A stretch of DNA of 64,000 bases. Origin: Helianthus annuus (Eukaryota; Streptophyta; Magnoliopsida; Asterales; Asteraceae). Positions 1-64,000 of the stretch are shown piece after piece. Every line of letters starts with the position of its first letter. The stretch's first letter is position 1. The notes under the pieces are model-generated. The model was given only the letters and a program-made list of their open reading frames with translations, had not been told where the DNA came from and searched no databases. The stretch is from the NCBI RefSeq assembly GCF_002127325.2, contig NC_035448.2, positions 86,694,587 to 86,758,586 on the forward strand, written 5' to 3'. The position numbers were made by a program, and so were the translations under genes.

Positions 1-761
1 TAGCAGTAGCGCTGACACGCTTAGGCAGTTTATTCTGATCCACTGCCTGATCGGTGATGCGATGAGCGAGACGCTGGATTTCCTGGATGTTGTCGAGGTT
101 AGCCGAGGTAACGTGGCTCTGGATTTCTGGTGCCAAACCTTTGAGATACAACTCAATACGCTTGTATGGAGGGTCCACCATAGTTGGGCATAGTACGGCC
201 AGCTCATTCGACCGTTTAGTATACGCTTCGATCTCTGATCCAACCATTTTCAGGTTATACAGCTCGTCTTCCAACTTATGAATATCTTCACGCGTACAAT
301 ACTCACGCTTGATGAGTTCCTTGAAATCGTTCCATGGGGTGGCGTTAGCAGCTGCCAACCCCAGAATTTGCACCTGCGCGTTCCACCAGGTTAGCACGAT
401 TCCTTCCAAGGTGCCAGTTGCATACTTAACCTTGCGAGCCTCAGGGCACTCGCACATTTCGAATACTGACTCTAGCTTTTCAAACCAGTGGAGGAGTCCC
501 ACTGCCCCCTCTGTGCCGCTGAAGGAATTTGGACGATAGTCCATGAAGTTCTTGAAAGTGCAGACAGGCTGCTGCGCGTGTTGACCTATTGTGTACGAAT
601 AGGACAAAGTTAAATACGAGAGTTAATGTAGGATCTAAAGATCCTAGTGTGTCTATACTGCAGGGTATACTACCTGCTTGAGCAGCTGCAAGTGCCGCAG
701 CAACTTGAGCTTGAACGAGAGCCTCTAGCTGGGCTTGAGTCATGTTAATTCGTCCGGCCAT
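1..761 (-). CDS. gag: gag of element A, 5' part (exon 1 674-761, exon 2 1-585, continues left)
   Basis: Structural polyprotein start of a chromovirus-type element. Exon 1 encodes about 29 residues beginning MAGRINMTQ and ending in an Ala/Gln-rich stretch. Exon 2 resumes at a Q-Q-P-V-C-T-F motif and runs into the retrotransposon capsid domain (W-F-E-K-L-E-S-V-F, then T-W-W-N-A-Q), which self-assembles around element RNA. Reading straight through 586-673 changes frame, because this copy is 2 bp shorter there than its relatives, so the join depends on the proposed GT-AG intron. The start is the ATG at 759-761. The rest of gag-pol is outside the window. Confidence 0.75.
586..673 (-). other. Putative 88-bp gag intron (element A)
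   Basis: On the minus strand the segment starts GTAGTATACC after GCAG and ends CACAATAG before GTCA, giving GT-AG borders. Removing it joins the exon 1 frame to the conserved gag frame. It contains a short self-complementary stretch (GGATCT...AGATCC) that is also present in the B, C, E and G copies. Splicing is inferred from frames and borders only. Confidence 0.6.
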
Positions 762-1066
762 TGATCTTCACATCAAAGGCAACATGAGTTAGAGAGGTTC
801 GCGAATAGAGCGATGACAGAAGAGTGTAAGCACATAAGTGTTCTCAAGCAGTAACAGATAGCGAGCAATAGTAGGGTAAGCATACTACGAGCAAAGTTCT
901 AAGCAGTTCTAGCAAGCAGGTAATAAACATAAACCTTATTACCTAGGATGTCGAATCTTGCACGTGGAGCGAAGCGTCGTTGTGGATCGTTGAGAGCACT
1001 GTTCTGGTTATAGTCTGGTTTTAATAAAAACGTTTTCCCATATTAAAACCAAGTTCTCTATAACCT

Positions 1067-1082
1067 GGCTCTGATACCAATC
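1067..1082 (-). other. Primer-binding site, tRNA-iMet type (element A)
   Basis: The reverse complement reads GATTGGTATCAGAGCC directly after the LTR end. TGGTATCAGAGC is the complement of the 3' end of plant initiator methionine tRNA, the usual minus-strand primer in this clade. Confidence 0.92.
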
Positions 1083-1547
1083 TGTCACACCCCCAAAATC
1101 CACACGCGGAGTACCACCGCTTGGAGGCGTGACTGACCAGGATCAAGCCACCAATCATATTGAACATGTAATTAATATTAAGTAAAATAAATGTAAACCA
1201 TCCATCTAATACGATAGGTGTTCAAAACATAACCATAGTTTCAAAGTGTAGCGGAAGCATAGTAAATAATCCAACACTAGTTAATAGTTTTAAATGTCAT
1301 AATAGTTCAACGTAGAAACCACGATCCTTGCCCACAACGACCCGCTTCTCCAGTGCAAGCTCCAAGTACCTAACGATCTGCAAGGCATGTAACAGAATGA
1401 TCAACAAACTAGTTGAGCGAGTTCACAGTAAGTAAGTGCGTAACAGTAAGTAAAGGGTGGCTCTACTGGGCCGATAGTAAGTTATACAGGTGGGGGCTTC
1501 CCATGTTATGTGACCACTAGACTATTCGTATCAACTACTCGTATCAT

Positions 1548-1805
1548 TCCTGTTCTTCTTCTGAGAACAGTAGCGCGTATGGGGTGTACGTAGGTTTTAC
1601 GCACGTATCCTTCACAACCGAGGATAGGAGACGCGGGGGTGTACATGAGTTTCACGTACGTATCCTTTGTACCGAGGATAGAAGTAAGTAATGCGTACAC
1701 GTAGGTTTTACGTGCGTGCCTGACATCCGAGGCAGTAATTGGCATATGACCACGTAGGTGTTATCCTAACCTACGGAACCGTCCTGACATCCGAGGATCA
1801 TGGTA
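1548..1805 (-). repeat. Array of small hairpins in the LTR (element A)
   Basis: Alternating imperfect inverted repeats. One type has a loop resembling CGGTTGTG or CGGATGTC (for example TGCCT...AGGCA near 1720). The other has a loop resembling AAAACCT with ACGT-containing arms. Several units have decayed arms, so this is the weakest of the arrays here. See the cross-family finding on element G. Confidence 0.7.
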
Positions 1806-2139
1806 GGTGATAGTCTAGGAAAAGCATATGTACGTTCTTAGTCAATGGTAACCTATATCCCATTCCCACGACCCGGGAATCCCATGCCTTAGTAGGAGTG
1901 TGAACTCACCTTGGGTTTGCTCGGTATGCTAAGTATGTGCTCAAAGTAAATCAATCACGTCCTAGGGTATGCACGTATACACAATCAGTTTATATCCAAG
2001 TTGTTCACGTATAGGTGAAATCATGAAAGTACTAGCATGCAAACATCATCACAGAAATCATGCACATTACTTAACGACAGTTAGATAATCCGGTTAACGT
2101 TTAACAGAGTTAAATCATGCTACTGTGCAAGTATACAAG

Positions 2140-2330
2140 TTGGCGAAACACTTATTTGGCGAAACACATTATTGACGAGACACTCCCTGTTTCGCCAACC
2201 ACCCTTGGCGAAACACAACCCTGTTTCGTTGACTACTCTTGGCGAAACACAATCTTGTTTCGTCAAGCATCCCATCTCGTCAAGCATTCAAATTCGTCAA
2301 GTCTGTTTCGTGGTATCATTAGTTACGTCA
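2140..2330 (-). repeat. CGAAAC/GTTTCG motif array in LTR A
   Basis: Repeated GGCGAAACA and TGTTTCGCCAA-like blocks, frequently paired as inverted repeats, spaced about 20-40 bp. A second, shorter cluster lies at 2960-3040. The same arrays occur in the LTR of element G (49530-49640 and 50268-50465). Confidence 0.75.
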
Positions 2331-3251
2331 AACATACAGTTACACGAGAATCATGCAGTTAGATACAGAAACCCTAATCATAGCTACTAGCCGTCATCAT
2401 CATCATAAATCATACGGAGGTCATATAACACAGAAATCACCATGAATCATAATCATTACATATACATCTCATATTCTGAACACAAAGCTCGTTAACAAAT
2501 CCCGAATCTATATCAACCAAAAGCATACATGTAAAGACTACTCCAATAACCGTGATCTAGAAAATAATCAGAATCTATCAATCATTGATAAGTACAACCA
2601 TGGCAAGATTCATGAAACCCTAATCAATATCAATTTCGCATAGGATTAGGAAATCGACTAGTACATAATCAAATCAATATCATCATACTCATAATCGTTC
2701 CAGGAATCAAACATAAATACAATCATGAATCGGGTAGTCAACGAAATCGTGAAGCCGAATTAATACACAGACGACTAACCGAGATGGATGGGTGAGATGG
2801 TTAAGCGGTTGCAAAGTCTGAGAGGGCACACACAACTGCCGTCGCATCCAGGAAGGTTCTAGGGTTTCACTTCTGCCAAAAATGGCGAGTGAAATAGAAT
2901 ACCAAGTCTAAAAAGTCACGTAACGCATTGGGCCATGATTGGGCCTCGATGAAACTGGGCCGGCGAAACAGGATTGGCGAAACAGGCTTTCTGTTTCGTC
3001 GGATGGTTCTTGGCGAATCACTTATGATTCGTCGAGTCCTTAACGGCTAGTGGGCTTTATCCAATTCGGGTTTACAATTACACTAACACATAATCAAGCA
3101 ATCACTACACTAACACATAATCAAGCAATCACGAAACACTTTCATTTATCACAACGTACACATTACAAGTCAACCGAGTCAAACGACTAATCAGTCCAGG
3201 TCAACAGTCAAAGTCAACATGCATTTAAAGTTGAAAGGTCGAGTTGTCACA

Positions 3252-4666
3252 ATCAGCAAACAGATCAGATCATGTCTATTAATCATAAAACTTGGACCCT
3301 AAGCACAACAAAACCCTGACATACCTCCCCCCCCCTTACAAACTCGGACCTAGAATCTTTTCTTTACAAAAATTCGGACTAGGGGTGGGGGTTTGGGGCC
3401 ATAAACTCGGACTCATAGACATATATTCAAGAAGTTCGGACATCATCAAGCATTTAAAGGTCGGACTAAGGGTTCCCCTTTAAAACTCGGACCAAGTGAA
3501 TCAGCTTACAAAATTCGGACCTCCCATTGGCAAGAAGGTCGGACCCCATGTACAACTCAAAGGTCGGACTCCCTGATTCATCTAAAAAAAGTCGGACCTG
3601 TGTTTTTTTTTCAAAAGACTTCGGACAGCTTTACAATAAAGGTCGGCCACTATGCAAACCAATTAAAACTCGGACCATCATGATCTTTTATAATGTTCGG
3701 GCTTATGTGTTTCTTTATAAAAGTCGGACTTCATCCATGCCTTAAAACTCGGACCTGATTATCATTTAAAAAGTCGGACATCACCATGTTTAAATAACTC
3801 GGACCATGACAAGATTACAAAGGTCGGACCTTAAGCAAACTTAAGAAACTCGGTCCACATGTTGTTTGTATAAACTTCGGACTATTTATAATATGTATAA
3901 AACTCGGAGATAAGCTTGTTGTGTAAACGTAAACCTCAGACAGAAAATCAAACATACGAACATTTCATCACGATTGAATCAGTTACATTCCTACCTTCAA
4001 CAACAGTGTTTCTAACCCTAATTTCATTCATACTTACGGCAGAATCAAATCAATCGACCTATGATCACTAATAACAAATCATTACAGGAACAATCCATCA
4101 AACATACAACTAATCATCATCATCACAATATTCAACATCAATCGAAAACACAGAACCATCCTATGATAAACTAGGGTTCTCAAGAATTACAAGAATCATG
4201 CATTGTTAACAATTCAACAATCAATAAACAATGATTACACAATTACCTTGAATGATTCTAGAGAAAGAGGAATCAAGAATGATGATTATCTTGTGCCAAT
4301 GATGATGGTGATGATGATTGCTAGAGAAAGTGAATGTACGTGCTTTGGTTTTTGTGCAAAATGATTAGTGAAATGGAATTAGGGTTAAGTATGATTTAGG
4401 TATCACTAATAACTCTTTACACCCTCCATTATTCTATTTTACAAGAGTGCACTATCTCAATCAATTTCACAGTTTCACCACTAAGTTTATACATTTGACA
4501 AGTTTATCACAATTAACACACATAGTCATGCGCAATCACACCATACACTTCATTATATCAAAACGTATATAATTTCATAGCAATTAATTGTGTAGATAAT
4601 CAACTAAACAATACAGGAACGTGCAATAAATGCGAAACAGAAATCTTGGAAATTCGAGTTGTCACA
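3252..4666 (-). repeat. LTR1 of the B-C array (5' part, truncated by element A)
   Basis: On the minus strand it begins TGTGACAACTCGAATTTCC at 4666 and runs to the insertion of A. It contains a leader-like segment with AAACCCTAATTCC and a candidate splice donor AAG/GTAATT near 4245, then the GTCCGA array (3340-3925). A poly-C/poly-G tract lies at 3325-3337. No gene is seen. Confidence 0.9.
3340..3925 (-). repeat. Spaced GTCCGA motif array in LTR1
   Basis: About 25 copies of CTCGGAC, TTCGGAC or GTCGGAC (sense: GTCCGAG, GTCCGAA, GTCCGAC), all in the same orientation and 20-35 bp apart, with A/T-rich unrelated spacers. Copies lie at 20360-20935 and 28050-28615. A diverged version occurs in the E LTRs (35570-36190 and 43270-43890) and a sparser one in D (12130-12550 and 18870-19290). 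Confidence 0.85.
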
Positions 4667-4830
4667 TTATCCCCAACTTAAAAGAAATTTCATCCCGAAA
4701 TTTGGTACGCACTCACTGAGGAAGCTAGGTAAGCTGTAGTGTTCACTGGTTTTCCTGGGGTGTCACATCATCCCCCCGTTGATTTGGAATTTCGTCCTGA
4801 AATTCCGCAGTAGTAGCTTCAGTCTCAGTA
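4667..4830 (-). other. Duplicated LTR-edge module: two polypurine tracts 101 bp apart (copy B)
   Basis: Sense orientation: palindrome of the AATTTCG/CGAAATT type (about 4788-4808), G-rich tract GGGGGGATGA, TGTGACA (edge 4767), then 101 bp later the same palindrome (4684-4702), AAGTTGGGGATAA and TGTGACA (edge 4666). Both have the layout of a polypurine tract abutting an LTR start. This element is bounded by the downstream one. Confidence 0.8.
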
Positions 4831-7800
4831 GTGGATGCATTGGTTCCAAATAACTGGGGGTACTTTTCTTTCATTTGATCTTCGCGTTCCCAGGTGTACT
4901 CTGGGCCACGTCGGGAGTTCCAACGAACTCGAACAAGAGGGATTCTCTTGTGTTTGAGGACCTTAACATCCCGGTCCATGATTTCAACTGGTTCCTCGAC
5001 GAACTGCAACCGCTCGTCGATAGTGAGTTCCTTAAAAGGAACTATGAGGGTCTCATCTGATAGGCACTTCTTCAGATTCGACACGTGAAATGCATTGTGA
5101 ACTGCACCGAGTTCAGCTGGTAGGTTCAGTCTGTAGGCTACTGGGCCTATTCTTTCAGTGATTTCGAACGGTCCAACATACCGTGGATTGAGTTTGCCTC
5201 GTTTACCAAATCGAACCACACCCTTCCAGGGTGAGACTTTAAGTAAAACCCGGTCCCCGACCTGAAATTCCAATGGCCTCTTACGCTTATCCGCGTAGGC
5301 TTTCTGACGGTCGCGTGCTGCCGCCATGCGTTGTCGTATCTGTGCAATCTTTTCTGTGGCGTCCACTACAATCTCTGGACCCGTAATCTGACTATCCCCC
5401 ACCTCTGCCCAACAGAGAGGTGACCGGCATTTACGTCCGTACAATGCCTCGAATGGAGCGGCTTGAATGCTGGTGTGGTAACTGTTATTGTATGAAAACT
5501 ACACTAAAGGGAGATGCTTTTCCCAGCCGTTGCCGAAATCGATAACACACGCACGAAGCATGTCTTCTAGAGTTTGAATCGTGCGCTCAGACTGCCCATC
5601 CGTCTAAGGGTGATATGCTGTGCTCATGTCTAAACGAGAGCCAAACGCTTTGTGCATCGCTTGCCATAGCTCTGACGTGAATCGTGCATCCCGATCCGAG
5701 ATGATGGAGGTGGGTACCCCGTGCCTTGAAACAACTTCTTTAAGATAGATTTCTGCGAGAGTGGAGAACTTATCCGTTTCCTTAATAGCCAGGAAGTGTG
5801 CAGACTTGGTGAGTCGATCCACGATCACCCATATGGTATCATTCTCACGCTGGGATCTAGGTAAGCCCGTAACGAAATCCATGGAAATTTCTTCCCATTT
5901 CCACTGTGGTATCCTGGGTTGTTGCAGTAGACCTGCGGGTTTCTGATATTCAACCTTGACTCTCGCACAGGTCAAGCACTTGCCGACATAGGTGGCGATG
6001 TGGGCTTTCACACTTGGCCACCAGTATGTTGTTTTGATATCGTGGTACATTTTATCCGACCCTGGGTGTACCGAGTAGCGAGACTTGTGCGCTTCGTCCA
6101 TCACAAGCTCTCGTAGACCGCCATAAAGTGGGACCCAAATACGCCCTGTTACATAGTAGGCGCCGTCTTCCTTTTGTTCCATGCGTTGCCTTGAGCCGCG
6201 TAAGGCTTCAGCCATGACATTCTCGGGTTTTAAAGCTTCTATCTGAGCAGCTCGTATCTGTGCAGGAAGACTGGACTGAATAGTAAGCTGTAGTGCTCGC
6301 ACGCGCTTAGGTAAGGTGTCTTTCCGACTAAGGGCGTCGGCCACAACGTTGGCCTTGCCTGGATGATACTTGATAGCGCATTCGTAATCATTAAGCAGTT
6401 CGACCCATTGTCGTTGACGCATATTCAATTCCTTCTGCTTGAAGATATGCTCGAGACTCCTGTGATCGGTGTAAATTGTGCACTTGGTACCGTACAGGTA
6501 GTGTCGCCATATCTTAAGCGCAAAGACAACAACTCCCAGCTCTAAATCGTGCGTCGTGTAGTTCCGTTCATGAACCTTGAGTTGACGAGAGGCGTAGGCA
6601 ATAACTTTATCCCGCTGCATCAATACACAACCAAGCCCCTGTATCGATGCGTCACAATAAACCACGAAGTCATCCGTGCCCTCGGGCAGTGAGAGGATAG
6701 GTGCGCTGCATAGTCTATCCTTCAGGTACTGAAAAGCAGTTTCCTGTGTATTACCCCATCTGTAAACGACACCTTTCTGTGTCAGCATAGTAAGCGGCTG
6801 CGCGATCTTGGAGAAGTCTTTGATAAACCGCCTGTAGTATCCCGCCAAACCCAAGAATTGGCGTATTTTTGTTGGTGTACGCGGTGCAGGCCAGTTCCTG
6901 ATCGAATCTACCTTGGATGGATCGACATGGATCCCATCCCTGTTCACCACATGGCCTAAGAAGTGGACTTCACGAAGCCAGAAGTCGCATTTTGAAAACT
7001 TTGCGTACAGTTGCTCCTTTCGAAGAAGTTCCAAGATAAGACGTAAATGCTGCTCGTGTTCCTCCTGACTCTTGGAGTAGATCAGAATGTCGTCGATGAA
7101 GACAATGACGAACTTGTCAAGATAAGGTTTGCACACCCTGTTCATAAGATCCATGAAGACTGCAGGCGCGTTCGTAAGCCCGAATGGCATGACCAGAAAC
7201 TCGTAATGGCCGTAGCGAGTTCTGAATGCTGTCTTGGAGACGTCCTCATCCCGGACTCTCAGCTGATGGTAACCTGACCTTAGATCAATCTTGGAGTAGT
7301 AACTCGACCCTTGCAACTGGTCTAATAAGTCGTCAATGCGAGGAAGAGGATAGCGGTTCTTCACCGTGACCTTGTTCAGTTCGCGATAATCAATGCACAT
7401 TCTGAAAGTGCCATCCTTCTTTTTCACGAATAGTACTGGAGCTCCCCAAGGCGAAGAGCTTGGACGAATGAAGCCCTTATCCAAGAGCTCTTGTAGTTGC
7501 TTAGAAAGTTCTTCCAGTTCGGTTGGAGCGAAACGATATGGTGCGCGGGCTATTGGTGCTGCTCCAGGTGCCAACTCAATCTGAAACTCGACTTGACGAT
7601 GAGGCGGTAAACCGGGTAAATCTTCAGGAAACACCTGAGGGAAGTCACGCACAACTGGAATATCCTCCAGCTTCTTTTCCTTTGCTGATACGTCAGTGAC
7701 AAGTGCCAGAATTGCAGTGTGACCCTTTCGTAAACATTTCTGCGCCTTCAAGAAAGAAATGATGCCAACCACAGCACCACTCTTGTCGCCTTGAACTTCG

Positions 7801-9461
7801 AGAGGTTCTTGACTAGAATGAGGAATACGAATGACCTTTTCCTTGCATAAAATCTCTGCGTGATGCTGGGATAACCAGTCCATACCGATGACGACGTCGA
7901 AACTACCCAAAACTATGGGTATAAGATCAATCGAAAAGGTCTGACCAGCTAGTACAATACTACAACCCTTGATTACATGAGCAGCTTCTACACTTTTACC
8001 ATTTGCTAGTTCTACGACATGTTTGGTGTTTAGGGGTGTTGGTGTACGTTTTAACAATTTACTCATTTTCAAAGACATATAGCTCGTATCCGCACCCGAA
8101 TCAAACAAAACAGTAACATAAATATCGTCGAGAAGAAACTTACCCATAACGACATTGGGATCATTTCTGGCATCACCCTGCCCCAACACAAACACACGAC
8201 CCCTTGCTTCATTGCCATTGTTGTTCCCTCCGTTGTTGTTGTTGTTGCCATTTCCCTGGTTGTTGTTATGGTTGTTGTTGTTCTGGTTCCTGTTCAGCTG
8301 AGGGCAGTGCCTTCTGAAGTGACCCTCTGCACCGCAATGAAAACACCCTTTGTTGCCCTGCTGCTGATTCTGCTGTGCTGGCGGCTGCTGCTGATTCTGG
8401 TTCGCAGGTCGAGGGCTTCTACAATCTTTGGCCTAATGACCCATCTTGAGGCATCTTTGACAGCGACCCTTATTACACTGGCCACTGTGGTGTTTGCTGC
8501 AGGTGTTACACTTCGGGAGGTTTCCTCGATATCCTCCCTGTCTGTAGCTGCCTGAGGAGTGCTGACCGGGACTCTGGTAACTGTCTGTCTTTCGTTGCTG
8601 AGCTTGTGACTGCACTGAAGCTGACCCCTTGCTAGAATCCCCATCCCATTTTCTCTTGTTTTCACTGGGAGTAGCAAGTGTAGTAGAAGCAGTAGCGGTA
8701 GCAGTAGCGCTGATACGCTTTGGCAGTCTGTTCTGATCCACTGCCTGATCTGTGATGCGGTGAGCGAGGCGCTGAATAGCCTGAATGTTGTCAAGATTAG
8801 CCGATGTTACGTGGCTCTGGATTTCTGGCGCCAAACCCTTGAGATACAACTCAATACGCTTGTATGGAGGGTCTACCATGGTTGGACACAACACAGCCAA
8901 CTCGTTTGACCGTTTAGTATATGCTTCAATCTCTGACCCAGTCATTTTCAAATGATAAAACTCATCCTCCAGCTTGTGGATGTCTTCCCGAGTACAGTAC
9001 TCACGTTTAATCAGTTCCTTGAAGTCATTCCAAGGGGTGGCGTTAGCAGCTGCCAACCCTAGGATCTGCACTTGCGCGTTCCACCAAGTCAACGCGATCC
9101 CTTCCAAAGTACCAGTGGCATACTTAACCCTGCGAGCCTCAGGGCATTCACACATCTCGAACACAGACTCGAGTTTTTCAAACCAGTGGAGGAGTCCAAC
9201 CGCTCCTTCGGTGCCGCTGAACGTGCTAGGGCGACAATCCATGAAATTCTTGAAAGTGCAGACAGGCTGCTGCGCGTGCTGACCTATTGTGTACGAATAG
9301 GACAAAGTTAAATACGAGAATTAATGTAGGATCTAAAGATCCTAGTGTGTGTCTATACTGCAGGGTATACTACCTGCTTGAGCAGCTGCAAGTGCCGCAG
9401 CAACTTGAGCTTGAACAAGAGCCTCTAGCTGGGCTTGAGTCATGTTAATACGTCCGGCCAC
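4743..9461 (-). pseudogene. gag-pol: gag-pol of element B, three nonsense codons and a lost start codon
   Basis: Chromovirus polyprotein in the order capsid, CCHC knuckles, protease, reverse transcriptase, RNase H, integrase, chromodomain-like end. Visible motifs: T-W-W-N-A-Q in gag, protease [16 protein letters not shown], RNase H C-D-A-S and T-D-H-R-S, integrase D and S-D-R-D residues, G-P-F and a final W...Y-T-W-E chromodomain motif. Breaks: the gag ATG at 9459-9461 is GTG (next in-frame ATG at 9443), TAG at 8433-8435 in the first zinc knuckle (Glu in copy C), TAG at 5604-5606 after A-Y-H-P in integrase, and TAG at 5499-5501 in the L-V-E-F motif. The last two are shared with copy C. It cannot make a full polyprotein without readthrough. 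Confidence 0.9.
9284..9373 (-). other. Putative 90-bp gag intron (element B)
   Basis: GT-AG borders at the same place as in A, E and G (after 88 bp of exon 1). The unspliced frame meets a stop inside it, and removal restores continuity into Q-Q-P-V-C-T-F. The C copy lies at 26310-26399. Confidence 0.65.
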
Positions 9462-9769
9462 TGATCTTCACATCAAAAGCAACATAGGTGAGAGAGGTTC
9501 GCGAATAGTGCGACGACAGAAGAGGGTAAGCACATAGGTGTTCTTAAGCAATAACAAGTAGTGAGCAAAGTAATGTAAGCATACTACGAGCAAGGTTCTA
9601 TGCAAATTCTAGCATGTAGGCAATAAACATAAACCTTATTACCTAGGATGTTGAGTCTTGCACGTGGAGCGAAGCGTCGTTGTGGATCGTTGAGAGCACT
9701 GTTCTGGTTATAGTCTGGTTTTAATAAAAACGTTTTTCCCATATTAAAACCAAGTTCTCTATAACCAAT

Positions 9770-9785
9770 GGCTCTGATACCAATC
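9770..9785 (-). other. Primer-binding site, tRNA-iMet type (element B)
   Basis: The reverse complement reads GATTGGTATCAGAGCC, directly adjoining the LTR end at 9786. Confidence 0.92.
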
Positions 9786-10247
9786 TGTCACACCCCCAAA
9801 ATCCACCCGCGGAGTATCACCGCTTGGGAGCGTGACTGACCAGGATCAAGCCACCAATCATACAGAAGAATACATATAATAAAAGTAGTTGTCATTTAAA
9901 CCAAACCAAATCCATATGAAAGGTGTTTCAAATCATAAGAAAGTTATCTTTGTTTAGCGGAAGCGTATAAATAAAACCCATCGTAACAAGTATCAAATAT
10001 CAAAAGTGTTCAACAGGATAATCACGATCCAAGCCCACAACGACCTGCTCCTCCCTGTGCAAGCTCCATATACCTAACGACCTGCAAGGCATGTAACAAA
10101 GGATCAACAACTAGTTGAGCGAGTTCACAGAAAGTAAATGCGTAATAGTAAGTTCCTTTGTAACAGGTGGCTCTACTGGGCCGTTAGTACGTTCTATTGG
10201 TGGGGGCTTCCCACGTTGTATAACCACTAGACTATTCGTAACCATAT

Positions 10248-10490
10248 GTGTTCTTCACAATCCGAGAACAGTAGTAAGTATAAGTTCACGTAGGTCTTAC
10301 GTGAGTATCCTTCACATCCGAGGATAGTAATTAAGTATAAGTATCCTTCACAACCGAGGATAGTAATATGTATAGGTATCCTTCACAACCGAGGATAGTA
10401 ATATGTATAAGTATCCTTCACAACCGAGGATAGTAGTAAGTATATGTGTACGTAGATTGCACGTATGTGTCCTGCACAACCGAGGACGAT
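10248..10490 (-). repeat. Hairpin array in LTR2 (copy in LTR3 at 27274-27515)
   Basis: Five to six short inverted repeats with a constant loop (sense CGGTTGTG) and arms TATCC/GGATA, GTCCT/AGGAC or GTTCT/AGAAC. One ACGT-armed hairpin with the AAGACCT-like loop (TCACGT/ACGTGA) lies between the first units. Unit spacing is about 35-40 bp. Confidence 0.8.
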
Positions 10491-11005
10491 GGTATGGTAG
10501 TCTAGTAATAGTGTAAGTACAGTTTTATTCAATCTCAATCCTTCAATCCCAATTCCCGTGCCCTGGGAATCCCATGCCTTAGTAAGGGTGTGAACTCACC
10601 TTGGTTTGCTCGGTATGTTATTGCTTCTAGGGTTTATTAATCGTCTAAGTCCGTTACACACGACCTAGGATATGTTGCACATGATACAATGTAAGTGTTC
10701 CAAACAATTAGGGTTTACAAGTCACTGAAGTCTAAACAGTTGTGATCCGTGTACGAGTGGTGTACAGAATGGTATAATAAGAATTATTCTCATGTATAGA
10801 ATCATGCGGTAACATTCAATAACATGCAGTCATAAACAGAACACACGGTAAGCTCTAACACATGTATTTACAGGTAAACCGTCATCCTTCACTTATAACT
10901 CAAACACTAATTCAATCAAACCTTGAACATGTGTGTTATCAGCAAACAGATCAGATCATGTCTATTAATCATAAAACTTGGACCCTAAGCACAACAAAAC
11001 CCTGA

Positions 11006-11010
11006 CATAC
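11006..11010. repeat. Target-site duplication CATAC, left copy (element D)
   Basis: CATAC directly precedes the D 5' LTR and recurs at 20344-20348 directly after its 3' LTR. The undisturbed LTR3 has one copy of CATAC at the same place. Confidence 0.95.
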
Positions 11011-12861
11011 TGTGACAACCCGAGTTTTCAAGGTCTTTTCTCGTAACTGTTCTGGTTTGTGCACCTGGTTAAGTATTGAAAATTGATGTTTAATGAATAT
11101 TGGATGATTGATTAAGTGGTTATGTTGACTTTGGTTAGTGTTACCTAATAAATAAAAGTTGTAAATTATTATTTTAGACCTTGTGAAGAAAATTGGAGCT
11201 TTGGCCAAAATCACTCACACCCGAAAACAACCACTTGACGAAAACATCCATCTCTCCGACGAAATCAGTGTTTTCGTTACGATTGGGCTTCGGCCCAAGG
11301 GTGTTCGGCTGGCCCAAATGATGGTTACGATATAACTTGTGAAAACAGTTATGCTAGAACACTTTTAAGAAACCCTAAACTACTCTTCTCTTGTGCGACG
11401 GTAGCAGCAACATTTGGAACCTTTCTTCCTGATCGATCCGTTAGTTTTGTTCATCATGGTTAGTGTTTAATCTTTACATAATTACTTGCTCAATATCTTT
11501 GTAACTGTCAAGTCGCAATTATTGTTTGCTGATGATGTGTTGGTTAATAGATAAGACTTAATATTTCTGTCATGAATCAAGGTTGAATAGGTTGATGTAT
11601 ACTGACAACCGTATACTTAAAGAAATTGTATGAACGGGTCTGATTTAGTATGTGATATTTGTTAGGTTAGTAAATTCTTATGTGTGGGATTTGTATTGAT
11701 AATTGTGCTTGATGTGTAACATAAATTGCATGCAAATCGATTAGAATGATGATGTTTTGACATGAGGGTTCCTATAGCCTTGAACTAATAATATATAGTT
11801 GACAAGTGTGGATGAAACATAAGTAAGTGGCCGACAATTGAAATTAGGAGATCTCTTTTATTGGACCATTTGATTTGTGGCTTAACTTGTGAATTGATAA
11901 ACTAATGATTGTTGATGATGTGTGTTGTGGAAATTCTGAAACCCCCTTGTATGTCGGCTGCGATTCAAAGTCAAGCCCTAATCCAAAACCCACATGTCCA
12001 CCACTTTTATTGGCGGCCCAATCCCGTGTGAGCTAGCAATAGTTTTGGGCGGCCATAAAAGTTGATTGGTGGGATGGACGGCTCATCGTTGGCCATTGGT
12101 TAATTTTAACGGCACACTAAGCCTTGTATACCAATCCGAGCTTTTGAATAACTTACGTGTCCGAGTTCTTTTAGTCTGCTTGCTACCCGAGTTTAATATA
12201 CATCACCTAGTCCGAGTTTAATAAAATACCCCTTTAGTCCGACTTACATAAACAACACCCTTTGGTCCGAGTTTAATATGATGTCTGAGTTTCACATAAG
12301 AGCCAAGATGCCCGAGTTTGTTAAGGATCCCCTTTGGTCCGAGCTTCATGGCAGCCCCCCCCCCCCCCATTGCCTTTTGTCCGAGTTTCTTGGCAAATCC
12401 TCTTGTCCGATCTTTACACATTGGGTCCGAAGTATTAAGTCTCTTTTCCCCTACCCGAGTTTTAGTATTGATCATGAGGCCCGACTATTAATATGTGCAT
12501 GTTGTCCGAGTTTTGTAATGTCCAGACTTTTGATTGTGTATAAGGTCCGATGTAATGTAACCCTGTTAAACTAATTATGCAACCCTGTTAACTGTGAACT
12601 CTGTTTAGTATGATGCTTATTTTAAGTATGTTAACTGTAATGTGAAATACGAGACTGTAATGTGTGTGCATACATGAATCATCTACCTGCTATGCGTGTG
12701 TGTGTTTATGGACTGGTGTGTCGCATGAAGTACTGAAATGACTGCATAACAATACATTACATCTGGGTGCATACGAAACTGATTTATGTTAATAATCACA
12801 CTAGGGTTTGGTAGATTCATTTGAAACGAATAGTGAAACGGGACATACCGAGCAAACCAAG

Positions 12862-13306
12862 GTGAGTTCACACTCTTACCAAGGCATGGGATTCCCGGGG
12901 TGTTGGGAATGGGATTGAAAGGATAAGGTTGAATAGATACACTACTGACACTATGAATAGACTACCATATTACTATCCTCGGTTGTGAAGGATACTTATA
13001 CTGATCACTATCCTCGGTTGTGAAGGATACCTATACTGATCACTATCCTCGGTTGTGAAGGATACATACACTGATCACTATCCTCGGATGTGCAGGATAC
13101 TTTACTTATATTGATCACTATCCTCGGTTGTGAAGGATACCTATAGTTACGAGTAGTCTAGTGGTTATACAACGTGGAACACCACCACCAATAGAACATA
13201 CAATCGGCCCAGTAGAGCCACCTGTTACAAACGAACTTACTTCTACGCATTTACTTTCTGTGAACTCGCTCAACTAGTTGTTGATCCTCTGTTACATGCC
13301 TTGCAG
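12862..13306 (+). other. Candidate LTR-leader intron (element D, 5' LTR)
   Basis: The donor CCAAG/GTGAGTTCAC and the acceptor CATGCCTTGCAG/GT both match plant consensus and are conserved in the LTRs of A, B/C, E and G. A branch-point-like CTCAAC lies about 35 bp upstream of the acceptor. The 445-bp interval encloses the hairpin array. The 3' LTR has the same interval at 19601-20045. An alternative, earlier donor exists near 11460. Splicing is inferred. Confidence 0.55.
12975..13145 (+). repeat. Hairpin array in the D 5' LTR (copy at 19714-19884)
   Basis: Five units about 35-45 bp apart, each with arms TATCC...GGATA and loop CGGTTGTGA. One has the variant loop CGGATGTGC. Only the first hairpin type is present; the ACGT-armed second type is missing from D, unlike E and G. 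Confidence 0.85.
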
Positions 13307-13604
13307 GTCATTAGGTATATGGAGCTTGCACATGGAGGAGCGGGTCGTTGTGGGCTTGGATCGTGATTATCTTATTAAACACTTATGACATTTCGTACTT
13401 ACTTATGTTGGGTTTTTATTATACGCTTTCGCTAAACAATGATAACTTAATTATGTTTTGGAAACACCTTTCATATGGATTTGGTTTGGATTATATTGCA
13501 ATTACTTTTACTTTATACAATGTTCTATATGATTGGTGGCTTGATCCTGGTCAGTCACGCTCCCAAGCGGTGATACTCCGCAGGTGGATTTTGGGGGTGT
13601 GACA

Positions 13605-13620
13605 GATTGGTATCAGAGCC
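13605..13620 (+). other. Primer-binding site, tRNA-iMet type (element D)
   Basis: GATTGGTATCAGAGCC directly after the 5' LTR. Confidence 0.93.
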
Positions 13621-13925
13621 ATTGGTTATAGAGAACTTGGTTTTAATATGGGGAAAACGTTTTTATTAAAACCAGACTATAACCAGTACAGTGCTCTCAA
13701 CGATCCACAACGACGCTTCGCTCCACGTGCAAGACTCGACATCCTAGGTAATAAGGTTTATGTTTATTGCCTACATGCTAGAATTGCGTAGAACTTTGCT
13801 CGTAGTATGCTTACATTACTTTGCTCACTACTTGTTACCGTTTGAGAACACCTATATGCCTACACTTTTCTGTCATCGCACTACTCGCGAACCATTCATA
13901 CTTACGCTACCTTTACCGCTCGATC

Positions 13926-15485
13926 ATGTCTGGACGTGTTAACATGACTCAAGCCCGGTTGACGGCTCTCATTAACGAACAAGTTTCTGCGGCGCTTGCA
14001 GCCGCACAAGCAGGAGGTATAACCTACAATTCCAAACCTATCCCAGGATGTTAGATCCTACTCTCGTGACCCAACTCTCGCGCTTAACCTTGACCTATCT
14101 TTCTCGCGCAACGGGTCGGAACGCACAGCAACCTGTCTGCACATTCAAGAACTTCATGGACTGTCGTCCAAGCACATTCAAGTGGCACCGAAGGAGCAGT
14201 GGGACTACTCCATTGGCTTGGGAAGCTCGAGTCGGTATTCGAGATGTGCGAATGCCCCGAGGCTCGCAGGGTCAAGTACGCCACTGGAAGGGATCACGCT
14301 AACCTGGTGGAACGCGCAAGTACAGATACTAGGGTTGGCAGCTTCTAACTCCACCCCCTGGAACGAATTCAAAGAATGCATTAAAAGGGGATACTGCACG
14401 CGTGATGACATCCACAAGTTGGAAGAGGAGCCTTACCATTTGAAAATGACGGGGTCAGAAATTGAAGCTCATACGAAACGGTCAAACGAACTGGCCATCT
14501 TGTGTCCAAGCATGGTGGACCCTCCAAGCAAGCGTATCGAATTGTACCTCAAGGGTCTAGCCTCAGAAATTCAGAGCCATGCTACATCGGCTAACCTCGA
14601 CAATATCCAAGACATTCCGTGTCTTGCTCATCGCCTCACGGATCATGCAGTGGAACAGAACAGGCTGCCTAGTTGTATCAGCACTATTACTACCGCTACC
14701 ACTTCTGCTACTCCTGCTGCTCCCGCTACTCCTAGTGACAACAAGCAGAAGTGGGATGGGTATTCCAGCAAGGGTTCAGCTACCGTTCGGTATCAAACAC
14801 AGCAGCAGCGCAAGAATAGTGATCACCAGAGCCGAATCAGCCAACCTCTGGTGGTCAGGGGCAGGGTGGATATCGGGGAATTCACTCAATGTGTAACTAA
14901 TGCAACAGACACCACGGTGGTTAGTGCAACGAGGGACGTTGCCAGAGGTGTCTCAAGATGGGCCATGAAGCTAAGGATTCAGGAGTCCACGGCCTGCAAA
15001 TCGGAAATCGCCAGCAGCAACAGCAAGCAGAAATCCTATGCAAAGAAAAGATTGTTCGCATTCCTCGTTCTGGTCAAGAACCTCTCGAAGTTCAAAGCGA
15101 CAAAAGTGGTGCTGTGGTTGGCATCACCTCTTTCTTGAAGGCTCAGAAATGTTTGCGGAAGGGCCACACCGCAATTTTGGCTCTCGTTACTGACGCATCA
15201 GCAAAAGAAAAGAAGTTGGAAGACCATTCAGTTGTACGCGACTTTCCTCAGGTGTTTCCTGAAGATTTACCTGGTCTACCGCCTCATCGTCAGGTCGAGT
15301 TTCAAATCGAGCTCACTCCAGGAGCAGCACCCATAGCTCGAGCACCGTATCGCTTAGATCCATCGGAATCGGAAGAACTATCGACGCAGCTACAAGAAAT
15401 CTTGGATAAGGGATTTATTTGACCTATCTCTTCGCCTTGGGGAGCTACAAGAACTATTGGATACCAACTATCGGTGAAGAAGAAG
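13926..15485 (+). pseudogene. gag: gag remnant of element D with deletions of zinc knuckle, protease and RT
   Basis: The start MSGRVNMTQ (13926) is followed by the intron region, whose acceptor AG is lost in this copy. Gag then continues with an extra base near 14180 and a loss of about 8 bp near 14285 before the T-W-W-N-A-Q motif. After the knuckle region the sequence jumps at about 15020-15030 (Q-Q-Q) straight to A-E-I-L-C-K-E-K, a part that lies after the protease in copy C, so roughly 570 bp including the D-S-G-A active site are gone. It ends with a stop at 15421 (after L-D-K-G-F-I) and a second jump near 15488. Not functional. Confidence 0.88.
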
Positions 15486-15565
15486 GATGACATGTCAATC
15501 CATCCAAGGTAGATTCGATCAGGAACTGGCCTGCACCGCGTACACCGACGGAAATACGCCAATTC

Positions 15566-17677
15566 TTGGGTTTGGCTGGTTACTACGGACGGTTTATCAA
15601 AGATTTCTCAAGGATTGCTCAGCCACTTACACTGCTGACACAGGAAGGTGTTACCTACCGTTGGGGAGATTCCCAGGAAACCGCTTTTCAGTACTTAAAG
15701 GATAGGCTTTGCGGCGCACCTAATCTCTCATTGCCAGAGGGCACGGACGATTTCGTAGTAGATTTTGATGCATCCATCCAGGGTCTTAGATGTGTGTTAA
15801 AGCAGCGCGACAAGGTCATTGCTTACATTTCGCGGCAACTCAAAGTTCACGAACGGAACTACACGACGCACGACTTAGAGCTGGGAGCTGTGGTTTTCGC
15901 GCTTAAGATATGGCGACACTACCTGTACGGTACCAGGTGCACGATTTACACCGATCACAGGAGTCTCGAGCATATTCTTAAGCAAAAGGATTTGAACATG
16001 CGTCAACGAAGGTGGGTCGAACTTCTGAACGACTACGAATGCGCCATCAAGTATCGTCCAGGCAAGGCCAATGTTGTGGCTGACGCCCTCAGTCGGAAAG
16101 ACACTCTACCTAAGCGCGTGCGAGCGCTACAGCTTACTATTCAGTCCAGTCTTCCTGCACAGATACGAACAGCTCAGATAGAAGCATTGAAACCCGAAAA
16201 CGTCAAAGCTGAAGCTTTACGCGGCTCAAGGCAACGAATGGAACAAAAAGAAGACGGTGCCTACTATGTAAGGGGGCATATTTGGGTCCCAATTTATGGC
16301 GGTTTACGAGAGCTTGTGATGGACGAAGCACACAAGTCTCGCTACTCGGTACATCCAAGGTCGGACAAAATGTACCACGACATCAGAACTACTTATTGGT
16401 GGCCTAGCATGAAGGCCCACATCGCCACCTATGTTGGCGAGTGTTTGACCTGTGCAAGAGTCAAGGTTGAATATCAGAAACCCGCAGGCCTACTTCAACA
16501 ACCCAGGATACCACAGTGGAAATGGGAAGAGATTTCCATGGATTTTGTTACAGGCTTACCTAGATCCCAGCGTGGGAATGATACTATATGGGTGATCATG
16601 GATCGACTCACCAAGTCTGCACACTTCCTGGCTATAAAGGAAACGGATAAGTTCTCCACTCTTGCAGACATCTATCTTAAGGAAGTTGTTTCGAGGCACG
16701 GGGTGCCCACCTCCATCATTTCGGATCGGGATGCACGATTCATGTCAGAGCTATGGCAAGCGATGCACAAATCCTTCGGCTCACGATTAGACATGAGCAC
16801 AGCGTACCATCCTCAGACCGATTGGCAGTCTGAGCGAACAATCCAAACCCTTGAAGACATGCTTCGAGCATGTGTTATCGATTTCGGCAACGGCTGGGAA
16901 AAGCACCTCCCATTGGTGGAGTTTTCTTACAATAATAGTTATCACACCAGCATACAAGCCGCTCCATTCGAGGCATTGTACGGGCGTAAATGCCGGTCAC
17001 CTCTCTGTTGGACAGAGGTGGGGGATAGTCAGATTACGGGTCCAGAGATTGTAGTGGATGCCACAGAAAAGATTGCACAGATACGACAACGCATGGCGGC
17101 AACGCGCGACCGTCAGAAAGCCTACGCGGAAAAGCGTAAAAAGCCATTGGAATTTCAGGTCGGGGACCGGGTATTACTAAAAGTCTCACCCTGGAAGGGT
17201 GTGGTCCGCTATGGCAAACGAGACAAACTCAATCCACGGTATGTTGGACCATTTGAAATCACAGAAAGAATAGGCCCTGTAGCCTACAGGTTGAACCTAC
17301 CAGCTGAATTCGGTGCAGTTCACAACGTCTTTCACGTGTCGAATCTGAAGAAGTGCCTATCAGATGAGACCCTTATCGTTCCTTTTAAGGAACTCACTAT
17401 CGACGAGCGGTTGCAGTTCGTCGAGGAACTGGTTGAGATCACAGACCGGGGTGTGAAGGTCCTCAAACACAAGAGAATCCCTCTTGTTCGAGTTCGTTGG
17501 AACTCTCGTCGTGGCCCAGAGTACACCTGGGAACGCGAATACCAGATGACAGAAAAGTATCCCCAGTTATTCAAAAACCGTGCAACCACTACTGAGGCTG
17601 AAGCTACTACTACAGAATTTCGGGACGAAATTCCAAATCAACGGGGGGATGATGTGACACCCCAGGAAAACCAGTGA
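15566..17677 (+). CDS. pol: RNase H-integrase-chromodomain part of pol (element D)
   Basis: Open frame of 703 residues. It begins in the tail of RT (F-L-G-L-A-G-Y-Y), then RNase H (residues about 60-180, T-D-H-R-S), integrase HHCC domain (about 240-300), catalytic core with M-D-F-V-T-G, I-S-D-R-D and [10 protein letters not shown] (about 325-430), G-P-F motif and a chromodomain-like end (W-N-S-R-R...T-W-E, about 640-670) that in this clade directs integration to heterochromatin. RT motifs are absent: sequence jumps from V-K-K-K-D to the H-P-S-K-V motif near 15488, with short GGATG homology at the join. One RNase H active-site-region change is seen (F-D-A-S for C-D-A-S, Asp kept). The ATG is merely the first in frame, and no translation signal supports it. 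Confidence 0.85.
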
Positions 17678-17760
17678 GCGATACAACTTACCTAGCTTCC
17701 TCAGTGAGTGCGTACCAAATTTCGGGACGAAATTTCTTCTAAGTTGGGGATAATGTGACA
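17615..17760 (+). other. Duplicated LTR-edge module: two palindrome-PPT-TGTGACA units (element D)
   Basis: Unit 1: GAATTTCG-GGA-CGAAATTC (17615-17633), ACGGGGGGATGA (17641-17652), TGTGACACC (17653). Unit 2: AAATTTCG-GGA-CGAAATTT (17717-17735), AAGTTGGGGATAA (about 17741-17753), TGTGACAACC (17754). Palindrome-to-TG spacing is 19-20 bp in both, and the edges are 101 bp apart. D itself is bounded by the unit 2 edge. The pol stop codon (17675-17677) lies between the two. Confidence 0.85.
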
Positions 17761-20343
17761 ACCCGAGTTTTCAAGGTCTTTTCTCGTAACTGTTCTGGTT
17801 TGTGCACCTGGTTAAGTATTGAAAATTGATGTTTAATGAATATTGGATGATTGATTAAGTGGTTATGTTGACTTTGGTTAGTGTTACCTAATAAATAAAA
17901 GTTGTAAATTATTATTTTAGACCTTGTGAAGAAAATTGGAGCTTTGGCCAAAATCACTCACACCCGAAAACAACCACTTGACGAAAACATCCATCTCTCC
18001 GACGAAATCAGTGTTTTCGTTACGATTGGGCTTTGGCCCAAGGGTGTTCGGCTGGCCCAAATGATGGTTACGATATAACTTGTGAAAACAGTTATGCTAG
18101 AACACTTTTAAGAAACCCTAAACTACTCTTCTCTTGTGCGACGGTAGCAGCAACATTTGGAACCTTTCTTCCTGATCGATCCGTTAGTTTTGTTCATCAT
18201 GGTTAGTGTTTAATCTTTACATAATTACTTGCTCAATATCTTTGTAACTGTCAAGTCGCAATTATTGTTTGCTGATGATGTGTTGGTTAATAGATAAGAC
18301 TTAATATTTCTGTCATGAATCAAGGTTGAATAGGTTGATGTATACTGACAACCGTATACTTAAAGAAATTGTATGAACGGGTCTGATTTAGTATGTGATA
18401 TTTGTTAGGTTAGTAAATTCTTATGTGTGGGATTTGTATTGATAATTGTGCTTGATGTGTAACATAAATTGCATGCAAATCGATTAGAATGATGATGTTT
18501 TGACATGAGGGTTCCTATAGCCTTGAACTAATAATATATAGTTGACAAGTGTGGATGAAACATAAGTAAGTGGCCGACAATTGAAATTAGGAGATCTCTT
18601 TTATTGGACCATTTGATTTGTGGCTTAACTTGTGAATTGATAAACTAATGATTGTTGATGATGTGTGTTGTGGAAATTCTGAAACCCCCTTGTATGTCGG
18701 CTGCGATTCAAAGTCAAGCCCTAATCCAAAACCCACATGTCCACCACTTTTATTGGCGGCCCAATCCCGTGTGAGCTAGCAATAGTTTTGGGCGGCCATA
18801 AAAGTTGATTGGTGGGATGGACGGCTCATCGTTGGCCATTGGTTAATTTTAACGGCACACTAAGCCTTGTATACCAATCCGAGCTTTTGAATAACTTACG
18901 TGTCCGAGTTCTTTTAGTCTGCTTGCTACCCGAGTTTAATATACATCACCTAGTCCGAGTTTAATAAAATACCCCTTTAGTCCGACTTACATAAACAACA
19001 CCCTTTGGTCCGAGTTTAATATGATGTCTGAGTTTCACATAAGAGCCAAGATGCCCGAGTTTGTTAAGGATCCCCTTTGGTCCGAGCTTCATGGCAGCCC
19101 CCCCCCCATTGCCTTTTGTCCGAGTTTCTTGGCAAATCCTCTTGTCCGATCTTTACACATTGGGTCCGAAGTATTAAGTCTCTTTTCCCCTACCCGAGTT
19201 TTAGTATTGATCATGAGGCCCGACTATTAATATGTGCATGTTGTCCGAGTTTTGTAATGTCCAGACTTTTGATTGTGTATAAGGTCCGATGTAATGTAAC
19301 CCTGTTAAACTAATTATGCAACCCTGTTAACTGTGAACTCTGTTTAGTATGATGCTTATTTTAAGTATGTTAACTGTAATGTGAAATACGAGACTGTAAT
19401 GTGTGTGCATACATGAATCATCTACCTGCTATGCGTGTGTGTGTTTATGGACTGGTGTGTCGCATGAAGTACTGAAATGACTGCATAACAATACATTACA
19501 TCTGGGTGCATACGAAACTGATTTATGTTAATAATCACACTAGGGTTTGGTAGATTCATTTGAAACGAATAGTGAAACGGGACATACCGAGCAAACCAAG
19601 GTGAGTTCACACTCTTACCAAGGCATGGGATTCCCGGGGTGTTGGGAATGGGATTGAAAGGATAAGGTTGAATAGATACACTACTGACACTATGACTAGA
19701 CTACCATATTACTATCCTCGGTTGTGAAGGATACTTATACTGATCACTATCCTCGGTTGTGAAGGATACCTATACTGATCACTATCCTCGGTTGTGAAGG
19801 ATACATACACTGATCACTATCCTCGGATGTGCAGGATACTTTACTTATATTGATCACTATCCTCGGTTGTGAAGGATACCTATAGTTACGAGTAGTCTAG
19901 TGGTTATACAACGTGGAACACCACCACCAATAGAACATACAATCGGCCCAGTAGAGCCACCTGTTACAAACGAACTTACTTCTACGCATTTACTTTCTGT
20001 GAACTCGCTCAACTAGTTGTTGATCCTCTGTTACATGCCTTGCAGGTCATTAGGTATATGGAGCTTGCACATGGAGGAGCGGGTCGTTGTGGGCTTGGAT
20101 CGTGATTATCTTATTAAACACTTATGACATTTCGTACTTACTTATGTTGGGTTTTTATTATACGCTTTCGCTAAACAATGATAACTTAATTATGTTTTGG
20201 AAACACCTTTCATATGGATTTGGTTTGGATTATATTGCAATTACTTTTACTTTATACAATGTTCTATATGATTGGTGGCTTGATCCTGGTCAGTCACGCT
20301 CCCAAGCGGTGATACTCCGCAGGTGGATTTTGGGGGTGTGACA
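17754..20343 (+). repeat. 3' LTR of element D
   Basis: 2590 bp, nearly identical to 11011-13604. Substitutions were noticed near 18027 and 19697, and the poly-C run near 19100 is shorter. The CATAC duplication follows at 20344-20348. No gene is seen. Confidence 0.95.
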
Positions 20344-21692
20344 CATACCTCCCCCCCCCCCTTACAAACTCGGACCTAGAATCTTTTCTTTACAAAAATT
20401 CGGACTAGGGGTGGGGGTTTGGGGCCATAAACTCGGACTCATAGACATATATTCAAGAAGTTCGGACATCATCAAGCATTTAAAGGTCGGACTAAGGGTT
20501 CCCCTTTAAAACTCGGACCAAGTGAATCAGCTTACAAAATTCGGACCTCCCATTGGCAAGAAGGTCGGACCCCATGTACAACTCAAAGGTCGGACTCCCT
20601 GATTCATCTAAAAAAAGTCGGACCTGTGTTTTCTTTTCAAAAGACTTCGGACAGCTTTACAATAAAGGTCGGCCACTATGCAAACCAATTAAAACTCGGA
20701 CCATCATGATCTTTTATAATGTTCGGGCTTATGTGTTTCTTTATAAAAGTCGGACTTCATCCATGCCTTAAAACTCGGACCTGATTATCATTTAAAAAGT
20801 CGGACATCACCATGTTTAAATAACTCGGACCATGACAAGATTACAAAGGTCGGACCTTAAGCAAACTTAAGAAACTCGGTCCACATGTTGTTTGTATAAA
20901 CTTCGGACTATTTATAATATGTATAAAACTCGGAGATAAGCTTGTTGTGTAAACGTAAACCTCAGACAGAAAATCAAACATACGAACATTTCATCACGAT
21001 TGAATCAGTTACATTCCTACCTTCAACAACAGTGTTTCTAACCCTAATTTCATTCATACTTACGGCAGAATCAAATCAATCGACCTATGATCACTAATAA
21101 CAAATCATTACAGGAACAATCCATCAAACATACAACTAATCATCATCATCACAATATTCAACATCAATCGAAAACACAGAACCATCCTATGATAAACTAG
21201 GGTTCTCAAGAATTACAAGAATCATGCATTGTTAACAATCCAACAATCAATAAACAATGATTACACAATTACCTTGAATGATTCTAGAGAAAGAGGAATC
21301 AAGAATGATGATTATCTTGTGCCAATGATGATGGTGATGATGATTGCTAGAGAAAGTGAATGTACGTGCTTTGGTTTTTGTGCAAAATGATTAGTGAAAT
21401 GGAATTAGGGTTAAGTATGATTTAGGTATCACTAATAACTCTTTACACCCTCCATTATTCTATTTTACAAGAGTGCACTATCTCAATCAATTTCACAGTT
21501 TCACCACTAAGTTTATACATTTAACAAGTTTATCACAATTAACACACATAGTCATGCGCAATCACACCATACACTTCATTATATCAAAACGTATATAATT
21601 TCATAGCAATTAATTGTGCAGATAATCAACTAAACAATACAGGAACGTGCAATAAATGCGAAACAGAAATCTTGGAAATTCGAGTTGTCACA
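20344..21692 (-). repeat. LTR2 of the B-C array, right part
   Basis: It continues from 11010 with the duplicated CATAC, then a poly-C tract, the GTCCGA array (20360-20935), a leader-like region with candidate donor AAG/GTAATT near 21270 (sense), and the LTR start at 21692. Together with 9786-11010 the undisturbed LTR is about 2569 bp, matching LTR3 (2565 bp). Confidence 0.92.
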
Positions 21693-21857
21693 TTATCCCC
21701 AACTTAAAAGAAATTTCGTCCCGAAATTTGGTACGCACTCACTGAGGAAGCTAGGTAAGCTGTAGTGTTCACTGGTTTTCCTGGGGTGTCACATCATCCC
21801 CCCGTTGATTTGGAATTTCGTCCTGAAATTCCGCAGTAGTAGCTTCAGTCTCAGTAG
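21693..21857 (-). other. Duplicated LTR-edge module (copy C)
   Basis: Same arrangement as at 4667-4830: two palindromes, each followed by a G-rich tract and TGTGACA. The upstream edge is at 21793 and the downstream one, actually used, at 21692. Confidence 0.8.
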
Positions 21858-24800
21858 TGGATGCATTGGTTCCAAATAACTGGGGGTACTTTTCTTTCAT
21901 TTGATCTTCGCGTTCCCAGGTGTACTCTGGGCCACGTCGGGAGTTCCAACGAACTCGAACAAGAGGGATTCTCTTGTGTTTGAGGACCTTAACATCCCGG
22001 TCCGTGATTTCAACTGGTTCCTCGACGAACTGCAACCGCTCGTCGATAGTGAGTTCCTTAAAAGGAACTATGAGGGTCTCATCTGATAGGCACTTCTTCA
22101 GATTCGACACGTGAAATACATTGTGAACTGCACCGAGTTCAGCTGGTAGGTTCAGTCTGTAGGCTACTGGGCCTATTCTTTCAGTGATTTCGAACGGTCC
22201 AACATACCGTGGATTGAGTTTGCCTCGTTTACCAAATCGAACCACACCCTTCCAGGGTGAGACTTTAAGTAAAACCCGGTCCCCGACCTGAAATTCCAAT
22301 GGCCTCTTACGCTTATCCGCGTAGGCTTTCTGACGGTCGCGTGCTGCCGCCATGCGTTGTCGTATCTGTGCAATCTTTTCTGTGGCGTCCACTACAATCT
22401 CTGGACCCGTAATCTGACTATCCCCCACCTCTGCCCAACAGAGAGGTGACCGGCATTTACGTCCGTACAATGCCTCGAATGGAGCGGCTTGAATGCTGGT
22501 GTGGTAACTGTTATTGTATGAAAACTACACTAAAGGGAGATGCTTTTCCCAGCCGTTGCCGAAATCGATAACACACGCACGAAGCATGTCTTCTAGAGTT
22601 TGAATCGTGCGCTCAGACTGCCCATCCGTCTAAGGGTGATATGCTGTGCTCATGTCTAAACGAGAGCCAAACGCTTTGTGCATCGCTTGCCATAGCTCTG
22701 ACGTGAATCGTGCATCCCGATCCGAGATGATGGAGGTGGGTACCCCGTGCCTTGAAACAACTTCTTTAAGATAGATGTCTGCGAGAGTGGAGAACTTATC
22801 CGTTTCCTTAATAGCCAGGAAGTGTGCAGACTTGGTGAGTCGATCCACGATCACCCATATGGTATCATTCTCACGCTGGGATCTAGGTAAGCCCGTAACG
22901 AAATCCATGGAAATTTCTTCCCATTTCCACTGTGGTATCCTGGGTTGTTGCAGTAGACCTGCGGGTTTCTGATATTCAACCTTGACTCTCGTACAGGTCA
23001 AGCACTTGCCGACATAGGTGGCGATGTGGGCTTTCACACTTGGCCACCAGTATGTTGTTTTGATATCGTGGTACATTTTATCCGACCCTGGGTGTACCGA
23101 GTAGCGAGACTTGTGCGCTTCGTCCATCACAAGCTCTCGTAGACCGCCATAAAGTGGGACCCAAATACGCCCTGTTACATAGTAGGCGCCGTCTTCCTTT
23201 TGTTCCATGCGTTGCCTTGAGCCGCGTAAGGCTTCAGCCATGACATTCTCGGGTTTTAAAGCTTCTATCTGAGCAGCTCGTATCTGTGCAGGAAGACTGG
23301 ACTGAATAGTAAGCTGTAGTGCTCGCACGCGCTTAGGTAAGGTGTCTTTCCGACTAAGGGCGTCGGCCACAACGTTGGCCTTGCCTGGATGATACTTGAT
23401 AGCGCATTCGTAATCATTAAGCAGTTCGACCCATTGTCGTTGACGCATATTCAATTCCTTCTGCTTGAAGATATGCTCGAGACTCCTGTGATCGGTGTAA
23501 ATTGTGCACTTGGTACCGTACAGGTAGTGTCGCCATATCTTAAGCGCAAAAACAACAGCTCCCAGCTCTAAATCGTGCGTCATGTAGTTCCGTTCATGAA
23601 CCTTGAGTTGATGAGAGGCGTAGGCAATAACTTTATCCCGCTGCATCAATACACAACCAAGCCCCTGTATCGATGCGTCACAATAAACCACGAAGTCATC
23701 CGTGCCCTCGGGCAGTGAGAGGATAGGTGCGCTGCATAGTCTATCCTTCAGGTACTGAAAAGCAGTTTCCTGCGTATTACCCCATCTGTAAACGACACCT
23801 TTCTGTGTCAGCATAGTAAGCGGCTGCGCGATCTTGGAGAAGTCTTTGATAAACCGCCTGTAGTATCCCGCCAAACCCAAGAATTGGCGTATTTTTGTTG
23901 GTGTACGCGGTGCAGGCCAGTTCCTGATCGAATCTACCTTGGATGGATCGACATGGATCCCATCCCTGTTCACCACATGGCCTAAGAAGTGGACTTCACG
24001 AAGCCAGAAGTCGCATTTTGAAAACTTTGCGTACAGTTGCTCCTTTCGAAGAAGTTCCAAGATAAGACGTAAATGCTGCTCGTGTTCCTCCTGACTCTTG
24101 GAGTAGATCAGAATGTCGTCGATGAAGACAATGACGAACTTGTCAAGATAAGGTTTGCACACCCTGTTCATAAGATCCATGAAGACTGCAGGCGCGTTCG
24201 TAAGCCCGAATGGCATGACCAGAAACTCGTAATGGCCGTAGCGAGTTCTGAATGCTGTCTTGGAGACGTCCTCATCCCGGACTCTCAGCTGATGGTAACC
24301 TGACCTTAGATCAATCTTGGAGTAGTAACTCGACCCTTGCAACTGGTCGAATAAGTCGTCAATGCGAGGAAGAGGATAGCGGTTCTTCACCGTGACCTTG
24401 TTCAGTTCGCGATAATCAATGCACATTCTGAAAGTGCCATCCTTCTTTTTCACGAATAGTACTGGAGCTCCCCAAGGCGAAGAGCTTGGACGAATGAAGC
24501 CCTTATCCAAGAGCTCTTGTAGTTGCTTCGAAAGTTCTTCCAGTTCGGTTGGAGCGAAACGATATGGTGCGCAGGCTATTGGTGCTGCTCCAGGTGCCAA
24601 CTCAATCTGAAACTCGACTTGACGATGAGGCGGTAAACCGGGTAAATCTTCAGGAAACACCTGAGGGAAGTCACGCACAACTGGAATAACCTCCAGCTTC
24701 TTTTCCTTTGCTGATACGTCAGTGACAAGTGCCAGAATTGCAGTGTGACCCTTTCGTAAACATTTCTGCGCCTTCAAGAAAGAAATGATGCCAACCACAG

Positions 24801-26487
24801 CACCACTCTTGTCGCCTTGAACTTCGAGAGGTTCTTGACTAGAACGAGGAATACGAATGACCTTTTCCTTGCATAAAATCTCTGCGTGATGCTGGGATAA
24901 CCAGTCCATACCGATGACGACGTCGAAACTACCCAAAACTATGGGTATAAGATCAATCGAAAAGGTCTGACCAGCTAGTACAATACTACAACCCTTGATT
25001 ACATGAGCAGCTTCTACACTTTTACCATTTGCTAGTTCTACGACATGTTTGGTGTTTAGGGGTGTTGGTGTACGTTTTAACAATTTACTCATTTTCAAAG
25101 ACATATAGCTCGTATCCGCACCCGAATCAAACAAAACAGTAACATAAATATCGTCGAGAAGAAACTTACCCATAACGACATTGGGATCATTTCTGGCATC
25201 ACCCTGCCCCAACACAAACACACGACCCCTTGCTTCATTGCCATTGTTGTTCCCTCCGTTGTTGTTGTTGTTGCCATTTCCCTGGTTGTTGTTATGGTTG
25301 TTGTTGTTCTGGTTCCTGTTCAGCTGAGGGCAGTGCCTTCTGAAGTGACCCTCTGCACCGCAATGAAAACACCCTTTGTTGCCCTGCTGCTGATTCTGCT
25401 GTGCTGGCGGCTGCTGCTGATTCTGGTTCGCAGGTCGAGGGCTTCTACAATCTTTGGCCTCATGACCCATCTTGAGGCATCTTTGACAGCGACCCTTATT
25501 ACACTGGCCACTGTGGTGTTTGCTGCAGGTGTTACACTTCGGGAGGTTTCCTCGATATCCTCCCTGTCTGTAGCTGCCTGAGGAGTGCTGACCGGGACTC
25601 TGGTAACTGTCTGTCTTTCGTTGCTGAGCTTGTGACTGCACTGAAGCTGACCCCTTGCTAGAATCCCCATCCCATTTTGTCTTGTTTTCACTGGGAGTAG
25701 CAAGTGTAGTAGAAGCAGTAGCGGTAGCAGTAGCGCTGATACGCTTTGGCAGTCTGTTCTGATCCACTGCCTGATCTGTGATGCGGTGAGCGAGGCGCTG
25801 AATAGCCTGAATGTTGTCAAGATTAGCCGATGTTACGTGGCTCTGGATTTCTGGCGCCAAACCCTTGAGATACAACTCAATACGCTTGTATGGAGGGTCT
25901 ACCATGGTTGGACACAACACAGCCAACTCGTTTGACCGTTTAGTATATGCTTCAATCTCTGACCCAGTCATTTTCAAATGATAAAACTCATCCTCCAGCT
26001 TGTGGATGTCTTCCCGAGTACAGTACTCACGTTTAATCAGTTCCTTGAAGTCATTCCAAGGGGTGGCGTTAGCAGCTGCCAACCCTAGGATCTGCACTTG
26101 CGCGTTCCACCAAGTCAACGCGATCCCTTCCAAAGTACCAGTGGCATACTTAACCCTGCGAGCCTCAGGGCATTCACACATCTCGAACACAGACTCGAGT
26201 TTTTCAAACCAGTGGAGGAGTCCAACCGCTCCTTCGGTGCCGCCGAACGTGCTAGGGCGACAATCCATGAAATTCTTGAAAGTGCAGACAGGCTGCTGCG
26301 CGTGCTGACCTATTGTGTACGAATAGGACAAAGTTAAATACGAGAATTAATGTAGGATCTAAAGATCCTAGTGTGTGTCTATACTGCAGGGTATACTACC
26401 TGCTTGAGCAGCTGCAAGTGCCGCAGCAACTTGAGCTTGAACAAGAGCCTCTAGCTGGGCTTGAGTCATGTTAATACGTCCGGCCAC
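21769..26487 (-). pseudogene. gag-pol: gag-pol of element C, one long frame broken by two integrase nonsense codons
   Basis: From the in-frame start at 26331 the frame is open for 1233 residues: capsid, CCHC knuckles (about 282-295 and 322-335), protease D-S-G-A (about 402), RT Y-R-E-L-N-K (about 635) and F-I-D-D (about 736), RNase H C-D-A-S (about 882), integrase zinc domain (about 1070-1110) and core to A-Y-H-P. TAG at 22630-22632 replaces the Gln after H-P, and TAG at 22525-22527 replaces the Glu of L-V-E-F, which is not the catalytic Glu. The frame then runs from 22470 to 21769 with G-P-F and chromodomain motifs. The gag ATG at 26485-26487 is GTG. Without readthrough it would give a polyprotein lacking the integrase C-terminal third. 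Confidence 0.9.
26310..26399 (-). other. Putative 90-bp gag intron (element C)
   Basis: Identical in position and borders to the B copy at 9284-9373. Confidence 0.65.
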
Positions 26488-26795
26488 TGATCTTCACATC
26501 AAAAGCAACATAGGTGAGAGAGGTTCGCGAATAGTGCGGCGACAGAAGAGGGTAAGCACATAGGTGTTCTTAAGCAATAACAAGTAGTGAGCAAAGTAAT
26601 GTAAGCATACTACGAGCAAGGTTCTATGCAAATTCTAGCATGTAGGCAATAAACATAAACCTTATTACCTAGGATGTTGAGTCTTGCACGTGGAGCGAAG
26701 CGTCTTTGTGGATCGTTGAGAGCACTGTTCTGGTTATAGTCTGGTTTTAATAAAAACGTTTTTCCCATATTAAAACCAAGTTCTCTATAACCAAT

Positions 26796-26811
26796 GGCTC
26801 TGATACCAATC
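26796..26811 (-). other. Primer-binding site, tRNA-iMet type (element C)
   Basis: The reverse complement reads GATTGGTATCAGAGCC, adjoining LTR3. Confidence 0.92.
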
Positions 26812-29376
26812 TGTCACACCCCCAAAATCCACCCGCGGAGTATCACCGCTTGGGAGCGTGACTGACCAGGATCAAGCCACCAATCATACAGAAGAATACA
26901 TATAATAAAAGTAGTTGTCATTTAAACCAAACCAAATCCATATGAAAGGTGTTTCAAATCATAAGAAAGTTATCTTTGTTTAGCGGAAGCGTATAAATAA
27001 AACCCATCGTAACAAGTATCAAATATCAAAAGTGTTCAACAGGATAATCACGATCCAAGCCCACAACGACCTGCTCCTCCCTGTGCAAGCTCCATATACC
27101 TAACGACATGCAAGGCATGTAACAAAGGATCAACAACTAGTTGAGCGAGTTCACAGAAAGTAAATGCGTAATAGTAAGTTCCTTTGTAACAGGTGGCTCT
27201 ACTGGGCCGTTAGTACGTTCTATTGGTGGGGGCTTCCCATGTTGTATAACCACTAGACTATTCGTAACCATATGTGTTCTTCACAATCCGAGAACAGTAG
27301 TAAGTATAAGTTCACGTAGGTCTTACGTGAGTATCCTTCACATCCGAGGATAGTAATTAAGTATAAGTATCCTTCACAACCGAGGATAGTAATATGTATA
27401 GGTATCCTTCACAACCGAGGATAGTAATATGTATAAGTATCCTTCACAACCGAGGATAGTAGTAAGTATATGTGTACGTAGATTGCACGTATGTGTCCTG
27501 CACAACCGAGGACGATGGTATGGTAGTCTAGTAATAGTGTAAGTACAGTTTTATTCAATCTCAATCCTTCAATCCCAATTCCCGTGCCCTGGGAATCCCA
27601 TGCCTTAGTAAGGGTGTGAACTCACCTTGGTTTGCTCGGTATGTTATTGCTTCTAGGGTTTATTAATCGTCTAAGTCCGTTACACACGACCTAGGATATG
27701 TTGCACATGATACAATGTAAGTGTTCCAAACAATTAGGGTTTACAAGTCACTGAAGTCTAAACAGTTGTGATCCGTGTACGAGTGGTGTACAGAATGGTA
27801 TAATAAGAATTATTGTCATGTATAGAATCATGCGGTAACATTCAATAACATGCAGTCATAAACAGAACACACGGTAAGCTCTAACACATGTATTTACAGG
27901 TAAACCGTCATCCTTCACTTATAACTCAAACACTAATTCAATCAAACCTTGAACATGTGTGTTATCAGCAAACATATCAGATCATGTCTATTAATCATAA
28001 AACTTGGACCCTAAGCACAACAAAACCCTGACATACCTCCCCCCCTTACAAACTCGGACCTAGAATCTTTTCTTTACAAAAATTCGGACTAGGGGTGGGG
28101 GTTTGGGGCCATAAACTCGGACTCATAGACATATATTCAAGAAGTTCGGACATCATCAAGCATTTAAAGGTCGGACTAAGGGTTCCCCTTTAAAACTCGG
28201 ACCAAGTGAATCAGCTTACAAAATTCGGACCTCCCATTGGCAAGAAGGTCGGACCCCATGTACAACTCAAAGGTCGGACTCCCTGATTCATCTAAAAAAA
28301 GTCGGACCTGTGTTTTCTTTTCAAAAGACTTCGGACAGCTTTACAATAAAGGTCGGCCACTATGCAAACCAATTAAAACTCGGACCATCATGATCTTTTA
28401 TAATGTTCGGGCTTATGTGTTTCTTTATAAAAGTCGGACTTCATCCATGCCTTAAAACTCGGACCTGATTATCATTTAAAAAGTCGGACATCACCATGTT
28501 TAAATAACTCGGACCATGACAAGATTACAAAGGTCGGACCTTAAGCAAACTTAAGAAACTCGGTCCACATGTTGTTTGTATAAACTTCGGACTATTTATA
28601 ATATGTATAAAACTCGGAGATAAGCTTGTTGTGTAAACGTAAACCTCAGACAGAAAATCAAACATACGAACATTTCATCACGATTGAATCAGTTACATTC
28701 CTACCTTCAACAACAGTGTTTCTAACCCTAGTTTCATTCATACTTACGGCAGAATCAAATCAATCGACCTATGATCACTAATAACAAATCATTACAGGAA
28801 CAATCCATCAAACATACAACTAATCATCATCATCACAATATTCAACATCAATCGAAAACACAGAACCATCCTATGATAAACTAGGGTTCTCAAGAATTAC
28901 AAGAATCATGCATTGTTAACAATCCAACAATCAATAAACAATGATTACACAATTACCTTGAATGATTCTAGAGAAAGAGGAATCAAGAATGATGATTATC
29001 TTGTGCCAATGATGATGGTGATGATGATTGCTAGAGAAAGTGAATGTACGTGCTTTGGTTTTTGTGCAAAATGATTAGTGAAATGGAATTAGGGTTAAGT
29101 ATGATTTAGGTATCACTAATAACTATTTACACCCTCCATTATTCTATTTTACAAGAGTGCACTATCTCAATCAATTTCACAGTTTCACCACTAAGTTTAT
29201 ACATTTGACCAGTTTATCACAATTAACACACATAGTCATGCGCAATCACACCATACACTTCATTATATCAAAACGTATATAATTTCATAGCAATTAATTG
29301 TGCAAATAATCAACTAAACAATACAGGAACGTGCAATAAATGTGAAATAGAAATCTTGGAAATTCGAGTTGTCACA
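26812..29376 (-). repeat. LTR3 of the B-C array (complete 5' LTR)
   Basis: 2565 bp, sense TGTGACAACTCGAATTTCC...GGGGGTGTGACA. Contents in sense order: leader-like segment with donor AAG/GTAATT (near 28955), GTCCGA array (28050-28615), donor AAG/GTGAGT (near 27625), hairpin array (27274-27515), acceptor (near 27110). It is the undisturbed reference for locating the insertions of A (at ATCAG) and D (at CATAC). The right flank TACCT would be the array's duplication, but its partner is outside the window. Confidence 0.94.
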
Positions 29377-31750
29377 TACCTTTCACCCAAACAAACCTAG
29401 GGTGTCAGGAACGGGATTTGTCAAGTCCTATGGTACCATTACTTACTACCGAGCGGCGTAGCTAATGTTAATGAATGTAGTAAAGAACCGATTATGCAAA
29501 CCAAATGTCATACCAAAAGTAACAAGTTATGTGAAAACAATGTACTAAGTATGCTAAGTAAACATACAAAGCAGAAAAGTCATGTAAAACAATGTGCTAA
29601 TATGCCATGTAAACATATATAGCAAAACAATGTAATGTAAATCAATGTGCTAGCATGCTAAGTTAACATACATAGCAAAACAATGTAATAAAATCATGTA
29701 CTATAAGTGTACTAAAGAACATAGCAAGCATATGATGTGAAAACAAGAAAGCACGAAAGTAACAAGTAGGCACATGTGTTTCACCCCAAAATGTTTGGAA
29801 AACAGTAAAAGAGGGGACTATGTACTCACATAGACACCTTGAAAGCATTTGAAAGATGGGGTTCTATGTACTCACTTGAGATTGCTTAGAAGTCGTAGGA
29901 TAACCACCAAGCAATGCTAGAAGATCACGGAATCAAACGGCACCTATATAGATAACTACATAAATAAACGGACCTATCGGAGGATCGGGTAGTACGAGGG
30001 TTCGTAAACCAAATTAGTAGGGGAACTTATGTAACATGGTTTAACAAAGCCTACGTACTAAAACGAAACCTATCCTAAGTGCTTTTGACCCGTTACGACC
30101 CGCTTAGGTAGCTTATTCTACTTTAACGCGTCGTTCGCGTGAAACGCGTTCGGAAAGCCTAACTAGTCCTATGACATGTAAGATATGCCTTAACATGCTT
30201 AATATTGTTGCTAAATCAGTTTAGATGTCAAAAATTATGTTACATAGGCTTAAAATGAATTTTGGCGCAAAAAGGGTATTTTGGTAATTTACCTAAGGCA
30301 TAAGAACTACTTATCATACAACTACTTAAACGTCATGACCATAAGGTATAACCTCGGAAGGTTATTCCCTATACAACTATGGTCACCTAAAATGTTTGGT
30401 CGGATCCTAAAGATCGACCAAATGAGTCGGGTTCATAAGCATAAGTGATTGATTAGATCGCTTACCTTTACGACCCTAAACAAGCACAAATCTAAAAGCG
30501 ACGAGCTAAACATGCTAGAACATGTTTAGTAATGTTTAGAAAACAGGTTTGGTATTAAAACAAACGGTTTTAATACCCTAGAGTAGTTTGTTTACAAAAT
30601 ACGCGAGAAAACGCATTTTGGCCGAAACTACGACTCGTCACTGAGCCTAGATAACGTGGTAATCAGTAGGTATAGTCACTAGGGACTATAACCATCGTGA
30701 TTACGCTCACGTTATGAAGTTCAAACGAACTTCGCGTTGACCATAAACTGGTCAATGCAGAAAGTCAAACGCAGTTTGACTTTAACGCCAAAACGAACGA
30801 AAAACGCGAAGGAATACTTACAGAAGGTCCCCGCAAGATTTGAACCCGATTCACTCTCAGGTAGGAAGTATATAAACTTCCACTTAGAGAGTTTTGAATC
30901 AGATTTCAAATGTGAGGGAAAATGAGCAAGACATGGGGGGGGGGTATTTATAGAAAACATGGAACCGTTAAGATCGTTTCTTGTTCCCCAAGCGTTAAAT
31001 CTGAGCCGTACAACACATACCCACTGAATTACAAACCCATGGGAGCCCCTAGGATTGATAAAAACCATTTGCAAGTGGTTTTGAAGTGCTAAACAGCTGC
31101 AAACAGCTGTTTGCAACATTTTTGCATATCTGGGGAGGCCATGCGGCCCGCATCAGGATCCACATAAACTCAGGCGGGCTGCCTAAGGTTGTCTGATCAG
31201 CATAACTTTTCAAAAATGACAGTTTTAGCCCCTGCATGCTTTTAAGTCCATTTTCGACACGTTTAAGGCCCGTTAACCTCATTTCAAGCCTCTAAAATGA
31301 AGTTAAAGTATAGGGAACTCAAAACATGCTCAAAAATATCTCGGATGTCGGTTCGTTTGGTGGTACGATCGTGATGTTCGCTTAATTACGACGGAATGCG
31401 CGTAAGCGCGAAAAACGATCCAAATTGTGCGACGAATGGATATTTCTCATGCCAAACATTAAAACATAATATTTTAATGCTTACATAAATTTTTGGATGT
31501 CCGGATGTATTCAGAACGTAAGTTATGCGCGAAAATGCAAACTTATGCACTTTTTGACGCTTTTAGTCCCTGAATGACCCAAAAGTTTATTTTAGCACAC
31601 CGAACCCCTCAAAGCCTATTTCTAAGCTATGTAAAGGATATTTAGGGTGTGTTTAACTTATGGGCATGTTCCGGAATGTTCGTCACAGTTCAAATCGGCC
31701 ACTTTCACAGTTTGTCAATTTTAGTCCCTGTAAGCGAATAAACTTGATTT
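29377..31750 (-). repeat. Inverted-repeat arm K-left: LTR-like sequence, minus orientation
   Basis: Its reverse complement aligns along its whole length with 32031-34301 plus 44741 to about 44785. It looks like an LTR promoter half: TATA box (TATAAATA, complement at 30945-30952) followed about 130 bp downstream by a donor-like GTAAGT (complement 30816-30821). A degenerate repeat of about 60 bp units lies at 29530-29710. The distal end was cut by insertion of the B-C array at 29376/29377. No convincing gene: the open frames here are not shared as proteins between the arms. Confidence 0.75.
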
Positions 31751-32023
31751 TTGCCATACCAAAGCCTTCAAAACTTATTTCTAAGTTATGTAAAGATTAT
31801 TTAAGGTATGTTAAGAATAAATTGATGTTCCGGAGTATTTGTTGCATATAACTGATTAGGTTTTCGCACCAGTTTGCGTATAATTCTCCAGAAAGCGATA
31901 TAGAGTTTAAAATCGAATAAAAGCCAAAACATGAAAAACATCAAACATAAAGAAACAAACATAGGGATCAAATAACTTTATTTCATTGATAACTGAACTG
32001 TTTACAATGATTACAAGCACAGG
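31751..32023. other. Spacer between the two K arms
   Basis: A/T-rich 273-bp segment between the diverging arms. It includes a second, diverged copy of the unit at 31612-31682 (T-A-T-T-T-C-T-A-A-G core, then GTTCCGG) at 31770-31840. Read on the minus strand it has AATAAA-like motifs. No gene is recognised. Confidence 0.5.
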
Positions 32024-34301
32024 TGTCACAGAAATCAAGTTTATTCGCTTACAGGGACTAAATTCTACAAACTGCGAAAGTATGTCGATTCGTACTGTAA
32101 CGAACATTCCGGAACTTGATCATAAGTTGAACATATCCTAAATATCCTTCACATAGCTTAGAAATAGGCTTTGAGGGGTTCGGTATGCTAAAATAAACTT
32201 ATTTGATCAATAGAGACTAAAAGCGTCAAAAGTGCATAAGTTTGCATTTTCGCTCATATCTTACGTCCTGAATATATCCGGACATCCAAAAATTTATGTA
32301 ATTATTAAAATATTTTATTTTAGTTATTGGCATGATAAAATTCCATTCGTCGCGTAATTTGGATCGTTTTTGCTTTCATTACGATTTCCATCGTAATTAA
32401 CCGAACAACGCAACCGTATGACCAAACGAACCGACATCCGAGATGTTTTTGAGCATATTTTAAGTTTTCTACACTTTAAATTTATTTTAGAGCCTTGAAA
32501 TGGGGTTAACGGGGCTTAAAAGTGCAAAAAAATCAAGTTTTACAAGTACAGGGACCATTTTTGAAATTTCTGACCAGATTCATTGAACCTGGTCCATTTT
32601 GAGATTTTGATGGTTTGATCCCTTGGTTTTGCAACACCATGGGCTGGTATTCAATGGTATTTATCAATCTATGGGCCATTCTAGGGGCTCCCATGGTTTT
32701 ACAAAACCATGGGCACATGTGTACGGTTAAGATTAAAGCACGTTATTCGACGAACGATCTTAACGGTTCCATGAAATCTATAAATACCCCCATTCATTTG
32801 TTGCAACTCACACCTTTTAATCTGATTTCATCTCTCTAAGTTGAAGTATCTACTTCATACCTGAGAGTAATCGGATCAAAGCTTTCGTTCTTGGACCCGT
32901 TGTAAGTATTCTTTCGTTCTTTTACGTTATAGCATTAAAGTCAAACTTTGTTTGACTTTTTGCTTTGACCAGTTTATGGTCAATGCGAAGTTCATTTAAA
33001 CTTCATAACGTGAGCGTAATCATGATGGTTATAGTCCCTAGTGACTATACCTACTGGTTACCACGTTATCTAGGCTCACTGACGAGTCGTAGTTTCGGCC
33101 AAAATACGTATTCTTGCGTATTTTGTAACCAAACTACTTTTAGGTATCAAAACCGTTTGTTTTGATACCAAACCTGTTTTCAAACTTTGTTAAACATGTT
33201 TTAACATGTTTAGCTCGTCACTTTAGGTTTAGTGCTTATGTAGGGTCGTAAGGTAAGCGATCTAGTCAATCGCTTATACTTTCGAACCCAACTCGTTTGG
33301 TCGATCATTAGGATCCGACCAAACACATTAGGTGACCATAGTTGTATTGGTAATAACCTTTCGAGGTTATACCTTATGGTCACTTCGTTTAAGTAGTTGT
33401 ATGATAGGTAGTTTATATGCCTTAGGAAAATTACCAAAATGCCCTTTTTACGCATAAATTCATTTTAAGCATATGTAACCTAAATTTTGACATCTAAACT
33501 GATTAGGTAACTATATTAGACATGTTAAGGCATATTTTACTTGTCATAGGACTAGTTAAGCGATCCAAACGCGTTTTAGGTGAACGACGCGTTAAAGTAG
33601 CATAAGCTACCTAAACGGGTCGTAATGGGTCATAAGCACTTAGGTTAGGTTTCATTTTAGTATGTAGGCTTTGTTAAACCATATCATTTGGGTTCCAATA
33701 CTCATTTGGTTTACGAAACCTCATACTATCCAATCTCCTGATTTATGTCCGATTATTTATGTAGTTATCTATATAGGGTGTCGTTTGATTATGTGATCCC
33801 TCTAGCTTTGCTTGGTCGTTGTTCAAGACTTCTAAGCACCCTCAAGTGAGTACATAGTCCCCTCTTTTACTGTTTTTCAAACGTTTTGAGGTGAAACACA
33901 TGTGCCTACTTGTTACTTTCGTGCTTTCCATGTTTTCATATCATATACTTGCTATGTTCCTTAGTACACTATTAGTACATGATTTCATTATGTTTTGCTA
34001 TGTATGTTTACTTGACATGCTAGCACATTGATTTACATGACTTTTCTGCTTTGTAAGTTAACTTAGCATACTTAGTACATTGTTTTACATTGCATCTCTG
34101 TTGCATATGTTCTCGTAACATATGGACACATTGTTTTACATCTCTACCTTGTATGTTTACTTAGCATACTAGGTACATTACTTTCATAAAACATGCTTAC
34201 ATTTGATATATCATTTGGTTTGTTTAACGGGACTAAATTACATTCATTAACACCGATCATGCCGCTCGGTAGTAGGTAGTGGTACCATAAGACTTGACAA
34301 A
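32024..34301 (+). repeat. Inverted-repeat arm K-right, first part: LTR-like sequence
   Basis: It begins TGTCACAG, and its distal end at 45789 reads TGTGACA, matching inverted LTR termini. It has a TATA box TATAAATA at 32779-32786, a donor-like GTAAGT at 32902, and an approximately 60 bp repeat region at 33960-34190. It is interrupted by element E at 34301 (duplication ACAAA at 34297-34301 and 44736-44740) and resumes at 44741. Neither a primer-binding site nor a coding region is joined to it, so it may be a solo or truncated LTR. Confidence 0.7.
32779..32786 (+). promoter_or_regulatory. TATA box of K-right LTR
   Basis: TATAAATA followed by C-rich sequence. The inverted arm has the same element at 30945-30952 on the minus strand, so the site is conserved in position between arms. 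Confidence 0.65.
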
Positions 34302-37035
34302 TGTCACACCCCCAAAATCCACCTGCGGAGTATCACCGCTTGGGAGCGTGACTGACCAGGATCAAGCCACCAATCATATAGAACAATATATATAGTAAAA
34401 GTAATTGTCATTAAACCAAACCAAATCCATATGAAAGGTGTTCCAAAACATAAGTATGTTATCACAGTTTAGCGGAAGCGTATAAATAAAACCCATCAAA
34501 ATAATGTATCAAATGTCATAAGTGTTTAACAAGACAATCACGATCCAAGCCCACAACGACCAGCTCCTCCCTGTGCAAGCTCCAAGTATCTAACGACCTG
34601 CAAGGCATGTAACAGAGGATCAACAACTAGTTGAGCGAGTTCACAGAAAGTAAATGCGTAATAGTAAGTTCGTTTGTAACATGTGGCTCTACTGGGCCGA
34701 TAGTACGTTCTATTGGTGGGGGGCTTCCCATGTTGTATAACCACTAGACTATTCATAACCATAAGTGTTCTACATATCCCGAGAACAGTAACACGTACAA
34801 GTTTACGTAGGTTTTACGTAAGTAATCCTTCACAACCGAGGATAGGGGTACGCGGGGGTTTACGTAGGTTTTACGTAAGTGCCTGACACAACCGAGGCAG
34901 TAGTGAGTATAATTTCACGTAGGTTTTACGTGAGTGTCCTTCGCAACCTGAGGACAGTGAGCAATACAAGTATACGTAGGTTTTGCGTATGTGTCCTGCA
35001 CAACCGAGGACGATGGTATGGTAGTCTAGTAACAGTGTAAGTACAGTTCTATTCAATCTCAATCCTTCAATCCCAATTCCCGTGCCCTGGGAATCCCATG
35101 CCTTAGTAAGAGTGTGAACTCACCTTGGTTTGCTCGGTATGCTAGGTTATGCACTCACAAGTAATCAATCAAAGCCTAGAGTATGCACGTGTTCACAGTC
35201 AGTTCATGTTTGTACGGTTTCGCAAGCAAAGTTCATCACATAGCGTGTGTAACAGTTAACATCAGGCATTGCAACCAGTTAATCATCTTCATACATTTCA
35301 TGCTTGATAGGAAGAATAGGCAGTTAACATGCTTCACTAAGTTAACACACTTAACAGGATTCGCATAATAGCAATGTTACATGTCTAGCTGAATTAACAT
35401 CTTTACAGTCGTAACGAAATTAACGTGTTTAACTGGATTACACTCTAATATAGTTTACTAACTAAGAGAGTTAATAAGGTTAATATTTAACCAATAATCA
35501 GATCATGTGTATAACAAACAATCGGGCTATTTCATTGTACCATCAAACATTCAGGCAGAGCTTCCTAGTTAACACTCGGACAATCACCATCCTTATGAAA
35601 TTCAGATCACAACCATACACAAAAATCGGACTACCTTGCTTGAACCAGAAAGTCTATGCTACATATATAAAAGTCGGACATGAGGGGGGGTAGCCCCCTC
35701 CTCAAACTCGGACCACCTTGAGCCCAAACAAAGTCGGACCCCCCCCCCTTTCTAAGGTTAAAAGGTCGGACAGGAGGAAGGGTATAAAATTCGGACAGGG
35801 GATGGGGGTTAAAACTCGGACAACCCATCTCCTACTTAAAAAACTCGGACTCCCCATTATTGTATACAAAGGTCGAACTAGGGCTTCAAGCCCAAAAACT
35901 TCGGACCACATCTCTTGTTAAAGGTCGGCCCATAAAGATTCACAATGCTCGGACATTTCAATTCATGGATAAAATTCGGATAACCCTACTATGAGTAATA
36001 GGTCGGACCTATTATGCAATACACATGAAATTCGGACAAAGGCTCTAAAGTTCGGACCCCTCTTCAACATGAAAAAAAGTCGGACATGATTACATTGTTT
36101 AAAAGGTCGGACATGCATGTTACCATAAAACTCAGACAAACAATCTTATTAAAGGTCGGACAATAAATCTATTCTTAAAACTCTGACCAATAGAAATCCA
36201 AAACTCTGAGTAAACATTAAGCGTGATTTCTAATCATTGCACAGAACCAAAAGATCATAACAGTTACGTTCTCTATGCTCAAGCAAACCCTAAATTCAAT
36301 CATATCGACGGCAGAAATCTCAATCAATCGACCGATGTTTAACAACATCAATCATCACAATACTAATCTATCAAGCATGCAACTAATCATCATCATAATC
36401 ACAATTATCCATACTCAAATCAAAATCACAGAATATTATATGAGGAACTAGGGTTTTCTCATATTACAAGAATCAAGAACCGATGCAATCAAATAATCAA
36501 TAATCATTTACCTTGTGTTGATTCTTAGAGAAAATGTGGAATCGAAAGTGATGAATAGCTTGCCAATGATGATGTGATGATTACCAGAGAACCAAAGAAA
36601 TGAAACTACGTGCTTTGTTTTGTGTGCCAATGATTAGTGAAAAGGGATTAGGGTTAAGTATCTCTAGGATTTCACTAATTACCCTCTACCTCCCTAAGTA
36701 TCATATTTTACACATGTACACCATCTCATAACAATTTCATAGTTTCACCACCAAGTTCATATATTTACCAAGTCTTTCACAATTAACAAACAACCATGCA
36801 CAATCACACAATACGATTCATTGCATCAAAACGTATATAATTCCATAGCAATTAATTGTGCAAATAATCAACTAAACAATACAAGAACGTGCAATAAATG
36901 CAAAATAGAAATCTTGGAAATTCGAGTTGTCACATTATCCCCAACTTAAAAGAAATTTCGTCCCGAAATTTAGCATGCGGTTACTGAGGAAGCTAGGTAA
37001 GTTGTATCGTTTACTGGTTTTCCTGGGGTGTCACA
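34302..37035 (-). repeat. 3' LTR of element E (including the 101-bp extension 36935-37035)
   Basis: Contains the hairpin array (34766-35016), donor complement ACTCACCTT near 35120, GTCCGA-type array (35570-36190) and a leader-like region with donor AAG/GTAAAT (sense) near 36512. It retains a segment of about 46 bp near 35235-35285 that is missing from the 5' LTR. No gene is seen. Confidence 0.9.
34766..35016 (-). repeat. Alternating hairpin array in the E 3' LTR (copy at 42514-42760)
   Basis: Five hairpins with the CGGTTGTG-type loop (arms GTTCT/AGAAC, ATCCT/AGGAT, TGCCT/AGGCA, GTCCT/AGGAC twice) alternate with four ACGT-armed hairpins with the AAAACCT loop (arms TTACGT/ACGTAA, TCACGT/ACGTGA, ATACG/CGTAT). 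Confidence 0.88.
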
Positions 37036-40000
37036 TCATCCCCCCATTGATTTGGAATTTCGTCCCGAAATTCCGCAGTAGGAGCTTCAGCCTCAGTAGT
37101 AGTTGCATTGGTTTCGAATAACTGGGGGTACTTTTCTGTCATCTGGTCTTCGTGTTCCCAGGTGTACTCTGGGCCACATTTGGAGTTCCAACGAACTCGA
37201 ACAAGAGGGATTCTCTTGTTTTTGAGGACCTTAACATCCCGGTCCGTGATTCCAACTGGCTCCTCGACGAACTGCAACCGCTCGTCGATAGTGAGTTCCT
37301 TAAAAGGAACTATGAGAGTCTCATCTGACAGGCACTTCTTCAGATTCGACACGTGAAATACATTGTGAACTGCACCGAGTTCAGCTGGTAAGTTTAGCTT
37401 GTAGGCCACTTTGCCTATTTTCTCAATGATCTCGAACGGTCCGACATACCGCGGATTTAGTTTGCCCCGTTTGCCAAAACGAACCACACCCTTCCAGGGT
37501 GAGACTTTAAGTAAAACCCGGTCCCCGACGTGAAATTCCAAAGGCTTCCTATGCTTGTCCGCGTAGGCTTTCTGACGGTCGCGTGCTGCCGCCATGCGTT
37601 GTCGTATCTGTGCAATCTTTTCCGTGGCGTCCACTACAATCTCTGGACCCGTGATCTGACTATCCCCCACCTCTGCCCAACAGAGAGGTGACCGGCATTT
37701 ACGTCCGTACAATGCCTCGAATGGAGCGGCTTGTATGCTGGTGTGATAACTGTTATTATACGAAAACTCCACCAAAGGGAGATGCTTTTCCCAGCCGTTG
37801 CCGAAATCAATAACACATGCCCGAAGCATGTCTTCAAGAGTCTGGATCGTTCGCTCAGACTGCCCATCCGTCTGAGGATGATATGCTGTGCTCATGTCTA
37901 ATCGTGAGCCAAAAGATTTGTGCATCGCTTGCCATAGCTCTGACGTGAATCGTGCATCCCGATCCGAAATAATAGAGGTTGGCACTCCGTGCCTCGAAAC
38001 AACTTCTTTCAAGTAGACGTCTGCTAAGGTAGAGAACTTATCTGTTTCCTTAATAGCCAGGAAATGAGCAGACTTTGTGAGTCGATCCACGATCACCCAG
38101 ATAGTATCATTCCCACGCTGGGATCTAGGTAGGCCTGTAACGAAATCCATGGAAATTTCTTCCCATTTCCATTGCGGTATCTTGGGTTGCTGAAGTAGGC
38201 CCGCTGGTTTCTGATACTCCACTTTGACTTTTGCACAAGTCAAACACTTGCCGACGTAAGTAGCGATGTGGACTTTCATGCTAGGCCACCAATATGTTGT
38301 TTTGAGATCGTGGTACATTTTATCCGACCCTGGATGTATTGAGTAGCGAGACTTGTGTGCTTCATCCATCACAAGCTCTCGTAAACCACCATAGAGTGGG
38401 ACCCAGATACGCCCCATTACATAGTAGGCACCGTCTTCCTTTTGTTTCGTTCGTTGCCTTGAGCCGCGTAAGGCTTCAGCTTTGACGTTGTCGGGTTTCA
38501 ATGCTTCGTTCTGAGCAGTTCGTATCTGTGCAGGAAGACTGGACTGAATAGTGAGCTACAAAGCTCGTACACGCCTAGGTAGAGTGTCTTTCCGACGGAG
38601 AGTGTCAGCCACAACATTGGCTTTGCCTGGATGATACTTAATAGCGCATTCGTAATCATTAAGTAACTCGACCCATCGTCGTTGACGCATGTTCAATTCC
38701 TTCTGCTTGAAGATATGCTCGAGACTCCTGTGATCAGTGTAAATAGTGCACTTGGTACCGTACAGGTAGTGTCGCCATATCTTAAGCGTGAAAACAACAG
38801 CTCCCACCTCTAAATCATGCGTCGTGTAGTTCCGTTCATGAACCTTGAGTTGCCGTGAAGCGTAGGTAATAACTTTATCTCGCTGCATCAATACACAACC
38901 AAGCCCCTGTATCGATGCGTCACAATAGACCACAAAATCATCCGTGCCTTCTGGCAATGAGAGAATAGGTGCGCTGCAAAGCCTATCCTTTAAGTACTGA
39001 AAAGCGTTTTCCTGAGAATCTCCCCAACGGTAGGTGACACCTTTCTGTGTCACCATTGTAAGCGGCTGTGCGATCTTGGAGAAGTCTTTAATGAATCGTC
39101 TGTAATACCCCGCCAAACCCAAGAATTGGCGTATTTCCGTTGGTGTACGCGGTGCAGGCCAGTTCCTGATCGAATCTACCTTGGATGGATCGACATGAAT
39201 CCCATCCCTGTTCACCACATGGCCTAAGAAGTGGACTTCACGAAGCCAGAAGTCGCATTTTGAAAACTTGGCGTACAGTTGTTCCTTTCGAAGAAGTTCC
39301 AAGATAAGACGTAAGTGCTGCTCGTGTTCCTCCTGACTCTTGGAGTAGATCAGGATGTCGTCGATGAAAACAATGACGAACTTGTCTAGATAGGGTTTGC
39401 ACACCCTGTTCATTAGATCCATAAATACGGCAGGCGCGTTCGTTAACCCAAATGGCATGACAAGAAACTCGTAGTGACCGTAGCGAGTTCTGAATGCTGT
39501 CTTGGAGACGTCCTCATCCCGGACTCTCAGCTGATGATACCCTGACCTTAGATCAATCTTGGAGTAGTAGCTCGACCCTTGCAACTGGTCGAATAAGTCG
39601 TCAATACGAGGAAGAGGATAGCGGTTCTTCACTGTGACCTTGTTCAGTTCGCGATAGTCAATGCACATCCTGAAAGTGCCATCCTTCTTTTTCACGAATA
39701 ACACTGGAGCTCCCCAAGGCGAAGAACTTGGACGAATAAAGCCCTTATCCAAGAGCTCTTGTAGTTGCTTAGACAGTTCTTCCAGTTCAGTTGGAGCCAA
39801 ACGATACGGTGCGCGAGCTATAGGTGCTGCCCCTGGAGCTAGCTCGACTTGAAACTCGACCTGACGGTGAGGCGGTAGACCAGGTAAATCTTCAGGAAAC
39901 ACTTGAGGAAATTCGCGTACAACTGGAATATCCTCTATTCTTTTCTCTGGCGTCGATGCATCAGTAACAAGTGCCAAAATGGCAGTATACCCCTTTCGTA

Positions 40001-41726
40001 AACATTTCTGAGCCTTCAAGAAAGAGATGATGCCAACCACAGCACCACTCTTGTCGCCTTGAACTTTGAGAGGTTCTTTACCCGAACGAGGAATGCGAAT
40101 GATCTTCTCTTTACATAAGATCTCTGCTTGCTGCTTGGATAACCAATCCATGCCGATGACGATGTCGAAACTACCCAGAACTATTGGAATAAGATCAATT
40201 GAGAAGGCCTGACCCGCTAGAACGATGTTACAACCCTTGACTACATGCGTGGCTTCTACACTTTTACCATTTGCTAGTTCTACTACATGTTTGGTGCTTA
40301 GGGGTGTTGGTGTACGTTTTAACAATTTACTCAATTTCAAAGACATATAACTCGTATCCGCACCCGAATCAAACAAAACAGTAACATATATATCGTCGAG
40401 AAGAAACTTACCCATAACGACGTTGGGATCATTTCTGGCATCACCCTGCCCCAACACAAATGCACGACCCCTTGCTTCATTGCCGTTGTTCCCACCGTTG
40501 TTGTTGTTGTTGCCATTTCCCTGATTGTTGTTATTGTTATTGTTGTTCTGGTTCCTGTTTAGCTGAGGGCAATGCCTTTTGAAGTGCCCTTCTGCGCCGC
40601 AATGAAAACACCCCTTGTTGCCCTGTTGCTGATTCTGCTGTGCTTGTGGCTGCTGCTGATTCTGGTTCGCAGGCCAAGGGCTTCTACAATCTTTGTCCTC
40701 ATGACCCATCTTGAGGCATCTTTGACAGCGACCCTTGTTACACTGGCCACTGTGGTGTCTGTTGCAGTTGTTACACTTTGGGAGGTTCCCTCGATATCCG
40801 CCCTGCCTGTGGCTACCTGACGAGTGTTGACTGGGACTCTGATAACTGTCAGTCTTTCACTGCTGAACCTGTGACTGAACTGAAGCTGACCCCTTGCTAG
40901 AATCCCCATCCCATTTTCTCTTGTTGTCGCTGGGAGTAGCAAGTGTAGTAGCAGTGGTAGCGGTAGCAGTAGCGCTGATACGTTTAGGCAGTTTGTTCTG
41001 ATCCACTGCCTGATCTGTGATGCGATGAGCGAGGCGTTGAATAGCCTGGATGTTGTCAAGATTAGCCGATGTCACATGGCTCTGAATCTCTGGCGCTAAT
41101 CCCTTGAGGTACAAATCAATGCGCTTGATCGGAGGGTCCACCATAGTTGGACACAACACAGCCAGCTCGTTCGACCGTTTGGTGTAAGCTTCGATTTCTG
41201 ACCCAGTCATTTTCAAATGATAAAACTCATCCTCCAGCTTGTGGATGTCTTCCCGAGTGCAGTATTCACGTTTAATCAGTTCCTTGAAGTCATTCCAAGG
41301 GGTGGCGTTAGCAGCTGCCAACCCTATGATCTGCACTTGCGCGTTCCACCAAGTTAGAGCAATCCCCTCTAAAGTACCAGTGGCATACTTGACCCTGCGA
41401 GCTTCAGGGCATTCACACATCTCGAACACAGACTCGAGCTTTTCAAACCAGTGGAGGAGTCCAACCGCTCCTTCAGTGCCACTAAATGTACTAGGACGAC
41501 AATCCATAAAGTTCTTGAAAGTGCAGACGGGCTGCTGAGCGTGTTGACCTATTGTGTACGAATAGGACAAGGTTAAACACAAGAGTTAATGTAGGATCTA
41601 AAGATCCTAGTGTGAGTCTAAACTGCAGGGTATACTACCTGCTTGAGCAGCTGCAAGTGTCGCAGCAACTTGTTCATTAACGAAAGCCGTCAACTGGGCT
41701 TGTGTTATGTTAATTCGTCCGGCCAT
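37011..41726 (-). pseudogene. gag-pol: gag-pol of element E, two nonsense codons
   Basis: Exon 1 41639-41726 (ATG intact), intron 41549-41638, then gag with T-W-W-N-A-Q. TGA at 40857-40859 replaces an Arg codon before the knuckle region. Downstream: CCHC knuckles C-Q-R-C...C and C-F-H-C...C, protease D-S-G-A-D-T-S, RT Y-R-E-L-N-K and F-I-D-D, RNase H C-D-A-S. TAG at 38556-38558 replaces Gln in the RNase H-integrase linker, then integrase with H-P-Q-T-D-G-Q-S-E and the G-P-F and chromodomain end. All catalytic residues I can check are present, so decay is limited to the two stops. The last codons and stop lie inside the extended LTR. Confidence 0.88.
41549..41638 (-). other. Putative 90-bp gag intron (element E)
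   Basis: GT-AG borders after an 88-bp exon 1, as in A, B, C and G. Confidence 0.65.
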
Positions 41727-42033
41727 TGATCTTCACATCAAAGGCAACATAAGTGAGAAGGGTTCGCGAATAGTGCGATGACAGAAGAGTGTAAGCACAT
41801 AGGTGTTCTCAAGCAATAACAAGTAATGAGCAGTGTAATCTAAGCATACTACGAGCAAAGTTCTATGCAATTCTAGCATGCAGGCAATAAACATAAACCT
41901 TATTACCTAGTATGTTGAGTCTTGCACGTGGAGCGAAGCGTCGTTGTGGATCGTTGAGAGCACTGTTCTGGTTATAGTCTGGTTTTAATAAAAACGTTTT
42001 CCCTATATTAAAACCAAGTTCTCTATAACCAAT

Positions 42034-42049
42034 GGTTCTGATACCAATC
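42034..42049 (-). other. Primer-binding site, tRNA-iMet type, one mismatch (element E)
   Basis: The reverse complement reads GATTGGTATCAGAACC: one change from the other copies at the second-to-last G. Confidence 0.88.
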
Positions 42050-44735
42050 TGTCACACCCCCAAAATCCACCTGCGGAGTATCACCGCTTGGGAGCGTGAC
42101 TGACCAGGATCAAGCCACCAATCATATAGAACAATATATATAGTAAAAGTAATTGTCATTAAACCAAACCAAATCCATATGAAAGGTGTTCCAAAACATA
42201 AGTATGTTATCACAGTTTAGCGGAAGCGTATAAATAAAACCCATCATAATAATGTATCAAATGTCATAAGTGTTTAACAAGACAATCACGATCCAAGCCC
42301 ACAACGACCAGCTCCTCCCTGTGCAAGCTCCAAGTATCTAACGACCTGCAAGGCATGTAACAGAGGATCAACAACTAGTTGAGCGAGTTCACAGAAAGTA
42401 AATGCGTAATAGTAAGTTCGTTTGTAACATGTGGCTCTACTGGGCCGATAGTACGTTCTATTGGTGGGGGCTTCCCATGTTGTATAACCACTAGACTATT
42501 CGTAACCATAAGTGTTCTACATATCCCGAGAACAGTAACACGTACAAGTTTACGTAGGTTTTACGTAAGTAATCCTTCACAACCGAGGATAGGGGTACGC
42601 GGGGGTTTACGTAGGTTTTACGTAAGTGCCTGACACAACCAAGGCAGTACTGAGTATAATTTCACGTAGGTTTTACGTGAGTGTCCTTCGCAACCTGAGG
42701 AAAGTGAGCAATACAAGTATACGTAGGTTTTACGTATGTGTCCTGCACAACCGAGGACGATGGTATGGTAGTCTAGTAACAGTGTAAGTACAGTTCTATT
42801 CAATCTCAATCCTTCAATCCCAATTCCCGTGCCCTGGGAATCCCATGCCTTAGTAAGAGTGTGAAATCACCTTGGTTTGCTCGGTATGCTAGGTTATGCA
42901 CTCACAAGTAATCAATCAAAGCCTAGAGTATGCATGTGTTCACAATCAGTTCATGTTTGTATGGTTTCGCAAGCAAAGTTCATCACATTCATACATTTCA
43001 TGCTTGATAGGAAGAATAGGCAGTTAACATGCTTCACTAAGTTAACACACTTAACAGGATTCGCATAATAGCAATGTTACATGTCTAGCTGAATTAACAT
43101 CTTTACAGTCGTAATGGAATTAACGTGTTTAACTGGATTACAATCTAATATAGTTTACTAACTAAGAGAGTTAATAAGGTTAATATTTAACCAATAATCA
43201 GATCATGTGTATAACAAACAATCGGGCTATTTCATTGTACCATCAAACATTCAGGCAGAGCTTCCTAGTTAACACTCGGACAATCACCATCCTTATGAAA
43301 TTCCGATCACAACCATACACAAAAATCGGACTACCTTGCTTGAACCAGAAAGTCTATGCTACATATATAAAAGTCGGACATGAGGGGGGGGGTAGCCCCC
43401 TCCTCAAACTCGGACCACCTTGAGCCTAAACAAAGTCGGACCCCCCCTTTCTAAGGTTAAAAGGTCGGACAGGAGGAAGGGTATAAAATTCGGACAGGGG
43501 ATGGGGGTTAAAACTCGGACAACCCATCTCCTACTTAAAAAAACTCCGACTCCCCATTATTGTATACAAAGGTCGGACTAGGGCTTCAAGCCCAAAAACT
43601 TCGGACCACATCTCTTGTTAAAGGTCGGCCCATAAAGATTCACAACGCTCGGACATTTCAATTCATGGATAAAATTCGGATAACCCTACTATGAGTAATA
43701 GGTCGGACCTATTATGCAATACACATGAAATTCGGACAAAGGCTCTAAAGTTCGGACCCCTCTTCAACATGAATAAAAGTCGGACATGATTACATTGTTT
43801 AAAAGGTCGGACATGCATGTTACCATAAAACTCAGACAAACAATCTTATTAAAGGTCGGACAATAAATCTATTCTTAAAACTCTGACCATTAGAAATCCA
43901 AAACTCTGAGTAAACACTAAGCGTGATTTCCAATCATTGCACTGAACCAAAAGATCATAACAGTTACGTTCTCTATGCTCAAGCAAACCCTAAATTCAAT
44001 CATATCGACGGCAGAAATCTCAATCAATCGACCGATGTTTAACAACATCAATCATCACAATAATAATCTATCAAGCATGCAACTAATCATCATCATAATC
44101 ACAATTATCCATACTCAAATCAAAATCACAGAATATTATATGAGGAACTAGGGTTTTCTCATATTACAAGAATCAAGAACTGATGCAATCAAATAATCAA
44201 TAATCATTTACCTTATGTTGATTCTTAGAGAAAATGTGGAATCGAAAGTGATGAATAGCTTGCCAATGATGATGTGATGATTGCCAGAGAACCAAAGAAA
44301 TGAAACTACGTGCTTTGTTTTGTGTGCCAATGATTAGTGAAAAGGGATTAGGGTTAAGTATCTCTAGGATTTCACTAATTACCCTCTACCTCCCTAAGTA
44401 TCATATTTTACACATGTACACCATCTCATAACAATTTCATAGTTTCACCATCAAGTTCATATATTTACCAAGTCTTTCACAATTAACAAACAACCATGCA
44501 CAATCACACAATACGATTCATTGCATCAAAACGTATATAATTCCATAGCAATTAATTGTGCAAATAATCAACTAAACAATACAAGAACGTGCAATAAATG
44601 CGAAATAGAAATCTTGGAAATTCGAGTTGTCACATTATCCCCAACTTAAAAGAAATTTCGTCCCGAAATTTAGCATGCGGTTACTGAGGAAGCTAGGTAA
44701 GTTGTATCGTTTACTGGTTTTCCTGGGGTGTCACA
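42050..44735 (-). repeat. 5' LTR of element E with the 101-bp outer extension
   Basis: The standard LTR ends at 44634, and 44635-44735 carries the palindrome, G-rich tract and TGTGACACCCC edge. The hairpin array lies at 42514-42760 and the GTCCGA-type array at 43270-43890. The conserved donor GTGAGT is mutated to GTGATT here (near 42868), while the 3' LTR keeps it. A deletion of about 46 bp near 42987 separates it from the 3' LTR. Confidence 0.9.
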
Positions 44736-44740
44736 ACAAA

Positions 44741-45789
44741 TCCCGTTCCTAAAACCCTAGGTTTGTTTGGGTGGAAGGAATGACCGAATCCGAAAACATT
44801 TCTTTTGATAACCTTTACTTAGGGTTATCTGTCTATCTCAAGGCTTGGATGTAGGCGTTTAACATAACCGCATAGATGATTGTATCAGTAAAGCATGCAT
44901 TATCTTACAAACATAACTTTTGATAATATTTTATCAAATGCATTGTTTTGTACATTACTTCTTATAGGGTTGAATAAAAGCTTTTAATCAATAAATGTTT
45001 TTATTCACTCTACATAACATTTGTTTACACATTACATGATTTACATATGATGGTTTTTACATAAACATTTGACATATGACTATACATAAACATTTTTACA
45101 TTGGTGGTTTGTTTTGGTAAGTGATTTAAGTAACGAGACGTGTGTAGTATGATACAAGCATGGTGGATACGCCGTTGGTACTTCCTATATATAAGTGCTT
45201 GTATGATATTACATATTGTAGCGTTACCTAAATCATTTCAATTTGGACTTAGACATTTTACACAAATGACATATTTTTCACAAGACATTGTTTTACAAAA
45301 CAACTTATTTCATACAAACTTATTTTTACTTGGTTATTCATTTAACCATACATTATTCTTTTATATATACATATTATCCGATTTATTATCGCTTTTCAAA
45401 TGACTTTTAAAAGAAAACATTTTACAAGGATCATGACTAATTTTTCTTAAACATTTTTCTTTAAACTTATAAGTCATGGATCCTAAATCAACAAAACCTA
45501 TGTATCTCACAGGCATTTTTATGCTGACGTACCTATTTTCACATGTGTTTCAGGAAACGATGCATAGGATTGATCAAGATACACATAGGTGGACTTGGGC
45601 CTTAGTGACATTAAAAGATGCAAGACTAGTTAATTTTGTTATGTTTCTTTGTTGTTAAGACATTGTAATTCTTTTAAATCAAATAAAACAAAATTTCAAA
45701 TTTCTGTGTGTTATGAAACAATGATTCTATTACAACACTCCCCGACGATTCCACCATGATTTGTTGTTTTACGTGGTCGGGTTGTGACA
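44741..45789 (+). repeat. Inverted-repeat arm K-right, second part (LTR end)
   Basis: Continues K-right after E. The first 45 bp still match the inverted arm at 29377 onward. The remainder is LTR-like: A/T-rich, acceptor-like TGTGTTTCAG ending 45553, an AATAAA-like AAATAAAAC near 45683, and a terminal GGGTTGTGACA at 45789. It abuts a Copia protease sequence directly, with no primer-binding site. No gene is seen. Confidence 0.7.
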
Positions 45790-47548
45790 GGTACAATCTT
45801 TATGATACATATTGACTTTAATATTATTTCTTCAAACACATGGGTAATAGATACCGGATGTGGAACTCATGTTTGCAATTCGTTGCAAGAGTTCAAAAGA
45901 AATAAGCATTACAAGAAAGGAGACTATGTTTTGAAACTTACAAATGGTTTGGAAATTGTTTTAAAATGTTTTGAATGCTCCTAGTTTGACTAGGAACATT
46001 ATTTAAGTTTCCCTTTTGAGACAATATGTTTCAATTCAAAGTTTGTAAACAATGACATTTATATTTCGATAAATGACATGTTTTACTTTAAAGCTATGCC
46101 TTCAAATGGTATTTATGAATTGGTTCATGATAATACATCATTTGATGGTTAACTGTACCAAGCAATCACCAAGAAACTCCAAATGGATTTGGGTGAGACA
46201 TATCTTTGGCATTATCGCCTTGGTCATATAAACAGATGTCACATGTAAACACTTCGAAAGAATTGTCTTTTGGAAACAAATGAAATTGGTTCATTTGATA
46301 CATGCAAATCTTGTTTACAAGGTGAAATGACCAAGTAATCCCTTAGTGGGAAAGGGCAAAAGATTTATTAGGTATCGTACATTTGGATGTATGTGATCCT
46401 TTTAAGCCAATGACTAGGAATGGTGAAAGATACTTCATTACTTTTACCGACAACTATAGTAGTTATGGTTATGTGTACTTGCTGAGACACAAAGTTGAAG
46501 TTTATTTTTTTTTGAAATGTTCAAAGCCTTCAAAAGGTGAAGTAGAAAATCAACTCAATCAAAGTTCTTCGTTTCGATAGAGGAGGAATCGAACTCTATT
46601 TGGATATGGTTCGATCTATGATAGCTAGGAGCTCATTATCTCTATCATTTTGGGGTTATGCTTTGCTCTTCGTGGCATGTATATTAAATATGGCCCCAAC
46701 CAAGAAAGTGGATAAGACACCTTTTGATATATGGCATGGAAGGGCTCCATCATTATCATATTTGAAGGTGTGGGGACGTGAAGCTTACGTGAAGCAACAC
46801 ACCCTAAACAAATTAGAAGTACGATCCACTAAGTGTATCTTTGTAGAATATCCTAAAGATGGTATAGGATATTTCTACGATCCAACAGAGCAAAAGATAT
46901 TTGTTGCTTTAAAGGCTGAGTTCTTGGAAGCTAAGTTCCTTGTGAAAGGAGTTAGTAGAACAGTGGAACTTGATTAGGACCGAGAACCATAAGCCGATAC
47001 ACGTTTGGTTGATACTAGCTTTCAACAAGAAGGTTGTTGAAAATAATCAAGTGGTTGATTAACACACACAAAACGTTCGTAGATCTGGTAGAATTAGTAG
47101 TCCACCTGAAAGATATGGATTTTTCATAGATGGATGCTACGTGGTAGATTCGGGTGAACCTACCACATACCATGATGCAATGTCAGAATCCGATTGTGAC
47201 AAATGGCTTGAAGCCATGAACGTAAAGATGCAATCCATGTATGACAACCAAGTTTGGGAATTGGTTATACTACCTCTTAACTCCAAAGTGGTTGGAAGTA
47301 AGTGAGGTTTTCAGGAAGAAAACCGATATGCATGGTAACTTGGATACTTATAAAGCAAGACTTATAGCAATAGGTTTCAACCAAACTCAAGGGGTTGATT
47401 ATGATGAGACCTTCTCGCTAGTGGCGATGCTAAAGTTAATAAGGATATTATTCTCCATACCTGCATAATATAATTATGTGATTTGGAAAATGGATGTCAA
47501 AACGGCTTTCCTTAATGGATATCTTGAGGAAGATGTCTATATAGTTCA
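45790..47548 (+). pseudogene. pol: Decayed Ty1/Copia pol fragment (protease, integrase, start of RT)
   Basis: Order protease, integrase, RT marks Ty1/Copia. Recognisable pieces: W-V-I-D-T-G-C-G-T-H protease motif (about 45839), L-W-H-Y-R-L-G-H (about 46206) before the integrase zinc finger, integrase D-V-C-D-P-F and F-W-G-Y-A-L-L-F (46383-46977), RT Y-K-A-R-L-I-A-I-G-F (about 47350) and W-K-M-D-V-K-T-A-F-L-N-G (about 47486). Several stops and frame changes interrupt it. The left side is cut by K and the right side by F within RT, so gag, RNase H and both LTRs are not visible. It is the oldest layer in this part of the window. Confidence 0.85.
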
Positions 47549-48365
47549 TGTGACAACTCGTATTTCAAACCCTTCATTGTACTTTGATGTGACTAGTTGA
47601 TCAATGTGTGATTACATGATTTTGTGCCCTTTGATAATTAATTGAATGTTATGTTATATGTTTATGTATATTAAACGAGCCTAAGCGCACAAATCAAACC
47701 GACCGCACAAGCCCATTCGGGCCATGTTCTTTGTATTCGGATCAAGGGCAGCCCATGATCGGTTCGGCCCACTCCCTTTTGCACGCATAACACTATGGAG
47801 TAAGGGTATACTCCTCATAACTTGCAAACCACAACACACCTTAAACCCTAGTTCTCTCCTCTCTCTCCCTTGTTCGACGGCAATCTTCATAGCCGAAGCC
47901 CGATCTCGTGAAGCTTCCTTGTTCGGATCAATCTTTGATCTACTTTCTAACCGGTTAGTGTTGCACTGTTATTGTTTTGATAAGATGATATTATGGATGC
48001 CATGATTTTATGTGATAACTAGAATAGTTTGCGTGAATGATGATGTTCTAGTGAATCGGATTTGTATGATGATGTTAATCGGCTATCATGTCTTGTTTTC
48101 GGATTGTTTGCATGATGATTTAGTATCGAATGTATGTAATCGGTTGCATGTTCATGTAATCGAACCAAGTAATATGATTTGATAAGTTATTGTTTATGCT
48201 TTGAATGTGAATAGGGTTCTTATGAATTAGATGATAATTGCTTGGTTTGATCGAGATATGCATGATTGAAAATTGTTAGTGTTGTTAATTGATAAATCTC
48301 ATAAATGGAAACCATGTAACTGATTGCAAGATTTTAGGAATAAAGTAACTAATCACACCAACCTC

Positions 48366-48850
48366 TCAATCGCACAAGTTTTTCCCTCTCGGTCGCACAA
48401 GATCAGGCCACACAGGACCTGATCTGATCGCACAAGGCAGTCGCACAAGGTAGGGTGCAACTGCTGATACACTACGTACATCTTAGGAGTGCATGATCGC
48501 ACAAGACCTGTGGATCGCACAAAACAGTGCCGATCGCACAAGTCTTGGGCTACACACTCTTTGGGCTTAATATATGTTGTTGGGCCGAATGGCCCAACCC
48601 AGTCGCACAACTTAACTGAATCGCACAAGTCGTCCGGATCGCACAAGTCTATCCAGACCGCACAAGGTTATTGACTGTTAACTATTTGGGCCGCACAAGT
48701 CTTTGGATTGTATTATCATCTTGGGCCGGATTTGGATCAGATCGCACAACCCATTGTGGATCGCACAAGCTATGCAGATCGCACAATAGGTTGGGCCAGT
48801 TATCTTTGGGCTTCATTATTAAACGCACAAGATGATTGGGCTCGCAAAGG
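48366..48850 (+). repeat. Spaced TCGCACAAG motif array in LTR F
   Basis: About 16 copies of TCGCACAAG or one-base variants (CCGCACAAG, TCGCACAAA), all in one orientation, 10-60 bp apart with unrelated spacers. Isolated GCGCACAAA and CCGCACAAG copies occur already at 47684-47712. Confidence 0.85.
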
Positions 48851-48901
48851 TTCACCAGCCCAATCATCTGAGTTGCACAGCGTGGGTATCATGTGTAATT
48901 G

Positions 48902-49349
48902 ACTGTTAACATGCTCTACGTGTTTGCCATGATCAAAACGTGTTCGAAACCTGTTAGTTTATGTGTAAACATACGTGCATTACTCGAACCTAGACCTAAC
49001 TTGTATGGTAACCATGTTAGGACGTGGTTGACCCCTTATAACTCAAGTAACCTTTCTGTGTATCTGCCGAGCAAACCAAGGTGAGTTCACACTCTTCCAA
49101 GGCATGGGATTCCCCAGTGGGTAGGGAATGGGATTGAACAATTACTCGTACTTTCACTATTACTAGACTATTTACCATCGTCCTCGGATAGCGAAGGGCA
49201 CTTACGTAAAACTTACGTAACTGTTAACATGCTCTACGTGTTTGCCATGATCAAAACGTGTTCGAAACCTGTTAGTTTATGTGTAAACATATGTGCATTA
49301 CTCGAACCTAGACCTAACCTGTATGGTAACCATGTTAGGACGTGGTTGA
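48902..49349 (+). repeat. Tandem duplication inside LTR F
   Basis: 48902-49031 recurs at 49220-49349 with very few changes (offset 318 bp). The second copy starts directly after an ACGT hairpin and is cut by G, so the full duplicated unit may be about 318 bp. Confidence 0.85.
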
Positions 49350-50267
49350 TGTGACAACTCGACCTTTCGACTTTAAATGCACGTTGACTTTGACTGTTGA
49401 TAGTTGACTTGTTGACTTGTAACTGTACATGTTATGTGTTAATGAAACGTATTGTATTGTGCCTATATGTGATTACTGTCATGATGTGAGTATTAGTATA
49501 AAACACTTAGACTTATTCACCAATCAAACCATCTCGACGAATCAAACTTGTGATTCGCCAAGGACCACTCAACGAAACAGAAGCACTGTTTCGTCAACCC
49601 ATTCTTATCGAAACAGCCTATTTCGCCGGCCCATATGATTCGTCAAGCCCATTAAGGGCCCAGGACCATTAAAACACGTATATGTTAGACGGAACAACCA
49701 CTTTCACCACACTTTAGCAAAACAGAAAACCCTAGAACTCCTGTGTGTGTGTGTGACGGCAAACTTGTGTTCCTGAAGTCTCAATTCAACCTTGTTAACA
49801 TTCCTTAGTCGCGGTTAGTGTTTTCTACTTGTATTGATTGATGGTTTGGGATTGTTAAAAACTGATTTCTGATGTATTGATAAATTGTTGTTGTTATGAT
49901 ATAGACTTATAGATTACGGATTTTATGCTAAGATTAGATTGTTGAACGGATTGATCGGTTGATACATAGGGCTTGATGTTCTAGACTAAACCCAACTGAT
50001 GATTGCGGTTTGATAAATACAGTTGTGAAGCCACCAGTTAGGTCTCAAACGATTGCTAAATGAATGCATGTATTAGCCCTAGTAGTATCAATGAATTCGT
50101 GTATTGATTTGATGATGATTTCTGTGTTATATGATTTACTGTATGATGATGATGATGATGATGACGGCTATTAACCATGATTAGGGTTTCTGTGATAAGT
50201 TCTGTAATTGACTGCATGATTTCCGGTAACTGACATGTTGACGTAACTGCTGCTTAACGAATGTGAA

Positions 50268-50465
50268 TGTTTGACGAATTGGAAGTCTTGGCGAAACAGA
50301 ATGTGTTTCGCCAAGGATGTCGACGAATTAGAAAATGTATTTCGCCAAAGGTCTTTAACGAAATAGAACCCCTATTTCGCCAAAGGGTAGTTGACGAAAC
50401 ACAAGTGTTTCGTCAAACATGTGTTTCGCCAAGTATGTGATTCGCCAACTTCTGTTTCGCCAACT
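50268..50465 (+). repeat. CGAAAC hairpin cluster in LTR G
   Basis: Units with arms TTGGCGAAACA/TGTTTCGCCAA (about 50287-50313), AACGAAATAG/CTATTTCG (about 50353-50378) and TTGACGAAACAC/GTGTTTCGTCAA (about 50391-50416). Arm changes are matched on both sides. Confidence 0.8.
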
Positions 50466-50637
50466 TGGATAACCTGCACAGTAAACTGATTTAAGTCTGT
50501 TAAGTGTTGACTGAGTTAACTAACTGATGTTAAACACTATGCATGACTTGTGTGATGTTGATTGGTGATGTGTACTACTTGGTGATCATTGATTATGCTT
50601 ATACGTGAACTGTATGAATTCAAACTGATTGTGTACG

Positions 50638-50642
50638 TGCAT
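50638..50642. repeat. Target-site duplication TGCAT, left copy (element H)
   Basis: TGCAT precedes the H 5' LTR and recurs at 62600-62604. Confidence 0.95.
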
Positions 50643-51129
50643 TGATGTGTGTAAAATGCAACATATAAATCACATCAATTAAGGCATAAAACTAACCCTT
50701 TTTAAGTACTAATGTTGGAAAAAGAGTGTTTTTGTCTTCCTTTTGTATTTTCAGGATGAAATGAGCTCAAAATCACAAAAGAAGCAAAAAGACAACTAAT
50801 TCTACCATAAAATACAAGAAAAGGAACAAAAGTGGACCGCCCGGACCCTCAACGGCACCTCCCAAGGCAAAGGAGAAGAAACAGAGTCTGAACACGCCCC
50901 GTGTCCAGCGAACACGGGGGCGTGCCTAGGAAGCAGCAGAAAAGACAAACCAGTAGAAGCTTCCAATGCCCACCATGGGGCCGTGTCCAGCGAGCACGGG
51001 GGCGTGGTGAAAGTACAGCAGGCGCATTAATTGTAATTCGCAATTACAATTAATGAGGAGAGAGAGTGTCAGGCGGGCACGGGGCCGTGTCCAGCGGACA
51101 CGGGGCCGTGTCCAGCCTTCTGTTCAGCC

Positions 51130-51138
51130 TATAAATAG
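51130..51138 (+). promoter_or_regulatory. TATA box of the H LTR
   Basis: TATAAATAG in a C/T-rich context. The same box is in the 3' LTR at 61394-61402. It should drive the genomic RNA of the element. Confidence 0.75.
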
Positions 51139-51737
51139 AGGAGCTTGGCTTCATTCTCCTTCATCCCTTGGCACACCACCTCTCTCACACCTCATCCACC
51201 ACCCACGACCACCATAACACCATCATCCACCACCATCATCCATTGTCCATCGTAGAGTGTGTGAGTCGTCTCGGGATCCAAGATTGATCGTAAGAGTTCT
51301 TGACAATCAAGGCCATGTTTGCCTAAGTCTCTTACATCACTTGGTGAAGACAAGTGTTTAGTATAATACTTTTTATTTTTAATCTTTTGCACTTTTTATT
51401 TGGTTTTGTATTAATGACTTTAATAACTAGTTACTTATGTTGAAGGTGATCTTTCCTTATCGTTTGTCCGTGGTGTCTTGGCATTATTTTACTGTCTATA
51501 TAAAATAAAAGATTTTCACCATTCATATCTCCACGGTCTATATGGAGATATGTTGGCTACCTGGTCGGGGGTTAAGGGAACGGTTTGGTAAGGGTCTTGC
51601 CCTTGTTCAGCGTTTAGAGGTCCTGCTTGGGACCTGGGTCAAATTTAGTAGGATCTCCTTCAATGCCCATAGGTATTGGATGGCGGGGATCCAAACTCTT
51701 TGACCCCCTCATAAGTTAACTACTATTAATACTATAA

Positions 51738-51950
51738 CCCGGCTATTTAGGACTGTATCCCTGCTGACTCAGACTACTTAGCCGAGGGTAACGTCACCGC
51801 CAGAAGCGGGGCCTACCACAATTTGCATTAATAACTTAATTCATTATCTTTCAATAATCCGACCCTTTAGGATTGTATCCTTGTTGACTCAAACTACTGG
51901 GTTGAGGGTAACGTCGCCTTCAAAAGAGGGGCCTACTACAATAACTAAGA
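51738..51950 (+). other. Duplicated RNA-like module in the H LTR leader
   Basis: Two related segments of about 95-100 bp (51738-51840 and 51862-51950). Each has CCGRCYH, TTTAGGA-TGTATCC, GCTGACTCA-like core, a closing arm, GAGGGTAACGTC and GGGGCCTAC. Pairing arms CGGCTA/TAGCCG in the first correspond to CGACCC/GGGTTG in the second. The 3' LTR carries the same pair around 62000-62215. Confidence 0.65.
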
Positions 51951-52341
51951 TAATCTCTTAAACAAGTGCAAAAGTGCGAAAATAATCAAAGGTTATACTA
52001 ATACACGTGTCGGATCCAAGTGATTCATCTTGTCTATCTGTTTTTATTTTTATTTTTATTTCAGCATTTAGTTAGTTTTTATCTTTCTTAGTTTAAAACA
52101 TTTTTCTAACTTTTTGATTTGATTAGACGTTGAGGATAAACCGGTATTAAAAGCTCTTGTGTCCTTGGACGACCTCGGTATCTTACCAACACTATACTAC
52201 GTCCACGATGGGTGCACTTGCCCATATGTGTGTTTAGTGTTAGTGAATATCGTGTTTTATAAATTTAAAACTTGGCTAAAAGTGTAAAAAGGGCTTAAAT
52301 ATACATCTAAAAATATAACACACTGACACGCATCAAGTTTT

Positions 52342-52359
52342 TGGCGCCGCTGCCGGGGA
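52342..52359 (+). other. Primer-binding site, tRNA-Asp type (element H)
   Basis: TGGCGCCGCTGCCGGGGA six bases after the LTR end complements the 3' end of plant tRNA-Asp with one mismatch (GCT for GTT). This primer is characteristic of Athila elements. Confidence 0.85.
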
Positions 52360-52729
52360 CACAATGATTTTAAGAAAGCTTAAAATCGACGGCCTAGTCA
52401 GTTTTTCAAAACCTTTTCAAAACGCGCGCAAATTTTTCTGCATTTTAGTTTAGTTTTGCATTTACAGTAGCCTGAACACGGGGCCGTGCTCACTGAACAC
52501 GCCCCCGTGCTGCATATTTTTAGAGTAGATACCCAGATACAGAGTCTGAACACGGGGCCGTGCTCGCTGAACACGCCCCCGTGCTCAACGTGACCAGCAA
52601 ATTTAATTAAAACGCCCAGATACAGACCCTGAACACGGGGCCGTGTTCACTCAACACGGGGCCGTGTCCAGCTTCTGTTTCCGTCTGATTTTTGTTTTCT
52701 GGTCCCGAGACTCAGTTGTGGTCTGTTGA
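52360..52729 (+). other. Leader of element H, no gene; GC-rich palindromic motifs
   Basis: Between the primer site and the first ORF. It contains at least three pairs of CACGGGGCCGTG or CACGCCCCCGTG motifs (about 52475-52670). No coding sequence resembling capsid is seen. Confidence 0.7.
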
Positions 52730-53344
52730 GTGATTCTTATGGATCAATACTCAAGAGGTTACAACTACACCTATGATGAGGATGATTATAGGGGTAATTA
52801 TTGCACTAGTTGTCGTAACGCACGCTCGGTTCAATATAATAACTCATATCAACCATCCAATTCATACAACCATTATGAGGAGCCCAGGTACGAGCCATCA
52901 ACTTCATACACATCCTATGAAGACCAAAGGTATGAACCTCCTCCCTCATACTCATATTTTGAGGAACCAAGGTATGAGCCTTCATACTCATACTTTGAAG
53001 ATTCAACATATGAGCCACCACCTTCATACACTTACTACGAGGAACCATGGCGTGAACAACCCACCTCATATGAGTACTATGAAGAACAAAGTTTCAACCC
53101 TTATCCATCATATACTTACAATGAAGAACAATGGTGTGAACCATCTACTTCATATGAGTACTATGAGGAACCAAGGATCGAACAACCGGATTCAAGCTTT
53201 GAGGATCCAAATTCTTTCAATCTCACCGAAGTGACCAATAGGATATTAGAACACATTAAAACTATCGAACGTTGCATAAAAGAATCTCGCGCAAGGGAAG
53301 AGGAATCCCGCGCAAGAGAAGAGCTAAAAATGATAATAACGTAG
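52730..53344 (+). CDS. Tyr/Glu/Pro-rich repeat ORF in the gag position (element H)
   Basis: 204 residues. The second Met (52739, M-D-Q-Y-S-R-G-Y) is an equally good start. Residues about 45-155 are eight units of about 14 residues with consensus Y-Y-E-E-P-R-x-E-P-x-x-S-Y, and the C-terminus is a charged helix with a repeated S-R-A-R-E-E. There is no capsid domain, no CCHC knuckle, no signal peptide and no membrane segment. By position this is what remains of gag or of the gag-protease linker. It ends in TAG at 53342 and overlaps the pol frame, which is in the -1 frame. Function unknown. It may be only the N-terminal linker of a former gag-pol frame. Confidence 0.6.
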
Positions 53345-56300
53345 AGATAGTTGAAAGTGTAAAAATGGAAGAACAAGAAAGTGAAAAACCGACACATGAG
53401 TTAAACAACGAAAATGGTGAGTCTGATAATGTTAAAATTCAAGAAGAGTCTAATTTTGAAGAAATTAATCTCTTGTCACCTACTTTCGAAAATCATTGTT
53501 TAATAACCCCTCATGCCAAGTTTTTAAAAGAGTTAAACACTAGTGCTAAAATCAAAGACTTAGTAAGTGTTAAGTTAACTAATGATCAAACCTCGCTAAT
53601 AAAAGAAGACCCTTTTGAAATTAACATTACACCGGTTCCATGTTTCTTTCAAAATTCGTTTATTAGCAATATCACCATCGATAAGGATCTTTGTGTTAAC
53701 ATAATGCCTAACTACATTTTTGAAAAATTAAGTGTTAGTGATTTTACTCCACTTCAAATACCCATTTTTCTATCCAATCGGAAAGTAATAAAATCAATCG
53801 GTGTAGTTGAAGATGTTTTGGTTCAAACAAATCAAATGGTAATCCCAACCGACTTCGTCATCCTAGATGACGCCCCCTTAGTCTTGGGAAAACCTTTTGT
53901 ACAAACTCATAAAGCTTTGAAAAACCGGAAATTCAACAATCTACCTCTTCAATTAGGGGCATTCAAAAGGAGCATAGATCTTGAGCGCTCAATGAAGTAT
54001 CCTTTTGGCAACAATGACCCCCTAATTGAAGATGAAGCTGAACCACCCGATACAACCAACGAAGAGGACCACTTTGTCGAGGAAGAGATAGCCATAGAAC
54101 AAACCTTTAAGGTTCTTGATCTAGATGAGCCACAAAATAAGGTGTCTTCTAAAGACCCACCCATTGAGCTCAAAGAACTTCCTAAGGGTTTGGAATATGC
54201 TTTTCTAGGCAAAGAAGGTAGTTTACCCGTAATTATTTCATCTAAATTAAGTAATATAGAAAAAGAGAAATTAGTTAACCTACTTAAAAAACACAAAAAC
54301 GCGATCGCTTGGAAGCTTGTAGATATTAAAGGAATAAGCCCTTCCATGTGCACGCACAAAATTTTAATGAATGATGACTACAAGACGGTAATTCAACCAC
54401 AACGAAGAGTGAACCCCAATGTTCAAGAAGTGGTTAAGAATGAAGTCATCAAACTACTCGACGCCGGACTAATCTACCCTATCTCCGATAGCCCGTGGGT
54501 AAGTCCCGTTCAAGTAGTCCCAAAGAAAGGAGGTATGACGGTAATAACTAACGAGAAAAATGAATTAATACCAACGAGAACCGTCACAGGATGGAGAGTC
54601 TGTATAGATTATAGGCGATTAAATGAAGCAACTAGGAAAGACCACTTTCCTTTGCCCTTCATTGATCAAATGTTAGAAAGATTATCCGGTCATAAATTTT
54701 ATTGTTTCTTAGATGGTTTTTCAGGTTACTTTCAAATACCGATAGCACCAGAAGACCAAGAGAAAACAACTTTCACATGTCCCTACGGAACTTTTGCATA
54801 TCGACGCATGCCATTCGGTCTATGTAATGCGCCTGCAACATTCCAACGTTGTATGGTCGCCATTTTCCATGATATGATCGAAAAGACAATGGAAGTCTTC
54901 ATGGATGACTTTTCCATCTTTGGAGACTCATATGACCAATGCCTCGATAATCTTGAACGAATGCTATCCCGATGTGAGGAAACTAACCTCGCCCTTAACT
55001 GGGAAAAATGCCATTTCATGGTAACAGAGGGAATAGTAATCGGTCACAAAATCTCAAGCGAAGGAATGGAAGTTGATCGAGCAAAAATAGAAACTATTTC
55101 TCGATTACCTCCTCCATCCTCCGTGCGAGCAATCAGAAGTTTCCTAGGACATGCCGGATTTTATAGAAGGTTTATCAAAGACTTTTCAAAAATTTCAAGG
55201 CCTCTAACAAAATTACTTGAAAAAGATGCACCCTTCATCTTTGACAAGGAATGCAATCAAGCATTTCTAACCCTCAAGGAAATGCTAATCAATGCACCTA
55301 TCATGATAGCGCCAGATTGGAAATTTCCTTTCGAAATCATGTGCGATGCAAGTGACTTCGCTGTTGGAGCAGTCTTGGGACAAAGAAAAGAAAAACATTT
55401 CCACCCAATTTATTATGCTAGTAAAACTCTTAATGATGCGCAAGAAAATTATACAACTACAGAACAAGAATTACTAGCGGTGGTATTTGCTTTTGATAAA
55501 TTTCGTTCTTATCTTGTTCTTTCTAAAACAGTAGTCTATACAGACCATGCAGCCATCAGGTACCTCTTCAAGAAGCAAGACGCAAAACCCCGTTTGATAA
55601 GATGGATTCTACTCCTCCAAGAATTCGACATTGAAATCAAGGACAAAAGAGGAGCAGAAAACACTGCTGCAGATCATCTCTCACGCTTAGAAGACCCAGC
55701 TTTGGAGACAACCAGGGACGAGCAAATCAACGAGAAATTTCCCACGGAATCCTTGGAAATGATGGAGAGTAGACAAGAACCATGGTATGCCGACTACGCT
55801 AATTTCTTGGCTAGCGGTGTAGTCACCAAGGGATGGCCACATCATCAAAGAAAAAAATTCTTTGCTGATGTAAAGCATTACTTTTGGGAAGACCCCTATC
55901 TTTTCAAAATGTGTGCCGACCAGCTCATCCGAAGGTGTGTCTATGGTAATGAAGCACGAAGAATTCTCCATCATTGTCATGAAGGTCCATACGGAGGACA
56001 TCATGGTGCCGCAAGTACCGCACGAAAGGTATTTGATTCAGGATTTTACTGGCCAACCATTTACAAGGATGCACAAAACCTTGTAAAGACATGTGATGCA
56101 TGCCAAAGATCAGGTAATATTTCTTCCAAAAACGAAATGCCTCAAAATGGCATTCTCGTCTGTGAAATCTTTGATGTGTGTGGACTCGATTTCATGGGAC
56201 CTTTCCCACCTTCAAAGGGAAACAAATATATACTTGTGGCAGTCGATTACTTGTCTAAATGGGCAGAGGCCGAGGCTCTTCCAACAAATGATGGAAGAGT

Positions 56301-57063
56301 GGTGGTAAAATTTCTGAAAAAGCTGTTCTCTCGTTTCGGGACACCAAAAGCTTTGATAAGTGATAGAGGTACCCATTTTTGCAATCATCAACTCGAAAAA
56401 ATATTAACAAGGTATGGGGTCTATCACCGGGTCTCAACAGCATATCATCCTCAAACAAATGGGCAAGCCGAAGTGACTAATCGAGGTTTAAAACGAATAC
56501 TTGAAAAAACCGTAGGAATAAATAAAAAAGAATGGGCCGACAAATTAGACGACGCTTTATGGGCTTTTCGAACTGCTTATAAAACCACTATAGGCACAAC
56601 CCCATATAAACTCGTCTATGGAAAAAGTTGTCACTTGCCAGTAGAAATAGCTCACAAAGCCTACTGGGCAATAAAAAACGTAAACTTAGATTTGGAAAAT
56701 GCCGGTAAAAATCGATTTTGTCAAATAAACGAATTAGACGAACTTAGGAATTATGCATATTCTAACTCCGAAATTTATAAAGAAAGAATGAAAAATTTGC
56801 ATGATAAATATATTAAATCTAATGAATTTCGGGTTGGAGACCAAGTTCTATTGTTTAATTCACGACTTCGATTATTTCCTGGTAAGTTAAAATCTAGGTG
56901 GTCAGGACCTTTTTCCGTCACCCATGTTTTTCCACACGGTGCAGTAGAAATTAAAACTCGAAATGGGACACCATTTAAAGTCAATGGCCAACGGCTGAAA
57001 CTCTACCGAGGATCCATTGAGGATGAGGAAGAGGAGATCTCACTTCAAACGGTTAACGAATAA
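53272..57063 (+). CDS. pol: pol of element H: protease-like remnant, RT, RNase H, integrase (1263 aa)
   Basis: Intact frame. Residues about 120-215 align by eye with the Athila protease region (L-C-V-N-I-M-P, then G-V-V-E-D-V, then P-T-D-F-V-I-L and V-L-G-K-P-F) but the catalytic D-x-G-A is missing. [13 protein letters not shown] at about 441 and F-M-D-D at about 543. RNase H: C-D-A-S at about 690 and Y-T-D-H at about 756. Integrase: HHCC zinc finger at about 900-947, core Asp at about 973, S-D-R-G-T-H-F at about 1029, Q-A-E at about 1065, G-P-F at about 1207. No chromodomain, as expected for Athila. The first ATG lies in the overlap with the upstream ORF and codes a basic stretch; entry by frameshift from that ORF is as plausible as initiation here. 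Confidence 0.9.
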
Positions 57064-57845
57064 ACTCATACCCGACATGTTACAGGTAAGTGTACGTTTA
57101 AAAAACCGGTAAATCTTCTAACCATTTTTCGGAAATAAGGGGCATGCACACGAGCACATAAAAAAAAATTTCAAAAACTTTGCCCGGCACGGGGCCGTGT
57201 CCGCTGGACACGGGGCCGTGTCGAGGCAACTGTCGGGATAAAACCTTCTTTTCCTATCAGTTACACCATTCCACACGCCCCGTTTAGCCGAAAACTCTCT
57301 GGTTTGAGGCGATTTTCTGCAGTTCTTCTACGTCACCACCGAATCTAACAACGTCAAGGTATGATTCTATCTTCATTAGTAGTTAGATTAGTTACTTGCA
57401 TGTAGTTAAAACATCAAAAATTTGGGAAAAATCTAGGGTTCTTCATGTTCATCCGGATCGAACTCAAAATTTTTTATGAAATTTGTTAGTAGTAGTTTAG
57501 ATTAGAGTAGTAGAAAGTAAATAAGCATGTATTGTTGATAGATTTGTCCGATTTCCAAATAAAACCCCAAACCCTTGTTCTTGAACCGAAAAACACGAAA
57601 TTGAAAGGGTAAACGGTTTGTTTTGAGAAAAATGACACTTAGGGTTTCATTTTCGGGGGAAACCGCTACTATTGGGCTAAAAATTTTCAGGTTTTCGAAA
57701 CCGGGACGAAAAATGGAATTTTTGGGTTACAGACGCCTGGACACGGGGCCGTGTCCGCTGAACACGAGGCCGTGTCCATCCCACTGTTTGCAGTTTCACT
57801 TTGATTTTCCTGGTTTCGTACTAACTTTTTATGTATTCTTTTCAG
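57064..57845 (+). other. Spliced-leader region of the 3' ORF (element H)
   Basis: Non-coding between the pol stop and the 3' ORF. It contains acceptor-like TTTTCCTATCAG (ends 57260), donor AAG/GTATGATT (intron from 57359), branch-point consensus TACTAAC (57819-57825) and acceptor ATTCTTTTCAG ending 57845, one base before the ATG of the 3' ORF. GC-rich motifs occur at 57185-57225 and 57735-57775. Confidence 0.65.
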
Positions 57846-58988
57846 ATGTCGAAATTCACAAGGTTTAGCGCAAATGAACTGGACGCTAGGGCACGGTACG
57901 AGGTTCTACAAACAAGACCGGAAGAGTACCCAAGGCGGGCGTGTACTGATTTGCTAAGCATGGTGAACCAACTTGACCGCTTCAACAACATTGTGAGGGG
58001 TCCACTGCATGTCGCATTGACCACCCGACTACGGTCGGTACATCAATGCACGATGGAGTTCTATAGCACCTTCATTTTCAACTCGAGGCGCGAACCATTT
58101 GATCATGACGCGGTCGAATTTCGATGTGGAGGGACCACGTTTAGGACCTCCATGGCACAGTTTGGAGCCATCATTGGGCTATATAGTGAAGAGGAAGCGG
58201 GGAATGAAGAGAATACAGGGGGTTTACGAGACTTGGATGCAACTGAACGCCAAGCCGCATGGGCTCAAATAGGTGAAGGAATCTACAACCCGAGCAGCAC
58301 CAAAAGTACCAAACTGAGGGACCCGCTATACCGATACATCCACAGGCTCCTATCGTACTCGCTGAACCAATGCCACAACAGTAGTGGCGTTGTTGGGTTG
58401 AAAGATTTGGTTGTCCTTCACTGCATCCACAACCAGAAGCCTCTAGATGTTCCATACCTCCTACTGCGAAACATGCACCTAAACCGCCTTGCTCATGCTC
58501 CTACACCGATCTTCTTCGGAGGATGGGTGTACCGTCTTTTCAAGCACTTCACGAACATCCCAAGGTCCTTCGAAAGGAGTCCATGGTCGGGACGGGTCGA
58601 TTATCACATTTGCCGATCCATGAACTTGCTTTATGAAGCGGAGGACGGGACGGTGAGCTTTCAGAGAACGCAAGGCTATGCATGGAACCCGCAAGAGGCT
58701 CTAGTTCTTCATGCACCACATCCCCATTTTCAGTATCCACCCCAAGGCGATGCGGGCCAATCCTCCTCTCAAGGAGGTGGTTTTCCTAACTTTCAAAGTT
58801 TACATGATCTTTTGCAGGAAAACCTCATGTGCTCAAGGAACACCTACAACCTCGCCAACAACACACACCACCGGGTTGGAGCTATCGAACGCAACATTAA
58901 CGATATACAAGATGATATCGGTAGCATCCGGGAGTACATGGCGAGGCAAGGGGGTGGAGGTGATGGTAGTGATGAAGACATGGAGTAG
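57846..58988 (+). CDS. Athila ORF-1-like protein in the env-like position (element H)
   Basis: About 380 residues starting M-S-K-F-T-R-F, directly after a splice acceptor. A closely preceding in-frame ATG (57831) lies inside the polypyrimidine part of that acceptor and is unlikely to be used. The middle (E-F-Y-S-T-F-I-F, then F-R-T-S-M-A-Q-F-G-A-I-I-G-L-Y) resembles plant Athila ORF-1-type proteins, whose function is unknown to me. The C-terminus (about 330-380) is a probable coiled coil followed by a Gly/Asp/Glu tail. There is no signal peptide, membrane segment or furin-type site, so an envelope role is not supported although it occupies the env-like slot. The frame is intact, which suggests recent selection. 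Confidence 0.75.
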   Translation: MSKFTRFSANELDARARYEVLQTRPEEYPRRACTDLLSMVNQLDRFNNIVRGPLHVALTTRLRSVHQCTMEFYSTFIFNSRREPFDHDAVEFRCGGTTFRTSMAQFGAIIGLYSEEEAGNEENTGGLRDLDATERQAAWAQIGEGIYNPSSTKSTKLRDPLYRYIHRLLSYSLNQCHNSSGVVGLKDLVVLHCIHNQKPLDVPYLLLRNMHLNRLAHAPTPIFFGGWVYRLFKHFTNIPRSFERSPWSGRVDYHICRSMNLLYEAEDGTVSFQRTQGYAWNPQEALVLHAPHPHFQYPPQGDAGQSSSQGGGFPNFQSLHDLLQENLMCSRNTYNLANNTHHRVGAIERNINDIQDDIGSIREYMARQGGGGDGSDEDME

Positions 58989-60906
58989 GAGGCTTGGAGG
59001 AACAAGGGGCTGGTTGGTGATGAGCCCACAGGTTTAAGTGCCCTTCTATCTATCAAACAATTCATGGCCTGCGTGCCATTTGTCGAACAATTTACTTTCT
59101 TTAACTACTTTTTATCTTTGTTTTATTTTTACTTTGTGTTTGGATGATGCTTGACGATGGTAATTTAGGATGGTTTGTGCTTGTTTGGTTGGTATTTAGT
59201 GTTTAAACAGGTGCAATGCGAGGGTTAGAGTGCTAAACATTAGCACTTGCAACCTCATGATGGAGAAACCGGGAGACAAAACCCATTTTTCAGGCTAACA
59301 GACTGTCCACACGGGGACGTGTCCAGCCGACACGCCCCCGTGTTCATCTCCCAGATCTGCTGTTTGGCTACTGACCTGCAATTTTTTGCCAGACACGAGG
59401 TCGTGTCCAGCCGACACGCCCCCGTGTTCACCTTCTGTAAGTTATCGTTACTGGCAGTTCACCACGGGGTCGTGTCCAATGGGCACGGGGCCGTGTCCAG
59501 ACTGCCAGTAACACAAAACTTTGCTTTTTATCCCACTTTTATACATTCTAATCAACCAAAAACATTATTTTTGGACACATTGAGGACAATGTGTAATTTA
59601 AGTGTGGGGGGGATGCTAAAACCTTGAAATTTTGCAAAATCCTAAACACAAGCCTTACACAAAACTCTATTGGAACCGCTAAACACCCCAAATTTTTTTT
59701 TCAAAAACTTTTTCATTTTTTTTACTTGTCTTAGTTTAAGTTGGGAATAACAAGTTCTAAAAATGTTATATTTTTACAAGTTTACAACCGATAGCGTCGT
59801 GATAAAAAAGGAACCAACATAAGAAAATTATGAAACGGTATAACAAGTCTAGTTAAAAATTCGATTATATATGCTTGGTCACATTAAAAACCCATTCCCA
59901 CAAAAGTGAGTTTTGAGCCTTTATTGAGCATAAAAATACACATATTTAGATTAAATGCTCATTTTTCGTTTCTTGTGTGAATAGCCGCTCGGTCCTTACA
60001 AATCTAGAACTTGCCACGACGATACATTCCCGGTCCTTACCAACTTAAACCCAAGTAAGTAAATGATGGAGGCATTAGGACTAACCATTTTTTTTTCAAA
60101 ACCATTATTTTTCATGTTTTTTTACCTACCCAAAATCCCCCTAGATAGCCCCTTTGAGCCTAAACCTTTCATTTCATTACCCCGAAACCCTTTTTACCCA
60201 CCAAAAACCTTTTTAATTTTTTTTATTTTAGTAACAAGATCGCTTTTTCGTAAACATCACCTTTTTATGTGACGATCTTAAAAAAAAAATAAAAAAAAAA
60301 TAAAAAAAAATAATAATAAAAAATATTGATGAAGTCAAAAACAAACAAAAGCTACAAAAGCTTGTTTGGAGAAATACTTCAAAATAAAAGGTCACTAAAA
60401 ATAAGGTACTTCACGAAAACCGACGCTTGTTACGATTTTCGCCCTTTTTACTAACCACTAACCAACCACCCACCTTTAAACCCAAGCCTTCACCCAAAAA
60501 GTCCTCTTGATATTTACAAAGGTAAAAAGTTAAAAAGGAGGAGGATTGATTGCTTGGCAAGCCTATGGAAGACGTAAGTTCCGTGCCGCTCTCGAGTGAT
60601 TCACTAAAATATACACCTTCGGCCGAGTGTTGAGTGATCTCCCGTGAGGTATGTGAACTTGTATATAAATGGAATTTTAATAAGGCATGCTATGCCCAAA
60701 TAAGTAATTCATCTTATGAAACGTTCAAAATAAATCATAACGAATAGGGTTGTAAATAAATAAAAATAAAACCTATAAAAACCTTGGATTCCCGACACTC
60801 TAGGACAAGCTAAAAAACTTCTCTTCTACCTATTCCATTTGGGAGTGTAAGCCACATTTAAAGAGTTTTGCTTGAGGACAAGCAAAAGTTCAAGTGTGGG
60901 GGTATT
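58989..60906 (+). other. 3' non-coding region of element H
   Basis: About 1.9 kb without a convincing gene. It contains CACGGGG/CCCCGTG motifs (59310-59350, 59400-59430, 59460-59500), a phrase GGACACATTGAGGACAATGTG and GTGTGGGGG near 59600 that resembles the one before the 3' LTR, A-rich runs at 60275-60335, and the polypurine tract at the end. Short open frames here show no family resemblance. Confidence 0.7.
60892..60906 (+). other. Polypurine tract of element H
   Basis: AAGTGTGGGGGTATT directly abuts the 3' LTR start TGATGTG. A closely similar AAGTGTGGGGGGGA occurs upstream at about 59600, not adjoining a TGATG edge. Confidence 0.75.
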
Positions 60907-62599
60907 TGATGTGTGTAAAATGCAACATATAAATCACATCAATTAAGGCATAAAACTAACCCTTTTTAAGTACTAATGTTGGAAAAAGAGTGTTTTTGTC
61001 TTCCTTTTGTATTTTCAGGATGAAATGAGCTCAAAATCACAAAAGAAGCAAAAAGACAACTAATTCTACCATAAAATACAAGAAAAGGAACAAAAGTGGA
61101 CTGCCCGGACCCTCAACGGCACCTCCCAAGGCAAAGGAGAAGAAACAGAGTCTGAACACGCCCCGTGTCCAGCGAACACGGGGGCGTGCCTAGGAAGCAG
61201 CAGAAAAGACAAACCAGAAGAAGCTTCCAATGCCCACCACGGGGCCGTGTCCAGCGAGCACGGGGGCGTGGTGAAAGTACAGCAGGCGCATTAATTGTAA
61301 TTCGCAATTACAATTAATGAGGAGAGAGAGTGTCAGGCGGGCACGGGGCCGTGTCCAGCGGACACGGGGCCGTGTCCAGCCTTCTGTTCAGCCTATAAAT
61401 AGAGGAGCTTGGCTTCATTCTCCCTCTTCCCTTGGCACACCACCTCTCTCACACCTCATCCACCACCCACCACCACCATAACACCATCATCCACCACCAT
61501 CATCCATTGTCCATCGTAGAGTGTGTGAGTCGTCTCGGGATCCAAGATTGATCGTAAGAGTTCTTGACAATCAAGGCCATGTTTGCCTAAGTCTCTTACA
61601 TCACTTGGTGAAGACCAGTGTTTAGTATAATACTTTTTATTTTTAATCTTTTGCACTTTTTATTTGGTTTTGTATTAATGACTTTAATAACTAGTTACTT
61701 ATGTTGAAGGTGATCTTTCCTTATCGTTTGTCCGTGGTGTCTTGGCATTATTTTACTGTCTATATAAAATAAAAGATTTTCACCATTCATATCTCCACGG
61801 TCTATATGGAGATATGTTGGCTACCTGGTCGGGGGTTAAGGGAACGGTTTGGTAAGGGTCTTGCCCTTGTTCAGCGTTTAGAGGTCCTGCTTGGGACCTG
61901 GGTCAAATTTAGTAGGATCTTCTTCAATGCCCATAGGTATTGGATGGCGGGGATCCAAACTCTTTGACCCCCTCATAAGTTAACTACTATTAATACTATA
62001 ACCCGGCTATTTAGGACTGTATCCCTGCTGACTCAGACTACTTAGCCGAGGGTAACGTCACCGCCAGAAGCGGGGCCTACCAAATTTGCATTAATAACTT
62101 AATTCATTATCTTTCAATAATCCGACCCTTTAGGATTGTATCCTTGCTGACTCAAACTACTGGGTTGAGGGTAACGTCGCCTTCAAAAGAGGGGCCTACT
62201 ACAATAACTAAGATAATCTCTTAAACAAGTGCAAAAGTGCGAAAATAATCAAAGGTTATACTAATACACGTGTCGGATCCAAGTGATTCATCTTGTCTAT
62301 CTGTTTTTATTTTTATTTTTATTTTCAGCATTTAGTTAGTTTTTATCTTTCTTAGTTTAAAACATTTTTCTAACTTTTTGATTTGATTAGACGTTGAGGA
62401 TAAACCGGTATTAAAAGCTCTTGTGTCCTTGGACGACCTCGGTATCTTACCAACACTATACTACGTCCACGATGGGTGCACTTGCCCATATGTGTGTTTA
62501 GTGTTAGTGAATATCGTGTTTTATAAATTTAAAACTTGGCTAAAAGTGTAAAAAGGGCTTAAATATACATCTAAAAATATAACACACTGACACGCATCA
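60907..62599 (+). repeat. 3' LTR of element H
   Basis: 1693 bp, about a dozen differences from the 5' LTR (for example C/T at the 50839 equivalent, two small indels). Followed by the TGCAT duplication at 62600-62604. No gene is seen. Confidence 0.95.
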
Positions 62600-62662
62600 T
62601 GCATACTCTAGGACGTGATTGATTTACTTTGAGCACGTACTTAGCAAACCGAGCAAACCAAG

Positions 62663-63184
62663 GTGAGTTCACATTCTTACCAAGGCATGGGATTCCCGGG
62701 GTGTTGGGAATGGGATTGAAAGGATAAGGTTGAATAGATTCATACGGATACCATTACTAGACTATCATACCATCGTCCTCGGTTGTGCAGGATACATACG
62801 TAAAACCTACGTATACTTATGCTACTCGCTATCCTCGGTTGTGAAGGATACTCACGTAAAACCTACGTGAACTTATACTCACTACTGCCTCGGTTGTGTC
62901 AGGCACTTACGTAAAACCTACGTAAACCCCCGCGTACTCCTATCCTCGGTTGTGAAGGATACTTACGTAAAACCTACGTAAACCTCATATGCGCTACTGT
63001 TCTCGGTTGTGAAGAACACTTATGGTTACGCATAGTCTAGTGGATTAGTAACGTGGGAAGCCCCCACTAATAGAAACCTATATTGGCCCAGTAGAGCCAC
63101 TTGATACTCATGAACTTACTGTACGCATTTACTTTCCGTGAACTCGCTCAACTAGTTGTTGACTCTCTGCTGCATGCCTTGCAG
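62663..63184 (+). other. Candidate LTR-leader intron (element G)
   Basis: Donor CCAAG/GTGAGTTCAC and acceptor GCATGCCTTGCAG/GA, 522 bp, enclosing the hairpin array. Equivalent borders exist in A, B/C, D and E; F has the donor only, its acceptor side being outside the window. Confidence 0.55.
62773..63020 (+). repeat. Alternating covarying hairpin array (element G, best copy)
   Basis: Type 1 at 62775-62794, 62830-62850, 62886-62905, 62941-62961 and 62999-63019: constant loop CGGTTGTG, arms GTCCT/AGGAT, TATCCT/AGGATA, TGCCT/AGGCA, TATCCT/AGGATA, TGTTCT/AGAACA. Type 2 at 62795-62814, 62852-62870, 62907-62925 and 62963-62981: constant loop AAAACCT, arms ATACGT/ACGTAT, TCACGT/ACGTGA, TTACGT/ACGTAA (twice). 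Arm bases change in pairs. Confidence 0.92.
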
Positions 63185-63471
63185 GACCTTAGGTACTAAT
63201 GGAGCTTGCACAAGGAGGAGCAGGTCGTTGTGGGCAGATGGATTGTGATTACTTATTAAACACTTATGACGTTTCAAACATTAATACTTATGTTGGATTT
63301 TACATTAATGCTTTCGCTACACTTACTTACATTGGTTTTGATAAACACCTTTCGTATTGATGGATAACATTTACTATTTATTTATATGTTCAATATGATT
63401 GGTGGCCTGATCCTGGTCATGTCACGCCTCCAAGCGGTGGTACTCCGCGTGTGGATTTTGGGGGTGTGACA

Positions 63472-63487
63472 GATTGGTATCAGAGCC
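63472..63487 (+). other. Primer-binding site, tRNA-iMet type (element G)
   Basis: GATTGGTATCAGAGCC directly after the LTR. Confidence 0.93.
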
Positions 63488-63791
63488 ATTGGTTATAGAG
63501 AACTTGGTTTTAATATGGGAAAACGTTTTTATTAAAACCAGACTATAACCAGAACAGTGCTCTCAACGATCCACAACGACGCTTCGCTCCACGTGCAAGA
63601 CTCGACATCCTAGGTAATAAGGTTTATGTTTATTACCTGCTTGCTAGAACTGCTTAGAACTTTGCTCGTAGTATGCTAGATTACATTGCTTACTATACAT
63701 TGTTACATGAGAACCCCTATGTGCTTACACTCTTCTGTCGTCGCTCTATTCGCGAACCTCTCTAACTCATGTTGCATTTGCTATAAAGATC

Positions 63792-64000
63792 ATGTCTGGA
63801 CGAATTAACATGACTCAAGCCCAGCTAGAGGCTCTCGTTCGAGCTCAAGTTGCTGCGGCACTTGCAGCTGCTCAAGCAGGTAGTATACCCTGCAGTATAG
63901 ACTCACACTAGGATCTTTAGATCCTACATTAACTCTCGTATTTAACTTTGTCCTATTCGTTCACAATAGGTCAACCAGCGCAGCAGCCTGTCTGCACTTT
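63792..64000 (+). CDS. gag: gag of element G, 5' part (exon 1 63792-63879, exon 2 from 63970, continues right)
   Basis: Starts MSGRINMTQAQLEAL (ATG 63792) with an Ala/Gln-rich exon 1 of 88 bp. Unspliced reading stops within the following 90 bp. Joining 63879 to 63970 gives [14 protein letters not shown], the conserved entry into the capsid region. Only about 30 bp of exon 2 lie in the window. Confidence 0.75.
63880..63969 (+). other. Putative 90-bp gag intron (element G)
   Basis: GTAGTATACC...CACAATAG, with in-frame stop inside and the GGATCT...AGATCC self-complementary stretch. Confidence 0.65.

Follow-up and report, generated by a model that had tools for sequence, protein, structure and literature searches.

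The hairpin array and its host element

Within the window (the whole stretch of 64,000 nucleotides of Helianthus annuus DNA that was analysed), five hairpins of one type (type 1, 62775-63018) alternate on the plus strand with four of a second type (type 2, 62796-62981), at the place for which a preliminary description had announced two hairpin types. From 5' to 3' these are GTCCT/AGGAT (type 1, 62775..62793), ATACGT/ACGTAT (type 2, 62796..62814), TATCCT/AGGATA (type 1, 62830..62850), TCACGT/ACGTGA (type 2, 62852..62870), TGCCT/AGGCA (type 1, 62886..62905), TTACGT/ACGTAA (type 2, 62907..62925), TATCCT/AGGATA (type 1, 62941..62961), TTACGT/ACGTAA (type 2, 62963..62981) and TGTTCT/AGAACA (type 1, 62998..63018). 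The type 1 hairpins are thus present as had been said, with limits between loop and arms that had to be redrawn: the stem closes on a T-A pair, as in TATCCT and AGGATA around CGGTTGTGA, and the loop measures 9-10 nt. The earlier list of type 1 arms also needed correction for the first unit, GTCCT/AGGAT, in which one pair is G.T. Against an expectation of 1.9, the window contains the loop word CGGTTGTG 27 times.

Sibling arrays were located on the minus strand at 42552..42757 and 34805..35010 (types alternating), at 27314..27511 and 10288..10485 (type 1 predominating) and at 1588..1713 (diverged), and on the plus strand at 19716..19875 and 12977..13136 (only type 1). A fragment at 49067-49219 resembles the donor side of the intron described below, carries one hairpin of each type and breaks off after them. 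Rfam returned no match across the window at the gathering score, a scan of viral contigs for the type 1 hairpin gave a single match in each of 8 contigs, in unrelated sequence and with no arrays, and a literature text search for CCTCGGTTGTG gave no paper on plant LTRs, as judged from titles and abstracts.

The array sits in the LTR of a Ty3/gypsy element. This LTR ends at 63471, and the plus-strand sequence after it (63472..63487) contains the primer-binding site TGGTATCAGAGCC, of the initiator tRNA-Met type. Its partner LTR lies 7.3 kb away (pair L009/L010); the 873 bases present of L010 show 98.4% identity. The assignment to Ty3/gypsy is based on paired LTRs, the primer-binding site and the occurrence of RT and RNase H ahead of integrase, an order taken from sibling elements in the window, the array element's own pol lying outside it. 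In these siblings Pfam (E<=0.001) matched SH3_Tf2-1 and did not match a chromodomain; the clade may be that of the Tekay-type chromoviruses. According to the preliminary description, the LTR around the array diverges much more than the array itself, which LTR-to-LTR alignments confirm only in part: the 12.9-kb and 42.5-kb LTRs align throughout from the donor to the LTR end (78%) and do not align upstream, and the 27-kb and 42.5-kb LTRs align in the upstream part too (654 bases, 78%).

Other insertions surround these elements. An ATHILA-like element (ca. 50642-62599; Pfam ATHILA) is nested within the array-bearing LTR, has LTRs of 1.69 kb that are 99.4% alike and is flanked on both sides by TGCAT, as read by eye. 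It contains partly palindromic tandem units of 21 bp (GTGTCCAGCGGACACGGGGCC, for example) at 51066-51116, 52472-52586, 57737-57777 and 61330-61380. Long parts of two minus-strand elements (3252-11010 and 20343-29377) are 99% alike; the two could form a tandem pair with one common LTR, interrupted by the element at 11007-20346.

The leader intron and its intronless copies

Within the LTR, a leader intron of 522 nt is predicted (62663..63184, plus strand), and the array takes up its variable central part. That its splice sites are used is shown by intronless LTRs elsewhere. The end of exon 1 and the 5' splice site (CCGAGCAAACCAAG/GTGAGTTCAC, 62649..62672, plus strand) are common to all LTR families examined; the 3' splice site reads CTGCATGCCTTGCAG/G (63170..63185, plus strand). 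Two further plus-strand hairpins flank the array inside the intron, a donor-proximal ATTCCC/GGGAAT (62692..62711), with a similar form in many subfamilies, and an acceptor-proximal TCAAC-TAGTT-GTTGA (63148..63162). Distant LTR families, taken from arbitrary genome stretches, have only islands in common with the array LTR, namely a donor-like CCGAGCAAMCCAAG/GTGAGTTCAC (L039, L040, L045 and L050), the final ca. 85 bases of the LTR (L039, L040 and L050) and, by eye, an acceptor-like CTGCATGCTTTGCAG/G (L039 and L050). The 3.01-Gb genome contains 41,732 exact copies of the donor 22-mer GAGCAAMCCAAGGTGAGTTCAC and none of its reversed control.

Searching the genome with joined exons gave 3 matches for CAAMCCAAGGNCNTTAGGTA and 2 for GAGCAAMCCAAGGTNRYCMGTGAC, with controls at 0 in both cases; both are minimum figures, as the patterns suit, by eye, 28 of the 38 sampled copies having an acceptor. 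The five intronless LTRs derive from three insertions and each is joined exactly at the predicted splice sites. In the C16 insertion both LTRs (L098, L099) are without intron and 98.9% identical; in that of C8 (L100, L101) both are likewise without intron and 100% identical over 451 bases, the insertion being therefore recent. In both elements the 5' LTR is followed by the primer-binding site, the 3' LTR by other DNA. The C10 LTR (L097) is also without intron, and none of the matches is a joined partner to it. All three insertions differ in sequence and belong to separate subfamilies. Because deletion is very unlikely to have struck the same splice sites in both LTRs and in separate elements, the intronless elements are taken as copies of spliced RNA. 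Judged from these genomic traces of spliced RNA, the intron is real and spliceosomal, with GT-AG ends and exact removal. The genome thus contains five such LTRs found by these searches against 41,732 intact donors, with no indication of expansion by any intronless lineage. Removal of ATGs as a reason for splicing found no support: ATGs are denser in exon 2 than in the intron (29.5 vs 19.4 per kb), and with these the spliced leader is not ATG-free.

The two ends of the intron can pair with each other. In the array element, GTGAACTCGC (63138..63147, plus strand) can pair with the first ten intron bases (62663-62672). Among 38 of the 40 sampled introns described below (L090 and L091 had no acceptor match), the donor decamer and a decamer starting 46-50 nt ahead of the intron end form 10/10 pairs, G.U allowed, in 36, a pairing that arises in 14 of 4000 tails after shuffling; given the conservation of the decamer, the 38 introns do not count as independent cases. 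Partition-function folding gives this closing helix a mean probability of 0.72, with values <0.2 in 6 of the 38 introns.

Hairpin excess and paired changes

Among the first 100 donor sites of contig C1, forty copies were chosen without regard to the array, with one LTR per apparent pair (24 copies with GAGCAAACC and 16 with GAGCAACCC). Perfect hairpins (stem >=6, loop 3-12) number 143 in these introns vs 37 in dinucleotide shuffles, a count that covers 18,559 bases and several introns only in part. Six regions, three whole LTRs and three stretches of 2 kb, were compared part by part: the introns hold 6, 6, 7, 3, 2 and 6 hairpins vs 0.7-1.4 expected, the LTR parts upstream show no excess (4, 6, 5, 4, 3 and 1 vs 2.7-4.7 expected; for L039, L050 and L055 "upstream" is the ca. 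1.2 kb ahead of the donor, the LTR start not being fixed there) and those downstream hold 0 or 1 hairpin. One of the six introns, that of L050, has 2 hairpins vs 1.4 expected and hence no clear excess.

The hairpins differ between subfamilies, with 92 distinct perfect ones among 53 introns. They include CATCCT/AGGATG with loop CCTTGGGT and its relatives, CTCCC/GGGAG and CTTCC/GGAAG with loop GGGTC, GTTACGTA/TACGTAAC with loop AAGCC, CCGTAGGT/ACCTACG and, with the second donor type, TATCCCCT/AGGGGATA, TATCTCC/GGAGATA and TATCCCT/AGGGATA. Some subfamilies (L060, L063-L065, L071-L074 and L093-L095, with L094 and L095 assumed) carry in the intron, in place of perfect hairpins, about four copies of an interrupted stem, TCGC..GCC..GGC..GCGA; the perfect-hairpin count is blind to such stems, and L060 and L065 score 0. 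The array is one case of a larger pattern, in which the intron keeps hairpins and subfamilies differ in their sequence. The two hairpin types, taken for the feature itself in the preliminary description, are the version belonging to one group of subfamilies.

That the arms change together, as the preliminary description had it, holds beyond chance. Among 31 distinct type 2 units the score is 0.288 vs 0.153 in shuffles (sd 0.016), none of 500 reaching 0.288, and at most 0.089 with slid partners; the units are related and the statistic was computed without a tree. One of the five measures, the number of type 2 pairs changed on both sides, gave 3 vs 1.7 and was equalled by 43 of 500 shuffles. The scans of double changes, two-site differences, G.U and A.C events, loops and single mismatches covered 53 introns, that is 82 minus 29 from 28 close copies. 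In homologous hairpins, both sides of a pair had changed in 528 cells, 403 of them Watson-Crick again, compared with 74-106 double changes of any kind when partners were slid by one or two positions. There are 55 cases of distinct hairpin sequences with exactly two differing arm sites; in 39 the two sites are partners (28 of these Watson-Crick), where 4.5 would be expected.

With arms left free, the type 1 pattern has 22,257 genome matches (controls 2) and the type 2 pattern 28,311 (controls 17). By eye, 93 of the 100 type 1 matches listed are fully Watson-Crick and 7 are not, the 93 comprising 85 TATCC/GGATA, 7 GTTC/GAAC and 1 GTCC/GGAC. The 100 type 2 matches listed comprise 74 fully Watson-Crick ones, with five stem types, 15 with G.U and 11 with another mismatch (3 A.C, one of which is also T-T, and 8 others). 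In both tallies, matches from the two LTRs of one element or from one array are not independent.

Folding of the array, proposed earlier as a check on its structure, did not reveal unusual stability: the energy of the array alone is ordinary on the plus strand (z -1.67; 9 of 200 shuffles equally good) and on the minus strand (z -1.50; 18 of 200). Arms drifting independently in young copies had been named as contrary evidence, and single arm bases do get lost independently in close copies, as expected of dead copies. Low array polymorphism in 28 close copies was discarded, the sample being biased because the copies were retrieved using the array as query. The claim of selection on structure is supported, since covariation is combined with an excess limited to one LTR interval and with replacement of hairpin sequence while the architecture is kept; that selection acts on RNA and not on DNA is only suggested.

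The strand was approached through mismatched pairs. Distinct G.U events in homologous hairpins outnumber A.C events at four settings (9 vs 6, 17 vs 13, 31 vs 19 and 63 vs 43) and at loose ones (180 vs 150). Among the type 2 matches listed, the G.U unit GCAC/GTGT recurs across several elements and each of the three A.C units appears a single time; recurrence is also seen for units having a T-T or T-C mismatch. A generic scan for hairpins with one mismatch showed no G.U excess at three settings (G.T vs A.C 17 vs 20, 8 vs 13 and 4 vs 2); its total of hairpins lies below that of shuffles, and on our reading these are mostly chance hairpins of little weight. The excess of G.U over A.C slightly favours sense RNA, with the strand not settled, and location between splice sites also favours RNA.

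Possible roles of the hairpin domain

Intron structure and splicing are well supported; the role of the hairpin domain is an inference. Since the array is flanked by a conserved donor and acceptor that are demonstrably used, packaging and splice control are the most fitting of the roles listed in the preliminary description. Our main reading, to which we give a probability of slightly under one half, is that in a large Ty3/gypsy clade the variable middle of a spliceosomal LTR intron carries selected RNA structures that mark unspliced genomic RNA for selection by Gag, with or without control of splicing. The element would make two RNAs, the unspliced one serving as genome and the spliced one as mRNA, the genome retaining the intron because only unspliced RNA can rebuild complete LTRs. 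The 5' splice site is predicted to pair with the conserved decamer near the 3' end, enclosing the hairpins in one domain, and this closing stem would keep the donor partly shut and leave part of the RNA unspliced. Found precisely in unspliced RNA, the domain could then act as a cis signal for Gag selection and reverse transcription, offering its G-rich loops to the two CCHC zinc knuckles of Gag. Loops contain 34% G vs 21% outside hairpins, and GG occurs in 57 of 92 loops, many of them related, vs 24.5% of random intron segments; Gag of sibling elements in the window has two CCHC motifs.

The retroviral psi lies 3' of the major splice donor and is present in unspliced RNA alone; its exposed guanines are bound by the CCHC knuckles of Gag. 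The LTR intron resembles it in having a structured region restricted to unspliced RNA, G-rich loops and a Gag with CCHC knuckles, in the position of the array between a putative major donor and the acceptor and, as judged by paired changes, in probably conserved RNA structure, its strand of action not being settled. It differs in being a string of replaceable hairpins, entirely intronic, for which Gag binding is putative; from G-rich loops and CCHC motifs the array is a candidate packaging signal only. More tentatively still, the intron may be a packaging domain made of interchangeable hairpin beads, in which position and G-rich loops are selected while stems and whole hairpin families are replaced, splicing would part mRNA from genome, and intronless copies arise but have founded no visible lineage. 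Several results weigh against packaging. On at least three occasions spliced RNA was copied and integrated; the intron is thus not absolutely required, exclusion is incomplete, and the few intronless copies may just reflect scarce spliced RNA or its omission for other reasons. In addition, the G.U excess is weak and units with T-T mismatches recur, the folding energy is ordinary with a closing stem that is improbable in some introns, the L050 intron lacks a clear hairpin excess and the spliced leader retains ATGs.

A strong rival, if rather unlikely taken by itself, is that the hairpins serve splicing only, by masking cryptic sites, joining the intron ends or shutting the donor, and so set the ratio of spliced to unspliced RNA with no part in packaging. 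The restriction of the excess to the intron, a closing stem that can pair the donor and the replaceable hairpin sequence all agree with this; G-rich loops, and loops steadier than arms, are left unexplained. It is compatible with the packaging reading, and both may hold. The same restriction to the intron bears on a neutral origin, in which template switching by reverse transcriptase perfects imperfect palindromes. Such switching predicts paired changes with unchanged loops in an element that is indeed reverse transcribed, yet the LTR outside the intron is copied likewise and has no hairpin excess, and G.U units recur in several elements, which makes this origin improbable. Equally improbable is another RNA role: the unspliced leader might control translation, or the hairpins might serve dimerisation or give rise to small RNAs. 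A closed, hairpin-filled leader does recall plant pararetroviruses, in which a long leader forms one large stem-loop and is crossed by ribosome shunting; the likeness is that of a long structured leader in a reverse-transcribing element, whereas here many small hairpins are combined with splicing. As for small RNAs, stems of 5-10 bp are short for Dicer-like processing.

At the DNA level, the hairpins might be palindromic dimer sites of plant transcription factors in the LTR promoter, type 2 resembling the 19-bp NAC site. This is also improbable, by a hair less so than the two preceding proposals. The SNBE consensus given in the part of PMC5811034 consulted, (T/A)NN(C/T)(T/C/G)T-N7-A(A/C)GN(A/C/T)(A/T), shares the 6-7-6 layout of type 2 and by hand suits three of the four type 2 units present. 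TCACGT/ACGTGA, all type 1 units and the hairpins of other subfamilies fall outside it, type 1 and those other hairpins are unrelated sequences at the same place, partner changes at consensus-free positions are left unexplained, and the hairpins end at splice sites. Both the DNA-palindrome and the mutational explanations thus fit less well than selected RNA structure.

The findings bear on how plant LTR retrotransposons separate RNA for translation from RNA for copying. In the parts of a 2025 review at hand (PMC12786077), plant LTR elements are described as generally intronless, notable exceptions being Ogre and EVADE; BARE1 splices a 104-nt intron in gag (PMC3735527, likewise in part). What these share with the present elements is that the spliced and unspliced RNAs of an element differ in fate; the BARE1 intron differs in being short and within gag, and in those texts none of the three is described as having an LTR intron with hairpin arrays (PMC12786077, PMC3735527). 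Searches of literature on LTR or UTR introns of plant elements, in which subscription papers were mostly outside the scope, gave no description of such an intron, the literature seen in part on hairpins or packaging signals in LTRs held nothing comparable, and the main text of PMC11728184, as available, contains neither "intron" nor "splic". Structure retained without sequence is invisible to sequence-based repeat annotation. The system offers two RNAs that differ by an intron and tens of thousands of copies for statistics, and the natural intronless insertions represent an experiment already performed.
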